Source: Scenedesmus sp. ARA3
Taxonomy: Eukaryota; Chlorophyta; Chlorophyceae; Sphaeropleales; Scenedesmaceae
Direction: 5' to 3'
DNA length: 64,000 nucleotides
Assembly (NCBI GenBank): GCA_004335835.1
Contig: RWJK01001681.1
Coordinates: 1-64,000, forward strand
Each line of letters begins with the position of its first letter. The first letter of the stretch is position 1. The position numbers and the translations under genes are program-made. Below the pieces are notes generated by a model. That model was given only the letters and a program-made list of their open reading frames with translations, was not told the origin of the DNA and did not search any database. Positions 1 through 64,000 of the stretch are shown in pieces.

Positions 1-170
1 AGCAGCTGCACGCTCCTGTGCTGCATGCTCCTCAGCAGCTGCACGCTCCTGTGCTGCATGCTCTTCAGCAGCTGCACGCTCATGTGCTGCATGCTCCTCA
101 TCAGCTGCATGCCCCTCATCAGCTGCATGCTCCTGTGCCGCAAGCTCCTGCGCTGCACACTCCTGTGCTG
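1..170 (-). repeat. 33-bp tandem repeat encoding 11-residue units
   Basis: Units of 33 bp at 1-33, 34-66 and 67-99 are nearly identical, with degenerate units out to about 170. In the minus-strand reading frame of the giant protein they encode EEHAAQERAAA-type units. The repeat continues off the left edge, so its full length is unknown. An 11-residue period fits hendecad-type helical repeats. Confidence 0.8.
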
Positions 171-1117
171 CTATGTGTGAAACAACACCGGCCACTGCTT
201 GGGATGCTGCTGCAGAAGAAGAAGGTGACACGTGCTGGGCCTTCAATGGCTTGACTTCATCGGCATCATTACAGTTGCCCGCTACTGCTTCCATTGCTGC
301 TGCACTGTCTTGAAGCAGAATGGTTCCCTCGGGTACTGCTTGCTGCAGCACTGCCTGGCCATCGGCTACTTCTTGATGTGCAGCGGCCTGCGGTAGTGCT
401 GCTGCTGCCGCTACCGCTGCTGTTTGCGAGGTTTCCCCCTGCGCTGCAGCTGCCTCTGTCACTGCATAATCTGCGCTGACTGTGGCCTCAGTCTGTGCCT
501 CCCCTGCCTGCTGTGCTGCTGCAGGCTGCGCGGCACTGCTTTCAACAGCCCCAGCCACTTGCAGCGGCTGCTGCAGCAGTTGCTGCCTTGCTGCTGCAAT
601 TGGTTCCAGCTGTGCAACTGACAAGCTGTGATCTGCTGCTGCTGACACAGGCAGCCATCCTGCATCCATGCATGGTGGCAGCTCACCATACGCTACTGCT
701 CCAGCTGCTGCAGGTGCCTCAGCTGTCGTTACAGCAGGGTATTTAGCTGCGTGCAGCACTGGCAGCTGCTCCACAGCAGGCACAAAATCACCAGCTGCTG
801 ATGCTGCAGCTGCTGCCAGCCTGACCTGCCTGGCAACCTCGCAATCTGATGGCTGTGCGGACCCCCCTTCTGCTGGCCGTTGCTGGCGCTGCAGCTCCCA
901 CAGTGCACTGGTGTAAGCAAGCACTTTATCAGGCACACTTGCGCCTTGCAGGACTGCCATATCCTCGGGCAAAACAGCACCGATGCCGTCTCCATCGTAA
1001 CCAGCAGCGTCAGTAACAGCAGTTGCACCAGCTGAGCCGCCTGGTACAGGTTGGACTGCTGCGCTCAACATCAGGCCTGCTCCTGCACCAGAGCTGCATG
1101 CACCTGCCTCCGAAGGG

Positions 1118-1150
<33 letters not shown>

Positions 1151-1218
1151 AGCACCAACACATCAGGCAGCTCTGGAGGCGACAGCACTGCGTGCTGCTG
1201 GAAGCTGCTGCCCGCAAG

Positions 1219-1249
<31 letters not shown>

Positions 1250-3268
1250 ACCAACACACCGGGCAGCTCTGGAGGCGGCAACACTGAGTGCTGCTGGAAG
1301 CTGCACATTGTGGCTTCCAGCCCCATAGGCTCCTCCTCCTGCTGCTGCTCCTGCTGCACCACAGGCTGCTGCTGCCCGTCTGGTGGCAGCAAATCAACAG
1401 CTGACACGCGTGCCTCCACAGTTGGCACCCGCCGCAGCGGCCACCACCCAGCAGCCGCATCCCTGCCCACAGGCACACCTTCAGGCGCACCTGGCAGTGA
1501 GGTACGCGGCTCTAGCAGCAGGTCCGGCAAGCTGCTGCCACTGCTGCTGCTGGCGCCGCCGCCGCTGCCGGCGCCTGCGGCACCAGAGATGCTGACAGGC
1601 GGTTCCACAAACGAGCCAGCCCTGAAGTGAGCTGTGGCAAGCTGCTGCACGCTTTGCTGTCCGCTGCTTGTTGTGCCCAGTGTCCAGTCGCTGCTGATCT
1701 GGCTGAGGTCCAGCTGTGACACCTCTGCACCTTGCCACGTGTCACTCCAGCTCTCTTGCTGCCCTGGAGTTTCATGCTGCCGCTGCTGCTGCTGCCGCTG
1801 CTGGGCTTGCAGCAGCAGCTGCTGCACCTGCTGAGCAGCTAGCTGTGGCTGATGCACGTCCTCCTCCCAGCTTTCCTGAGGCTCAAAGAGAATACCATGC
1901 TGCTGTTCTTGCTGCCGCTGCTGTGATTGCAGCAGCAGCTGCTGCACCTGCTGGGCATCCAGTTGTGGCTGCTGCTGCTGCGGCTGCAGGTCTTCCTCCC
2001 AGCTTTCTTGCGGATCAAAGAAGATGTCATACTGCTGCTGCTGTTGCCGCTGCTGCAGATGAGGCAGTTGCGGCCGGTGAACCTCCCAGCTGTCTTGCGG
2101 GCTGCAGAGCTGCCCCTCCTGCAGCTGCAGCAGCTGCTGCTGCTGTTGGACTTCAAGCTGCAGGTGTGTATTGTTTGGCTGCATGTCCAATAGCACCTGC
2201 TGAGGAACGCCTTGATGCTGTTGGTCAGCCTGCTCAACCGCAACTGAGCTAGCCAGCTGGTGCTGGTGCTGCTGCTGCTGGTGGTCCTGCTCTAGCAGCT
2301 GTGAGAGCAGTTGCTGTTGTTGCAAAGCTTGCTCCAGCAGTCCTTGAAGGATCTCCTGCTGCGATGGGTGGTCCTGCTGGTGCCGTTGCAAGTGCTGGTA
2401 CTGCTGCTGTGGCTGCTGGCCATGCCTGGCCAAGCCTGCTAGCAGCTGGTGCTGCTGCTGCGCCTGCTTCAGCAAAAAATGAAGCAACTCATGCTGGTGG
2501 TGCTGTTGTTCCTGGCTAAGCATATCTGTCAGCAACTGCAGTTGCTGCTGCGCCTTCTCCAGCAACTTTTGCAGCAGCTCCTGCTCAGAAAGATGCTGAT
2601 GGTGATGAACCATGTGCTGCTGGCCATGCCTTAACAAGCCGGACAGCAGCTGCTGTTGTTGCTGTGTGTGCTGTACCAGCTGTGCCAGCAAACCCTGCTG
2701 CTGCTGCTGCTGCTCCTGCTGCGGGAAGCTCACTGAAGTGTCCTGTCCCTGCCACTGTGCTGTTTGCTGCATGATGTGCTGCATGTTCAGCTGCTGTTGC
2801 TGCTGCAGCAACTGCTGTAGCTGCTCAGCTGAGTAGCCATCCTGCTGCTGCTGCTGCTGCTGCTCAGCAGGCGTCAACTGCTGCTCAGCAGGCGTCAACT
2901 GCTGCTGCAGCTGCTGCAGGTTCTCAGCATCCCAGCTTGGCCCCGCTTGGTCGACATCAGCGCCATCAAGCACGCAACCAGTAGTCGCTGGCTCAACTTG
3001 CTGCTGCTGCTGCTGCTGCTGCTCCTGCTGCTGCTGTGGAAGCTCCTGCTGATGCCTGAATGACTGCACATTCTGCAGCAGTGCCTGCTGCGGTTCTGCA
3101 GGCTGCTGCAGCGCTGGCACCAGCTCTTCGCCCGCCACCTCCCAGCTTGGCTGCTGCTGCATGCACATGCTGAACGACGGCAGCTTGTCTGAGTGTAGCA
3201 CTGAGCGGCTGTAGCCGCCGACTGCCAGCTGAACACCGCCGTCACAGCTGGCTGTAGCCGGTGCACTA

Positions 3269-3302
<34 letters not shown>

Positions 3303-6300
3303 CTGCTCTTGGTGACAGCGAGGGGCTGAACGTAACAACTGCCAGGCCTTGTGCAGAGCTTGAGCCTTGTCTCATCATTGGGTCAATGGGGCTCTCTGGA
3401 AGTGACTCATCAACCACAGAGATGGCCTGGCCGCCACTGCATGATGCTGCTGCCAGCCAGGCAGCCACCTCGCTACCGCTGCTGGTGGTGGCACCGACGC
3501 TGATCCCGCCGCCAGCTTGACTACACTGCAGGCTGCCAAATGCACCAGCACCACTGTAGCTGCTGCTGCTGCTTGCTCCTGCAATAGCTGCCACAGCAGC
3601 TGCCTTGAGCCCCACAAGTGGCACAACTCCTGCCCTAGATGTGGCATCAGCTGCAGCAGCAGTGACCACACAAAAGCTGCCATCAGACCTGGCGGAAAGC
3701 AGCTCGCTTGGTGCTGCCTCACAGTCCCAAGCTCCCAGGCCGACAGCAAAGCTGCAGCGCTGCTCTTCTAGCGCACGGCTGCTGTACTGCTCAGTGTGAG
3801 CTTGCATGCTGCTGCTTTCGCTGTAGCGCTGATCCGCACCACCAGGCAGCGCTAGGGAAGAGCTGCTGGGCCATGCGCACAGCTCACGCGGCGATGTTAA
3901 GCTGGCCCTAGCTGCTGCAGCTTCTGCGCTTGCTGCAGCAGTTGAGTCTGCCGTTGCTGCAGCACACAGTACAGCCGATGGCGCATCCTGTTGCACCACC
4001 ACACCACCTGCACGTGCAGTTGCAGCTGAGTCTGCTGGCCAGGACAACTGCCCGACATCGGCCGGCTCTGCTGCTACTGCTCCAGCCGCAGCAGAGATTG
4101 CAGCAAATACGGCCACTGGCGCTGCAGCTGCGGCTGCCGCAGCAGCAGATGCAGCAGCTGCATCCCGCCATGGCACGTGCACTGGCACATTGTCAACGTT
4201 GGGTGTTATGCAGCAGCTGGCGGCGCCGCCCTCAGATGCTTGCAGCATCTCCCAGTTGACCGAGACTGTGATGTCACAGCCTGCAGGGCTACGGCTGTAG
4301 CAATCATGGCCGTCAAAGTGCTCAAGCGACAGCTCGCTTGCTTGCTGCTCTGCGAGCGGCTGTGAAGGCTCCTGATGCAGCACTTGCTGCCGCTGGTGCG
4401 CATCTGCACCACTGCTACTGGTGCGCTGGCTGCCATCGCCAGCAACAACAGCTGCAGCAGGTGGCTGTGCTTGGTTGCTGGTGATGCTGCAACCAGCTGT
4501 TTCCGGCATCTGATCCTGCAGCTGGGGTTGCATCGCTTGCTGTTGCTGATGCAGCAGTTGTGGATGCTGTAGGTACTGTGCCACCTGCTGCTGCCACCAC
4601 AGCTGCTGCATGTCTGGTTGTTGCTGTGTTGCTTCTGGCATAGGCTCCTGCCTGTGCTGCTGGCACTGCTGCCCATCATCGTGCCCCTGCTGGTCCTGCC
4701 CGCTGCCATTCGCAGCAACTGGCAGTGGCAGCTGTGACTGTCCTGGGTCCAAAGGTGTTAGCTGCTGCTGAACCACAGGAGGCTCTGGCAACTCTTCCTG
4801 CTGCTGCTGTTGCTGATTGTTGCTGGTGTCTGCTGACCAAGATGCTGAATCAGCCCTGCCAGCAGCTGCTGCTTTTGCGGGAGACCTGCTGTTGCTGCTG
4901 CTGCATGCCCTGGAGCTGCTGCTTGCAGGACTACAGGGGGAGCTCCTGCAGGTCCCAGGGCTGCTGCTGCTGCTGGCTCGTACCTTAGCAGTGCTCCCAT
5001 CAGGCTGCTTCGGGGTGTTCAGTAAGGGGCGCGTCGCGGTATTGCGGGGCAGCCTCCATGCAGGAGTGATGCTGCCGCTGCTACCTTCCTGCGCTATGCT
5101 GCTTCTGCCACTGCGCCAGCCTGATGGTGTGCTTTTTCCACCCACAGCGCACGTGTTTGTGTGGATAGGTGTCCTGCTCAGGCTGCTGCTATCACCTGCA
5201 GTGCTGCTTGAATCAACGGTACCAGGCCTTGCTGACGTCTGCTGCTGCATGCTGCCGTCACCAGGGCTGCTTACACCATGCAGCACAGTGCCCTTGCCTG
5301 CACTGTTGTTGCTGCCAGTAGTAGAAGCACCTACAAATGCGCTTGGAGGTGGCTGAGCAGCAACTCTCTGCGCTGCCTGGTGATGGCTGCTGCTGCTGTT
5401 GGCAGCAGAGCAAGCTGCTGCAGCTGCCTGCACTACTGGCATGCCGGCAGCGGCTGCAGACTTTCGCTGTGAGCTGCAGTCTGCGGCTACCACATCCTGT
5501 CCAGCAGGCTGTGCTGCGTAGCTTGGTGCACTCCTGCAGGACAAGATTACATTGTCGTTAGCTGCTTTTTATTGAAGGTAATGGTGCACGCTGGAGTGGC
5601 ATGTACAGAGGCACCCACCTGCATCATGTACTTGCAGGCATCCTTTTGAATACCTGTTGTGATCAACAGCACACTACAAACCCAGCAGCACCATACCCAG
5701 GCATCTTACCTGCATTCCTGTGCATGCTGCTGTGTTTGCTTCTGCTTCTGCTGCAGCAATTGTGGGTGCTGTGATGAGCCCTGAGGAGCTCTGGTATGCT
5801 GCAGCCCATGCAGCTGGAAGCGTCGAGGCAGCGGCTGCTTTGCTCCATGACTCGCAGCTTGCTCCTGCAAGCTAGCTGCAGGCACTGCTGCTATGGTTTG
5901 CGTCTGCTGCTTCTGCACCGCCGGCAGGCCCATAGCTGCAGTGTTGATGGCATCGCCAGGAGCTGATCTGCGCCTTGCCAGCGATTGCTGCTGCTGCTGT
6001 TGCTGCTGCTGCTGCAGCACCTGCGGTGGAGGGCTGATGGGCTTGTGCATGTACTGCCCATACAGCTGGCCCTGCACGGCCAGCTTGCCAGCTGCCACAC
6101 TTGCTGCATACTCCTCAATTTTCAGTCGACGTGTGCACAGCTGCGGGCCTGCATGCAGCGCAGTGTGCGCGGCAACGAGCACAGAACAGCCGCATGCGTT
6201 TGTGACAACCAAGCACATGGTCGAACAGCAACTACTGCTGATAGCAGTCATAGCCAAACAAAACATAAAACACCTAATCGGCACCAATGAAGCAGGTTCT

Positions 6301-6513
6301 ACCTCGGTTTGTCTCCAAACGTGTTTCAGCCAACCCACCTGTTGCTGTCCTGCTGGTGTTCAGCTGCAGCTGGATAGCTGGCAGTTGCCAAGCCTGGCAG
6401 CTCGGCACCTGCAGCTCTGGGTTGGAATTACCATTTTCAGGTTTACTGCCTTGAGCAGCAGCCTGTTCTGCGCTGTTGACCGCTTGCTTTTGTTGACCGC
6501 TGCTGCTGCTCAT
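1..6513 (-). CDS. Giant Gln/Ala/Ser-rich protein, 5' part; 3' end beyond the window
   Basis: Not recognised as a known family. Three exons join in phase: 6513-6339 (ATG at 6513), 6148-5710 and 5533-1. The last exon has no stop codon for 5.5 kb (about 1,844 codons) and leaves the window, so more than 2,040 residues are encoded here. Splice sites are ACAG|GTGGGT and GCAG|GTAAGA donors and TGCAG acceptors, phases 1 and 2. Exon 2 begins with the least repetitive part (LKIEEYAASVAAGKLAVQG) before a poly-Gln tract. The long exon is poly-Gln, Ala- and Ser-rich and carries recurring Trp-acidic motifs (ESWEED, DSWEV, PSWEV, PSWDAE, ESWSD). Near the edge it becomes an 11-residue repeat, EEHAAQERAAA, which suggests a helical or coiled-coil segment. 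No membrane segment or catalytic motif is visible. The open frame over 5.5 kb and correct phase at both junctions make it real; its function is unknown. Intron loss or absence in the big exon contrasts with the intron-rich neighbours. Confidence 0.8.
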
Positions 6514-7822
6514 CGCTGATGGCCAGCATCGCCGTGCTGACTAGTAGATGAAAACTACACTACAATTTGAATGATATGGCAAATTAATTTTTCCTAAAGG
6601 TCGTTGGGGTCGTGAAGAACAGCCAGCTTCGAGGCGCAATCACTGTTTCGTGATGATGCGAGGCAAATGAACACCATCAGCACCAACACCGGCTGTAAAA
6701 TGATTTGTTGCAAGTACAATATCTTCAAATAAGTACAAAAACGCTGGAACATGCTCAATCACGACGCAGCTTCAAAGTGGCGGTTACTCTGTTATAAGAC
6801 GGGAAGGGCACAGGGCTGCGTCAAACACATACCTGAACTCCGGTTGAAGGCGTATAGCTTACCAATCTGTGGCGTGCTGTCAAGTGCAATGCCCCGAGTC
6901 GCCAGCCTGACTCTGGCATGTCTGCAATGCAGTGCCACTGCTGCCCAACTGATGCAGCATCATTTGACAAGCAGATTGCACTCTGGCCCTGCAGCTGCAG
7001 ACACATTCCCTGCTGTCACAGTCGATTGGGCGGACTAATGGCGGTTGTGGTACGGCAGCAGCTGCTAAATGCACTGAACAACACACGCGTGGGACACGCA
7101 GCCTGAGGGCCGGAGTCTTTGCATGCCATATGGCAGGCAATGCCATTGCCTGGCTGCACATGCGGCATGCGCACCCTACAATGTGACCAGGTGCAGTGAA
7201 AGTACCGGTGCACCAAAGCACTGCAGGCAGATGGACGCTACAGCTGAGGAGGCTGCTGAGCCAGCACGGGACGTCCTGGACTGGCTGGCTGTGCGACAAA
7301 GTTGTGCAGCACTAACTCTCTGATGCCTGAAAATCTTCACAAGTGCCGGGCAAAGTTTTTGAGCTCTACATGAAGTTGCACCTCTGAAGTTGCAGATGGC
7401 CTGTCAGTCACTGAGTGCATGGCAAGGAGAATGGCACTGCGCAAATGCTTGCAGGACAATGCGCCTGCACAGCATTGGATGCATGCGCACATCTGGACAG
7501 GAAGTTACGCTTGTGCTCCTCGTCCAGTTGTAATGACAGCGCGGTAAGCTGAAGGAGGACCCAAGCCGCCTCCTGCAAAGCTAGCACACACTCAATGGAC
7601 ACAGCAGGTTCCTGGAGGCGTCCCCTGCAGTTGGCCCTGTGGTCTACCTCTTGTACACTCTTCTGCACTGACAGCGACTCCCATCATATGACGTTTGGTA
7701 CATGTACAGCTGTGGGACAGCATACTTAAACTGCATTATTATCAAGCCTTGATCAGATACTTGGGCATTCACGGTTGCTTGCAATCGCCAGTGTTGCCGC
7801 AACACAGCAGCTGCCAGTGGCC
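6514..7822. other. Intergenic, upstream of the giant gene
   Basis: No reading frame here can be joined to a recognisable protein. The part next to 6513 (about 6530-6760) is AT-richer than its surroundings and probably holds the minus-strand promoter. A minus-strand frame at 7408-7668 is open but shows no family resemblance and no convincing splice partners. Confidence 0.4.
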
Positions 7823-7838
7823 AAACCTTGGTAACTTG

Positions 7839-8083
7839 CACTGGCACTGAATGTTGGTCGGGTGTGTGCAGCATGCAATTGAGCTGTAGCACACCAAGGG
7901 GGTGTGGGGGTTCAACTCCTCTGCTTATTTTTTGGTCCGGGAGCTGGGCACCTCCTGTATAGGGGTGTTAGACGTGTCTTGCTGGTGGAGGCATCGCCTT
8001 TGTGTCCTCTCCAGTCAGGTTCGCCTGACTGTTGCGTGTGACTAGCCAGTAGGATTTCGTCCCCCCTGGTAACAACAACAAAA
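7839..8083 (+). mobile_element. SINE-like retroposon with target-site duplication
   Basis: A segment of 245 bp is flanked by a perfect 16-bp direct repeat, AAACCTTGGTAACTTG, at 7823-7838 and 8084-8099. Its right end is an A-rich tail of AAC units running into A's, as expected for target-primed reverse transcription. It contains a GGTTCAACTCC sequence (7909-7919) matching the tRNA/pol III B-box consensus. A convincing A box at normal spacing was not found, so the tRNA origin is only suggested. No protein is encoded. The direct repeat and tail are seen directly; the SINE class is inference. Confidence 0.6.
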
Positions 8084-8099
8084 AAACCTTGGTAACTTG

Positions 8100-8798
8100 A
8101 TTGCAAGACAACCAACAGTCCTGTGTGAGTCAAGGCCTCAAAGACGAAAGAAGAAGAGGACTTGGAACCATCCAGCGGTCTTGAAGCCCTAACAACTATC
8201 ATGTGCCTAGCCGTGATCACGGCGTGATGGTGCACCAGCCTGGCCCATGGGGCTGAGCCTGGCACTACTGGCAAGGGTGCTAGTGTCGAGTATGCTGCAG
8301 GTGCTGCCTCAAGCAAGTCGCTACGGCAATGAAACATGGTAGCAAGCCTCGGATGTCAGCTATCTCTGCTCAGTGTGGCCGGGACATGCCTTTTCTGCAA
8401 GGCGAAGGTGTGAACTTCCAGGCGGCGAAGCTGCAGGGGCGACTGCCGTAAACATGCAGCAGCCTGCCACATCATGAGCGAGAGAAGCAGAACCGATACT
8501 TTGAAGGAAGATTGCAGAATCTCAAGGATCAAAACGCTTGCACACGGCGATCATACGTTGGAAGGGTTTGGGGCATTGAGTCATCATCACCTTGTTCCCA
8601 GCATCCAGGTCATAGCTGCACGGGAGCTGCCGTTCGTTATATAGCAATAGCGCTCAAGCTGCTCAGTGAGCCACAGCACCCCTGTGGCCGCTTGCATTGA
8701 GTGCACCTTGCATTCGCATCAGCTTTGTTCCTTTAGACGCTTGATCACGCACGTTCTAGCACATCAACAGCCCTTAGCAGCAGTATTTACGACACTTG
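8100..8798. other. Upstream region of the Mpv17-like gene
   Basis: No gene seen. This presumably contains the promoter and 5' UTR of the plus-strand gene starting at 8799. A TATATAGC sequence near 8640 is the only TATA-like candidate noticed. Confidence 0.35.
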
Positions 8799-10496
8799 AT
8801 GGCTTTCGCCCTTCGGTCTCGCGTGCCCGTCAAGAGCCAAACTGTCAAGTCTCAAGCGCCAGCATGCAAGGCTCGCAGGCCCCTCGTCTGCCGCGCAGTG
8901 CTTAACCTTGAGCCTCCTAAGCATACACCGGAGCCTGCCAAGCGCGATGTGTCTGTCAAGGCCACTGGCGCTGATGGAGAGGCACTGCCCCTGCCAGACC
9001 AGCCCGAGCAGTCGCAGCGCGTGTCGCTCACGCCTTCCCTGCTGGATGCCATCGTTGAGAACACCGTCAAGGTGCCCTACAACGCCTACAACAGTGCGCT
9101 GCAGGCTCACCCGCTGACGACCAAGGCGTGCACCAGCATGGTGGGCTTCATTCTGGGCGACCTCATCGCGCAGGTACGTTATTGGGTCATGATACTGCTT
9201 CAAGGCAGCCAGTTTGCACATCACGTCGATGTACAGCGGCCAGCGTTTCGACAGTTTCGGCAGCAGCAGCAGCAGCAGCAGCAGCACATGGATGTTGCAT
9301 GCCCCACATGAGCCTGCATGGGCATGTGCAGCACCATCATGGTTCGTTTCCTGCTACTGCATAGTCATCAGCTGCAAGCCCAGTGCATAGCGTGCTGCAT
9401 GCCAGCAACAGGCATATGCGCCAGCATGGCCTATGCTGGCTAAGCAGCAGCAGCAGCGAGCTTGCTCTGCGCATGTTGACTGCCTCTGTTGACAGCATGC
9501 AGCATCTCGTGACAGTTTATACTGCGCAGCAGCCATAGCCTGTTGGCAGCGTCTTCAGCAGTTAATCTTGCACACATCACTACTGTCACAGCCACCACCA
9601 GCAGCGCTCATGGCCTGACCGCTGCCCTCCCTGTGCCCTTCTACCATCCCAATTCAACCGCACTTCCCTCATACAGCACTTCGGCCACCCGCATGCCAGC
9701 GTTGACGTCATGCGCGCAGCGCGCCTGGGCGCGTATGGCCTGCTGATTGACGGCCCCATCGGCAGCAAGTGGTATGATGTGCTTGAGACGTATGTGTTCC
9801 CCAAGGACCCCATCTCCACCAAGGCAGTGCTCACCAAGACAGCGCTGGACCAGGTGGTGTACGCAACCATCATGACAGGTGCGTGCAGTGGCTTGTGAAG
9901 TCATTGGGCAATGCAATTGGGCTATGTTGGCTTGATGATGTGGGAGGCACCTTCGTTGCTGCGGCTGGTGGTTTGCATGTTGATAGCCGCTGCCGAGTAG
10001 CTGGTGCGTGTCATCTAGCAGCAGCCGGATTGCGTGTCATGGGCAGCACTCGAGTCGCCCGCTGCAACATGGCCTGCATCAAACTGCAGCACGCTGGCTG
10101 CATGCTGTTGGCTGTTTACCTTTGCCAGCCAACTCCGCAGTTGCACTTTCTGATCCTCTTTCTGATCCTCTTCCTGATGCTCATGCTGTACTCCACCTGC
10201 CTCCTCCCGTGCACCCTCCTCTCTCCACCCCTGCAGCCGTCTACTTTGCTGTCATCCGCTGCCTTGAGGGCCATCCCGAGCTCGTCATGACCACCCTGCA
10301 AGCCAAGTTCCTGCCCACACTGGCAGCCAATTACATGATCTGGCCGCTGGCACACCTGATCAACTTCCGCTTCGTGCCAAGCGAGTACCGCATTCTGTAC
10401 AACAACGTGGTCTGCGTGGCGTGGCTGACTGGGCTGTCCTTCCTCACACACAGCAAGATCAACTTCATGCAGCTGCTGCACCTGCCGCACTTCTGA
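8799..10496 (+). CDS. Mpv17/PMP22 family membrane protein, plastid-targeted
   Basis: Mpv17/PMP22 proteins are small four-span membrane proteins of organelle membranes, often discussed as channels; the exact substrate is unknown. Exons 8799-9173, 9677-9878 and 10237-10496 join in phase (0, then 1) to give 278 residues. The N-terminus is a typical transit peptide, Ser/Arg/Lys-rich and ending near VCRAV, so plastid import is likely, not peroxisome or mitochondrion. Family landmarks follow: the conserved opening YNSALQAHPLTTKACTS and GDLIAQ in exon 1, the GPIGSKWYDVLE block in exon 2, and the diagnostic C-terminal NYMIWPLAHLINFRFVPSEY in exon 3. The ATG at 8799 is used because it starts the transit peptide; there is no upstream in-frame ATG nearby. 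It is convergent with psaE. Confidence 0.93.
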
Positions 10497-12393
10497 ATGG
10501 AGTGCGGTGTGTGTGGCTAGGAGCGCGTAGTGTTGATGTGCTGCAGCAGTGAGTGGGAGGGCAGCTGCTGCGGCTGCAGCAGCAGCGAGTGTAGGGTGTT
10601 GCTGCAGCAGTGAGTGCGAGGGCAGCAGGAGTGGTCGGAAGGCCATGCACTGCCGCGGTGTGTGTTTTGGCATCGAGACGGTGATTACTTGAGGGGGTCT
10701 CAAATGCATGTATGTATGTGTTGCTGTGTATGTACATCAGGACAGTGTGTTGGGAGCTGCTGCAGCTTGCAGGAGCGGCTGTGTGGCCTTCAGCAGCTCA
10801 GCAGTTTTTGTTGATTAGAATTCACAGAGCAAGCGAAGCAGCATGCGTGTGCTGCCAGGTGTCTTGCCAATGATGCGTGGTTTGCTGTGTACCATCTTCT
10901 TTCGTTCATGTGTCCGAGTTGTGTGATCAGACAGCGTCCGGCAGACCTAAACAGTCCCGGATGCACTTCTGCACATCGCAAGTACAGGCACTGCAGTGTG
11001 CCACTACTTTCGTGTGTCCTCTTGCCTTTTCAGCGTTCTGCGCATTGTGAGCAATATCGCTGCAGTGTGTTGTAGCTGCAGTAGGTTCTCTCTTTTACAA
11101 CTCTTCTACACCCTTTGTATGTGTGCCATAGTGTAGTTTGTGTACTTCTTTGCTTGCATGTATCACCTGCTTTCAGAACATCAGGATGTGGTACATGACG
11201 TGGGTGGGTGCCAAACAGGATGAGTGCAACAGAGCCTACTGTGTGTGCATGGTACTGCAAAGCAGGTGGTACGTCACATATACTATGTGTTGCCATTCGC
11301 CTTCCACACTATGTCACTTTGCCTCTACTCTGCCCATGCTCAGTAAAGTGTGCTGGGACAAAGTGAAGTGTGCTGGGCAGAAGTGGAATTTCAGGTGTGT
11401 GTTTAGAGTTGCCGGGAGGGCGAGGGACATGATGCTGGCAGCAGCAGAGCTGTGTATAAGCAGCCTGGCATGTGGAGCCACTGATAGGGTACTTGGTACT
11501 GGCTGGGACGCTGAAATCTATTTGTTGTTGGGAGCTCACTTAACGTTGCTACGCACAGTGCGGTTGTGGGCTGCATCCCGACATGCAGAGGTACTGGAAT
11601 TTTATTGATAACCAGGGGATGGTCTTGTGGCCATATTTGTTGCAAGGCAGCTTGCAGCTGGGCAAGCACACAATGCCTCATGCTGCTGTATGGGGTGTGC
11701 TGCATGGGGTGAACGCAAAGCTTGGCATGAATGGCAGGAAAGGCAGGTGTGTGGGTGGTGAAGGGATGGCACAATGCTGACGAAGCATGTGATGCGTTCA
11801 ACGCAAAGCATGTGACAAAGCAACGCTGGGGCGGGTGTGTTGGTGGCAGAGGATTGCATGCTGGTCATGGTGTGCAATTTGCTGCACTTCCACTCTCTAT
11901 CTTGCGAGCTTGGGGCGCTTGCTGCTGTTCCGGGCTGCTAGGTGTGTTGTTCTAGTGAGCAAGTGTGCAGAACCCATCATTTCGTTGTGTAGACAGCATC
12001 TTTTTTGCCTTTTGACAGTGCAGCGTTTTGTTCTTGTGTAGATCTATTGCTGTGCCTGCTGCTTGCAGGTGCACGCGCGTCAGCCTTAGCCTGGTATGGG
12101 GTGCATACCAGCTGACAGCAGACGAGTGCTGTTTTGATCAAAACACTGCACGCGCTGCAGCAGCAGGAGAGTTTAGGGCTCCAGCATGTGATGCATTCAT
12201 CAACAGCAGAATGTGGAGTGCATTCATCAACAGCAGAATGTTGAGTGCATTTTTTATGTCTTGACTGACTAGGCAGCATCCACCTGTGGTGGAGGAGTTG
12301 TTGCACTGTATGTATTGAGTCTGGGCGTATGCCTAATCTGGGCATATGCCTAAACTGATTGTTCTCAAAGCAGTTGTTCTGCGTGCTGACCAG

Positions 12394-12398
12394 TGTAA
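12394..12398 (+). terminator. Candidate poly(A) signal TGTAA for the Mpv17-like gene
   Basis: This is the first TGTAA on the plus strand after the stop at 10496; further copies are at 12478 and 12573. TGTAA is the established poly(A) signal of Chlamydomonas-type green algae. The position coincides with the change in strand composition between the two convergent genes. Confidence 0.45.
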
Positions 12399-13330
12399 CG
12401 TCATAGTTGAGGATCCTGCAAAAACCTTCAGCATGATGATCTTTAGCATGCTGATGACATCAGATCAGCGGGCTGGCTGTAAATTATATGAACATGCACT
12501 AATGGCTGAACTGCTTAAGCTACATATGCACACTTCGGTTCCAGCTCTTACTCAGCCGTTTGATCAATAACATGTAAAGCTGCTGCTGCACTGCAACCTG
12601 CACTTGTAGTCAGCTTAGCAAGATTCTATACTCTCACCAGCTGCAAATGACGACCTTATCCTGTCTCTGCAATTACGTTGCGCTGAACAGAATGTTGCAC
12701 TGTTGTCCTGTATGGCTCCCCTGAGGGGTTACCAAGCCTAGTGAACAGCGTAACAAACCTTGCTGTCATCACCTGTACTTCTGCACCGCTATCACCCCAG
12801 CAGCCCCTGAGCAACATTCAAGGGAGGTCCAGTTACAAAGGCAACCGAAGCACAACAGAGCAAACACCACTTGCACTGGCTGAGGAGCGCTGCTGAGCGC
12901 GTCCGCCTGTTGAGCGCTCCTGAACCACAAGACGTACAAACACCAACTGTTCAAACAGACCAGCATGCACACAGCACGTGTGCACTCCCCAGCTGGCCAT
13001 TGCACAGCGGCAGATCCGTCACACGCTGCTGCGCAGAATCCAAGCCAAACCCATTACGATACTGGCTGACGCTGCTGCTGCGATAATCCAAAACACACAG
13101 CATCAGGCTGCAACCAGAGCTGCAAACACAGCGGTCATACGCTACGTGTTACGCAGAAGCTGCTGCTCCGGTGCAGCCTCCAATGCGGGCTCATCAACAT
13201 GCCAGCTGCGCGCGCTGTGCTGCTGCCACATGGCTGCAGCTATCCAGCCGCAGCAGCAGCGGCGGTTGATGTTGCTGAGGCATCACCAGTGCATGGCTGC
13301 ACTGGGCGACACTACCTGCAGCAGCAACAG

Positions 13331-13335
13331 TTACA
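13331..13335 (-). terminator. Candidate poly(A) signal TGTAA for psaE
   Basis: This is the first minus-strand TGTAA (TTACA on the plus strand) downstream of the psaE stop, giving a 3' UTR of about 355 nt. A second candidate lies at 12833-12837. Confidence 0.5.
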
Positions 13336-13688
13336 CGCAGAACAGACGTGTCAAGAGTCCATTTCAGTTTAATGGGCGGTTGCTGCAATGAAGCTGCTGC
13401 TCCGGTGCTGTCCAGCAAATTGGAGCTGTTCCGTGCGACACGTGTCAATACTGCCAGGCAACAGTGGAGCCACCTTGAGCCGCCTTTTGAGTCAACACCA
13501 CACACCGCCAGCGCGAACTGACCATTCAGCTGATACACAGTAGAGCCACACGCCGCACTGCTTCTTGCTGTCAGCATACCAGCATCTCCTGCAGCACCAG
13601 CACATGCAGCATGTTCCAGGCCCCAACCACTGCCCCCCGCACCTGTCTACAAATCCCTATGGGCGGTTGCTGCAGTGAAGCTGCTGCT

Positions 13689-14946
13689 TTACTTGGTGGC
13701 AGGCTGCACCTCGTCCAGGGCAAAGTTGTTGGTGTTCACGCCAGCGTAGTTCTGGGTCTCGAAACGCACCACAACTGGGTACAGGATGCCGCTCTGGTAG
13801 CGTTTTGAGATGAAAAGAACACAGAAACAAGCGACAGGCAGTAGCAGCAGTGTCAGCCGCGAGAACATGGGCTGACCCTCCAGCAACAATGCTTGAACAG
13901 TGGGTGTATGCGAGCATCAGCTGCGCAGGTATGCAAGCGCACCGCTGCTAGTTGCTGCTGCTGCTGCAGCTGGATCAGCAGAGGGCTGCTTCCAAAGCAC
14001 CGTTAAAAAGCCATCGGCATGCCCAAACACGGCTCTTCCAGGCCAGGAACTCATTGAGCCCATCCAATGATAACAGTGCCATTGGTGTGCCAACCACTGC
14101 AGCTGAGCTGATGCGCGCCGCTGCTGGCAAAACTAGTCCTACATGCTAGACAGGTGCACAGATTTGTCCCTGAGGAGCTACTGCCCGCTGGACAGCTGCG
14201 TCTCAAACGCCAAGGAAAGCATCCATTCCCTGCCATGGCAATGCTGCTGTCACTGCTGCTTGCAGCCCATGCGCTGCTCCTGCAAGGATGACGCGCTCCT
14301 GCAGCTGTTCCTGCAAGTACAACGCCCATGCTGTCCCAGCCAGCAGGGCAGCTGCTCGCCAGCAGTTGGTCTCACCTGGTCAACTGACACAACCTTGCCG
14401 GTCTGGTTGTACCAGTAGCTCTCGGGCCTCAGGATCTTAACCTGCAAGCAGCAGATCACTGATCAGCCGCTACGCAGATATGCTCGCAGCGCTGCTAGCA
14501 CTGCCTGCTGTTCCTGCCCTGGAACAGCACTCCAGGAACGCAGCTGCTGCGTAGTTTGGTGCTGTTCGACTACCAAGCGCCTGACTGATCCAGCAACTGC
14601 GATCCTGCTGGTGCTCAGCTGCCTTGGGCCCCAGAGAATCGAGCTGCTGCTGCTGCTCTTACCTGGGAGCCACGCTTGGGGCCAACCTCCTTCTTGGGGG
14701 CGGCCTTGGGGGCAGCGGCTGCCTCGGCCTCTGCACGCACAACCAGCCTGGCTGCGCGCTGGGGGCGAGCTGCAGCATCAAACAAGAGCGGAGCTATCAG
14801 TATCACTGCGCCCGCGTTTCCGGCCACGTCGAGGCCAGCTTGTCTACCAAACGCACGAACACGCCGTTTGAATCTATTTATCCCTGCATGGCAGTACCTG
14901 CCACAGTCTGGGCTGCGCAGAAAGACTTGTTGGCGAGGGATGCCAT
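13689..14946 (-). CDS. psaE: Photosystem I reaction centre subunit IV (PsaE), precursor
   Basis: PsaE is a small stromal subunit of photosystem I that helps dock ferredoxin and supports cyclic electron flow. Exons 14946-14898, 14769-14663, 14441-14376 and 13793-13689 join in phase (1, 0, 0) to give 108 residues, the usual length. Residues 1 to about 40 form a transit peptide ([17 protein letters not shown], then Arg/Ala-rich, ending near VVRAEAE). The mature part has the SH3-like core in order: [18 protein letters not shown], then [20 protein letters not shown], then [15 protein letters not shown]. All landmarks are intact. The ATG at 14946 starts a canonical transit peptide. It is divergent from TAF9, and an AT-rich stretch upstream (about 15220-15290) may belong to the promoter. 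Confidence 0.97.
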
Positions 14947-16545
14947 TTTTTCTGCTGCTGGCTCAGGGGCTGATGGCAAGGATGTGCAAAAGGCAGAGAG
15001 ATCGGTGTGTACCGTGCGCTTACACTGCCACTAGCTTGCAGACGAGGAAACCACCCGTGAGATCTCATCGCGGTTTAGGGCATCGCTGTGAAGGACGAAA
15101 GCGATGGGAGTAGTGGTGGCAAGTGCACGCTTGAAACGATTTCTACTGTTGATCGGTATCAAGCTTTTACTTGGACGCTGTTCTGCGTACGTTTGGCTTC
15201 ATGACTACAATTCTGCACTGGTGAACATGATTTTCATAACGCTTTCGCTTACTAAATTCATTAAACATATGCAAATGTCTCAAAAAATGTTTGTCAGCGG
15301 TATCCGGCGACGCTTGCCGGGCATTTTGGATGTTGCAGCTGACACATTCAGGTGGTCATCAAGCAGCTGCTGCAGTGTTCCTGCACATATGATGTACAGT
15401 CACCGTCATACTACACGCTACTGACAGTCAGATGCAATGTACAAGTGTTCTTTCAGGTTGATTCAGCGAGCTGACATGGGGTTCTGGCAAGTTGGCATGC
15501 ATGTACTCTTGACACTTTGAAGAAGGCGTCTATTCTCCGCACCACGTATGTTCTGCCCTGCTTGTGTATATTAATTTCTTGCTTTTGCTGATACTCAATC
15601 TTAGCACAGCAGGTGCATGGCCAGATTCACGGTTGCGTGGCAACCAAATGGTCAGAACATGAGTGACCTGAAGCCAGGTCTGCAATTGCTTGTGTTTCCT
15701 TGATCGGCTTGCAGAGCATCAGCACGCCGTAGGATGTCACTGCATATAACTCCTTATCTTAACTTTGAAAAATCCGATCTGCCAACATAGGTTGCAATGG
15801 TACCTGTCACAGAGCCCGAGAGCCCCGGTGTTACCCAGCGGGGCAATCGCTCCCCGACAGGGCCTGCTTCACCTCTGCAGCCTCGATAAAGCAAACATGA
15901 GCACTTTCTCTCAAAATAAAGGTCACATGTGACTTTGAAGCAGAGCAAAAACCAAACATTCAAGCGCAACGAAGTTACCCAGCTGTGCCCAGGGACCTGC
16001 AAGCTGTTGTTGCAGCACCGATTGTTTACGATCAGGCACTTAAGCAGCGGGGAAGTGCTTGCAGGCTTCTTGGAGTTGCAGCAATTCCGTAGTGCGTGTG
16101 CCACAGCAGGGCACTCAGTACAGCAGCAGTCTACAGCTGCTACTGAGCTTTGTAGTGGCTTTGCTTACCAACTAGGGCTGTTTCAGGAGCATCAGGCGAG
16201 CGTCGACATCACCGATCACCAGGATGTGCCGCAAGCATCCGTGCAGAGCCATCTGGCTGCGTTTGCTAGTGGCCGCCCTGGGCTCAATCAGACAAATGAT
16301 CGCTTTGCGCAGCCTGCCTGCTGGCACAAAGCACTGCTGGTCTGTGAATGCTTTTCATGAAAGGTAACAACGTGCTTCTGTTGCCCTCTGGCGTTGCTTT
16401 CTATCCAGCAGCAGCCTCGGCGGTGGCAACAGCATCCTGCAAGCAGCAGCAGTCGCAGCAAGAAGCAGCAGCAGCAGCAGCAGCAATCCCTGCCAGCACT
16501 CCCTGCAGCAGCTGAACCCCACGCCAGGCACCAGCAGCTGCTGCT
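14947..16545. other. Divergent region between psaE and TAF9
   Basis: No gene is supported. It holds the presumed promoters of both genes. About 15120-15300 is notably AT-rich, whereas 16390-16545, next to the TAF9 start, is CAG-repeat-rich and probably 5' UTR. Confidence 0.4.
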
Positions 16546-17401
16546 ATGGCGGCTAACGCAGCTGCGGGGACTGCCCCCAGCAGCAGCAGCGCTGCAGGCA
16601 GGCACACAGACCTCCCGAGTGATGCTGTTGCTGTGCGCAACATCCTGAAAACAATGGGTGTGGAGCAGCACGAGCCTCGCGTGGTCAACATGCTGCTGGA
16701 CTTTGTCTACAGTTATGTGTCAGGGGTGCTGTCCGATGCAGCAGCCTACGCAGAACAGGTGTGTGCTCGCACGTTTGATCAGCAGTTGCCTGCACAGCGC
16801 TCTGCCGCGTTCCTGCAAGCGTGTAGAACCTGGTTTGCACAAAGTGGGGGTGATTTGTGTATGCTATGAGACTGAGGTGCATGTGGGCTGTCGATCACTT
16901 GATGTGTGCTTCGTCTATATTTTGGCTGCTGCCAGCCATAATCATGGCACGGGCTAGGGATGCTGCCAGCCGCAGCCGGCGTGATGCGTGCGCGCCAACA
17001 CCCTTTTGGAGTTCCACCTTCTCACGTGCACCATGCACCTGCTGCTGCTGCAGGTCGGGCGGCCAGCTGGCGAAGTAGAGAACGAGGATGTAGTGCTGGC
17101 TGTGCAGACACGCGCGCAGCTGTCATTCGTGCCTCAGCCGCCGGTGGAGCTGGTGCGGTCGCTGGCTGACCAAGTCAACAACAGGCGGCTGCCTGAGTTT
17201 GACCCAAGGTGAGCGTGCTGCAGCGGTTTTCGCAGCCGATGTCTGGGTTTTAGTAGAGCGCTGCACACTCAACAGGCCATTTGGCATGAACAGTGATAGG
17301 TGATTGCTGCTACTTGTTTGCGTGAAGCTGCGGCCATTGCCGCTGCGCCTTCCTTGCTTCATCACAAAGTCGTGAACAGCACGGCCTGCTCAACACAAAG
17401 C

Positions 17402-17435
<34 letters not shown>

Positions 17436-17563
17436 GTTTGTGTGCCTGCAGGGCTGGCTTTGGGCTGCGTGTGCCTCCTGATGAGCACCTGCTGGTGCAG
17501 CCCAACTGGCGCGTCAATGTGGCAGCACACCAGCAGGGGCACGCGCAGCGCGGCACGCACTGA
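16546..17563 (+). CDS. TAF9: Transcription initiation factor TFIID subunit 9 (TAF9)
   Basis: TAF9 is a histone-fold subunit of TFIID (and of SAGA in many eukaryotes), pairing with TAF6 to help recruit RNA polymerase II in the nucleus. Exons 16546-16758, 17054-17208 and 17452-17563 join in phase (0, 2) to give 159 residues. The histone fold spans about residues 20-95: DLPSDAVAVRNILKTMGVE, EPRVVNMLLDFVYSYVSGVL, then ENEDVVLAVQTRAQLSF in exon 2. The conserved FVPQPPVELVRSLADQVN segment follows, and exon 3 carries the GFGLRVPPDEHLLVQPNW block seen in TAF9 C-termini. The length is that of a compact TAF9 without the long tail found in animals. The start ATG precedes an Ala/Ser-rich leader. Confidence 0.92.
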
Positions 17564-19420
17564 TAGGGTGCTTGCCTGCACTTCTAGGGTATGTGTTTAA
17601 CCGCCAGTCAGCTGCGCTCAATCTAGGCGGATGATGGTCAGGCAATGCAGTAGACCAGAGCACTGCCGGGCTGTGGCAAGCAGTAAAGGCTGCAGTGGGC
17701 AGGGACCCTATCCGGGTACCTCATGCAGCGCAGTGAGGTTTGTACCATAGTGTATGGTGTGCAAATGGACAGCAGACGTGCCCCTGAGTAGGTCGTGCAT
17801 TGCAATCTGCAGTTGTGGTCCAGCAGCAGCACCGGCTGCTTGATTTAAGCTGCTTCTGGCACATGTTTGACTGCAGCACATCTTGCCTGCACGCGCGGGG
17901 CGTCACCTGCTGAGCAGCAAATGAGTGAAGCATATGTGGTGTTGCACTCTCATCTGTAACAGTGGAATCAGCAGCAGCCTTTGCTTTATCTGGCATGCGT
18001 CCAGGGCTACAGGCAGCAGCTGCGGCGGCCTAGCATTACTGCATGACCCTGCAGCGATTGGTGGGTTGGCATGTGTGGTGGAAGTTATGGCGCTGCAGCT
18101 GCTCAATGCTGCCGCAGCAATGCGGCTGCTGTCAGCGCCATTGACCTTGAAGATTTGTTTGCAAGCAGCTGTCACCAGGAGCATATATAACGAGCTGCCA
18201 GCACAGGCTATATCAGCGCATTGGCGGGTGTTGCGCATGTGCTGCCGTATGGTTGGGTGCGGTGAGACCCAGGAAAGTTCACGTGTAGCGCTCACATGCC
18301 GCACTGCAAGATGTGCGGCTTGATTTGCGCTCATGTGCGTAGTTTGCGTACTGGCTTGACGTCTGACTGTTTGATTTGGGCGGCAGCACTTTGCGGCAGA
18401 CTGCAATACAGCAGGGCACCACCTGAGTGCGTGCGCTGCTTGAAGGAATTGGTGCAGCACACAGGGATGCTCTGCCGTGTGACTGCAGTGTCAGGTGTGC
18501 AAGTAGTGTGCATACACGTACGATACGCCGATCTGCATAGTATTGTCCTGCATGCTCCGTTCTTCAATTGTGTCTGTCATGACAGTGGTCATGAGTAGGG
18601 TTCTGGGAGCGCACAGTTGGTGAACAGCGACATGTAACCTGGCAGAGGCTTCCTGGGTGTCTGCATCGCCGTTCAAGGTCTGGTTTCTCATTAGATTCCG
18701 CTGTCGCTGTTGTGCTGCCTGTGCCTGTTGGTGAACACAGTTTGGTGCAGGGCACACCCAGAGCAGTTGCTGAAGCGACAGGCACAGCAACGTCAGCAAA
18801 CGCAGAACTTGCTGAAAGAAGTTTCGTTGACGTCGGACTCCCATGCTGACGTGATCAAGCGAGGCACAGCCTCGACAAGGTTGCACCGTGGCACAGAGAA
18901 AGAGATAAGGCACGACAAGCCCGAGTTCACGCAGCTAGTGCTGAGCAGCCCTAGCAGCGAACGTAGCCACCAAGCACCATCTCAACTGCAATGGTGAGTT
19001 GCATGTTCCGCTTCAGAGTTCAGCAGTTCACACCCAGGATGCCCCTGCAGCAGCAGGAGCTTGCTGCCTGAAGCTGCGAGGATCTCAGGCACTCAACACG
19101 CTTTCATATACAGCACCTCAACAACATTACAAGCATACGTATCAAGATCATACAGGCTGTGCACCGTATGCAGAAATAGCAAGTGGTCACATGTTCACGT
19201 CTGGCGCCGCTGCTGCTTGTCCTGGCAGTTGTAACCCACTAAATGCCTTTGCATCTGTTGATGTTGCTGCTCTCTTGTCATGAATGCTGCATCCTTCACT
19301 ATGTCATTCATATCAGTAACAATTGGGCTACGTACACCAGCGCACGTCACAAAGGAACTCAAGGCGGGATGCTGACCACGGTGGTTCGAGCTGTACTGCG
19401 TCCTGCACGCTGTCGTTGAC
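17564..19420. other. Intergenic / possible 5' region of SNX1
   Basis: No full gene is seen. TGTAA at 17955-17959 is a candidate TAF9 poly(A) signal. A strong donor-like ATG|GTGAGT at about 18992 could end a 5' exon of the sorting nexin gene, but it does not fit the phase of the next coding exon, so it may lie in the 5' UTR. Confidence 0.35.
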
Positions 19421-19540
19421 TCGCAGGATCCTCTCTTTGGGGGTGACAGCAGCAACGTACGGCATGGCTCCTTTTCAAACCCCACAGGGCCTCCCCCGCC
19501 ATATGAGTCAGTCATAACAGGCTCTGCAAGCCACAGCATC

Positions 19541-20961
19541 ATGCACGCTGCACCAGAGCACCAAGCAGCAGCACCAGGCAGTGGCATGCAGGCAGGACCA
19601 GCAGCAGCAAATGGCAGCAGCAGCGCGGGCGGCGGTCCTGCCTACAGCAGTGACTTTGAGATAGTGGTGGCTGACCCAGTGAAACAGGGAGAGGGCGTAT
19701 CAGCATATGTATCATACAAGGTGCGCTGAGCTTCAAATCTGTGCTTACATCCTGCTGCTGGGTATTTCCGTCTGTCCATCCTTGCCATAGCGCTGCTTGT
19801 CTGCAGTTGCAGGTGCGCGCCACCATGCGGCTGCCGCGGTTACAACCGGCCCTGCTGCGAAGTCATATAACACGTGCAGCAACTGCTGCTCCTATTGAGA
19901 TGTGTGTCTTCCTGCAGATGCGCACTGCCACGGGGCTGCCGCAGTGCAGCACACCCTGACCTGACAGGCCATCACCCAACACGTGCAGCAGCAGCAGCAG
20001 CTGCTCATATCAAGCTGCTGGCTGCTTATCTGCACCTGCAGGTGCGCACTACTGCACGGCTGTCGCAGTACAACCGGCACCTCTGCAAGGTCATTGTCTC
20101 AAACCTGCAGCAGCCGCTGCTCCAGTCAAGTTGTGTATCGCCCTTGTTTGGTGCCTCTGCAGGTGCGCACCACCACACGGCTGCCGGCAGTACAACAGGC
20201 CCTCCTGCGAGGTCATCACAATACACGTGACTTGTGTACTGCCTTGGCTCTATTGCTTTGCCTCCCTGCAGGTGCGCACCACCACGCGGCTGCCGGCAGT
20301 ACAACAGGCCCTCCTGCGAGGTCATTGTCTCAAACCTGCAGCAGCTGCTGCTCCAATCAAGTCGTGTGTTGCCCTTGTTTGCTGTCTCTGCAGGTGCGCA
20401 CCACCACGCGGCTGCCGCAGTACACATGCAGTGCAGCATTACACCAAGCTGCTCCTGCCCTGCCTCTTTCTTGCTTGGAATCCTCGTTGCTTGCCTGCAG
20501 GTGCGCACCACCACGCGGCTGCCGCAGTACAACCGGCCCTCCTGCGAGGTCATCCGGCGCTTCCGCGACTTTGTGCACCTGGAGGGGCAGCTGGCTGAGA
20601 AGCACAAGGGAGTCATCCTGCCGCCGCTGCCAGAAAAGAACGCGGTGCAGAAGTTCCAGATGAGCCAGGAGTTCATAGAGGACCGGCGGCGCGCGCTGCA
20701 GGTGCGGGGCGATGCCGGGGTTTTGTGATATGTTGTGTGGTTGCTGCCGGAGAAGAACGCGGTGCAGAAGTTCCAGATGAGCCAGGAGTTCCTAGAGGAC
20801 CGGCGGCGCGCGCTGCAGGTGCATTCTTCGCGGATTTGCATAAACTGTGGCCTTGCCTTAGTTGAGTGCTTGGCATGTTTGGGGTTGGCGCGTGTCTTGT
20901 CCTGTGGTGAGTGTATGATGTGGAATCATCTGCCGCTGCTGCTGCGTGTAATCTTCATCCT

Positions 20962-20996
<35 letters not shown>

Positions 20997-23541
20997 GCTG
21001 CTTTTGCACAGGTTTCCTGAACCCGCTTACTGCTCACCCCTTGCTGGCCAAGAGCGCTAACGTTTCTTTCTGCTGCCCGTGCTGCTGCTGCTGCTGCCGC
21101 GCAGGTCTTCCTGAACCGCGTTGCTGCGCACCCCGTGCTGGCCAAGAGCGCGTCGCTGCAGCTGTTCCTGGAGGCGACCGAGGACACCTGGGCGGTTGAG
21201 ATGGCGCGCGGACAGGTGCGGTGTGGTGTGCTGGCACAGTGCTACAACACATATGCATAGTGACACTGCTTGTGACACGCCATGTGCTGCTACGGCACTT
21301 GGATGCCGCCACGCAATGCCACGTTACGGCATTTTGTGTGCTGCTTGTGAGCTGCATGCCAGTTACCTGCTACAGCTGCTGCTTGGCACTCCAAATATCA
21401 TAATCTTTACCGCATGGCCTGCGCCCTGCGTGCTGTTGACGCCGCTGCTACTGCTTCTGCAGGCTGCTGCTGCTGGTGCTGCTGCCGGGGGCGGCCCCAA
21501 GAAGCGCCTCGAGGATGCTGTGGGCTGGATCAAGGGCCTCGGCGCGGCAGCAACCAACATCGTGGGCAGCAGCAGCAGGGCCACAGACACAGCAGAGGAC
21601 CCAGAGTACATCAAGGTGGGGTGTCGGCTGCTGCAGGTCACAACCGGCAGTGTTGCAATGCAGGATTACAATGCAGTGTACAATGCAGCGAACACAGCAG
21701 AGGAACATAGCAGTGGAGGACCCAGAGTACATCAAGGTGGGATTGAAATGCTTTCAAACAAGGGCTGCAGGGGTGTCAGTGCATTGCAGGTACAAAGCTT
21801 GTACTTTTATATGTCCAGGAGCCCATCGTAGCTGTTGGTTTGATCCGGGGGCTCAGAATGCGGATAGTGCATATGCAGGGCAGTGCAGCAGAGCTGCAGT
21901 ACACTAAGCAGAGGCATGCCTGCAGTTGCGACGCTTCGTACGAAGCGCACACACAATGCTGCAGGGCGGCTCAGTCGCCGCATGTGCGCTGCGCGGCATG
22001 CCGCAGGGTTGGCGACATCATGTTCAACACATGTTGTTCAATGCATCTTGTTCACCACATCCTGTTTTACCACATCTTGGTCAACATAACTGGCAAACTC
22101 ACATCTGTCGCTGCACTGACATGCCGGTCCTGCCTGCAGGTGCGGGACTACCTAGTAGCGCTGGAGTCGCACCTCTCGGAGGCGCACAGGCAGGCTGCTC
22201 GGCTGACTGCCAAGGAGGTGGAGCTGGGGGAAGCAACACTGGAGTTTGGGCAGGTGGGCACAAGAGTCATCTTTCTATCAACATTGCTGCGTTGGCTGCA
22301 AGCTCTTTGTATCAGCCGAGCAGCCTGCCTGTGCGTGGCAGGCAGGGGCGTATGCATTCTGCTGTATATGCTTGCTCGGTTGTCTTCTAGGTGGCATCAT
22401 GGCTCACTGACAGATAGGCGGAGCTGGGGGAGGCCACGCTGGAATGTGGGCAGCTGACCATACGTTATTCACGCTGCTGCCGCTGCTGCTGCTGGTGCTG
22501 CTGCTGGTGCTGCTGCTGCTGCTGCTTGGCTGCTTGCTTCAAGCAGGCTCTTGAGCGGCTGGGCCGTCGGAGGAGGGCAACGTGGCAAGGGAGCAACCTT
22601 CCCGCACGCTGCTGACCGACCAACCTCCTGCTGTACTGCCTTTGCGTGCATATCCAAATCAGGCTCTAGAGCGGCTGGGCCGCCTGGAGGAGGGCAACGT
22701 GGCAAGGGAGCAATGTTCCCGTACACGGCTGACTAACCAACCTCCTGCTGTACTGCCTTTGCGTGCATATCCAAATCAGGCTCTTGAGCGGCTGGGCCGC
22801 CTGGAGGAGGGCAGCGTGAGCGAGGCGTTCAGCCAACTTGCCACTGCTGACTGTCGCACCCATGCTGTACTGTACTTGTTCATTTGCCGTACTTCAGGTT
22901 CACTGCTGTCTGTCGCACCCATGCTGTACTGTGCTGACTGTGTCAACTATCTCACTGCTGCTGCAGGCGCTTGAGCGGCTGGGCCGCCTGGAGGAGGGCA
23001 ACGTGAGCGAGGCGTTCAGCCAGATGAGCAGCCGCTCCGCGGAGCTGGTGGCGGCGCGGCGCAAGGGCTGCGAGGCGCTGGCGGCACGCTTCGAGGCGCC
23101 CTTGAAGGAGGCGGTGAGTGGGCCACAGGAGCATGTATGTTGAGCAGCAGCAGCGTGTTGCACTGCAGCAGTATGACTTGGGGATCCGTTCTCAAGCAAT
23201 TCTGCAGCAAGGGCTGCGAGGCGCTGACGGCGCGCTTCGAGGCGCCTTTGAAGGAGGCGGTGAGTAGGCCACAGGTGTACGTACAATCATGTATATGTAT
23301 GCTGAGCTGCAGCAGCTTGTTGCAGCAGCATGGCTGGCTTTGCAATCTATGCGCAGGCCACAGGTGTATGCATGTCGAGCTGCAGCAACTTGTTGCAGCA
23401 TCATGGCTTAGGTTTGGATTGTTCAAGCTAAGTCCTCACTCAAGGGCCGCGAGGTGCTGGCGGCACGCTTTGAGGCACCCCTCAAGGAGGCGGTGAGTGC
23501 ACACTCCGCCGGCACATGCTCTGTCATCATCATCATAATCT

Positions 23542-23574
<33 letters not shown>

Positions 23575-25352
23575 GGTACCAAGCAAACATTAGCTGAATG
23601 ACGGGCAGGGCGTTGCCATGATTGAGGTCGATCGCCGTGCTAGCAGCAGTCTGGCTCAGGTAAGCAAGCAAGCGTGTCGCTGCACCAACTAACAGTCGTG
23701 CTCTGGGGTGTTATTGCCAGATCGAGACACTCAACACCTGCTGGTCGCGTTGCGTGCCTGCTGCAGGTACGCAGCGTGCGCGCGGTGACTGCTGTGTGCA
23801 CCGACCGCGCTCTTGCGCTGGCAACACACATGGCTGCTAAGCACGAGGTGGATGCGAAGAAGGTAATGCATATGCTGCTGCTGCTGCAGGCGTCATTGAA
23901 GCTGAAACTTGCATGATTTCGTGCTGCTGCCAGCTTGCATCATCCGCTGAAGTTGCTTTGCATGAAAATGATGCTGGTGCAGCGAGAGCAGTGACTGTGC
24001 AGTTCTTTGTTTTGTGCACTGGTCCTGTAGTTTCAAGCACTGCGTGTATCAACGTTTCCCCAACTCGTGCCGCCGACGCTGCTGCTGCTGCTGCTGCCGC
24101 CGTGCAGGTGCGCTGGGCTAAGCTGCGGGGCACACCCGGCAGCCCTCAGGACAAGCTCACAGAGGCGGAGCGGGAGGTGAGCGGCAGTGCAGCTGTGGCT
24201 GGGCTGAGCAGAAGTCATGCCAATGTGTGAACCATGTGTAGTTGTGTTTGTGTGAATGCTAGGCGGCTGCGTGCCAGCAAGCATGACGCGTCCCGATGCA
24301 ACACAGCCCTGGGGTGGATATGCAATGTTGGCGGCGAAACAGCATGACCATGCATCTGCAGCTGGCTGTGTGTATGCACAGGTGTTGGAGGCTGAGGAGC
24401 GGCTGCGCAGCAGCAACATCAGCAGGTTGGAACGCCCGTGAACAGCAGCAAACCTTCTGTATATGCGTGCAAGTTTGTGTGTGCGCAGGTGTCGGAGGCT
24501 GAGGAGCGGCTGCGGTCCAGCAAGATTGCTTATGAGGAGCTTGTGGCCACCTCAGACCCAAACCCCAAAAAACAAACTTTAATACCAACGTTTGAACTTT
24601 TGTAGATGTTCATGTAGCACAGGTGTATGGAGGCTTAGGAGCGGCTGTGGGGCAGCAAGATGAGCAGCTTGAATTGTATGTGACAGAACATCAATCGTAC
24701 GTTTGTACCTGCACGTGTGTGCACAGGTGTCGGAGGCTGAGGAGCGGCTGCGGTCCAGCAAGATCGCTTATGAGGAGCTGGTGGCCACCATGACTGAGGA
24801 GCTGAACAGGTGGCAGAAGGAGCGCGCAGCAGACATGGCGGCGCTGCTGCGGGACTTTGCACTGGCACAGGTGTGGATGTTGCATAGTGCAGATGTATAA
24901 AGACGGTTTAGCACAGGAGATGCAAGGCTGCGCACCTCCAAGCAAAGCCAGAATGTGTGTGGGGCATTTAAGGATGTGTGGACGGCCTGAATTAAGTGTA
25001 TCGGACTGCTGCTTTGGTTTGTGTTTGAGTGCTGTATGTGCGAAGGCTCTGCTAGCCAAGGAGGGGCTATGAAGTGGCATGCGGGGAGGCGTGCTTGCAG
25101 GAGAGGCGCATGTACCTGGTGATGTGTGTGGGAGCATGCAAACTGCCTGCGATGGTTCGGCACAGGTAACTGCATTTCAAGATACATTAAACTTAAACCT
25201 GTCATGGCGTGGTGCTGTTGCTGCTGTGTTATGTCCTGCAGGCATCCATGGCCTCTGAGGGAGTGCGGGCTTGGAGTGGGCTGCTGGCTGAGCTGCAGGC
25301 AGTCCAAGGAGCAGCACCAGCAGTAGCAGCAGCGCCTGCTACAGCCACCTAA
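19541..25352 (+). CDS. SNX1: Sorting nexin 1 (Vps5-type PX-BAR retromer protein)
   Basis: SNX1 binds endosomal phosphoinositides through its PX domain and forms membrane-bending BAR dimers in the retromer pathway. Ten coding exons, all a multiple of three with phase-0 introns, join to 441 residues: 19541-19720, 20501-20701, 21105-21215, 21463-21615, 22140-22253, 22967-23113, 23767-23862, 24108-24176, 24727-24870, 25242-25352. The PX domain (about residues 37-160) shows FEIVVADPVKQGEGVSAYV, the phosphoinositide-binding RRFRDF, PPLPEKNAVQKF and EDRRRALQ. The BAR part follows plant SNX1 throughout (YLVALESHLSEAHRQAARL, LERLGRLEEGN, EEVATMTEEL-like helix, final WSGLLAELQAV). The frame stays open upstream of 19541 to 19421 and reads GPPPYESVITGS, so an extra N-terminal exon (acceptor near 19427 or 19487) is likely. 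Its introns are full of partial exon copies, listed separately. Confidence 0.92.
19813..20427 (+). repeat. Tandem array of six decayed copies of the SNX1 exon 2 start
   Basis: Copies begin at 19813, 19918, 20042, 20163, 20272 and 20394, with spacings of 105, 124, 121, 109 and 122 bp and 107 bp to the functional exon at 20501. Each copy starts with GTGCGC- or a near match right after an intact or near-intact CTGCAG acceptor, and matches the first 30 to 54 bases of exon 2. Copies 4 and 5 share the same one-base insertion, so one is a duplicate of the other, and it shifts the frame. The intron part between copies is also repeated (20096-20162 against 20327-20393). None can replace exon 2 because the matches stop early or are frameshifted. 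Confidence 0.9.
20744..20818 (+). repeat. Near-identical intronic copy of the SNX1 exon 2 3' end
   Basis: This 75-bp stretch matches exon 2 bases 20627-20701 with three differences, two of them synonymous and one Ile to Leu, and ends in the same CTGCAG|GTGC donor. It is in frame but has no acceptor AG at its left edge, and read-through from exon 2 meets a TGA, so it is probably not an exon. Confidence 0.9.
21012..21062 (+). repeat. Decayed copy of the SNX1 exon 3 start
   Basis: Following CACAG, this stretch resembles bases 21105-21155 (FLNRVAAHPVLAKSA coding) with scattered mismatches, about 93 bp upstream of the real exon. Confidence 0.8.
21715..21735 (+). repeat. Copy of the SNX1 exon 4 end with donor
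   Basis: Identical to the last 21 bases of exon 4 (coding EDPEYIK), followed by the same GTGGG donor start. It lies 120 bp downstream of the real exon end at 21615. Confidence 0.85.
22418..22453 (+). repeat. Decayed copy of the SNX1 exon 5 end
   Basis: Resembles the exon 5 end (coding VELGEATLEFGQ, to 22253) with a few substitutions; it lies about 200 bp downstream in the intron. Confidence 0.75.
22547..22843 (+). repeat. Three copies of the SNX1 exon 6 start
   Basis: Copies start at 22547, 22663 and 22780 (spacing 116-117 bp), each right after CAG and matching the functional exon 6 start at 22967 (coding ALERLGRLEEGN). The third copy extends over about 60 bases with few changes. The intronic spacer between copies is repeated as well. 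Confidence 0.9.
23209..23492 (+). repeat. Two copies of the SNX1 exon 6 end
   Basis: The 51-base segments 23209-23259 and 23442-23492 match the last 51 bases of exon 6 (23063-23113), and each ends in GAGGCG|GTGAGT or GTGAG, reproducing the donor. Confidence 0.9.
24382..24665 (+). repeat. Three copies of the SNX1 exon 9 start
   Basis: Copies at 24382-24426, 24489-24552 and 24623-24665 precede functional exon 9 (24727). The middle copy matches 64 bases with only two synonymous differences and has its own CGCAG acceptor. The third has an in-frame stop-creating change (GAGG to TAGG). Confidence 0.9.
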
Positions 25353-25690
25353 AGCGAGCAGTATTGAGATTTAGTGTTTCTCTCTGTTTCGGTTCGAGTG
25401 GTCGACTGTTTCTGTGAGGTAACATTGGACGACGCGAGTCAACGGCCAGGTCAGCGCTTGGTGACGCAATCGGACCACACTTGACGTGAAAGGCTTTTGC
25501 GGTTCCAGCGGATGGATGCTCGGTTTAAAGGAAGAAGCAAATGTATTGCTACGGGTGAGGCTTTAAACGTAGGCATTTTATGCCGCAGATACCAGGCTCA
25601 AGCCACAGGCGACATTCCTGCGTGCCCCGCAGCTTGTGACTCCTTGTGACAACAACCGATCGTTGCCACTGGTCTCGTCTAAGTTGGCTG

Positions 25691-27325
25691 ATGGGGCTGC
25701 TGAACTGCTTTCGATGTTTCGGCGATGACGGTGAGTTTGCCTGATTGCGTTCGGTGTGCGCTCAGGTTGCTGCGAATATGCTGGATTGTGTGTGAAGAGA
25801 GTATAGTGCTCACTGCCGGGTGATTTTGGGGGTAATGGGTGTACTGTGCATGTCGGTGCAGTGGCCTTGTCTGCTGCTCTGCTGCTTTGCAGTGAACAAG
25901 TGCATTCTGCCGCAGGTGATGCAAGACGTCTGACCAAACGGAACACGGCACTAAACCAGGTGTGTGGTTTAAGCACAGCTGCTGTTCTGGTGCAAGGCGT
26001 GGTTTGCCAGCAGACAAACTTCGCCCCACCCACGTCTTGGCTGTTGCAATTACAGTTTAGCACGCAAATCAAGCCCTGCCTCCATGTGAACCACACCATG
26101 TTACTCATGCCTCCTGCATGCATATGAACGGCAAGCAGCGCCGCAAGTACCATGCACGGCTGCCTCGAGCCTGTCACCCTGTTACTTGTCGCAGGGCAGC
26201 TGCATCTTGATTTCAATATCACCTCACTGCCTGTCAGCACACGCTCCACATGGCTCGTGCAGCACATGCTGCAGAGTCCCTTGCAAGCACTGCGCTGCTG
26301 CTCACAGCTGTACCTGACACGCATGCATGCAGAGCCCTCGAGTCCAAGGTTTGCGCGTCCCTAGCCACAGCCTCGCTGCCATACCAGAGGCATCCTCAGG
26401 AGACAGCACACACAGCTCTATCAAGACAGGGCCTCCGGATGCTGCTGCAACCAGCCAAGCAGCAGCAGCAGCAGCAGCAGCAGATGTAGAGCTAGGAGCA
26501 GACGCAGTGAGCAGCAGCAGCAGCAACACCAGCACCAGCAGCAGGACAGCAGCGCGGCGGCTGAAAGTGCGCTTTGCTGATGCAGAAGCAGAAGCAGAAG
26601 CAGAAGCAGCAGCAGCAGATGCACCTGCAGTGGCTGCAGAGCTTGAGCCACACCACCACCACCAGCAGCAGCAGCAGCAGCAGCAGCACCATGAGCTGGC
26701 TATCCTTGGTGCCTCTTCTGGTGCAGATGCTCCAGCATCGCTGCACAGAGATCAAAACACAGCAAGGAATGCAGGCTCTACTATGACAGATGTCGCTGGT
26801 GTCACACAGTTCGATGCGCGCGCTTCACAGGCGCTGGAAACAGGAGACCCAGCAGCAGCAGCGGTGGCAGCATCAGCACCCTCAGCAGCACCAACAACTG
26901 CACCTCCTGCAGGTGTCAGCTCTGCGCCAGCAGGGCACCCTGTGGTAGCAGCAGCAGCAGCAGCAGCTGCAGCAGCACAGCCAGCAGAGCCAGCGGTCAG
27001 CCCTACAGCTGCTGCAGAAGCAGCAGAAGCGCCAGCAATGCCTGATCTGACTGCCGACACACACAGCCCCAAACCAGGCCCTTCCGAAGCAACAGGAGAG
27101 GCGGCAGCGGCAGCAGCAGCGGCAGCAGCAGCAGCAGTGTCACTGCCAGTGCAGAGCCGTTGGCACGGCACACCAGACAGTCCACCCCACACACAGCTTG
27201 TGCAGGACAGCAAATGGCCTGCTGCTGCCGACACTGATGCAGCTTCGCCTGATGCTGATGCTGGCGCTGCTACCAGCAGCAGCATGCAGGCAGGCACAGC
27301 CTGGGCGGATCATCCACTCGCTGTC

Positions 27326-27360
<35 letters not shown>

Positions 27361-28793
27361 CGCTGGCAATGCAGGTAGCAGCTCAGGCTTCCAGGCTGGG
27401 CACGAGCTTCTGCTGCGCAATGCAAAGCTCAAGCGGTTGTCTCCTGTCAGCCCCAAGGGGCCACCTTCCCCTGGCGCATCACCGCGTGCAGCAGCAGCAG
27501 CAGCAGCACCGCGTGCCCCAGCAGCAGCAGCATCCCTGCGTGGAGCGCCGGCTGCATCGCCGCGTGCAGCAGCTGCGGCATCACCTCGTGCAGCACAGTA
27601 CCCTGCGGACACACCAGCAGCAACAGCAGCGGCAGCAGCAATGCAGCAGCAAAGTGCTCCGCCAGGCCCTTCAAGCAAGTCATTATCAGCAAGCACAGCA
27701 GAGCCACACATGCATGACTACCCTGATCGGGCAGCAGTATGTTCCAAGGCAGCGCCCTTGCATGAGGCCCCTGCTGCAGTGCAGCCCCTTGCATCACAGT
27801 CCCGGCACTTCGAACAGTCAGAAACACCACCACCACCACCACCAGCAGCAGCTGCAGCGGCAGCAGTTGGCAAGTTGCAACAGGCCAGCTTCCCAAGCTC
27901 TTTGGCCAGCAGGCAACAGCAGCTGCTGCAGCAGGCACGCAGTGCTGCATCCCGCTCTGCAGCATCTGCTGAGCTGCTGTGCGCCCACTTGGTGATCTGG
28001 GCGAGCAGCGCACTGCTGCTGCTGCTGGAGCAAGGCCCTACCTGGGCCAGCCAGCTGCTGCATGTGCTGCCATTGTGGGCAGGCCTGGCAGCAGCAGTAG
28101 CACAGCAGCTGCTGCAGGAGCTGGCTGATGCTGCTGCGGAGGGGCTGGCACAGCTGGATCAGGCTCTTTCAGGCAGCAGCACGGCCGGCAGCTCTGTTGA
28201 CCGCCAGCAGCAGCAGCAGCACATGGCTCCTCATGCAGCGCGTGCTGAGCAGCAGAGTAGCTTGGATGAAAGTGGTTACATCGCTGCTGGTGAATTCAAT
28301 TTCACCCCTCGCGCCACAACACCTCTTGAGGCTGCGGTGGCAGCACCAGCAGCAGGAAAACAGGCAGCTTGGGTACCAGCAGGCCCTGCAAATGGGGAGG
28401 AGCATGCAATGCCGCAAGACGCAGCCACAGTGAGCTTCAGTCATCAGGCTGCAGCGCTACCAGCGCAAGAAGATGCTGTACCAACAGCACCAGCAGCAGC
28501 AGCAGCAGCTGGTGAGGTGGCAGGTGCAGTGTCAAGTGATGAGGTGCTGTCTACTGAGCAAGCAGAAACATCACACCAGCCTGCAGCGCTGGCGCAAGCA
28601 GCACCTGCTGAACCTCAGCCTGCAGTGGTGGCAGCATTAGACGAGCTGAAACTGGCTGAGAAAGCAGCACATGGGCAACTGCTGGCAGGTGGTGGTCCAA
28701 CGGCAGCAGCGATGCCAGCACCAGACGCCCCTGGTGGCACTCCTGCTGCTGCTGCTACTGAAGAGCAGCAGGAGCAAGGCGGCACCAGCCGTC

Positions 28794-28825
<32 letters not shown>

Positions 28826-30310
28826 GCAGGCGTCAGCTTTGGCAGCTGGGAGGACGTTGCAGCGCTAGGTGAAGTTCTTGGTGAGGATGACAGCGGCCAG
28901 GCTCTGCACATTGCAGGCAGCAGCAGTGGTCCTGCAGCAGGCCGTGCTGGCGTTAGTAATGTTGCTGAAACTGCTGAGCAGCATGCAGAGCCAGGGAAGG
29001 CCCCTGAAGGTCTTACGCTGATGCCATATGCTGTGCCAGCTTCTGAGCAGGCAGCAGGTGCAACACTACAGGCAGGAGAGCCGCCACAAGCAGCAGCAGC
29101 AGCAGCAGATGAATGGCTGCCATCGGCTGCAGATGCCACTGCAGGGCAAGAGTATGTTGTGCATGTCGAAGCACACATGCATCCAGCAGCAGCAGCCACT
29201 GCGCAGCCTGCTGGGTCAGCTGCTGTTGCACGTGCAGTGCAGCTTGCGCCTAATGCTCAGCAGCACAGCATGGTTGCAGGCATGCAGGATGCCGACATGT
29301 GCGAGAGTGACACCACCAGCTGGTCAGATGGCAGCAACAGCAGCAGCGGCGACAGCAGCCTCACCAGCTGGAGCAGCGGTGGCAGCTTTGGGCCGCAGCC
29401 TCTGCTGTTTGACTCTGAGCACGTACACATGCCAGCTGGTGCTGCTGCTGCTGCAGCTGGCCATGCTGCTGCTGCTGCTGGGGCAGGAGATGTACATGCG
29501 GCAGCTGGCAGCACAGCTGCTCGTGCCAGCCTCAGCCACTGGCAACGCGGCAACACGGGTGGGAGTGCAAGTCATGCTAGTGCTGCACAGCGTGATTCAG
29601 TGCCAGCTGGCACCACCGGCATGGTGCAAGCAGCAGCAGAAGATGAGGCAGCTGTAGATGCAGCTGCTGCTGGGGGCCTTGGTGCTGGCACTGCTGTGGC
29701 AGGTGCGGCAGCAATATCAAAAGCAGCTGCAGCTGACGCGCCCGCAGGTGCAGAGGATTTGTTGCAGGAGCAGGATGCGTATGGCAGTGCTCACGTGATG
29801 CCGCTGAAGGCCGCAGGCCCTGCTGAGTTGGCAGCAGCAGGGAATAAGGCAGGTGCCAACAGCGTAACAGATCTGGAAGGGCATGAGAAAGAACGGCAGC
29901 AGCCACTGGAGCGACGCCCTGCTGCAAGCACCCAATCCATTCCTGCAAGCAGCCAGAACTTTCCTGCAAGCAGTCAGCAGCAGTTTCAGAAGGCGGCTGG
30001 AGGTGTGTACACCTCCACAGGCACGGCTGGCTTCTATGCTGCCGTGTCTGTCCTGCAGGCGCTGCAGCAGGCGCAGCAGCAGGGTGGCACGGTGCAGCAG
30101 CTGCTTGATGTTGAGGACAGGGGAGCGGCAGCCGCCAACGACACCTTGATGGAGACGTCAGGAGAACAGAAGCAACAGCAGCGTGAACCTGCAGGCGATG
30201 CAAGCGATGGTGCTGCTGCAACAGCAGCAGCAGCTGGCCAGGGTGCTGGCCGCAGGCGGCTTGCTGGTGTGATGGCTCAGCTGAGGCAGCAGCAGGCAGA
30301 GCAGCAGTAA
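25691..30310 (+). CDS. Giant Ala/Gln/Ser-rich protein with N-terminal acylation signal
   Basis: Family not recognised. Exons 25691-25730, 25916-25959 and 26333-30310 join in phase (1, 0) to give 1,353 residues, 1,325 of them from the last exon. The first exon reads MGLLNCFRCFGDD. Gly2 with Cys6 and Cys9 is a classic N-myristoylation plus palmitoylation arrangement, so attachment to a membrane is likely. The remainder is mostly disordered: poly-Ala, poly-Gln, poly-Ser, a His run, and SP-rich stretches (LSPVSPKGPPSPGASP). One hydrophobic region (about residues 575-625, HLVIWASSALLLLLEQ and following) could associate with a membrane. GSWEDVAALGEVLGED and a C-terminal FYAAVSVLQALQQAQQQ helix are the few non-repetitive islands. 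The unbroken 4 kb frame supports it as coding. The first two exons are inferred from phase and splice sites only. Confidence 0.8.
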
Positions 30311-31402
30311 GTACAGCACACCTTGCAGCTGCCAACAAGCAGCAGGGCCAGTGACACAGCAGAGCTGAGCAGGAGCAGGCTGGGGGTGGGCACCGGCATG
30401 CTGTAGATTGAGCAGCGGTATGTGTGCAATGCACAATTTTGTATTTTCTGCATTGTTGTGTGTCCTGCATGCTAGGCTGTGCCACAGCCAGTGGATTGTG
30501 CGCCACAGGCGCAGTCGACACTGTCATGCATGTGTATAAATAGAGGTTGTGGGCATGTCTGTATTGAGTTGAATGCTGAGATCCAATGATGGAATAGGTT
30601 GGACTGAGTTTACTGGCTGCTGGCTCTTGCAGCCATACTGTGGCCGATGTGTGACAGCGGCTGTGCCCGGCTTAACTTTCCGTGCATACCTTGGTATTAC
30701 CATGGTCGCCATGGTACTTAGCAGTAAGCAGCAGGCTGTGCAAAATCACATCTTTCTGCTGTGACGCCTCTTGCAGTGCGTAGATGACGGTAAGGAGCAG
30801 GGTCAACGGAGTTGCTCACACTGACAAGCAAGGTTGACTGCTGCCAGCTGCCACAGCTATACGGTAACAGCAGGACCTCGACTCGCATGCACTGCAGTGA
30901 CTGCGCAGAACTAACATCACTATAAGGAAATCAACTCTGAAAGTGTGGCACAAGACATGTCGAACACGGAGGAAGGCGGAGATCAGCTGCGGTCAAAGCA
31001 AGCAGCCATGCGAGTGGAAGCAGAAGAAGCTGTTGGAGAATGTGGGCAAAGATTACTCTCAGCAGACTTGTGTGCAATAAGTGGCGATGACTTAAACTAA
31101 TTATCAGGTCGGTTTCTACGTTGTGGCGCGTAAGGATAATTTGAAGTACTATTTGCTGAACCACCAGAGCGCTGGTTTGAACGCTCAACAGACCATCTAC
31201 AACGTCGCTCCTCTGAAAGCAGCCCTCAAACTAGACTGATTAATCAGTGTAATCTAAAGTGCAGAAGACTAGTGCCCTCAGCCAGACATCATTAGCAACC
31301 ACCTCAGCCCGAGGACCACAGTACCCTGTGCTCATCACGACCAATACATAAATGGCATCATACTCAATCGGTTGCGTGCTTGTGGCAAGCCAGCAGCCTT
31401 GC
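30311..31402. other. Intergenic / 3' UTR of the giant gene
   Basis: No gene seen. The only plus-strand TGTAA noticed is at 31248-31252, which could end the upstream transcript about 940 nt past its stop and leaves roughly 150 bp before the next start codon. Confidence 0.4.
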
Positions 31403-32017
31403 ATGGATGCCCCACAGGTGGGTGCGCCTACAGATGGCTGGCAGCACACAGATAGCCATGGAGTCAAGAAATTCACCCCCGCAACTGCATACAGGTGACC
31501 AAGAGCTCGCCATCTGCGTCGATCGGTGCCTTTGGAGGCCTTGCTAAGAAGAAGCCTCTGGCCCACCGCGCAGCAGCAAATGTGAGCTTCGGGCTACCGA
31601 CCAGCATCTCTTCAACAGCTCGTTTTGGATATGATGAGTGCTGGATGCTGCACCTGCGCTAAGATGCGCATGTTGTCTCCCTGTGCAATGGTCGTCCCCT
31701 AACCTATTCTGTTGTACCCGCTGCTGCAGGCTCGCACCTTCTTCGACTCAGCGGACTACGCCCTGTCTCGTGAGCAAGGCGCTACACAACCAGCTAGCAA
31801 GCCTTGCCATATTGCGCCCTCTACGCCGCAACAGCAGGAGAGCACGCAGGCAGTACTGTCGCACTGGCAGAGTCTGGTAGAGCAGCAGCAGGTGTACACC
31901 CCAGTGGCAGCTCAGCAGGGCGAGCTCACAAACAGGCCTTACTACCACTGCACGCCTGGAACACAGCCATTGTTCAGGGGTACAAGGAGGGCATCCCGCC
32001 TGAGCATGGCCAGCTGA
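31403..32017 (+). CDS. Endosulfine/ARPP19-like PP2A inhibitor
   Basis: Endosulfines, once phosphorylated by Greatwall-type kinases, inhibit PP2A-B55 and control mitotic entry or nutrient responses. Exons 31403-31417, 31495-31581 and 31730-32017 are all phase 0 and give 129 residues. Exon 2 carries the basic leader GAFGGLAKKKPLAHR, and exon 3 opens with RTFFDSADYALSREQG, the family signature (FDSGDY in animals, FDSADW/Y in plants), with the phosphorylatable Ser at about residue 41. The Gln-rich C-terminal half is not conserved. The start ATG at 31403 encodes only MDAPQ before the first intron; an in-frame ATG at 31352 would add 17 residues. Identity rests on the core signature, and the rest is consistent in length. 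Confidence 0.85.
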
Positions 32018-35000
32018 GCAGCAGACAAGGCGACGCAGGCTTCGTGGAAAGGAGCAGCATGACATGTTGTGCTCTTCCTGCTCACGGTATGCGCAGCACT
32101 GCTGGCTGTATTTCTGGCAGTGTTTCCGAGCTGCAAATTATAGTGTTGATGAGCCTGGGTGAGGCAGTTGGGATTGCCAATGTGTGTTCTGCTGCTCTGA
32201 TGGGCCATGGTTGCCTTGAAGCCTGCAGGACTGGGATAGGACTCTGGAGGGTGTGTGAAAGCTTCACAGGAAGCAACAGTCGTAGCGCTGCTTGCATGTA
32301 TCAGCTCTGAGCAAGAGCTTGAAGAGGGAGCAGCAGCGCACGCACCGCTGTGCTTTGGCTGCGTGCTGTGTGTGCTGCTGCTACGTGTCCGCATATTGTT
32401 TCTGTCTGAGTGCACATCCTAGACACTTTTCCACTTCAACTACCACCATGTCGCTAGAGAGACTGACCCACCCTCTGTTGTCTGCGAGAGTTACCTAACG
32501 CATCCCTGGCTGTCACAATGCCATGTGGATAATGCGTGCGACACAGGGACTGTTACAGCCGTGCCACAACCATACAGTGGAACGACATCCCCTGCACACA
32601 CTTTGTGCTGCACAAAGGTGGTGTGTCAAACTGGGGTTGGGCGTGGGGCAGTGCGGCTGCTGCTGCTTGGGCAGAGCGCGCCTGCCTCGTTGATGCACAC
32701 ATGTGATGATGGGCGCCTGCTGGCTGCCTCTTCGGTTGGTCATCTGTTGGCTGCAGAGCCAGCATGTGGAATCAGCCTATTTGATATGCTTGCTTGCCTG
32801 TTGCTGGCGATTGGACTGACGGGTATCAAAGCCGTGGCTGGCGACATGCATCTTGGCAGCCAAAGTTGCAGCTGCAGGTGAAGCTCTCACTGCAAGAGTG
32901 GATCGCTTTTGTGAGCTGCTGGCTTGGCTGACCATTTGCATGCCGGCAGCCCATGCGCTGTCAATCGCAACGTGGCTGCAGGCCGTTGTTTGCCCAACCA
33001 TTGTTGGGCTGTAGTAGCAGCAGCCGACTCTGGCTGATCATGACAGCTTTTGGGATAGTTCATGGCATGTTGCTGGTTGGCGCGGCCCCGGACAGCCAGC
33101 AGATGGTGTCAGGGAGGTTTTGCCGCTCAGCCGAGCATCTGGGCATATCTTTTTACAGAAAGGGTATTGGGCGGGCGAGGAAGGCCAGCTTGAGTGCGCT
33201 TGCGGGCTGCGTTTGCATGTTGTTGTGCTTCGGGCGGCATGCGCGTTTTCCCCGGGTTGGCAATGGGGTCTCCCGGATAATTCAGCATGGGACGTAGCTT
33301 GGCTTGCAGTGTGCGGCTGTAGGTGTGTGGCTGTAGGTGTGTTCGGAAGGCACTGGATCTTCCAGTGCCTATAGGTTGCCTTCCAGGATGACAGCTTTGG
33401 GTGTGATGGGATATGGGCCTGACACATTTGTGCCTTAGTCTGACTGAGGCTTCGCTGATCGTGCCTCTGATGCCTCTTTGCCTTTTGGCATGTAGCGCGA
33501 GCAACAGGACACAGCTGAAATGCTGGTGACGCTATGTGCGCACACAGCTCAACATGCCGCGTGGCGTGGGGGGCTGCTTCGTCCGCGGCTGGTGCCGGCT
33601 GTAGCTGCTTGCTGCAGCAATTGCTGCAGATGCCAAGAAGTGTTAGCACTTCTGTCGCTTGCAGCCGCTGCCAGCGGCCGTGCTGCATTGACTTACACAG
33701 AGGCATCTCTTGTGATTGTATGGGCGTGCGAGTGACGGCTGGCCACGCACAGCGCATGGGAGAGACATTCAGTGCATCCGGTATGTTGGGTACTGTCGTC
33801 TGACAGCTGGGTGTGTGCTTGGTGCGTTAGAACAGCAGCAATCGAGGATCAGGTGCTGTCGGCACTGCGGGAGTGACGCCTCCCAACCTGTAGGCTGTGG
33901 GTGCGCATGCGGCATCAGCGTGCTGCGCGCTGGCCCCACCTCTGCACACGCAATTGCTGTGCAGGGCTGGGGTTCGGTGCAGCAGCAGGCTCGCAGTGCG
34001 CGGCTGCCCACAGCCGAACGATTGGCTGTTCACTTCAAACAGCAGCACTGCGTAGCTGTAGGGCAACTACTGCCAGCACAGCAGCATGCTGCCTCTGGCC
34101 CCAACTTGGGGCCGGCCGTGCAGCTGCAAAAGCTGCTGCTGTGCTTGGCTTGGGCACTCCTTTGGGTGTGTCCTATTTTGGGTGCGGCAGCATCTGATTG
34201 ACACAGGGGCTTTGGCACAGCGCAGCCGTCTGACAGCACTTCAGCAGAGTGCTGTGTAGGCCATCTGCTGGCCTCGTGTAGTGTGATGGCTAACCCAACT
34301 GTCATGGCCAGGCAGTGCCAATCAGGAGTAGCATATAGGATGGCTGTGGGGTTGTGGCAGCATTGCCGCGCCTGCAACGTGCGTGCAGCTGCACCCGTGG
34401 TACATTGAGCATTGCTAGCATTGATGCCAGCTTTTTTTGGCGTGTAGGCTTGAATCCGACTGGTGTCGTGACTGACCTAGTCATCCATCCTAGCTCAGCT
34501 AGCGTCAACCACAGAGTAGCTTGACGGTACTGCTGGGGATTGACTGCTGGAGTGTGTGATGAGGCTGCCTCTGTGCTGCTGCAGCGCCTGCAGTCACCTG
34601 GCCACCTGCAGCTTGCCTGGTCATCTGCCTGGTTGCAAGGTTATGGTGAGAGACTTGGTCTGTGCTACTGCAGCTACATCGCCTGTAGTCACCTGGCCGC
34701 CTGCAGCTTGCCTGGTCAGCTGCCTGTTTGCGGGTTTGTGTTGAGGGAGCCAGTTGTTTTGGGCCTTCTTAGGGTATGTGTGTTCATTCAGGATTGCACT
34801 GATAGCAGGGTTGTGTGGTGGCAGGCGCTTGGCTGTTCCTGTTTTGTGGCGTTGACGTAGTGCAGTCGAGAAGAGAGCGCAGTCTGACTCTGTCTTTGAC
34901 CGACTGCATCCTGTCCGGCAGCGCTGAACGCTGCTGTGTGACCCGTGCCTGCATCTGTGGTAGCAAACAGCCTGGAACAGCTGCCATGGCAACGCAGGAG

Positions 35001-37733
35001 CATGGTTTTGCTGTTGGGTTGGTGTGTGGTACTTGCGACTGCGAAGGGCTGCATGCGCTGCGCCTGTATTGAGCAGCATGTGCTGCGTGGCCGTGATAAC
35101 CCAGCACCGCTGGGCCCCGTTATGATGAGCGGCCGCGCAGGCAATGTGGGGCAGTACAGCATTGGGGTGCTGTGCCGCCTTGCATCGCTTAAATGCGCTT
35201 GTCAGACAGTGTGCATTCTGAGCTTTAACGTGTTGATTGTATTCAATATAGGTTGGCTTTTGTCGGTCTGTGTGTCTTGCCGCCTGCTTAGGATCTTCAT
35301 TTGTGTTGTCGCTTTGTGCTGTAGGATGATTGCCTGTTGTTGCTTGTCGCTGCCCTGTGAGCGCTTGCAGGGCGCCCCACGCGCGTGTGTATGTCAGTTT
35401 GCAGGTACCTTTCACAGAGGGCGCAGCCCGCGTGTCTCATGCATATTCCTAGTACAGGTCCGTCAGTGGGACAAACAGCAAACAGGAATCCATCTCGCTG
35501 TCCCTGTCAGATGCTGCTGTGCTGATGGTGGTGTATTGCAGCCATGGCAGTGTGTCGTCAGGGTTGCCTGGGATGTGTCCTTCTTTGTGGTGCGTATGTA
35601 TGGCAGATGATGGCCCTAGCCAGCAGTTAATGCCCGGATGTTGCTGCATGTTCACGATTGGCAAGAACTGGAAGCACACATGTGTGCTGTGTGCGCTTAC
35701 TGCATCGTGTGGACGTCGTGCTGTGCTGGCACCCGCCGCGCCGCCGCCACCTCCAAAGAGTCGTGCACGTTATCTGGCGTGTTGCACTATGCGTGTAGTA
35801 GTTCTGTTGATGGTCGTTCTCTGTACTGCTGCTTGTTTCTGGCATAGTACCCTGCGAGTTTTGGTTCTGCATGCAGGTAGTGGTATGTGTGTTGATGTAT
35901 GGGTTTGAATGTAGTAGTTCTGGTGTTCATACTGTGTTGAGTCTCAGGAGTACGGTCGTTGCCACAGCCAGTGCTTACATGGGTATATGTATGATAGTTT
36001 GTCCCGTGTGGTTGCATCCAGAGTGTGCAGGCAGCCTGCGTCATGTTGCCAGTGACTGCAGTATCACCACCAGGGTGATGTGTGTGGCTGCACGTTGCAG
36101 CCCTGCAGCTGTGCTACGGCACTGTGTGCTGCCACCCATATGCGGCACAGCATCTGATGTTTGATGCAACGTTTCATTTCTGGTGCTGGTAATGTCCTAG
36201 CGCATAGCACACCCACCCTTGATCGGCTGGGTGAGAGTTGTGCCTTTCTGGGCGGCTGCTGTGTGCGCTCGCAGCTAAACCTTGCATGGCATAACTGGCA
36301 GAGCCATGGCCGTTGTTTATGGCATCGTGGCTTGCTGCATTGTGGCAGGCGGCGCTGATGCTGTTGCTAACGGCACGCGTATCAGGCTGTTGACCGCTGC
36401 TGTATGTGAATCTGCAGGAGCTGGCTGTAGCAGTGTTTGCCAGGCATATGTGCTTGAAGATCGGCACGTGCAACGGGGCTCAATGTGGACCCCAGCTGGT
36501 GGCGCCTAGGAGTGTATGCCATGCACAGGCAATGCATGTGCAGTACATGCAGCAGCCGTGCTGCCGTTGCCCAGTGCTACAACTCAATCACAATGTGTGC
36601 CTGCCTGCGTGTGCCTGTGGATGATGTGCAGGCCAGCGAATTGCTGCTATCATCGTGGATGCTCGCGGAGGTTGCTTCGTTATTGATGCAGTACACACAG
36701 ATTCTTTCTACAACACTGGCCGGTGTCTGTCTTCATTTAGGCTCTGCTGCACGCATGATGGTTGGAAGGGAAGGGCTTTGCTGGTGTGTGTGGGATGCGG
36801 GGTGTTGGAGGGTGCAAAAGGCATACGTTTGACTCTCTTTGGCTATTGACATGACCCTTGGGGTGCGTTGGTCCAGCTCGTCATACCATCGTGTCATATT
36901 GCAGCCATAGAAAGGATGACGGCGTATGTGCCATGTCCAGGGGTTATATGGGAAGCCACATCAGTTGAGGTCAGTTCAGTATGGGAAGCCACATCAGTTG
37001 AGGCTTTCGATTGCATTGCTGTATGCCGGCAATCCATGGAAGTAGGCTGGTGCATCTTGCGGTGTGTGTATTTGGGGCGAGAGAGCTATTATGTGCCAGG
37101 GTCGTCGTTGGCACGTTGCTGTTCTTCCAGCAGGGGTGGGTGTGTTGGTTCATGGTGCGGGCAATAGAGACAAGAACGCCATGCTGTTGACTTGCCGGCT
37201 GTGCAGCTGCCAGCCAGCATGTGCAGCCGATCCTTGCTGGTTGTGTTGGTGCTGTTGCTGCAGCTGCTGCTTTGGCAGCGTTGACTGCATGTGGACGTGC
37301 TCGTTACTATGCCAGCGGAGGCAGACACTTCTGTTCCCTGAGCACGTGGCTCCCTCAAGGAAGGGCATTGAAGGCTGCTGATAATAAAGATTCAGGGTTG
37401 TTTGCAAGGTTTTGTATGTTGTGTGGTTGTGCGGCTGAGCTCTGAAGCGCCAACCACTGCCAGTCATGTGTCAGGCCATCTGCATTACATGGGTGCGTCA
37501 AACACATTTCTGCAGCGCGTGCGCATGCGTGCGAGGCAGCAGAGAGAGGATATGTAACAGGACGAATTGATGTGGCTCCTGGATTCCAACGAACCAATCT
37601 ACTTGCATAGCTACTCGCCTTCAAGCAGTGCTGGAACAGCACACCTCTGGCCCATGTACCCCGATGCTCCAGTGGGCTACAGCTTAGTGTGTGCAGCAAC
37701 AACCACCATATACATTAGTGCTTTCAAAACGCT
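32018..37733 (+). other. 5.5 kb gene-free, TG-rich region; possible very long 3' UTR
   Basis: No coding exon could be supported on either strand. The plus strand is strongly TG-rich over CA throughout, then switches near 37.5 kb. I found no TGTAA on the plus strand from 32018 until 37553, while TTACA (the opposite sense) does occur, for example near 33690 and 35973. Local duplications are present: a roughly 40-bp unit at about 34591 and 34686, and a 23-bp unit at about 36947 and 36978. A long 3' UTR of the endosulfine gene, or a non-coding transcript, would explain the strand bias. Confidence 0.45.
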
Positions 37734-37744
37734 TGTAAGTTACA
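37734..37744. terminator. Two-way TGTAA/TTACA poly(A) element between convergent genes
   Basis: The sequence TTGTAAGTTACAA contains TGTAA on both strands within 11 bp. It lies between the plus-strand endosulfine gene and the minus-strand APX-R gene, where the strand composition changes. A plus-strand TGTAA is also at 37553, and a minus-strand one at 38163-38167, only 37 nt after the APX-R stop. Confidence 0.5.
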
Positions 37745-38203
37745 ATCAATGACAACACTGCCTGTCACGAGGGTCGCCAGTGTCCTTGCATTGCGCCAGA
37801 CGACATCAGGCAACCGTCACTGATGGCGGCACTGCAACTAACAAGATGCTGCAGCGCTGCCGTCAACGCCAAAACAACTCCGTGCAGACTCGCAACAACA
37901 CAGTGTACCTGGGCTCACAATGGCCATAGCTGCAGCAGATGCACGAACATCTGCATATATACACGTGTTCTGACGGTAGAACTTGCTGGCCTGTAACAGC
38001 ATATCCATCCCTTCCCTGACTCAAGCACAGATGAGCACAGCCTCAAGCAGGCTGGCCTGTTTCGATGCAAAATTAGAACTACAGAGATGTGCAGCTATGC
38101 AGCCCCTCCTCACAGGGCATCCATCCTACGCAGAGGCACTCATGCGCTTGCCGAAATATGGCTTACATGAATGCCAACATAATGCAGCCGCCAGACAGTC
38201 TCC

Positions 38204-38973
38204 TCACGCCCACACAGCACCCAGGTTTGTCAGCTGCTGGTATGCTGCAGCAAAGTCCTTGAAGAAGCGCTGCTGGTCGGCTGCGTATGTTTCAATGAGC
38301 TTGAGGCATTCGGGGTCATCCGGCAGAGCATGGTCCGAGGGGAGGCCTGAATGCAGAACAGGGCAGCAGCACAGCAGTGCAGCAGGCAGCAGCGCGGTAG
38401 GAAATTCACCAGCGTTATGTTGCGCATGGTCAGAGGGGAGGCCTGATGAAGGACACCACAGCAGCACAGCACAGCAACGTAACAAGCAGCAGTGTGGAAA
38501 GATAAGTCAGCAACTGCGTTACAACCAGGGACAGGAATGCAGCATGCACCACGGCGCATGAAGAGCTGCTGTTGATGGTGGTGGGGCGAAGGCTTTTCAG
38601 CACGTCCACCATCAGCAGGAGCATGCTGGTGCGGCTTGCTGTGGCAGCAGCACATACGCACAGGCCACACCATGCAAACCAACAGCACGCTACCAGTCAA
38701 CCGCTTTGAACCATTGATGTGCTGTGCCGAGGGTTATTGCAGTCTGCAAAGCACATCAATAACGTTTTGCAAAACCCGGGCTGCGTGCAGACGCACCTAT
38801 CATGTCAGCCATGGGGTCATTGGGGTTGAGCCAGGGCTTAGCCAGCAGCGAGGTATAGTATGCGTTGTCAAAAGTAACAGGGTCCCCAAAGCCCTTGCCG
38901 CCTAAGCAAGCCCCAGACATCACATGCCATAAAGAGCAGAGGCATAGCGGTGCCAGCAGAGATGGCGGCGGCA

Positions 38974-39004
<31 letters not shown>

Positions 39005-41088
39005 GCAAGTGAGGCACAGCTGCGATGGCAACACATGACGTAGCCAGCACCCACTGCAATGCACACACGCAGGCAACACAAACAACACACAAGAGGGATT
39101 GGCAAAATGGTGATCACACAGGAGACATAACAAGGGCTGGCGTTGCAAAGTCACACAATCTGTGTGCAGGAAAGTGCACAGCCAACATGCTAGCAGTGAA
39201 TTGCAGCTGCAGCAGCTACACTTTCCAGAGTGAAGCTGGCCTCACCAATCGTGTGTGCGCCAGACAGCGCAACCAGCTGCTGCACGCCCAGGCCCTTCTC
39301 AGCAAAGTTGGCCACCAGCGCAGCCACACCAGCCTTCTCAGATACCATGCGGTACTCTGCAGCAGCAGCAGCAGCTGTGACGCCCAAGCATCCAGGTACA
39401 GCTGTATGATCAGCAACAGCACCACGGCAAAGCTTTGCAGGCATGCAGCACTCACAAGGCGCAGGCACGCAGCACCCACACACATCAGCTGCCATACAAA
39501 CGATCATGTGTGTCCCGGGCACTTCTGAGTGCTGCCTTTTACATCACCACCATACCCAGCTTGTGCAGCATGTAACACATGTCACGCAACACCAGATGTA
39601 AACGTCACTAACGTTACAAATGCCGCCTCACCTGGGTCTGGCCCAGCCGCATCAACTCGGCCCACAGGCACGTCAATGACAGGGCCGCCACACACCGCCA
39701 CAGCATGTGCGCCAGCCAGCGCGATCAGGTCAGCGTTTGACAGCTTGCCTGCTGCTGGAGTCTTCTTCAGCTCGTCCGACACCTGGGACAGCAGCAGCAG
39801 GCAGCAGCAGTGGAAGAAATGCCAAGCCTGTTCCGCGAGCATCCCAGCTGCACAACCAAGGTGGCATGCCACCACCGCCGAAGCGGAGGGTTTCCATGTT
39901 GCTAGCAGTTGCACATATCCACTACGATGAGTGCAACATCTACTACCCAGTCACTTGCTCCAGCAGCCGCCAGCCGAGCTTCAAGCCAATACTACGATGT
40001 GTGCAGCACATTATGTATACACTTGGCAAATTGGCAACTTGGCAGGCACACATGCACCTGCTCAATCAGCCGGCCAGCCGTGTTTCAGGCCTGTGTTGCC
40101 AGGCCATGCGATGCTCATTTTCTGCTGCGATGTGTGCAGCACACTATGTTTACACTTGGCAGGCACACACGTACCTGCTCAATCAGCCGCCAGCCGCGCT
40201 TCAGGCCTGTGTTTTCCGGCCTACCAAGCTCAAACTGTATGCTGGCATTGGCGCCGCCGTCGCCTGCTGCTGCGCTGAAGGTTGCTGCATCGTGGTAGGC
40301 TAGGCGCAGGATGACCGGTGCCTGCAGGATTAGGGCGGGTACAGCAGTGATAGCAGGGGACGATGATGAGCAGTGTATCAGTCAGCAAGTAGCTGACCTG
40401 ATACCTTGAACACCAAGCTGCTGCTGCTGCTGCTGTTGCTACTGCTGCTGGTGCAGATCTGAATCAATATTTACTTCAATGGACGACTCGATCACCTCAA
40501 ATCCATGCATGCACACACAAGCATATGCATGCATGTTTGCACAGCAATGGCCGCTGTCAGCGCGCAGGCCTTGCGGGCATGCAAACAGCAGCACACCTTG
40601 GGCTTCGTGACTACTTTGTTCAGCGCAGCAGCAACTGCTGCCTTTGTTTCCTGGTCGAGCTGCCTGGGGCCTGGCGCTGCTGCTGCAGCAGGCACTGCAG
40701 TGCTCAGCTGCTCTGCAGCCAGCAGTGCTGCCAGTGATGCCAGCAGGGCACTGCCAGGCAGCTGCACCAGAGCCTGCCGCCTGCTCAACTGCAGGGGAGC
40801 TGCTGTGCTTGCGCTGTTTGCTGCGAGTATGAGCCGTGAGGAAACGGATGTGGAGCAACATTGAGCAGCAGCAGGGACAGCAGGAGTAACTTGAGCAGCA
40901 GCTTAACTTAGTCAGGCACATCATATGGCCCAAAGACAAAAGCTAAAGAACAGTTTACCTGACTGCTTCCCAGCAGCTGCTGCCCTGAAAGCTGCTCTCT
41001 GGGGCCGAACCGGGGCGCCAAGTTTTGCGGGTTGGAAGCAACCGCAACGCTGCAGGCTGCAGCTCTTCAGCATGTTCTGCTGCATCAT
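38204..41088 (-). CDS. APX-R: Ascorbate peroxidase-related protein (APX-R), plastid precursor
   Basis: APX-R (Arabidopsis APX6 type) is a class I haem peroxidase relative acting on hydrogen peroxide in plastids. Seven exons join in phase: 41088-40959, 40802-40597, 40321-40175, 39782-39632, 39356-39246, 38901-38797, 38346-38204, giving 330 residues. The distal site LRLAYHDAATF has catalytic Arg118 and His122 but Tyr where classical APX has Trp. The proximal haem His is in LSGAHTIG (His246). The GGKGFGDPVTFDNAYY and GLPSDHALPDDPEC blocks are APX-R signatures. The N-terminus has a transit peptide followed by SRRQALVQLPGSALLASLAA, a twin-arginine plus hydrophobic segment typical of Tat import, so a thylakoid lumen location is inferred. 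Introns carry copies of the exon 3 and exon 7 edges. Confidence 0.92.
38423..38448 (-). repeat. Intronic copy of the APX-R exon 7 start
   Basis: Reading on the minus strand, CATCAG|GCCTCCCCTCTGACCATGC repeats the exon 7 junction at 38346 (ATTCAG|GCCTCCCCTCGGACCATGC) with one change, about 100 bp upstream in the same intron. Confidence 0.85.
39955..40222 (-). repeat. Tandem copies spanning the APX-R exon 3 end and donor
   Basis: The exon 3 end with its intron start (40222 down to about 40115) is repeated at about 40105-39995 and, more decayed, at about 39990-39955. Each unit of roughly 110 bp includes the end of the exon (coding GLKRGWRLIEQ), the donor region and about 60 bp of intron (the stretch TGTGCAGCACA on the plus strand recurs). 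Only the first lies in the reading frame. Confidence 0.85.
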
Positions 41089-42018
41089 TCAACTAATCCA
41101 AAAGATGAAACAAAACGACCGGCAAAGGTTGTGCAGCAGTCGACGACGTGGTGTGCACAGGGACACAGAAAATGCAGCCCAGGTGCCCAGTTATGCTGGC
41201 AAAGCCCTATGGAGATGTTGATTGGTCTGCCCTGTCACACACGTGTCCACCAGACAAGTCAAACACGGTGATCACCAAGCGTGATGACGAAAGGGTACAC
41301 CAGTACCTCTGAGGTACATGGGTGTGAGATGCAGCGGCTGCAGCCCAACAGGCACGTGTGTACATGCAACACATTGACGTACCATCAGCTGTGTTTCTGT
41401 GCTTGCATTAGATGCAGGTTCCTTCACTGGTTGTTCGTTGGTCCTTACATCTGATGGGAAAGCAGCGGCAGCATCCTATGCAGTCGATTGATCGTTGCAA
41501 AGCTGGCAGGATGATGTCAAGATGCATATGAAGCAGGCTGCGGCCCCGGGGCTGTCAGGTACTTACAAACACATTGCAAACTGTTGATTATGAAGACGAG
41601 TGTTCGAGACCGTAATTAAGGAAAATGGTTTGAGGCTATCTGCAATGGCTTTGGAGTTAGAGTGGACAGGCTTTGGCGGGCACATCATCATCACTCTGAG
41701 AGTCTGCCTACATGATTTGCCTGGGTGCAACTGCGGCCTACACTAGACTCCGCGCCTGATAGGAAAAGCAGTGTGAACTAATAGTTTTGTAAATGCTGCA
41801 CAAGGCGATCGTAGCTGTTCTTGTTTGCAACGTTCATCTCCAATCAAACCCCTACAACACCCGCCCTCCTCAGTTATTGCGATTCGCAAGCTAGGTATTG
41901 CATGTGCTGCTGCATTCTCAACGTAAATGTTCTGCAACTCCATCGTCCGCATTGGAACTCGACGTTTAGCAAGCAGGCAACCCTTGTAAGTGCAGACTCT
42001 GAGAGGCCAGCAGCAAAC
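41089..42018. other. Divergent region between APX-R and the small plastid protein gene
   Basis: No gene seen; it should hold the two promoters and 5' UTRs. It is less CAG-rich and more AT-rich than the coding surroundings (for example 41570-41700). Confidence 0.4.
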
Positions 42019-42487
42019 ATGGCGTCTCTGCAGGCTCGATACACGCCCATTGCATACAAGCAGGCAGCAGTAGCAACTTCAACAGCTAGGAAGGCCTTGA
42101 GCATCGTTGCAAAGGCTTCAAAAGGCTCATCAGGCAAGGCAGCAACGAAGCAGGTGTCATATGGCAAGGTGCGGTGCAACTGCACTTTTGTTTGCATGCA
42201 TGGTGGCTAGCAGCCTTGCAGCAAGAATTAATGGACGTGCATTGTTGGAAAGCGCCGCTTGTAGCTGCTCTTAGGCACGTCAAGATGCTGCAGCGTACCG
42301 CCAGGAGGCCAACCGGCTCGCCAACAACGGCAAGGAGCGCAAAGACCTGTACACAGACAACTGGGACGGCAGCGAGTACAAAGGCAGCAAGTTTAACATC
42401 CTGACTGTGCTCGCTCTGCTGTCAATTCTAACCCCTGTGCTGGGGCTGGTGTTTGCATACACAACCTTTGGCGTGCTGTGGGGCTGA
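42019..42487 (+). CDS. Small plastid-targeted single-span membrane protein, family not identified
   Basis: Exons 42019-42168 and 42275-42487 join in phase 0 to give 120 residues. The first 35 or so residues (MASLQARYTPIAYKQAAVATS, then ARKALSIVAKAS) look like a plastid transit peptide. The mature part has a charged helix (ARQDAAAYRQEANRLANNGKERKD), then YTDNWDGSEYKGSKF, then one hydrophobic segment NILTVLALLSILTPVLGLVF ending AYTTFGVLWG. The shape resembles low-molecular-weight thylakoid proteins, but I do not recognise the family and assign no function. The acceptor CTTAG at 42274 was chosen because it alone keeps the frame; the nearby CTGCAG at 42290 breaks it. TGTAA at 43044 is a candidate poly(A) signal. 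Confidence 0.8.
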
Positions 42488-44430
42488 GGAGTGAGTGAGT
42501 TGAACAGCTTGAAAAGCGAGCAAAGAGTGACCAGAAGTCATGGTGTGAGAAGAGTGAGCAGCAGGGCTAGGGAGTGTGACCTGTGGTTTGACAGCAGCGT
42601 GGTGTTGGGGGCTTGAAGAGTGAGCAAAAGAAGAAGACTGTGAGCAGTTGGGCTGAAAGAGTGAGCAACATGTCCAGGATGAGTGAGAGGTGCTGATGGT
42701 AGCAGGGGAGGCGAGGGGATGTGTCGTGCTGGGTCGCCCAATGTTCTGTGCTTGGTCTAGCTGCTGCAACTAGAAGTAGTACATGCTGAGTGTGCAGCAG
42801 AAAGCACATGCTGTGTGCCTTCAAATAGCAGCTGCAGAGCTTGTGCAGGTGCTGCGTCTTGTGGTGTCACTTCAGCTGACAACAGCAGCAGCAGCAGCAG
42901 CAGCACACTGCACCCAAGGATGCGATGCATCTGTGCCTGTGAGCATCGGCTGCGCACTCTCAAGTGAGCAGCCGTACTGCAGCATTAGTGCATTGGTATG
43001 CCTACAGACAGCTGTTAACATGGATTTTGCAGAGTTTTTAAAATGTAAAGCAGATGAGAGTAGTGGGACGAAGTGGGCTGTGGCACATGCAACCCCCACT
43101 CAGCAAACTCTGCAGTGCATGGCACACTCGACCTATTGAGTGCTTGCGCGTATGTGTGTTCTTGTGTGCAGCTGGTGGTTTGTATGCGCCTTGTCTGTGG
43201 ATGGGCAGATGCGTCGGAGGCTTTGTGTGTAGGACCCGGCTTAATTGCAACGTGTCTGCTTTGCACCCGTCGTCATGTGTCATGGGGGTGCCAGCATGCA
43301 GCACGCGGAGTCGCAAGTGTGTCAGTGGTTTGCTGTGGTTGACGCCAAGCTGCAGACTGTTGACACCACATTGCAGGCTCTGCTATGTTGTTTGTACCCG
43401 AGCTTGGCAGCCTGCTGTGCTGCCCCAGCAGCAGTTGGTGGGCCCACAGTCGGCTTGCTTACATGTAAACTGTTTACATGCAACATGCAATCTCACCAAC
43501 AACAGCTGGCAGCATAGGGTGCACCTGGGCATGCCATGGGCACCTGGGCACCTGCCCAGGGGATACAAACGTTGTATGCGCATGCCATGCATGCATGCCC
43601 AGGTGCCCACTGGGCGTTTGTACCCCGTGTTTGTATGCGCATGCCATGCATGCATCAGCGTGGTGGGCGTGGCGTGACATGGCATGCATCAGCGTGACGT
43701 GGCATGGCGTGCGTGAGCAAGCACTGCCATGGCGTGGCAAGCCAACGGCAACGGCATGCATGAGCAAGGCTGCAGTTGGTGGCTTCACCGTGGTGACCTG
43801 GGCCCTGGCATTAGCTTACACTGACTGCCGAGAGGCTGGTATGCTGTATGGGTACTTGCCATGTGCTTCATCTGCTGTTGTGGCATGCGCTTTTGCAGCA
43901 CCAGACTGCACACACGCACTGAACCATGGGTTTTGCCAGGGAGTGACTTTCTGCACAGTCACAGGAACTTACTGTGACTGTGCAGAACTTATATTGCATA
44001 TGAGTTGCGACCGGCTCGTTTTGTGCAAGGGCCGTGCTGTGTCCGTGTGCGGCACCAGCATGCAAAGCCGTACAGCCAACAAGCGGTATTGAGCAACGCG
44101 ATCTAAAAGGGCGATGTTGTACGGCTCCAGGCGATGTCTTATGCTGCATGCTGACCTGCTGACTGTCAGTGTGTGTGAGACAGGGGCAGGCTTGTTTACA
44201 GTGGTGACGAAGCTTTGACCACAGGAGCAGGGCTTCAGGCTGGGAGCATCGTCTATGACACACGTGTCACGCTTTGAGACTTGGGTACCAAACCGGTCGG
44301 CGCACAGCAGCAGTGCTATGGCTCTTCTCAAATAGTTTGCTGCAAAGCGGCGTCAGTTATGATCGTCATCATGTTACATTGAAGCCACGGTCAAAAGGTA
44401 GCTTCTGTTATGGTGTCCTGCCAGCCAGCG
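42488..44430. other. Gene-free region downstream of the small membrane protein
   Basis: No coding exon supported. It has short GAGTGAGCA-type repeats (42490-42690), a TTTACATG/CATGTAAA inverted repeat at 43462-43480, and a complex inverted-repeat zone at about 43525-43700. Confidence 0.4.
43462..43480. terminator. Inverted repeat with TGTAA on both strands
   Basis: CATGTAAA (43462-43469) and TTTACATG (43473-43480) are exact inverted repeats separated by CTG. Each arm carries the green-algal poly(A) word TGTAA in opposite orientation, so it could end transcripts from both sides. Confidence 0.35.
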
Positions 44431-44434
44431 CAAT

Positions 44435-44539
44435 GGTGTGCTGAGCAAACTTGACGGTGCGCTGAGCAAACCTCACGGTGCGCTGAGCAAACTTCACGGT
44501 GCGCTGAGCAAACTTCACGGTGCGCTGAGCAAACTTCAC
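44435..44539. repeat. 21-bp tandem repeat, five units
   Basis: Five head-to-tail units of GGTGCGCTGAGCAAACTTCAC, with one or two changes in the first two units. It lies in a gene-free region; the open frames through it are by-products of the 21-bp period. Confidence 0.95.
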
Positions 44540-44755
44540 GGTGAAGCCTGGTCTCTGAGTTGGCAGGGGAGGCACTTGAACAGTTTGGATTAACAACATA
44601 CCTAGGCATCATGGCGTGTACACCCCTGTAGCAGCAGCAGCAGCAGCAGCAGCAGCAAGAGTGGCAGGCATGCAGCACTCAGGGAGCTAGATCGACCTGC
44701 TGCATGTCCCCAGCCGTGAGATGACAGGCTGCAGCACTTGGGGCCTGACACACAA

Positions 44756-44870
44756 GATAGATAGAGGAATTACACGGTGTGTTCATGCGGCATACGCCAC
44801 CACAGACACCTGGTAAAACAGGAAGCTCAAGCAGCTCAGCTCGGGCTGTCACTCTGAGGTTTTAACCCCA
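44756..44870 (-). mobile_element. Dispersed short repeat, older copy
   Basis: About 115 bp, nearly identical to the copy at 46300-46414, with one short indel and a few substitutions. No target-site duplication is recognisable here. Read on the minus strand it ends in a CTATCTATC tail and contains TGTAA. Probably a short retroposon. Confidence 0.6.
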
Positions 44871-45782
44871 GAGAAGCTTCTGTACGTAAGGCATGACATT
44901 GGTTATGCTAGCATAATCGTCTGCCTGACACACAACACGCACACTCACACTAGTGGTTGGCATGTCACATGAATGCAGGCGCCAACAATAGCAGGCTGCA
45001 GCATGCTTAGCAGCAGACGATCATGCACACAAACATCCACAGACAGAACTGCAAATCACCAGCATGATCAGATACAGGCCTAGGGACTGCTGTGTGACAC
45101 AGGCTCCATACACCCCTGCCGTCTATAGAAGAAGAGTATTTATGATATATACTGTTCATTATCTCATGTATAGGCGGCGTTTTGCATCTGCAGCGCACTG
45201 GATCTGGCAACCAGCTCATCTCCAAGGCAGCTTACCTGTGTTGCTGCGGTGCATGTGGATTGAGCTTGTCTTCAGCTCCAGTCATGTCGCCAGCAGCTGC
45301 TGCTGCCAGCACGGAGTGCTGCTGATGTCAAGCTGGCTGTGATCTGTACAGCCTCAGCAACGGCGCTGTACTGCCTGCAGTGTTGCCCGGCAGCCAAGCA
45401 GAACCAGCTGCAGCAGCAGCAGGTGTGCTGTTGAGGCGGAATATGGCTTTCCCACTGCTGTTGATGTTGCTGCTGTTGCGGACGGCGGTGGAGTCGGCTG
45501 CAAGTTGCCTGCAGCCTGTGTTGTGCTGCTGTGGTGGCTGCAGCACCGCCCATGCTGCGCGTGACGCTGTTTACCACAGTGCTGATGACACCGGCACTCA
45601 GCAGCTGATGGTGGCATTAGCTGTCACTGCACAGCGCTCGATGGGCACTGTGTTGCCTTGAGCCTGCATTGCATTTGATGACAGTAACAGCAGAAGTTGT
45701 GTCTTGATGATGATCAGCACCCACCATGAATGTGTCAAGAGCATATCGACAGAATGAGGCGTGCCTGTGGGCACAAAGTGTG

Positions 45783-45783
<1 letters not shown>

Positions 45784-45836
<53 letters not shown>
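45784..45836. repeat. CAG microsatellite
   Basis: About 17 uninterrupted CAG units on the plus strand. No coding frame through it could be connected to a gene with confidence. Confidence 0.95.
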
Positions 45837-45837
<1 letters not shown>

Positions 45838-46005
45838 CACCTGCAACAGCCTGAATGGACTCAGCATGCTGCACTCTTCATCTTGTAAAACAAGCAGGGA
45901 AGCCATCAAGCACTGCATGCTTGCCCACACCTATTCACTGTGCAGTTCCAGCAACACTGTGATCACGCCACTGCCCCAAACCTGTCGTTTGTCGCTTGTT
46001 ACTTG

Positions 46006-49000
46006 TTACTTGTCATTTGTCATGCTGCAGCCCACCTGCCACTGCATCATGAGCTCTGTGGCTGCAGGTCCTTTGGCAGCTAGCTGCTGCAGGGCCTGAC
46101 CAGGCATCATGACAGGCGCCAGCAGCAGCCGGTGCGTCACAGCGTTCTGCACAAGCACAACAACACCAGCAGCAGCAGCAAGTGCCCCCATACAACTGAG
46201 TGCGCGTGTGAATGCTCCGATTTGCAGCGAATCTATCAGGATGCTAGCAGATAGCGTTTGCCGGTAGGTCATGCCTTAGCCACCACACCTGCCTGCTGGA
46301 ATAGATAGATAGAGGGGTTACACGGTGTGTTCATGCGGCATACGCCACCACAGACACCTGGTAAAATAGGAAGCTGCAAGCAGCTCAGCTCGGGCTGTCA
46401 CTCTGAGGTTTTAACCTGCCTGCTGTGCTGCTTCCCAACACCCCACTAGGCCCCGTATTTGAGGCAACTGCAACCGCCACATCAAATATGCTCAAACAGG
46501 CACACTTGCAGCGTTGCATACACTCGCAACTCGTGGCCAGTAGCCGCAGCGCACGCACCTGCCACGGGAGCGTCATTAGCTCCCGCTGCACCAGCCGTGG
46601 AGGCCCATCATGCCGCTCCTCCAGGCTCACTCCAGCCTGCTTTGACACCACCACAGGCAGCCGCCACACCTGCGACAGCTCTGTCAGCAGCGCAGCAGCA
46701 GCAGCCTGCACCCGCTGCGCCGACAGGCCTGCTGCTGCTGCTGCTGCGACAGGGCCTTGGAAGCCGGGTGTGTATGGAGGTGCTGCTGCTGCTGAACTGG
46801 TCAAGTTGTGACTGCCGCTGCTGCTGGCGGCGGCTGCTCTGTCGTGCCATACGTATGCTGAGATGTTGTCCACCAGCAGCAGCCTGCAGCGCCCCTGTTT
46901 GATAACAAATGCGGCACAAGGCAGCGCATCTTGCTAATAGTTGACTGCATGCGCGTGGCTCAGCCAGGCGGCATCAGAAGCACACAGACTGACTCGGAGC
47001 GCTGCATGCCGGCATGACAGCAGCCAGGCAGCAAGTGCTGGCAGCTGCTGCAACAGTATTGCGTGCAAGCAGAGCTGCGCTGTGCTTGTCTGACAAGCGC
47101 GCACTAGGACCGCGCATGATGTCCCTGTTGGTATAATCATGTCCGCGCATAACCATGTCCCTGTTGGTATGATTATGTCCCTGTTGGTGCAATCATGCCC
47201 CTGTTGGTGCAATCATGCCCCTGTTGGTGCAATCATGTCCCTGTTGGTTGCAGTGCCAAGCCTGCTGATCTGCAGCTGTGCCAGGCAGCCGGGCATGCTG
47301 TGCCGTGCATAGTTATTAAAACGTGCAAAATGATGCAGCCACGATCTTCTGGATGAATCTTGAACACTGTGCTTGCGTATCTGGCCCTGGCTTGTGGGCC
47401 TGCAGTCACCGGTTAAGAATCACCACAGGTGGTTTGGGAGTGGCTCCCCTTTTTGGGCTCAACTCTTGAGAGTAAGCTTGCTGGAGAAGCTTGTTAATGA
47501 TTGATTGTGCTTGCAGGAAGGGCCTCACCTGCAGCTGAGCAAGGTAGCTGGGCAAGCTGTTGAGCACCAGCAGCAGCTCCATGCTGCTAAAGCAGCGGAA
47601 CTGCAGCAGGCCGGTGCAGCGCGCAGCAGACAGTGCAGACAGCGCGGACAAACAGAAACAGTACTGGAGTGAGCTTTGCGCATGCTGTCAGCATTTAACA
47701 CAGAGCACCTATTGTGCAGCAGTGTGCTTTGACTCAACTGATGAAAAGAGAAAGAGAAGCAGGTCTACTTTGGGCGGGAGGTGTTGCCCGGCGAGGACAG
47801 TGTGTCATCTCACACGCAGGTTACCCACAGCGAGTTGCGGTGAGCTGGCATGCAGCAACGCTGATGCTTGCACCATGTCTGCAAGCTACACTGTTCAGCA
47901 GTGTAAGAGCTGGCAAGGAGTGCAGGGCGCTGGGTGGCCCTGTGCAGGCTGAAGCATGGTGTATGCACACGTTGCACACCACATGCATCAGGCACTCACT
48001 AAGTGAAACTGCTCTAGAGCAGTCCCCAGCTGTTGTAGGGACTGTGTGGCAACTGCAGCAGCAGCAGCAGCAGCAGCAGCCACGGTCACAGCAGTGCTGG
48101 AATGGTACAGCCAGTCTTATTTCTTATGCAGTGCTTGCCCGCCACACGGCAGCCATCACAGCAGCAAAACCAACAAAACCTGGCAGGAATGCAGGAGCAT
48201 TGTTTGTTTGTTCACAGCAAGCTAGCTAGCAGAGGTAATTGACTATGTCTCTTGATGACATGCAAAACTTTGATGAACTGAAAACCTTACCTGCTGAGGG
48301 GGGCAAGCGGCCCGTCACTAGCTGCAGGGCAGACAGTGTACACCAGCGTTGCAGACAGCAGGTCAGCAGCACTGCTAAAGGCTGAGATGTGATCACCTGA
48401 TAAAGGCGGTGTCTGTGGCCTGCAGGGTTCTGCAATACTGGTGGGTCCAATGTGAGGTCCTGCATGCTGCACTGCATGTGAAATGTTTGAAAGGCGCAGT
48501 ACAAAACTGCAGGACTGCACACAACATGCAGCACACTAGCGGTACAACTTACAGACCAGAGCTGCACTGTGGCCTGCATAGCACAGCTGCCAAGGTGGTT
48601 GAGTGTGATTCTGGCATGCAATTGATGCGCTGCAGTGCTACAGCAGCGCACCTGCAACAGCCGTAGGGTGTCAAACTTGCCATCACAGTCAATCACCACT
48701 ACGTGCTCTGCTTGCAGGAAACACAGGGAGAGAAGGTAGCCGGGGTCAAAGTGCAGTCAGCAAGTCAACATCTGGTGGATCGTTGAAGCACTGTGTACTG
48801 TGCTTAGTCAACTCTTCAGCTATGGCAGCGAAAGCATTCCACAAGTGCCTTACAGACAGGATGTTTCTGTGAAGACAGGTGACAACAGAAAAGCGAACGA
48901 GGCGGTTGCCTCAGTAAAGTCAGACCTGCTGCAGTAGAGAACCAGATTGTGCTTGATGCATCAGCACAAGCAGCTATGACACATCCAGGCTGGAGCATCC

Positions 49001-49359
49001 TCACCCTGCTCCTCTGTTTGGCCTCCTGCTGCTGCTGCTCCTGTTGCTGCTGCTGCCTTGGTCATGATGTTCGCTGCGATCTGCAGCAGGTGCAGACGAG
49101 CTAGCCTGATCAGACACAGACTACTGCTTATGCGGGATATCAGCACATTCGCTGCCACGACTTGTACCTCTGTGAGGATCTCCGTCTTTGCAGTGCCCGC
49201 GGGACCAATGATTTCCAGCAGATGGCCAGGGCGCAGCTTGACGTGCTTATCCAGGAAAGGCAGGCCCGTGGATACAGCTTCGCGGAACTGTCGAGCGAGG
49301 AACTCAGCAGCTGTCTCGTCGGGCGTCACCCACTTCAGGAGCAGGTCCTCTGCAGCCAT
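46006..49359 (-). CDS. XRCC2: XRCC2-like RAD51 paralogue
   Basis: XRCC2 works with RAD51D and other paralogues in homologous-recombination repair in the nucleus. Confident exons: 49359-49168, 49080-49005, 48707-48652, 48321-48291, an exon ending at 47529, 46894-46559 and 46146 onward. The Walker A region is GPAGTAKTE (about residues 52-60); HVVVIDCDGKFDTLRLLQ, QFRCFSSMELLLVLNSL, and the Walker B-like RLLLVDNISAYVWHDR follow the XRCC2 order, and WQNAVTHRLLLAP matches the C-terminal HR motif. The Walker A glycine before Lys is Ala. Phase between the 31-nt exon (48321-48291) and the exon ending at 47529 does not close, so an exon is missing or misplaced. The end is also open: reading through gives a stop at 46006, but a further exon is possible. 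Intron 6 holds a short mobile element. Confidence 0.82.
46300..46414 (-). mobile_element. Short mobile element in an XRCC2 intron, with target-site duplication
   Basis: The roughly 115-bp repeat shared with 44756-44870 is here flanked by an 11-bp direct repeat, CCTGCCTGCTG (46289-46299 and 46415-46425), which marks an insertion. In the sense of the host gene (minus strand) the inserted unit begins GTTAAAACC and ends in CTATCTATCTATTCCAG, reading into the duplicated CAG|G, so it brings both a GT and a pyrimidine-AG end. It also contains TGTAA in sense. SINE or introner-like nature is inference. Confidence 0.65.
47118..47250. repeat. 20-bp tandem repeat in an XRCC2 intron
   Basis: Units of CTGTTGGTGCAATCATGCCC or close variants start at 47161, 47181, 47201, 47221 and 47241, with more diverged units at 47118-47160. 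Confidence 0.9.
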
Positions 49360-50154
49360 TGCTGATCTACTTTTGATCAACTTTTGCGTGTCCTCAGGCT
49401 AGGACTGGGTCTCAACACGTAACAGTAAATGTCGTCAACTTGATAACGGCGAAGGATGGGGGCAGGAAGTGCATGGCTGGCCTGTCACGAATCAAAGCAG
49501 GTTGCCAAACCCTACTAACATTGGGTGTAAAGGGTCTGCTAACATTGGGTAGTAAGAGTTACAGGAGATACACTTTTGCAATAGCTGAATGCAGCATATT
49601 GCTTGGTGCCTGCCAGAGCAGTCACAGTGACAAGTAGAGGTATTACAAGCCCGCAAAATCCCACAATGCTCCAGCCCCCACTTTACACTTTGCCCCTCCT
49701 GTCCTCCAGGAACACACACTGATCAGACAGAACTGAAGGGAGGGCTGGAGCAAGCTAACCCTTTGCACCCATACCACAGGCCCAGAGTAGCAGGCACATC
49801 ATGCTAAGGGCTGTAAGCCCTTTCAAAACCCCAGCTACTGCATACCACTTGCACACAACCGGCACCACCCGAAACGTGTGCCTGCCAGGCGCGCTTGGGC
49901 TGTATGCAACACCGTCGCTGCAGCAAGATTGCTGCCACAGGCGCTGCCAACAGCCTAAAGGCAAGACCGTGATTGCTACTGCTGCAGCACGTAGCTGATG
50001 CACTGCTGCTGCTGCTGCTGTTGCTGTGCTTGCTTGCTGAACGTTCTTGCTCGTCAGAGCGCTGTCACTGCTGCGCCTGAGAGCAACATGCTGCCGCTGC
50101 TGGTCCAAGCGATGTGTAGCTTGCTGAACGTCATCGCTTGCTACCTGTGTTGCC

Positions 50155-50199
<45 letters not shown>
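49360..50199. other. Region between XRCC2 and the envelope protein gene
   Basis: No gene seen. It contains the XRCC2 promoter and the 3' UTR of the upstream minus-strand gene, with a minus-strand TGTAA (TTACA at 49559-49563) about 640 nt past that gene's stop. A CTG microsatellite abuts the stop at 50159-50199. Confidence 0.4.
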
Positions 50200-50200
<1 letters not shown>

Positions 50201-51685
50201 CAGCTGAGCGTGGCTGGCTCCGTGTCCTTGCTCTTCAGCTGAGCTGCCACCTCATCAATAGATGCGTTGAGCTGCGCAATCTTGTCTATCAGGTCCTGCA
50301 AGGCACCCACAGCAACCATGATGGCAGCTACAACTTGTTAGCACACACACTGTGATGGCTGCCTCCCATTCCGCCAAAAGATGCAAGCAGCTGACCCCAG
50401 TTATGATCGTGGTACACGTTGCCAAGCAACAGCGCGAGGAACAGCCATCAATGACGCTTGGATGTGTCTGCTTGATGTTTTGTACAGCCCGACCCCTCGG
50501 CATGCGCATGTGCAGCAGCAGCAGCATCGCACTAAGGCAGGCTGCCCGCTGCCAGCTGTGTTACACCGATGTGTTACTATATGTTACTAACGTATGTCAC
50601 TAACGCACCTGCTTGGTTGCCTCGGGGTCCTTGGGGGCCTCATCCTCAAGGAAGCGTGGCAGCCGCAGCCGTGCATCCTCGTTCAGCAGCGTCTTGCTGA
50701 TCTGCAGCGGGACATAATGAACAGACACATACACAGCATTGTAGAGAGAGGCAAGGAGGCAATAGGCGTGTCATTGAAAATGCAATCACCATGCTGTTTG
50801 TTATCAAGTGTCTTGCTGATATGCAGCGGGGCATAATGAACAAAACACACACACGCAGCTTTGTACAATGACGCAAGGAGGCAACACGCATGACACTGAG
50901 ATGCAATCACCATGCTGTTTGTCACCAAGCGTCTTGCTGACATGCAGCGCGGAAGAAGACAAACCAATACACACAGCAGGAAGGTGCAACAATGCTGCCA
51001 ATCACATAGACATGCTGCTGCCATGCTGCTGTCGTGCTGCTGCCATCTGGTGCTGCTGCATGTCTCACGGGGCGGCCAGCAGGAAGCACAGCGCGCCAAA
51101 CACCATGGCGCAATCCTGCCAAGTAGCTGCTATCACGCTGTCACATGCTGCCATGCTGCTGCAGTGCTGCTGCCGTGCAATCACCGTGCTGCTGCCACCT
51201 GGTGCTGCCACTCCCTACCTGGGGAGCCAGCAGCAAATCCCAGCGCGCCAAACACCATGTCTCAATCCTGCTGCCACGTTGCAATTATGCTGCAACATCA
51301 AGTACGATATGAGATGCTGTCGTGCTGCTGCCATCTGGTGCTGCTGCATGTCTCACCGGGCCGCCAGCAGGCAGGCCAGTGCTGCAAACACCATGCCTCG
51401 ATCCTGCTACAATGCTGCGATGCTGCGATTGTGCTGTAACATCAACTACAATATGAAATGCTGCTGCCATGCTGCTGCCACCTGGTGCTGCCATCAATAT
51501 CTTTCATTCAAACTTCGAAATGATTTACTTGTTTTAGATACACTTTCAAACTCTTTAGATACACTTTCAAACTCTTCAAAAAACACCCCACCTGGGGTGC
51601 CAGCAGGAAGCCAAGCGCGCCAAACACCACACCACCAACCACAAAGCCCGCCAGAAAGTTGGAGTCGCTGCCCCGCTCAGCCCTG

Positions 51686-51721
<36 letters not shown>

Positions 51722-52195
51722 GGCAACGTGTGATGTGCCGCTACCTGGCATGCACGCGCCGCCCACTTAAGACAATGCTGCGAGCGTATGCTGCTGCCAA
51801 ATAAGGTGCGAAGGTTGAGAGCTACACCCCAAGGCAAGCTGTTGTGTGGTGATGTCTGATGCTTCGCGGTGGCTGCACTGTTGAAAGCAGGCAGCGGCGA
51901 TCAATTCTGCAATGCGCTGAGGGGATGTGGCGCACCAGCGCACAACCACAGGGCGCGCAGAAACACCCATGCCAATCAAATGTGTTGCTGATCTAGGCTT
52001 GGTAGTGATTGTGAACTCGCTCAACATGTAACTGATGCTGTGCTCAACTGGACGTGCTGCTGCTGCTGCTGTCGCTGAGGCGTACCTTGCAGCTACTGTG
52101 CGGCGCCTGGACGCTCTGCAGGGTTGGCACCTGACGGGAGCAAGCAGTACCTGCGAGCTGCTGCTAGGGCGTGCTGTGAGGGTTGGCTGCACCAT
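50200..52195 (-). CDS. Chloroplast inner-envelope protein, Arabidopsis At1g42960-like
   Basis: Homologues are small proteins of the chloroplast inner envelope of unknown function. Exons 52195-52086, 51682-51592, 50701-50609 and 50295-50200 join in phase (2, 0, 0) to give 129 residues. Residues 1-37 form an Arg/Ser-rich transit peptide. Exon 2 encodes the Gly-rich membrane segment SDSNFLAGFVVGGVVFGALG followed by FLLAPQ; exon 3 continues ISKTLLNEDARLRLPRF, and exon 4 has the short helix DLIDKIAQLNASIDEVAAQL. The order and the APQ-I-x-K/R-x-LLNED junction match the plant protein. An alternative shorter start is not obvious. Its two long introns contain multiple copies of exon edges. It is divergent from the M20 gene. 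Confidence 0.85.
50702..50960 (-). repeat. Tandem units carrying copies of the envelope-protein exon 3 start
   Basis: The junction at 50701 (CTGCAG|ATCAGCAAGACGCTG on the minus strand) recurs at about 50820 and 50940 with CTGCAT in place of the acceptor, followed by a decayed exon start. The units of about 120 bp also repeat intron sequence (plus-strand word CAATCACCATGCTGTTTGT at about 50788 and 50907). Confidence 0.88.
51060..51400 (-). repeat. Three copies of the envelope-protein exon 2 end and donor
   Basis: Near 51066-51100, 51217-51260 and 51358-51395 the plus strand repeats the exon 2 end (51592-51635; plus-strand word GCGCGCCAAACACCA in two of three). In sense each copy ends near a possible donor (GTGAGAC or GTAGGGA). 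Large parts of the intron between them, rich in CTGCTGCCATCTGGTGCTGC, repeat too. Confidence 0.85.
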
Positions 52196-52642
52196 GCCAG
52201 CTGCTGCAGGCAGTCAAACATGCGCAGGTGCAGGTGAGTGTGCGCACAGCAGCAGCATCAGCAGCAGCAACCAGCACGACAGAGCGCCCGGCTTCGACAC
52301 CATGTCTTGCCGTTGAAATAAGTCGGCTACTAAAGATATCAATCGCCCGGCCATCACAGTATTGGCTGCCGCATTCATGCTTGCCTACCTGGCTTGCACA
52401 AGAGGGCTGCCATTTGGCCGTGTGTGCTGTAGTAGAGCGGACAAATGACAGTGCCTGCGTTGATGAGTGAGCATATAGCTGTGTTGCTGGAATTGCGGGA
52501 TCATCCTGCTTTGCAGAAGGCGTTATGGACCTTGCCTGCGTGTCTGGTCATGAAACCCCAGTACAACTGCCAGTTGTCTCCTTCATTGGCTGGCAAATGT
52601 GTTTAAACTTGCTGTTGAATTTGTTGATCGTAACTATCCTCT
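52196..52642. other. Divergent promoter region
   Basis: 447 bp separate the start codons of the minus-strand envelope protein and the plus-strand M20 amidohydrolase. No reading frame is supported; it presumably holds both promoters. Confidence 0.5.
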
Positions 52643-55608
52643 ATGGCTTTAGCAAGCGGGCAAGCCCTTGTCTGGGCCGTGCTTGTTGGTGGGCTATTTG
52701 CAGTTCCCATTAATGCTGATGTACTGGAGTTGCGATCCGCAGCTCTCCAGATCGCTCCATGGCTGGTGAAAGTCCGTCGCGAGTTTCATCAGTTTCCAGA
52801 GCTCATGTTCGAGGAACACAAGACTAGCGAGCACATAAGGTCTCTGCTAAAGGAGATGGATGTATCAGTTGCTTATCCTTTCGCTCAGACGGGCGTGGTC
52901 GGCAAAATCGGCAAGGGCAAGCCAGTTGTGGCCCTGAGGGCAGACATTGATGCCCTGCCTGTGCAAGAGCCTGAAGGCGTGGAGTATAGGAGCAAGAACG
53001 AAGGCAGGATGCACGCATGCGGACATGATGGTGAGGATACAGCAATATGCAGGATGAAAAGGGCACCTGCATGTTGCACAGCCAGCCTGGCGTGACCTGA
53101 CCTGGCAGCAGTAGCAGCTGTACTGTAGTGCCTGGGTGCTGGCTGTGCAGAGCCATGCATGACACGGCATTGCAGGGCAGTCACGCAGAACACGATCTGC
53201 TGCCTTAAGCCGGACCTTGAAATCAAAGCATACTACGGCCAGCGTTTCATCGGCCTGCTGCCATGAGCATGTCGCCTGCTCCCCTTCACTGCAACTGCTG
53301 CGCTCCTTTACAGCTTCACATGCCTGTTCTGCCACTTACCAACTGCAGCGCACATGACGATGCTGCTGGGCGCTGCCAAGCTGCTCAAACAGCGCGAGCA
53401 GCAGCTGCAAGGCACCGTGCTGCTGGTCTTCCAGCCTGCAGAGGAGGGTGGAGCAGGAGCAGATGTCATGATCAAAGAGGGAGCCATTGAGGGAGCATCT
53501 GCTGCATTTGGCTTCCATGTCATGCCCATGTGGCCCACTGGGCAGGTGGCACTGAAGACTGGCACCATCATGGCAGGGGTGGGTGCAGCAGCATCATTAT
53601 GACTGCTCCGAGTAGCCTTTGAGTAGGCCACATCTCGTGTGCTCGACAGCAGCTGCCATGCGCAGGCGTCACAGCATGCTTAGACAGTGGCTGGTTATAC
53701 TGCTTGCTATCAGCAACCTTTGCAGCAGCAGTATGGCCAGCAGCAGGGATACTTCCAAGGCCGGCAATTTAGCCAGCAGTACAACCAGCAAGCAGTATAA
53801 CCAGCATGCTTAGACAGTGGCTGCCTCGACTGCGTGGGCGCATCGTGGGTGGGCATGTATGACCGGAGTGTATGCAAAATCGAGTGCACACACGTGCAAC
53901 AGCCAGCAGGTGCACCAACAGCGACAGCCAAGCTCGTCCCCGATTATCTGCTTGTGGAAGGCCCACTGCGTAGAGAGTGATGTGCTGGCAACAGCGCAAG
54001 CCATCCGCATGTCCCTGCTGCTTGCATTGTGCAGCTGCCGCCTTAATCTTCCTGCAGCCCATGAGCCCACACATTTCCTGAACTGGCTGCAAACTCGCCT
54101 CTTTGCTGCGACCGTGCCTGCCACCTTGCTGCCGCTTCCTTTTCCTGCCGTGCTGTCCCCGCAGTCGCTCACATTCAAGTTCACAGTGGCAGGCAGGGGC
54201 GGCCATGCAGCCATGCCGCACCTCAATATTGACCCGGTGCCTGCGGCAGCGGCACTGGTGCAGGCGCTGCAGGTGCTGGTGTCGCGTGAGACGTCACCCC
54301 TCGGCAGCGCCGTGCTCAGCATCACGCAGCTGATGGTGCGTCTGCTGTGTGATCGTGCCATTAAAGCCGTATCCAGGATTAATCAGTCATCGCAGAATCG
54401 TACATCTGTGAACCCTACGTTTGGTGTGTGCTGTGCGCTGAGCGCCTGCGTTGTCATGGCTGCTGACCGTCCTACCTGCTATCGCGTGATGTCCAAGGTT
54501 GCACATGTTGAGGCTTAGGTGCAGCCTGTCTCTCTTTCTCAATTTGTTGTTTGCTGGTTGTTGGTGTGGTGTTTGTTTTTTTGCGGGCATATGTTCGCGG
54601 CTGTGGTGCTTGTTACGAAGCATTGCAAGAAACTTCGAGTTCAGAGCTGTAGGATGACACTCTGCGTTGCTGCTGGCCCGTGTTTGCAGACAAACAGTGA
54701 CGCAGACAACATTATTCCTGACCATGTCACTCTGCGCGGCACGCTGCGTGCGCTGTCGCACGAGCACATGATGCTGCTGAAACAGCGCATCGAGGAGGCC
54801 GTGCCAGCAGTGGTGTCAGCATTCAGGTGGGGTCGGTTTGTAAAGATGGACAGTCTAGCATGAAAAAGCAAAGCTGCGCACCTTCAAGCAATGCTTGGCC
54901 AGGAGACCTCCCGCCCCAGGTCCCCCGACGCTCCACAATGCTTGTGCCACATGCCTTTGGCGTGCTCGTAGGATAGTCTGTAGGTTAGCAGGAGAGCACA
55001 CGTCGCAGACTGCATACCTCACAGCAATCTGATAGTGCTGTTGGCTTGCTACTGTCAGGTAGTCTGTGACAGCAGACAGCAGACGTGTTGCAGTAGGCTA
55101 ACGAGTGTCACTGTGTTGGTCTGGTGCTACCAAGCGCATTCCAAAACGCAGCAGTAACCTCATGCATCAAGTGCTGCTGCCATGCCGTCCTGATAACTGC
55201 TACGCTGCAGGTGCAACGGCAGCGTTGACTGGCAGCTCGAGCACCACCCTTACTACCCACCCACAGTGAATGATGCAGGCGCAGCAGCGTTTGCGCGTGG
55301 CGTGGCAGGCAGCCTGTTGGGCAGTGAAAATGTGAGGAGCTTTGCCCCAGCTTGGCTATGATGTAGTACTGATGACAAGCAGTTTACTTTCATAGTCGAC
55401 AGACGCCCCGGTTGCTGGATTGCAAGATTGCTTCCTGCAAGACAGAATTCCTGCAAGCCAGAATTCGCTGATGCCAGCTGGTACTTCATTTCCAGCAAGT
55501 GGTCGATGTGATGTGAGTGCTGCTGAGGGCGCTGCAACGCACTGCACCAGAACGTCTTGGCTTGTGTAGGTGTCACCTGACTTGCTGCTGCTGCTGCTGC
55601 TGCTGCTC

Positions 55609-55642
<34 letters not shown>

Positions 55643-55923
55643 AGGTGCTTGAGACAGAGCCCATCATGCCGGGCGAGGACTTCTCTTTCTTCACCATGAC
55701 AGTGCCTTCAACATTCATGTTCCTGGGCATCCGCAATGAGACAGCCGGCTCCGTGCATAATCTGCACAACGCCAACTTCAAGGTAGACGAGGGAGTACTG
55801 CCGATTGGTGCCGCGATGCACGCGTCGCTTGCAATGGAGTATCTGTCACGAGGGCAGGAGGGGTTTGGCAGCAAAGGCAGCAGGAGCAGCAGCAGCGGTG
55901 GTAGCAGCAGGGAAGAGTTGTAG
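52643..55923 (+). CDS. M20 family amidohydrolase, ILR1/IAA-amino-acid hydrolase-like
   Basis: ILR1-type enzymes hydrolyse N-acyl amino acids, including auxin conjugates in plants; the algal substrate is unknown. Exons 52643-53030, 53349-53578, 54165-54335, 54690-54826, 55211-55331 and 55645-55923 join in phase (1, 0, 0, 2, 0) to give 441 residues. A signal peptide (MALASGQALVWAVLVGGLFA, cut near NADV) opens the protein. Metal-site motifs are present: MHACGHD, VFQPAEEGG, GFHVMP and the late HNANF, with MPGEDFSFF before it. The dimerisation domain starts at SLTFKFTVAGRGGHAAMPH. The C-terminus is REEL, matching the [KRHQSA]-[DENQ]-E-L retention pattern, so ER lumen is inferred, as for plant ILR1 proteins. 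TGTAA at 56117 is a candidate poly(A) signal. Confidence 0.93.
53693..53802. mobile_element. MITE-like element with perfect terminal inverted repeats in an intron
   Basis: A 110-bp segment begins with GGTTATACTGCTTGCT (53693-53708) and ends with its exact inverse, AGCAAGCAGTATAACC (53787-53802). It is flanked by a perfect 20-bp direct repeat, AGCATGCTTAGACAGTGGCT (53673-53692 and 53803-53822). It lies in intron 2 of the M20 gene. The terminal inverted repeats fit a DNA transposon relic, but a 20-bp flanking duplication is unusually long. Confidence 0.7.
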
Positions 55924-56625
55924 CAGCGTTAGCAGAGGCATGCAGTGAGGTTCACAGGCAGGGCCCGGGTCTGAGGCCAACATAAATTTGCACGGGGCTG
56001 AAGTCATGGTATTCCAAGCGCCCGGCGCAGTGCCCTTGCGGCATGGGGACTGCCATTGACCGGTTGAAGGAGCGGCAAGGGATACTATACCCTTCGTGAC
56101 AAAGTTCCTTATAATCTGTAACCTCTCCTGTTCGCGTTTGAGTTGTTGCTGAGCCGCAGAACAGCAGGGCATGGGTCGCCTGGCCAGGCTGTACTGGCTG
56201 GATCATCCATGATGGCTGTACAGTGGCGGTTGCCGCAGCAACAGCTACCTCTCGATCAGGTATGCCCGCTTGTTGAACGTGTCCTAGCCGATACAGTGAC
56301 GTAGCTCTGCTGTGAAGCTGGCTAAAGGCAGAGGAACAAGCACCAGGATGCAAGCACACCATCTATAGGGCCCACAGGGCTCAGTGACCTACACAACCCT
56401 AGTGCTCTCAGAGCAACGTTTGCAATGCCCACCACGTCCTTCACGTATCACGCAATCAAATCGCGCCAGAAGCACTTTCATCACTGCAAAGTTCGGCCCT
56501 GCTGGCTGTCACTCCTCATGAGGAGGCGGTGATACGCTCGCATGTCCCAACGCCTTATGCTGTAACAGCAACTATTCACCGAAATAGCTACTGCAGTCCC
56601 AGTGCAGCGTACCTAGCAAGGCCGT
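55924..56625. other. Intergenic between M20 and CCA genes
   Basis: No gene seen. It contains the M20 3' UTR up to about 56140 and the upstream region of the next plus-strand gene. Confidence 0.45.
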
Positions 56626-59194
56626 ATGGCCATAACAGCAGCAGTGCACACTTCACCCCGCTGGCACTGCCTACAGCACACAGCAGCTCGCCTGTCAGGA
56701 CTGCGCAGTCGGCGCTGTGCGAACCCAGCACTCTCCCAGACCCGCACCACACCAGCTGCAGCAGCAACAGCGTCACCTGCTGCGGCAATGGCCACCCACA
56801 CCGTACCAGGGGATGCTGTGCAGGAGAGGATCCACCTGACCTCAGAGGAGCGTGTGCTGTTCGACACGCTTCTGGCTGCAGCGAAGTTTGCAGGAAGCAA
56901 CACAGTGCTGCGTGCAGCTGGTGGCTGGGTGCGGGACAAGCTGCTGGGCAAGGAGAGCAAGGACATCGACATTGCATTGGACAACATGCTTGGCAAGGAA
57001 TTTGCTGACAAAGTGGGTGTGGTGATGCTGCTTTTATCAATGATCGTTGTTCAAAATATGTTTTATAAAGTTAAAAGGCTGCTGTTTGACCAGCAGCTGG
57101 CTCAAGGAAATGCTTGGGTGCTGCTTTCTTGCGGCAAGCGAAATGCTTGCGTCAAACAGCAGCTGCCGTCAAACAGCAGCGCAAGTTCAGCACCCGGCTG
57201 TTGCTGCTTATGCCAGAGATAAACAGCTCAGAGCCACAGCAGCTGTGCGTTTGTCGTGCAATGCTCCTGCCTGTTGTTGTTCATCCCTGGCAAGCAACAG
57301 CAACGCAGCACACAGCCAAGCACTACAGGCTGGGATGCCTAACGCGGCGTCATGCCCCTCAGGCTGCCTCCGCAGTGCTGGCATGCTGCAATCGCTATGC
57401 TGCAGCTCAAATCACAGCACCTAGCTGCATCTGTCATGTGCGGCACATGCAGCACGTGCACAGGGTTTGACCAGCAGCAGCTGCTGGCCTTGCCTGACAT
57501 GAACAAGGAAGCAGCGGCTACCCTGGCTGGCTGTGTTGCATTACTACCCCTTTTGCGCTTTACTAAACGGGTGCCGGAAAAAGATGCTTCACTGCTGCCC
57601 GATTGTGTGTCTCTTGGCTTGCTGCTCTACTTGTCCTGCAAGCGCAGGTCAACGAGTACCTGGCCTCGCAGGGCAAGGAGACGCACACCGCAGCTGTCAT
57701 CCATTCAAATCCCGACCAGTCAAAGCACCTGGAGACGGCTCGTATGAAAGTCAACTCGCTGTGGATTGACTTGGTCAACCTTAGAAGCGAGACATATGCA
57801 GATGGCAGCCGCATCCCCAAGATGGAGTTTGGCACTCCCTTGCAGGATGCAATGAGGCGGTGAGCACGGCACTCTTTGGGCCCAGGCTGCTAGCTTGCTC
57901 GCGTGTTGATCGTCAGCTATACGGCGGTGCAACAGCAATGCCTGCACTCCACCAAACTCCTGCACTCAAGCACATGCCTGCACTGCATCAATAACCGGCA
58001 CTCCACCAATCGCCTGCACTCCACCAACTGCCTGCACTTCCTCAAACGCCTGCACTTTCCCAAACGCCTGCACTCCACCAACTGCCTGCAGGGACTTCAC
58101 GGTGAACAGCCTGTTCTACAACTTGAACGAGGACGCTGTGGAGGACCTCACGGGCCAGGGGCTGGAGGACTTGCGCCAGGGGCTGCTGCGCACGCCGCTG
58201 CCGCCGCAGGAGACCTTCAAAGATGGTGAGCAACATGGCTGCACCATCAGCTTTGCTGTAGATACATCGACATGGTTGAGTTATTTTGACACATCTATTA
58301 TCTAACAGCAGACCTTTAAAATTGGTGAGGGAGGTCGCCGCACCATCTGCTTGGTTGTAAATACATTGAAATGGTTGAGTTATGTTCAACATATCTAAGT
58401 TGCGCTGGGTGCAGGAAACCTTAAGGATGGTGACCCAGGGGCTGCAGGATAGTTTTGAACTTAACCAAGTCAGCGTGCAACCAAGCCAAGGGCTGGAGGT
58501 TTAAATCCGTTACATAACCATGTCATTGTACAACCACCACCAAGCAGATGGCACGGCCTTGCCATCTGCTTGGTTGTATATCAACAGGGTTGTGGAAAAT
58601 TGACCTAGCTGCATAAGGCTGCTCGTGACGTCTTCTGCCAGGTTCACCGTTGCAACTGTTCTGTCAGGGTGTGGAGTATGAAGTGGTTGCATGGGCAGTT
58701 AAGGTGTATGTTTGCCACTGTCGCTGCAGAAAGCTAGTCCACCACACCACTGCATGACAAAGTCTTGTGATGCGTGGCACAGATGCGCAAAAGCACATTG
58801 CCAGGTCTGAAGGGCTGAAGTTTGGTTTCGGCTGTATGCATGCACAAGTCGCCTGCGACATGCTTCGTTGTTTCAAAAACATTCGTTTACAAAACACATT
58901 GCAAGGTCTGAACACATTGCAAGGTCCTCGTTGACAAAACACATTGCAAGGTCTGAAGTTTGGTTTCCACTCTATCTCCATGCACAAGTCGCCTGCGACA
59001 TGCAGCCTCAATATGTCACCAGCGCAATGCTGGGAGTTGATTGACAGGAGTGCGATGCATGCTTCCTTGCTGTGCCTCGCCCGCTGCCGCTGCTGCCTGC
59101 AGATCCGCTGCGCGTGATGCGTGCTGTGCGCTTTGCCACCCGCTTCAACTTTGCCCCAGACCCTGCCATCCTCACGGCTGCTGCCAGTGAAGAG
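56626..59194 (+). CDS. CCA tRNA nucleotidyltransferase, N-terminal half only
   Basis: This enzyme adds CCA to tRNA 3' ends. Exons 56626-57012, 57648-57859, 58092-58225 and 59103-59194 join in phase (0, 2, 1) to give about 275 residues. The N-terminal 50 residues are Arg/Ser/Ala-rich and fit an organelle leader; a downstream ATG at 56788 (MATHTVPGD) could start a cytosolic form. The catalytic head is intact: LRAAGGWVRDKLLGKESKDI followed by DIAL (the DxD metal site), then RRDFTVNSLFYN and DPLRVMRAVRFATRF. After exon 4 (donor GAG|GTGAGC) no exon encoding the remaining neck, body and tail could be found before the opposite-strand UBP6 gene, and no plus-strand TGTAA occurs there. It may be 3'-truncated, or the missing exons are beyond recognition. 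Confidence 0.8.
57940..58090 (+). repeat. Degenerate 18-bp pyrimidine-rich repeat at a 3' splice site
   Basis: Units resembling GCCTGCACTCCACCAACT repeat directly up to the exon 3 acceptor at 58091. Each unit ends in a CCTGCA-like word, so the final acceptor looks like the last member of the array. Confidence 0.75.
58210..58440 (+). repeat. Two intronic copies of the CCA gene exon 3 end
   Basis: The exon 3 end and donor (GAGACCTTCAAAGATG|GTGAG at 58210-58230) recur at about 58305 (AGACCTTTAAAATTGGTGAG) and 58413 (GAAACCTTAAGGATGGTGA), and the intron sequence after them (GCACCATC, then TGGTTGAGTTAT) is repeated too. The period is about 95-108 bp. Confidence 0.85.
58790..59005 (+). repeat. Direct repeats in the CCA gene intron 3
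   Basis: Two versions of a roughly 75-bp unit (CACATTGC-AGGTCTGAAG, TTTGGTTTC, CATGCACAAGTCGCCTGCGA) lie at about 58794-58863 and 58940-59002, with short additional copies of ACACATTGCAAGGTC between. Confidence 0.8.
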
Positions 59195-60258
59195 GTGAGC
59201 CATGCGTGGAGGTTGTCACTTTGGTTGTCACTTTGGTTGTCACTTTGGTGTAGCTTGCAGTCAATGAAACGTTCATCACACACAAGTGGCAGGCAACACA
59301 CGCTGAAAAGCCACACTGCAACATGTTGCGTACTCGCATCCAGAAGGGGCTAGAAGGGGCTTACCGTAAGCCATTGACTGTCATTGCTGTGACAACCTTG
59401 CCGCTGTCCTGGTAATGGGTGGCCCGCACCTGATGGACAACACGGCCTGGGTAAACTGTAGCATATACTTGCCATGTGGCTATGGACCTCACAGCCAGTG
59501 GCTATGGACCTCACAGCAGCCCGCCCTGAGGGTGAAGCTACCCACTTGGGTTGCTTGCTGTTCTCGTTGGTTTCAAGTGTTAAGCCAGTGGAATGTTTTG
59601 TTCCCGTTGCTGATTGTTTACTTGTTGCTGAACTTGGACGGCATGTCAGTAATACCCTGAGACCCTGATGACCTGGTCATGACACCTGGTCATGACTGAT
59701 CAGTGTGCACACTGGCGCAGCGTGGAGCCCTTGCTTGCTACAGCTGTCGAGTGCTTGCTTGATGAGGCTCTCAAGCCCTTGCCTGCCACATAAAGAAAGT
59801 TGCCAATTGCATTTCATTACAAGCATACGCATATTGCAACATCAAGCATACTCGCATAGCTAGTAGACGGCTCTCCAGGCCACGCACGGCACTGAAGCCC
59901 TTGCTGGGACGCCATGCGCATTGCGGCATGACGGCATCTGGCCGAGCTGAGCACAAGGCTGCACAGTGCAAGCACTTCCACAAGCAGCCCAGCTCATAAG
60001 TATTGCTGCAGCTGCCGCACTGTGGCACAGTAACACGCCGTTGAACGGCATACAGGTTGCCGGCGCAAGCATATCCCTTGAGGGTCCAGAACTACCGCCA
60101 GCCGGTGTTGGTGCAGCCAACAGCCATGTCTGCCACCCGAGGGCGGGGGAGCTCAACACACAAGAACCGCAAGCGCGTCGTGATGTTACAGGCACCAAAA
60201 CACGCCGCACCGCGCTACTGCTGCATGTGTTGCAAGCAACTCAGCACCACACTCAACC
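59195..60258. other. Convergent region between CCA and UBP6 genes
   Basis: No further CCA-enzyme exon recognised. A short plus-strand frame at about 59729-59790 (VEPLLATAVECLLDEALKPL, then stop, after a CGCAG) is protein-like but matches nothing known to me. Minus-strand TGTAA signals (TTACA) at 60186 and 59818 are candidate ends for UBP6. Confidence 0.4.
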
Positions 60259-61193
60259 CTACTCGGCCTTCATCGGCTCCGGCTGGCTCTCCGCTGCTGC
60301 CTCTGGCTTCGCTACTGCTGCTGCTGCTGCTGGCACCGCTGCCTCCGGGACAGTCACCGCCTTGTACATCAGCAGGTAGGCCATGTGCCAGTCGCCGCCG
60401 CCGTTGAGCGCCAGCACGTCCTCTGCTGTCTTGAAGTGCAGCTCATCGTCGTCAAACAGCACCCAGCGGCCGTCTGCCTGCTTGGTCCAGGCCACATAGT
60501 GCCCGCTGTCTGCGCTGCGCCCCTTGTGCGTGAGCACGCTCGCGAGCTCGTAGCGGCCTGCGACACAAGTTAATTTCAATACTTTTGTCAAGTGTGCAAC
60601 AGATGTGTCTGCACTGCACGCTGCAGTTGCTGCGCCCAACACCGCGCCCTGCAGATGCACAACAATCTTTGGTAACAGCGGCATCCCAGCAAATGGTAAA
60701 CGCTGCTGCCTACTTGGCTGAAAGTGCACAACAGCGCAAGCAACACTGCCGCAAGCAACACTGCCGCAAGCATCTTCAGCCAGCAGTCCGCACCCACCTG
60801 TTTGTGCGCCCGCAACGACCGCTGATGGCGGCCCAGCTGCTGCTGCGTCTGCATCCTTCATGTCAACGTCACCAGCCGCTGCTGGCTCTGCTGCTGCTGC
60901 TGCTGCTGCTGCTGCGCTGCTGCTGCCGCCTGCATCTAGCACTGGCGCCGGCTTGGGACCGTCTTCTGTTTTCAGCTGCTTCGCTGTCCGCTTCTCCAGC
61001 GATAGCTTGTCCTGCACAGCACACAGCAGCAGCAGCAAATTGGCAGACGTGCATCTCCACAGCTGACTGTATGCACTCAGCTGTCGAGAGAGCAAGCGGG
61101 GACAGACCAACTGACGACTGAGCTACCTGCACCGCAGCTATGCATGCTGCAGACACACATTATTCGTGAGTGGCGGCTGCTGCTGCTGTTGCC

Positions 61194-61251
<58 letters not shown>

Positions 61252-63853
61252 CACATTGCAGCTGTGTATATAATGCTGCTGCCGCAGCCGGCCCACCTGG
61301 TAGTCCTTGAGCGCCATGCGTGGCGCTGCCAGCTGCTTCTGCAGCTCGGGCGTGCAGTAGTCGTACACATCAAACTCCATTGGGAATGTCACCTGCAGCC
61401 ACATTGCAAGCAGAACAGGTTGGATGGATATCGCCGCAGTGCAAACAGGCCAACTGTGACCAGCGACCACGCACAAACATGACACAGCAAAAGAGCCAGC
61501 AACGGCTGCAAGCAGCAGCTGCCGCACCTTGCGCAGGATCTTGGCCTTCTGGCGCACGTCTGCCTTGTAGAAGAAGCGCACCATCTGCACCGTGAGGTAG
61601 GGCGGCAGGCTAGCCAGCTGCGAGCTGCCCTTGAACAGCACCAGCCGCTCAGCCTGCAATTGAGCAAACACGCACACAGAAACAGAGGATGAGGGTTCAC
61701 TTGAAGTTTGACCTAGAGGCAGGCTAGCCAGCTGCGAGCTGGTCTGCACCCAAGCAGGCGGCACACACCAGTTGAGTGCGCTGTCGCTACTGCCAGTGTC
61801 GAGTACTGCTTGTTGAAGGTCGCAGCTTGCTGCCAGCTGTCCATCCCGCTGCTGCACGTGTCCTACGCTGCCGCAGCAAGCAGCGCAAGACCCGCGCTTG
61901 CTGCCAGCGCGACACACACTGCAAGCTGTTGCGGCTGCAGTATGCGTCATGTGCTGCGGCTGCCACTGCTAGCAATGCGGCCGCCGCTGGCTCTGCAACC
62001 ACACATACATTAAATACATATACACGCGCACCTGTGTGCTATTCTTCTCCCTGTCTTCCACCAAGGCCAGTGACACGCCCTGGTGCAGGTAGTTGACATC
62101 AACGCTGATGTTGCACTTGAGCGTGTACACAGTGCTGTCCTCCTGCAAACACACACACATGACGTCATTGAGGTGGCACGCTCACCCGACGGCGATGCTA
62201 TCGGTTCGTAACTTACAAACTTCATCGCATGCAGGTTACACCGGGCACACCCTCCCATATAGCGTAAGCTATGGCTTGATTGGTACCATGATGATGATGA
62301 TTGACGTGGCACGCAGCTGCATGCGACACTCAGCCAACCAGGCTGCAGCTTCTGGGGCAATTCAACAAGCAGGACACCTCAGCCTGGCAGCTGCAGGCAC
62401 CCAATATGAAGAGTTGCAGGTAACACACTTTGCAACAGCACCACGCAACATTTCGCTCCGGCTCACCTCAAATTCCTCGCCTGTTTCTGCGCACTTGAGC
62501 CTGGTGTGCAGCTTGAGCCCAAACAGCCGGTCCACTGCTGACTTGCCATCAGCATCCTGCACAGCAGCAGCAGAAGCACACCACATTGAGGACTTGATGT
62601 CGACCCCTGCAGCAGATGTGCCTCTACTGACACAGCACTGCCACGCAGCCTGCAACACTGCTGTTGAACACTGCTTGCACAAATGGTTGCTACATGTGCA
62701 TCAGCACACACACATGGACCGCTGCTGTCCTCTGCACAATATCTCGTTTAAAACCCCTGCTCTGCGGAACCCGTCCTGCAGGCTGTCTTGCATATTTTCG
62801 CACACACCATCAGCTGCTCCTCTGCACAGAGCTTCCTGCAAACCCCCCTTCCCTGCAAGTATCCTGCAACAATCCTGCAAGCTGCGGTGCAATCCTGCGC
62901 CCACCTTCAGCTGCTCCTTCAGCGCATACATGACCTGCGTCCAGCACTCCTCCGCGTCCTGCTGCATGTACAGCCCCTCGTTTGTCTGCTGCGCAAACTG
63001 CGGGAAGCGCTGCCGCAGCGTCAGCAGGAACTTGAAAGGCGGGAAGGGCTCACCGCCCCGCTGCAGGTCATCAAACAGCTCCCTAGCTGCCTGTGCGAGC
63101 TTTGCGTTGGGCTCGGAGAGTGAGGCGGGCTGGTAGGCCTGCAGCGCCTGCTTGAGGCCCTCCGCGGTGTACAGGCACTGCAGTGTGCTGTTCATGTAGC
63201 AGGTGTTGCCGAGGTTTTTGAGGCCTGAGCCATATGCCTTGGTCTCCAGCGTGTTCTGCTCCTCCTCTGCATGGGGTTAGGGATCACAGAGTAACAGAAA
63301 AAGATGAATTACAACATACATGTGTTGAGCTGAAGCACTCTTTTCATGAATTGATGATGGGGAGGACAGCATACGCAAATACATGTGTTGGCACTGCTGT
63401 GATCCTGCTGCTGTGCCAGCCTTGCAGGCATCACTGCATGCATGCACAAACTACTGGTGGTTCCACGTTGCTGCCAGCTACTGCCAAGCACATGATGCTC
63501 CTTTCACCAGCATCAAATGCACGGATCATTGGCAGTTGGAACAGCAACAGAAGCAGAAGCAGAAGCAGCAGCAGCACACCTGGCAGGTCCTCCACAAACT
63601 TAGGCGCGTTTGTGGGTGCCTCAACCTTGATCTCGTCTGCCGAGCCCATCATCATAATGGTCATGCCCTCCTTTGGCTGCTGCTTGCCCCATTCTTCGTC
63701 TTTGAGCTGACCGCCCTTGATCAGGACCTTCTGCCTCTCAGGGGGCACTCCGCTAAGCGTGAACAGCTGGCTCTTAAATATTATCGGTGGCTGGGTTGTA
63801 TTGACCTCGATGTCGTTGAACAGCTCCTTGCCCCATTTGACGTTCACCTTCAT
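60259..63853 (-). CDS. UBP6: Ubiquitin C-terminal hydrolase UBP6/USP14
   Basis: UBP6/USP14 is a proteasome-bound deubiquitinase that trims ubiquitin from substrates. Eight exons join in phase: 63853-63580, 63266-62905, 62556-62467, 62142-62032, 61653-61528, 61392-61297, 61011-60798 and 60557-60259, giving 523 residues. Residues 1-75 are the ubiquitin-like domain (MKVNVKWGKELFNDIEV, then GVPPERQKVLIKGG). The catalytic Cys is in GNTCYMNST (Cys114, the same number as in human USP14), the His in SADSGHYVAW (about residue 444), and GGGDWHMAYLLMYKA closes the fold. QQDAEECWTQ and RFFYKADVRQKAKILRKV are family blocks. An Ala-rich linker (exon 7) and an Ala/Pro/Glu tail are the only divergent parts. 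All junctions are phase-consistent. Confidence 0.96.
61195..61252. repeat. GAT/ATC microsatellite in a UBP6 intron
   Basis: About 19 uninterrupted GAT units on the plus strand, inside the intron between UBP6 exons 6 and 7. Confidence 0.95.
61718..61741 (-). repeat. Intronic copy of UBP6 exon 5 sequence
   Basis: An exact 24-bp match to 61604-61627 inside exon 5 (coding SSQLASLP), located 114 bp away in the preceding intron. Confidence 0.85.
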
Positions 63854-64000
63854 GGTTGCTGCGTGCGTACAAACCGACAAACCGAACGTCGTTAAACGTA
63901 GAGTGCGTAGCCAGATGCTATGGCAATACAACGTAGTGTTGAAGCAGTCAGCAGAGCACCACGTAGAGGAGGCAGTTTGCTGGATGAGGTAATGCAAACA

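Follow-up and report, generated by a model that had tools for sequence, protein, structure and literature searches.

Decayed copies of exon edges in the introns of a sorting-nexin gene and at other loci of a green alga close to Tetradesmus obliquus

Introns of the sorting-nexin gene SNX1 from a green alga close to Tetradesmus obliquus contain numerous copies of the edges of the adjoining exons, and such copies also occur at other loci. They are probably the decayed remnants of recurrent local duplications in the same orientation, the exon-like parts of which have subsequently recombined, and, being mostly spaced at about 100–140 bases, they suggest that introns of this alga are lengthened by local duplications occurring again and again. 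The gene is located in the window, i.e. the whole analysed stretch of 64,000 nucleotides, and its model is 99% identical to the T. obliquus protein OEZ86_005618 (P0001), differing from it at a few residues and in the N-terminal methionine. The exons and the copies found between them are collected in Table 1.

Table 1. Exons of SNX1 and copies of exon edges in its introns (positions in the window; id, identity to the exon)
Feature	Position	Strand	Remarks
Exon 1	19427..19720	+	end AAG|GTGCGC; protein P0001
Exon 2 start copy f	19813..19866	+	89% id, frameshifted, CAG kept
Exon 2 start copy e	19918..19973	+	76% id, frameshift and stop, CAG kept
Exon 2 start copy d	20042..20094	+	83% id, CAG kept
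Exon 2 start copy c	20163..20217	+	95% id, frameshifted; upstream flank resembles copy a
Exon 2 start copy b	20272..20325	+	96% id, frameshifted; exon part resembles c, downstream flank resembles d
Exon 2 start copy a	20394..20424	+	31 nt, 100% id
Exon 2	20501..20701	+	holds part of PX domain
Exon 2 end copy	20743..20818	+	96% id, donor GT kept, offset 117
Exon 3 start copy	21012..21057	+	86% id
Exon 3	21105..21215	+	
Exon 4	21463..21615	+	
Exon 4 end copy	21716..21736	+	21 nt, 100% id, donor GT kept
Exon 5	22140..22253	+	
Exon 5 end copy	22401..22453	+	79% id, in-frame stop, donor lost
Exon 6 start copy z	22547..22584	+	92% id, frameshifted
Exon 6 start copy y	22663..22701	+	95% id
Exon 6 start copy x	22780..22835	+	96% id; upstream flank resembles that of y (92%) and is unrelated to that of exon 6
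Exon 6	22967..23113	+	
Exon 6 end copy, first	23207..23259	+	94% id, donor kept; intron flank homologous too (junction-spanning unit)
Exon 6 end copy, second	23441..23492	+	88% id, donor kept
Exon 7	23767..23862	+	
Exon 8	24108..24176	+	
Exon 9 start copy r	24382..24420	+	87% id, CAG kept
Exon 9 start copy q	24489..24551	+	97% id, two changes, both synonymous
Exon 9 start copy p	24627..24661	+	88% id, in-frame stop
Exon 9	24727..24870	+	
Exon 10	25242..25352	+	includes stop codon

Each SNX1 intron was compared by Smith-Waterman alignment with the edges of the exons on either side, for which up to 80 nt of pure exon sequence were used, and 200 dinucleotide shuffles per intron served as a control. 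All 18 exon-edge copies reported in a first-pass annotation of this DNA were recovered, each scoring above the best of the 200 shuffles of its own intron. Exon starts gave rise to 13 of them (exon 2, six; exon 3, one; exon 6, three; exon 9, three) and exon ends to five (exons 2, 4 and 5, one each; exon 6, two), and the copies begin or finish within 5 nt of the junction. An additional marginal 19-nt match was noticed at 24263..24281. The opinion that the introns are built largely of such copies proved too strong, since recognisable exon copy accounts for 874 of 4486 intron bases (19%), with a maximum of 39% in intron 1, and the Smith-Waterman search found no exon-edge copy in introns 3, 7 and 9. 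Recurrence at about 105–124 bp, described for the copies in general, is true of the exon-2 array, whereas spacings of 93–234 bp were found elsewhere. The splice sites were said to be kept: AG is present in 13 of 13 acceptor-side copies and GT in four of five donor-side copies, one donor being lost. In five of the six copies of the exon 2 start, the motif CAG|GTGCGC is in principle usable as an acceptor or a donor.

The phenomenon is not peculiar to SNX1 and was also found in kinesin and chaperonin (CCT) genes and at loci taken by rule. SNX1 is the densest of 47 loci, with 4.05 repeat pairs per kb (3.45 at the chaperonin locus L048), and repeat pairs are absent in 22 of the 47. Twenty stretches taken by rule (165.5 kb) contained 99 local direct-repeat pairs, whereas none was found in any of five shuffles; 78 clusters, found in 16 of 21 loci, cover 8.8% of bases. 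The spacing has a peak at 117–122 bp in the pooled 300 kb, and offsets below 200 bp have a median of 119 (n = 116). Among pairs of at least 50 bits spaced by 90–130 bp, 44 were direct and 0 inverted (229.5 kb). At L048, where the homology of the units includes the intron as well, they are 98% identical over 176 bp at an offset of 117; some arrays, such as this one, are contiguous. None of the 31 single pairs of at least 85% identity was adjacent without a spacer (spacers 17–257 bp), and most units as they stand are not classed as plain head-to-tail duplications. As none of 192 pairs is at least 99% identical, there is no sign of copies still arising, unless young ones are collapsed in the assembly. 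A comparison of six sources with Rfam at the gathering threshold gave no match. A seeming regularity of acceptor offsets, all equal to 1 mod 3 in six cases assessed by eye, was dropped, as minus-strand cases differ.

The copying concerns the edges of exons and their own introns. In a wider search of this kind, 13 of 183 edges matched their own intron and 1 of 183 did so in reverse complement, the rate in introns of other genes being 0.000 (model introns of at least 120 bp, as in the edge-middle, pair and intron-length counts). Exon-edge copies were found at 5 of 165 kinesin edges and at 10 of 46 CCT edges, the latter being approximate because only exons with Pfam hits were counted, spliced models being poor outside these hits. 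When kinesins, SNX1 and CCT are summed, 20 of 163 edges versus 0 of 96 exon middles are copied, with exons of at least 130 nt considered in kinesins and SNX1, stop-free Pfam hits counted, and edge queries of 80 nt set against middle queries of 45 nt in CCT. Kinesin introns with a copy have a median length of 351 bp (n = 7, two of these being halves of one intron, split in the model at a copy) versus 228.5 bp without a copy (n = 84; p = 6e-5). The lengthening of host introns supposed earlier is supported, the kinesin introns with copies being about 120 bp longer. After removal of overlapping duplicate pairs, 18 of 23 pairs in kinesins and SNX1 cross an edge, versus the intron-only remainder, and this excess may be a result of survivorship. 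Pairs lying wholly inside SNX1 introns have spacings of 116, 107, 235 and 73 bp.

On the intron side, the similarity ends near the junction. In 33 copies, chosen as edge copies, ten of them by eye, the exon-side identity is 0.88 (22 acceptor copies) and 0.86 (11 donor copies), and ungapped similarity is about background more than 15 nt into the intron; this drop holds even beside exon parts that are 95% identical. Homology of the intron flank between copy and exon was found in 9 of 29 comparisons, covering the copies outside CCT (about 1.5 are expected by chance at the 0.05 level), and in 20 of the 29 none was detectable, several of these being at 95–100% exon identity. Therefore, plain tandem duplication across the junction, as initially suggested, is not the whole story, and what stands of that suggestion is repeated local direct duplication touching the junctions. 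Either the exon-like parts became homogeneous again at a later time, or the splice site was one end of the copied piece. Mosaic units are present in intron 1: copies b and c are 98% identical over the exon part without sharing their flanks, while c and a have a common upstream flank (0.89) and d and b a common downstream one (0.89). Generally, intronic units of one array have intron flanks alike at 0.89–0.92.

In our opinion, these properties can be explained as follows. Duplications would act across many parts of the genome, within introns as well as over exon-intron junctions, with a step of about 90–150 bp and a peak at 117–122 bp. A duplicated junction would leave one complete exon and one usable pair of splice sites, and for this reason the duplications would be tolerated; the intron would become longer and the surplus copy would decay. 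Later, recombination among the exon-like parts of the units, and between them and the exon, would take place by unequal exchange or short-tract gene conversion, which would leave similar exon parts beside unrelated flanks and mosaic units within an intron. Staggered breaks repaired by fill-in end joining may have given rise to the tandem duplications, with gene conversion as the likely homogeniser. The copies are presumably excluded from the mRNA. The near-identical annotated protein P0001 contains a single copy, and so do the related proteins P0002 and P0005, in agreement with the earlier expectation of one retained copy, the others being decayed. It may also be proposed, as a tentative and less probable reading, that copying of exon edges to the neighbouring intron is a genome-wide process with a step of about 118 bp, and that the exon edge, and not the intron, is the recombining unit. 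In this case, continued conversion or unequal crossing-over between exons and their intronic copies, along with divergence of the flanks, would be the reason why homology does not extend past the splice site.

According to another explanation, each copy had one end anchored to the splice junction or its vicinity, and homology would have ended there from birth, owing to template switching at the CTGCAG/GTGxG microhomology of most splice sites or to a splicing-linked intermediate. The identities of exon sides next to nearly background similarity beyond 15 nt, the position of SNX1 copy ends, the lack of copied exon middles and high exon identity beside unrelated flanks speak for this route. Nevertheless, it is rather unlikely in view of the nine copies with a homologous intron flank, the flanks common to units of one array and the wholly intronic SNX1 pairs, two of which have similar spacings.

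Returning to local duplication followed by decay, the state of the copies was estimated from codon changes, counted in kinesins and CCT after removal of Pfam hits with stops and of overlapping duplicate pairs. In genes with a known frame, 79 of 143 changed codons are nonsynonymous (SNX1, 36/65; kinesins, 12/25, with models that are our own predicted spliced alignments and include some doubtful micro-exons; CCT, 31/53). Simulation of a dead copy at the neutral rate of the exon gave a nonsynonymous share of 0.58–0.68; the observed ratio agrees with 0.58 (p = 0.28) and is below 0.67 (p = 0.002). Frameshifts occur in 5 of the 18 SNX1 copies. The copies in these genes look dead. In coding-like pairs from the loci taken by rule, 20 of 72 changes (15 non-overlapping pairs) or 26 of 82 (all 18 pairs) are nonsynonymous, as if two coding lineages were compared, and the ratio of 20/72 is not predicted by a dead copy. 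Bias of the mutation spectrum, polarity by codon preference (the preference is alike on both sides) and a second genomic copy were tested, and none of them explained the synonymous bias. Since the ratio in frame-known genes is close to the dead-copy value, this bias is probably an artefact of selecting coding-like pairs.

The same bias would be in line with an error of assembly, in which sequences of two diverged haplotypes or strains were joined into one and produced local false duplications with only exons still aligning. The spacing is indeed close to a short-read or k-mer length, and the exon is alignable where the intron is not. However, there are arrays of 3–6 units, which show decay of different degrees, frameshifts, stop codons and loss of splice sites; together with the absence of nearly identical pairs, this makes such an error quite unlikely. 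Moreover, SNX1 exon 2 and intron 1 have no match elsewhere in the assembly (a second haplotype may have been purged), for ten segments with copies the matches elsewhere are confined to a CTG-rich stretch (40 of 221 first-look candidates scored), and contigs are up to 437 kb long.

Selected, functional alternative exon ends used in some transcripts are still harder to accept and seem very unlikely. Along with the synonymous bias and the equal codon preference in pairs from the loci taken by rule, the retained splice sites (21 of 22 acceptor entries, the 22nd being an indexing offset and not a loss, and 9 of 11 donor entries) would favour them, but the copies look dead where the frame is known, some are frameshifted, and the proteins mentioned contain a single copy. 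Being truncated, the copies could not replace an exon edge without further splice sites. In SNX1, kinesin and CCT, the copies do not look open and constrained in their coding, as mutually exclusive exons would be, the coding-like pairs from the loci taken by rule (20 of 72) being different in this respect. Finally, insertion of mobile introner-like elements is extremely improbable: repeat units are present in introns of many genes, but those of SNX1 copy their own exon edge and form no shared family (introns 1 and 5 tested), intron 1 having no other match in the 87-Mb assembly and intron 5 matching elsewhere only around a CTG repeat (40 of 182 candidates scored).

Several known systems are comparable in part. 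In a potato RdRp gene, a tandem duplication across an intron-exon boundary was reported, with a further 83-bp tandem duplication inside the first intron (PMC4974935). The duplicated segment comprises the 3′ end of the intron and the 5′ start of the exon with splice signals, and some of its exonic sequence becomes intronic, as in the alga; according to the same source, it is one event in one gene, where a new intron was made, with read and RNA-seq support. In contrast, the alga has many events and loci, its existing introns are lengthened, in most of the tested copies only the exon side is common, and the spacing has a clear peak. In the Rogers model, considered together with the Hellsten et al. 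2011 experiment, introns are gained by AGGT tandem duplication (both via PMC4974935), and local tandem duplication gives splice sites in direct order, which resembles CAG|GTGCGC in the exon 2 copies, whereas AG|GT is missing in four of five copied kinesin exon starts. Near intron pairs of Drosophila, with 25 novel intron positions ascribed to regional tandem duplication (PMC2891723), also involve an exonic copy turned into an intron; the alga instead has exon-edge arrays in existing introns. Small tandem duplications formed by fill-in synthesis and end joining are a common insertion type, mostly below 100 bp at breaks (PMC8355091); they are short and direct, like the proposed birth event in the alga, and no link to exons is described for them. 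Introner elements, known from Micromonas (PMC3488318; see also PMC9860276), are likewise repeated sequences in algal introns and are common to different genes, unlike SNX1 introns 1 and 5. Tandem exon duplication with mutually exclusive splicing also repeats an exon in the adjoining intron, but it deals with whole functional exons (PMC9741552, PMC9013439) instead of truncated, decaying edges. The statement that no such system has been described should therefore be restricted: duplication across a boundary is published for the one potato gene, and no system of comparable extent was found among the top hits of the literature searched, which also yielded no account from Scenedesmaceae or microalgae.

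Lengthening of introns is usually ascribed either to mobile elements or to the insertion of small pieces, the source of which is no longer visible. Here the source is legible, because the added pieces can be traced to the adjoining exon and ranked by decay, so that a single genome makes it possible to measure the timing of intron growth, the length of its steps and its fate. The copies represent natural decoy splice sites in exonic context and a test bed for site choice by the spliceosome; at the same time, they call for caution in annotation, as aligners and gene finders could take them for exons. The mean intron length is 462 bp in T. obliquus and 230–302 bp in four other green algae listed in the same table (PMC5966456). 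If the tentative reading with the exon edge as the recombining unit is true, the exon would be a seed of intron growth, and this could help to explain the long introns of T. obliquus.

In the assembly holding the window (87.3 Mb in 1567 contigs), the SNX1 product is a PX-Vps5 sorting nexin with Pfam PX and Vps5 domains, and the top match of the protein among solved structures was 'Sorting nexin 1'. The joined exons equal P0001, the OEZ86_005618 protein of Tetradesmus obliquus, save for a few residues and the N-terminal methionine, which was not placed in the model, and the 99% identity of the two proteins suggests T. obliquus, or a species close to it, as the source. All nine introns between the ten placed exons are GT-AG. 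When each intron was searched with both flanking exon edges, the 18 copies of these edges reported in the first-pass annotation were recovered exactly, together with one extra marginal match, all with scores that none of 200 dinucleotide shuffles reached. The search covered the same-side intron on the same strand; the arrangement noted earlier, with copies of exon starts upstream of the exon and copies of exon ends downstream of it, is seen also in the whole-gene self-comparison. The retention of splice sites held for AG in 13 of 13 exon-start copies and for GT in 4 of 5 exon-end copies, failing in one donor copy. Recognisable exon copy occupies 874 of 4486 intron bases; introns 3, 7 and 9 (247, 245 and 371 bp) carry no copies, and the remaining six, with copies, measure 403–780 bp.

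Local direct repeats are found far beyond this gene. A rule-based sample of 20 stretches (every 75th contig from C30, bases 10001–20000 where present) gave 99 pairs, and none of five local shuffles gave a single one. Self-comparison of these stretches and the window yielded 44 direct and 0 inverted pairs (at least 50 bits, 90–130 bp spacing); at distances above 2 kb, a single pair was seen in each orientation. Repeat clusters numbered 78, lay in 16 of the 21 loci and took up 8.8% of bases. When all loci were pooled (299.7 kb, with genes picked by family among them), 192 pairs showed an offset peak at 117–122 bp and a weak rise near 234; offsets below 200 bp (n=116) had a median of 119. Pair counts by group were 101 for the rule stretches (165.5 kb), 12 for the kinesins (45.0 kb), 39 for the chaperonins (25.2 kb), 24 for SNX1 (5.9 kb) and 16 for the rest of the window (58.1 kb), and 22 of 47 loci had no local repeat pair. 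SNX1 ranks first in pair density among the 47, which is no independent test, since it was initially chosen for density; the chaperonin locus L048 ranks second, with 3.45 pairs per kb, nearly the SNX1 density.

Coordinates of features discussed in the text and of additional observations
Locus	Positions	Strand	Feature
Window	44435-44543, 47119-47248, 61194-61251		short minisatellites (21 and 20 bp) and GAT microsatellite
Window	50688-51629		further local repeats outside SNX1, offsets 119 and 152 bp
L009	1-560	minus	array of two versions of one exon end
L012	1560-1900		intronic exon end copy with five synonymous changes; last codon altered, donor site gone
L036 + L037	G000:C1428:148200-158000		neighbouring kinesin-like genes, which look like a tandem gene duplicate
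L048	G000:C530:29900-35700	minus	CCT/TCP-1 chaperonin gene

Matches to exon edges recur in other gene families. In spliced models of 20 kinesin genes built from Pfam hits, 5 of 165 edges matched their own intron (score at least 40), compared with 8 of 18 in SNX1; over the 183 edges together, reverse-complement queries gave 1 match, and introns drawn from foreign genes (20 draws for each edge) matched at a rate of 0.000. Using 45-nt queries throughout in exons of at least 130 nt, edges matched in 4/108 (kinesin) and 6/9 (SNX1) cases and middles in 0/68 and 0/5. Five chaperonin genes gave matches for 5/23 starts, 5/23 ends and 0/23 middles, the edge queries being 80 nt and the middle queries 45 nt long, with 0 matches in the reverse complement and 0 in foreign flanks. 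Among classed pairs, 7/8 in kinesins and 11/15 in SNX1 cross an edge (expected placement shares 0.46 and 0.30), but a constrained exon partner keeps old edge-crossing pairs visible longer, so this excess is no proof of targeting.

In every one of the 31 single pairs that are 85% or more identical, a spacer lies outside the alignment (17–257 bp, median 62), and in the same pairs the offset is independent of copy length (correlation −0.03). Since the offset does not follow copy length despite the spacers, a unit of about 118 bp, partly still aligning, is favoured and fits single pairs better than free insertion; out of 59 pairs, 22 to 26, depending on the scoring, have a spacer that resembles one flank (p<0.05). 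Without gaps, in 22 acceptor (exon start) and 11 donor (exon end) copies (SNX1 12+5, kinesin 5+1, rule loci 5+5), the aligned part is the exon side, with identity of 0.88 and 0.86, respectively; identity to the exon's own flank falls to 0.43–0.47 at 7–15 nt into the intron and to 0.18–0.31 farther than 15 nt, near the 0.25–0.29 of unrelated introns. With gaps, flank similarity reached p<0.05 in 9/29 copy–exon pairs (SNX1 acceptors 2/13, SNX1 donors 2/5, kinesin 3/6 and rule loci 2/5, five donor cases of the last being omitted). Exon parts 95–100% identical adjoin unrelated flanks, and therefore age alone is insufficient to explain the missing similarity.

Exchange through exon-like parts would leave a mosaic pattern. 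In SNX1 intron 1, the exon-like parts of exon 2 start copies b and c are 98% alike and have an extra G in common, while their flanks differ; the upstream flanks of c and a (0.89) and the downstream flanks of d and b (0.89) are alike, and copy a is identical to exon 2 over 31 nt. In intron 5, the flanks of exon 6 start copies x and y are alike (0.92) and unlike that of exon 6. In the L009 array, two versions of a single exon end, A and B, occur in alternation (A,B,A',B') and differ almost only synonymously, and B' looks like a mosaic of the two. L048 contains three units with a 117-bp period, 97–98% identical; the last lies where an exon with a Pfam hit begins.

Changed codons are nonsynonymous in 36/65 cases in SNX1 copies, 12/25 in kinesins and 31/53 in chaperonins (79/143 together), and 5 of 18 SNX1 copies have frameshifting indels. 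Simulation gave nonsynonymous shares of 0.58–0.68 for a dead copy beside a constrained exon (equal neutral rates) and 0.26–0.27 for two coding lineages. The pooled share agrees with 0.58 (p = 0.28) yet falls below 0.67 (p = 0.002), so some constraint or homogenisation may contribute. Against the dead-copy reading stand 15 non-overlapping coding-like pairs from rule loci with 20/72 nonsynonymous changes (26/82 in all 18), although these pairs were chosen for one-sided coding extension, which may itself select for a low share. Codon preference showed no difference between exon and copy (21 pairs, window included). Each exon edge is present once in proteins P0001, P0002 and P0005; P0008, from a related alga and transcript-derived judging by its name, appears to pass exon 6 into a retained intron 6 and stop.

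In our opinion, copies would be born as small tandem duplications, a known class in which staggered breaks are filled in and their ends joined (PMC8355091), and tolerated because a complete exon, splice sites included, remains; the mosaics and flank comparisons suggest that recombination via exon-like parts would provide spread and upkeep. The nearest known kind is a potato duplication over an intron–exon boundary (PMC4974935), where birth may work similarly; the alga differs in the number of events, in its spacing peak, in homology limited to the exon and in the lengthening of introns with no new one demonstrated. A mobile element was ruled out for SNX1 introns 1 and 5: intron 1 has no other match in the assembly, and for intron 5, with 40 of 182 candidates scored, matches elsewhere were confined to the surroundings of its CTG repeat. 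Assembly artefact is an unlikely source of the copies; 0/192 pairs are at least 99% identical and only three reach 97–99%, and either the process has slowed or young copies collapsed in the assembly.

The proposed lengthening of introns was borne out in kinesins, where introns with a copy have a median of 351 bp (n=7, two being halves of one intron split by the model around the copy) versus 228.5 bp without (n=84; p = 6e-5), the extra length being about one repeat unit. The mean intron is given as 462 bp in T. obliquus UTEX393 and as 230–302 bp in R. subcapitata, M. neglectum, C. zofingiensis and C. reinhardtii (PMC5966456), and local duplications may be the cause of the longer introns of T. 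obliquus compared with these other algae.
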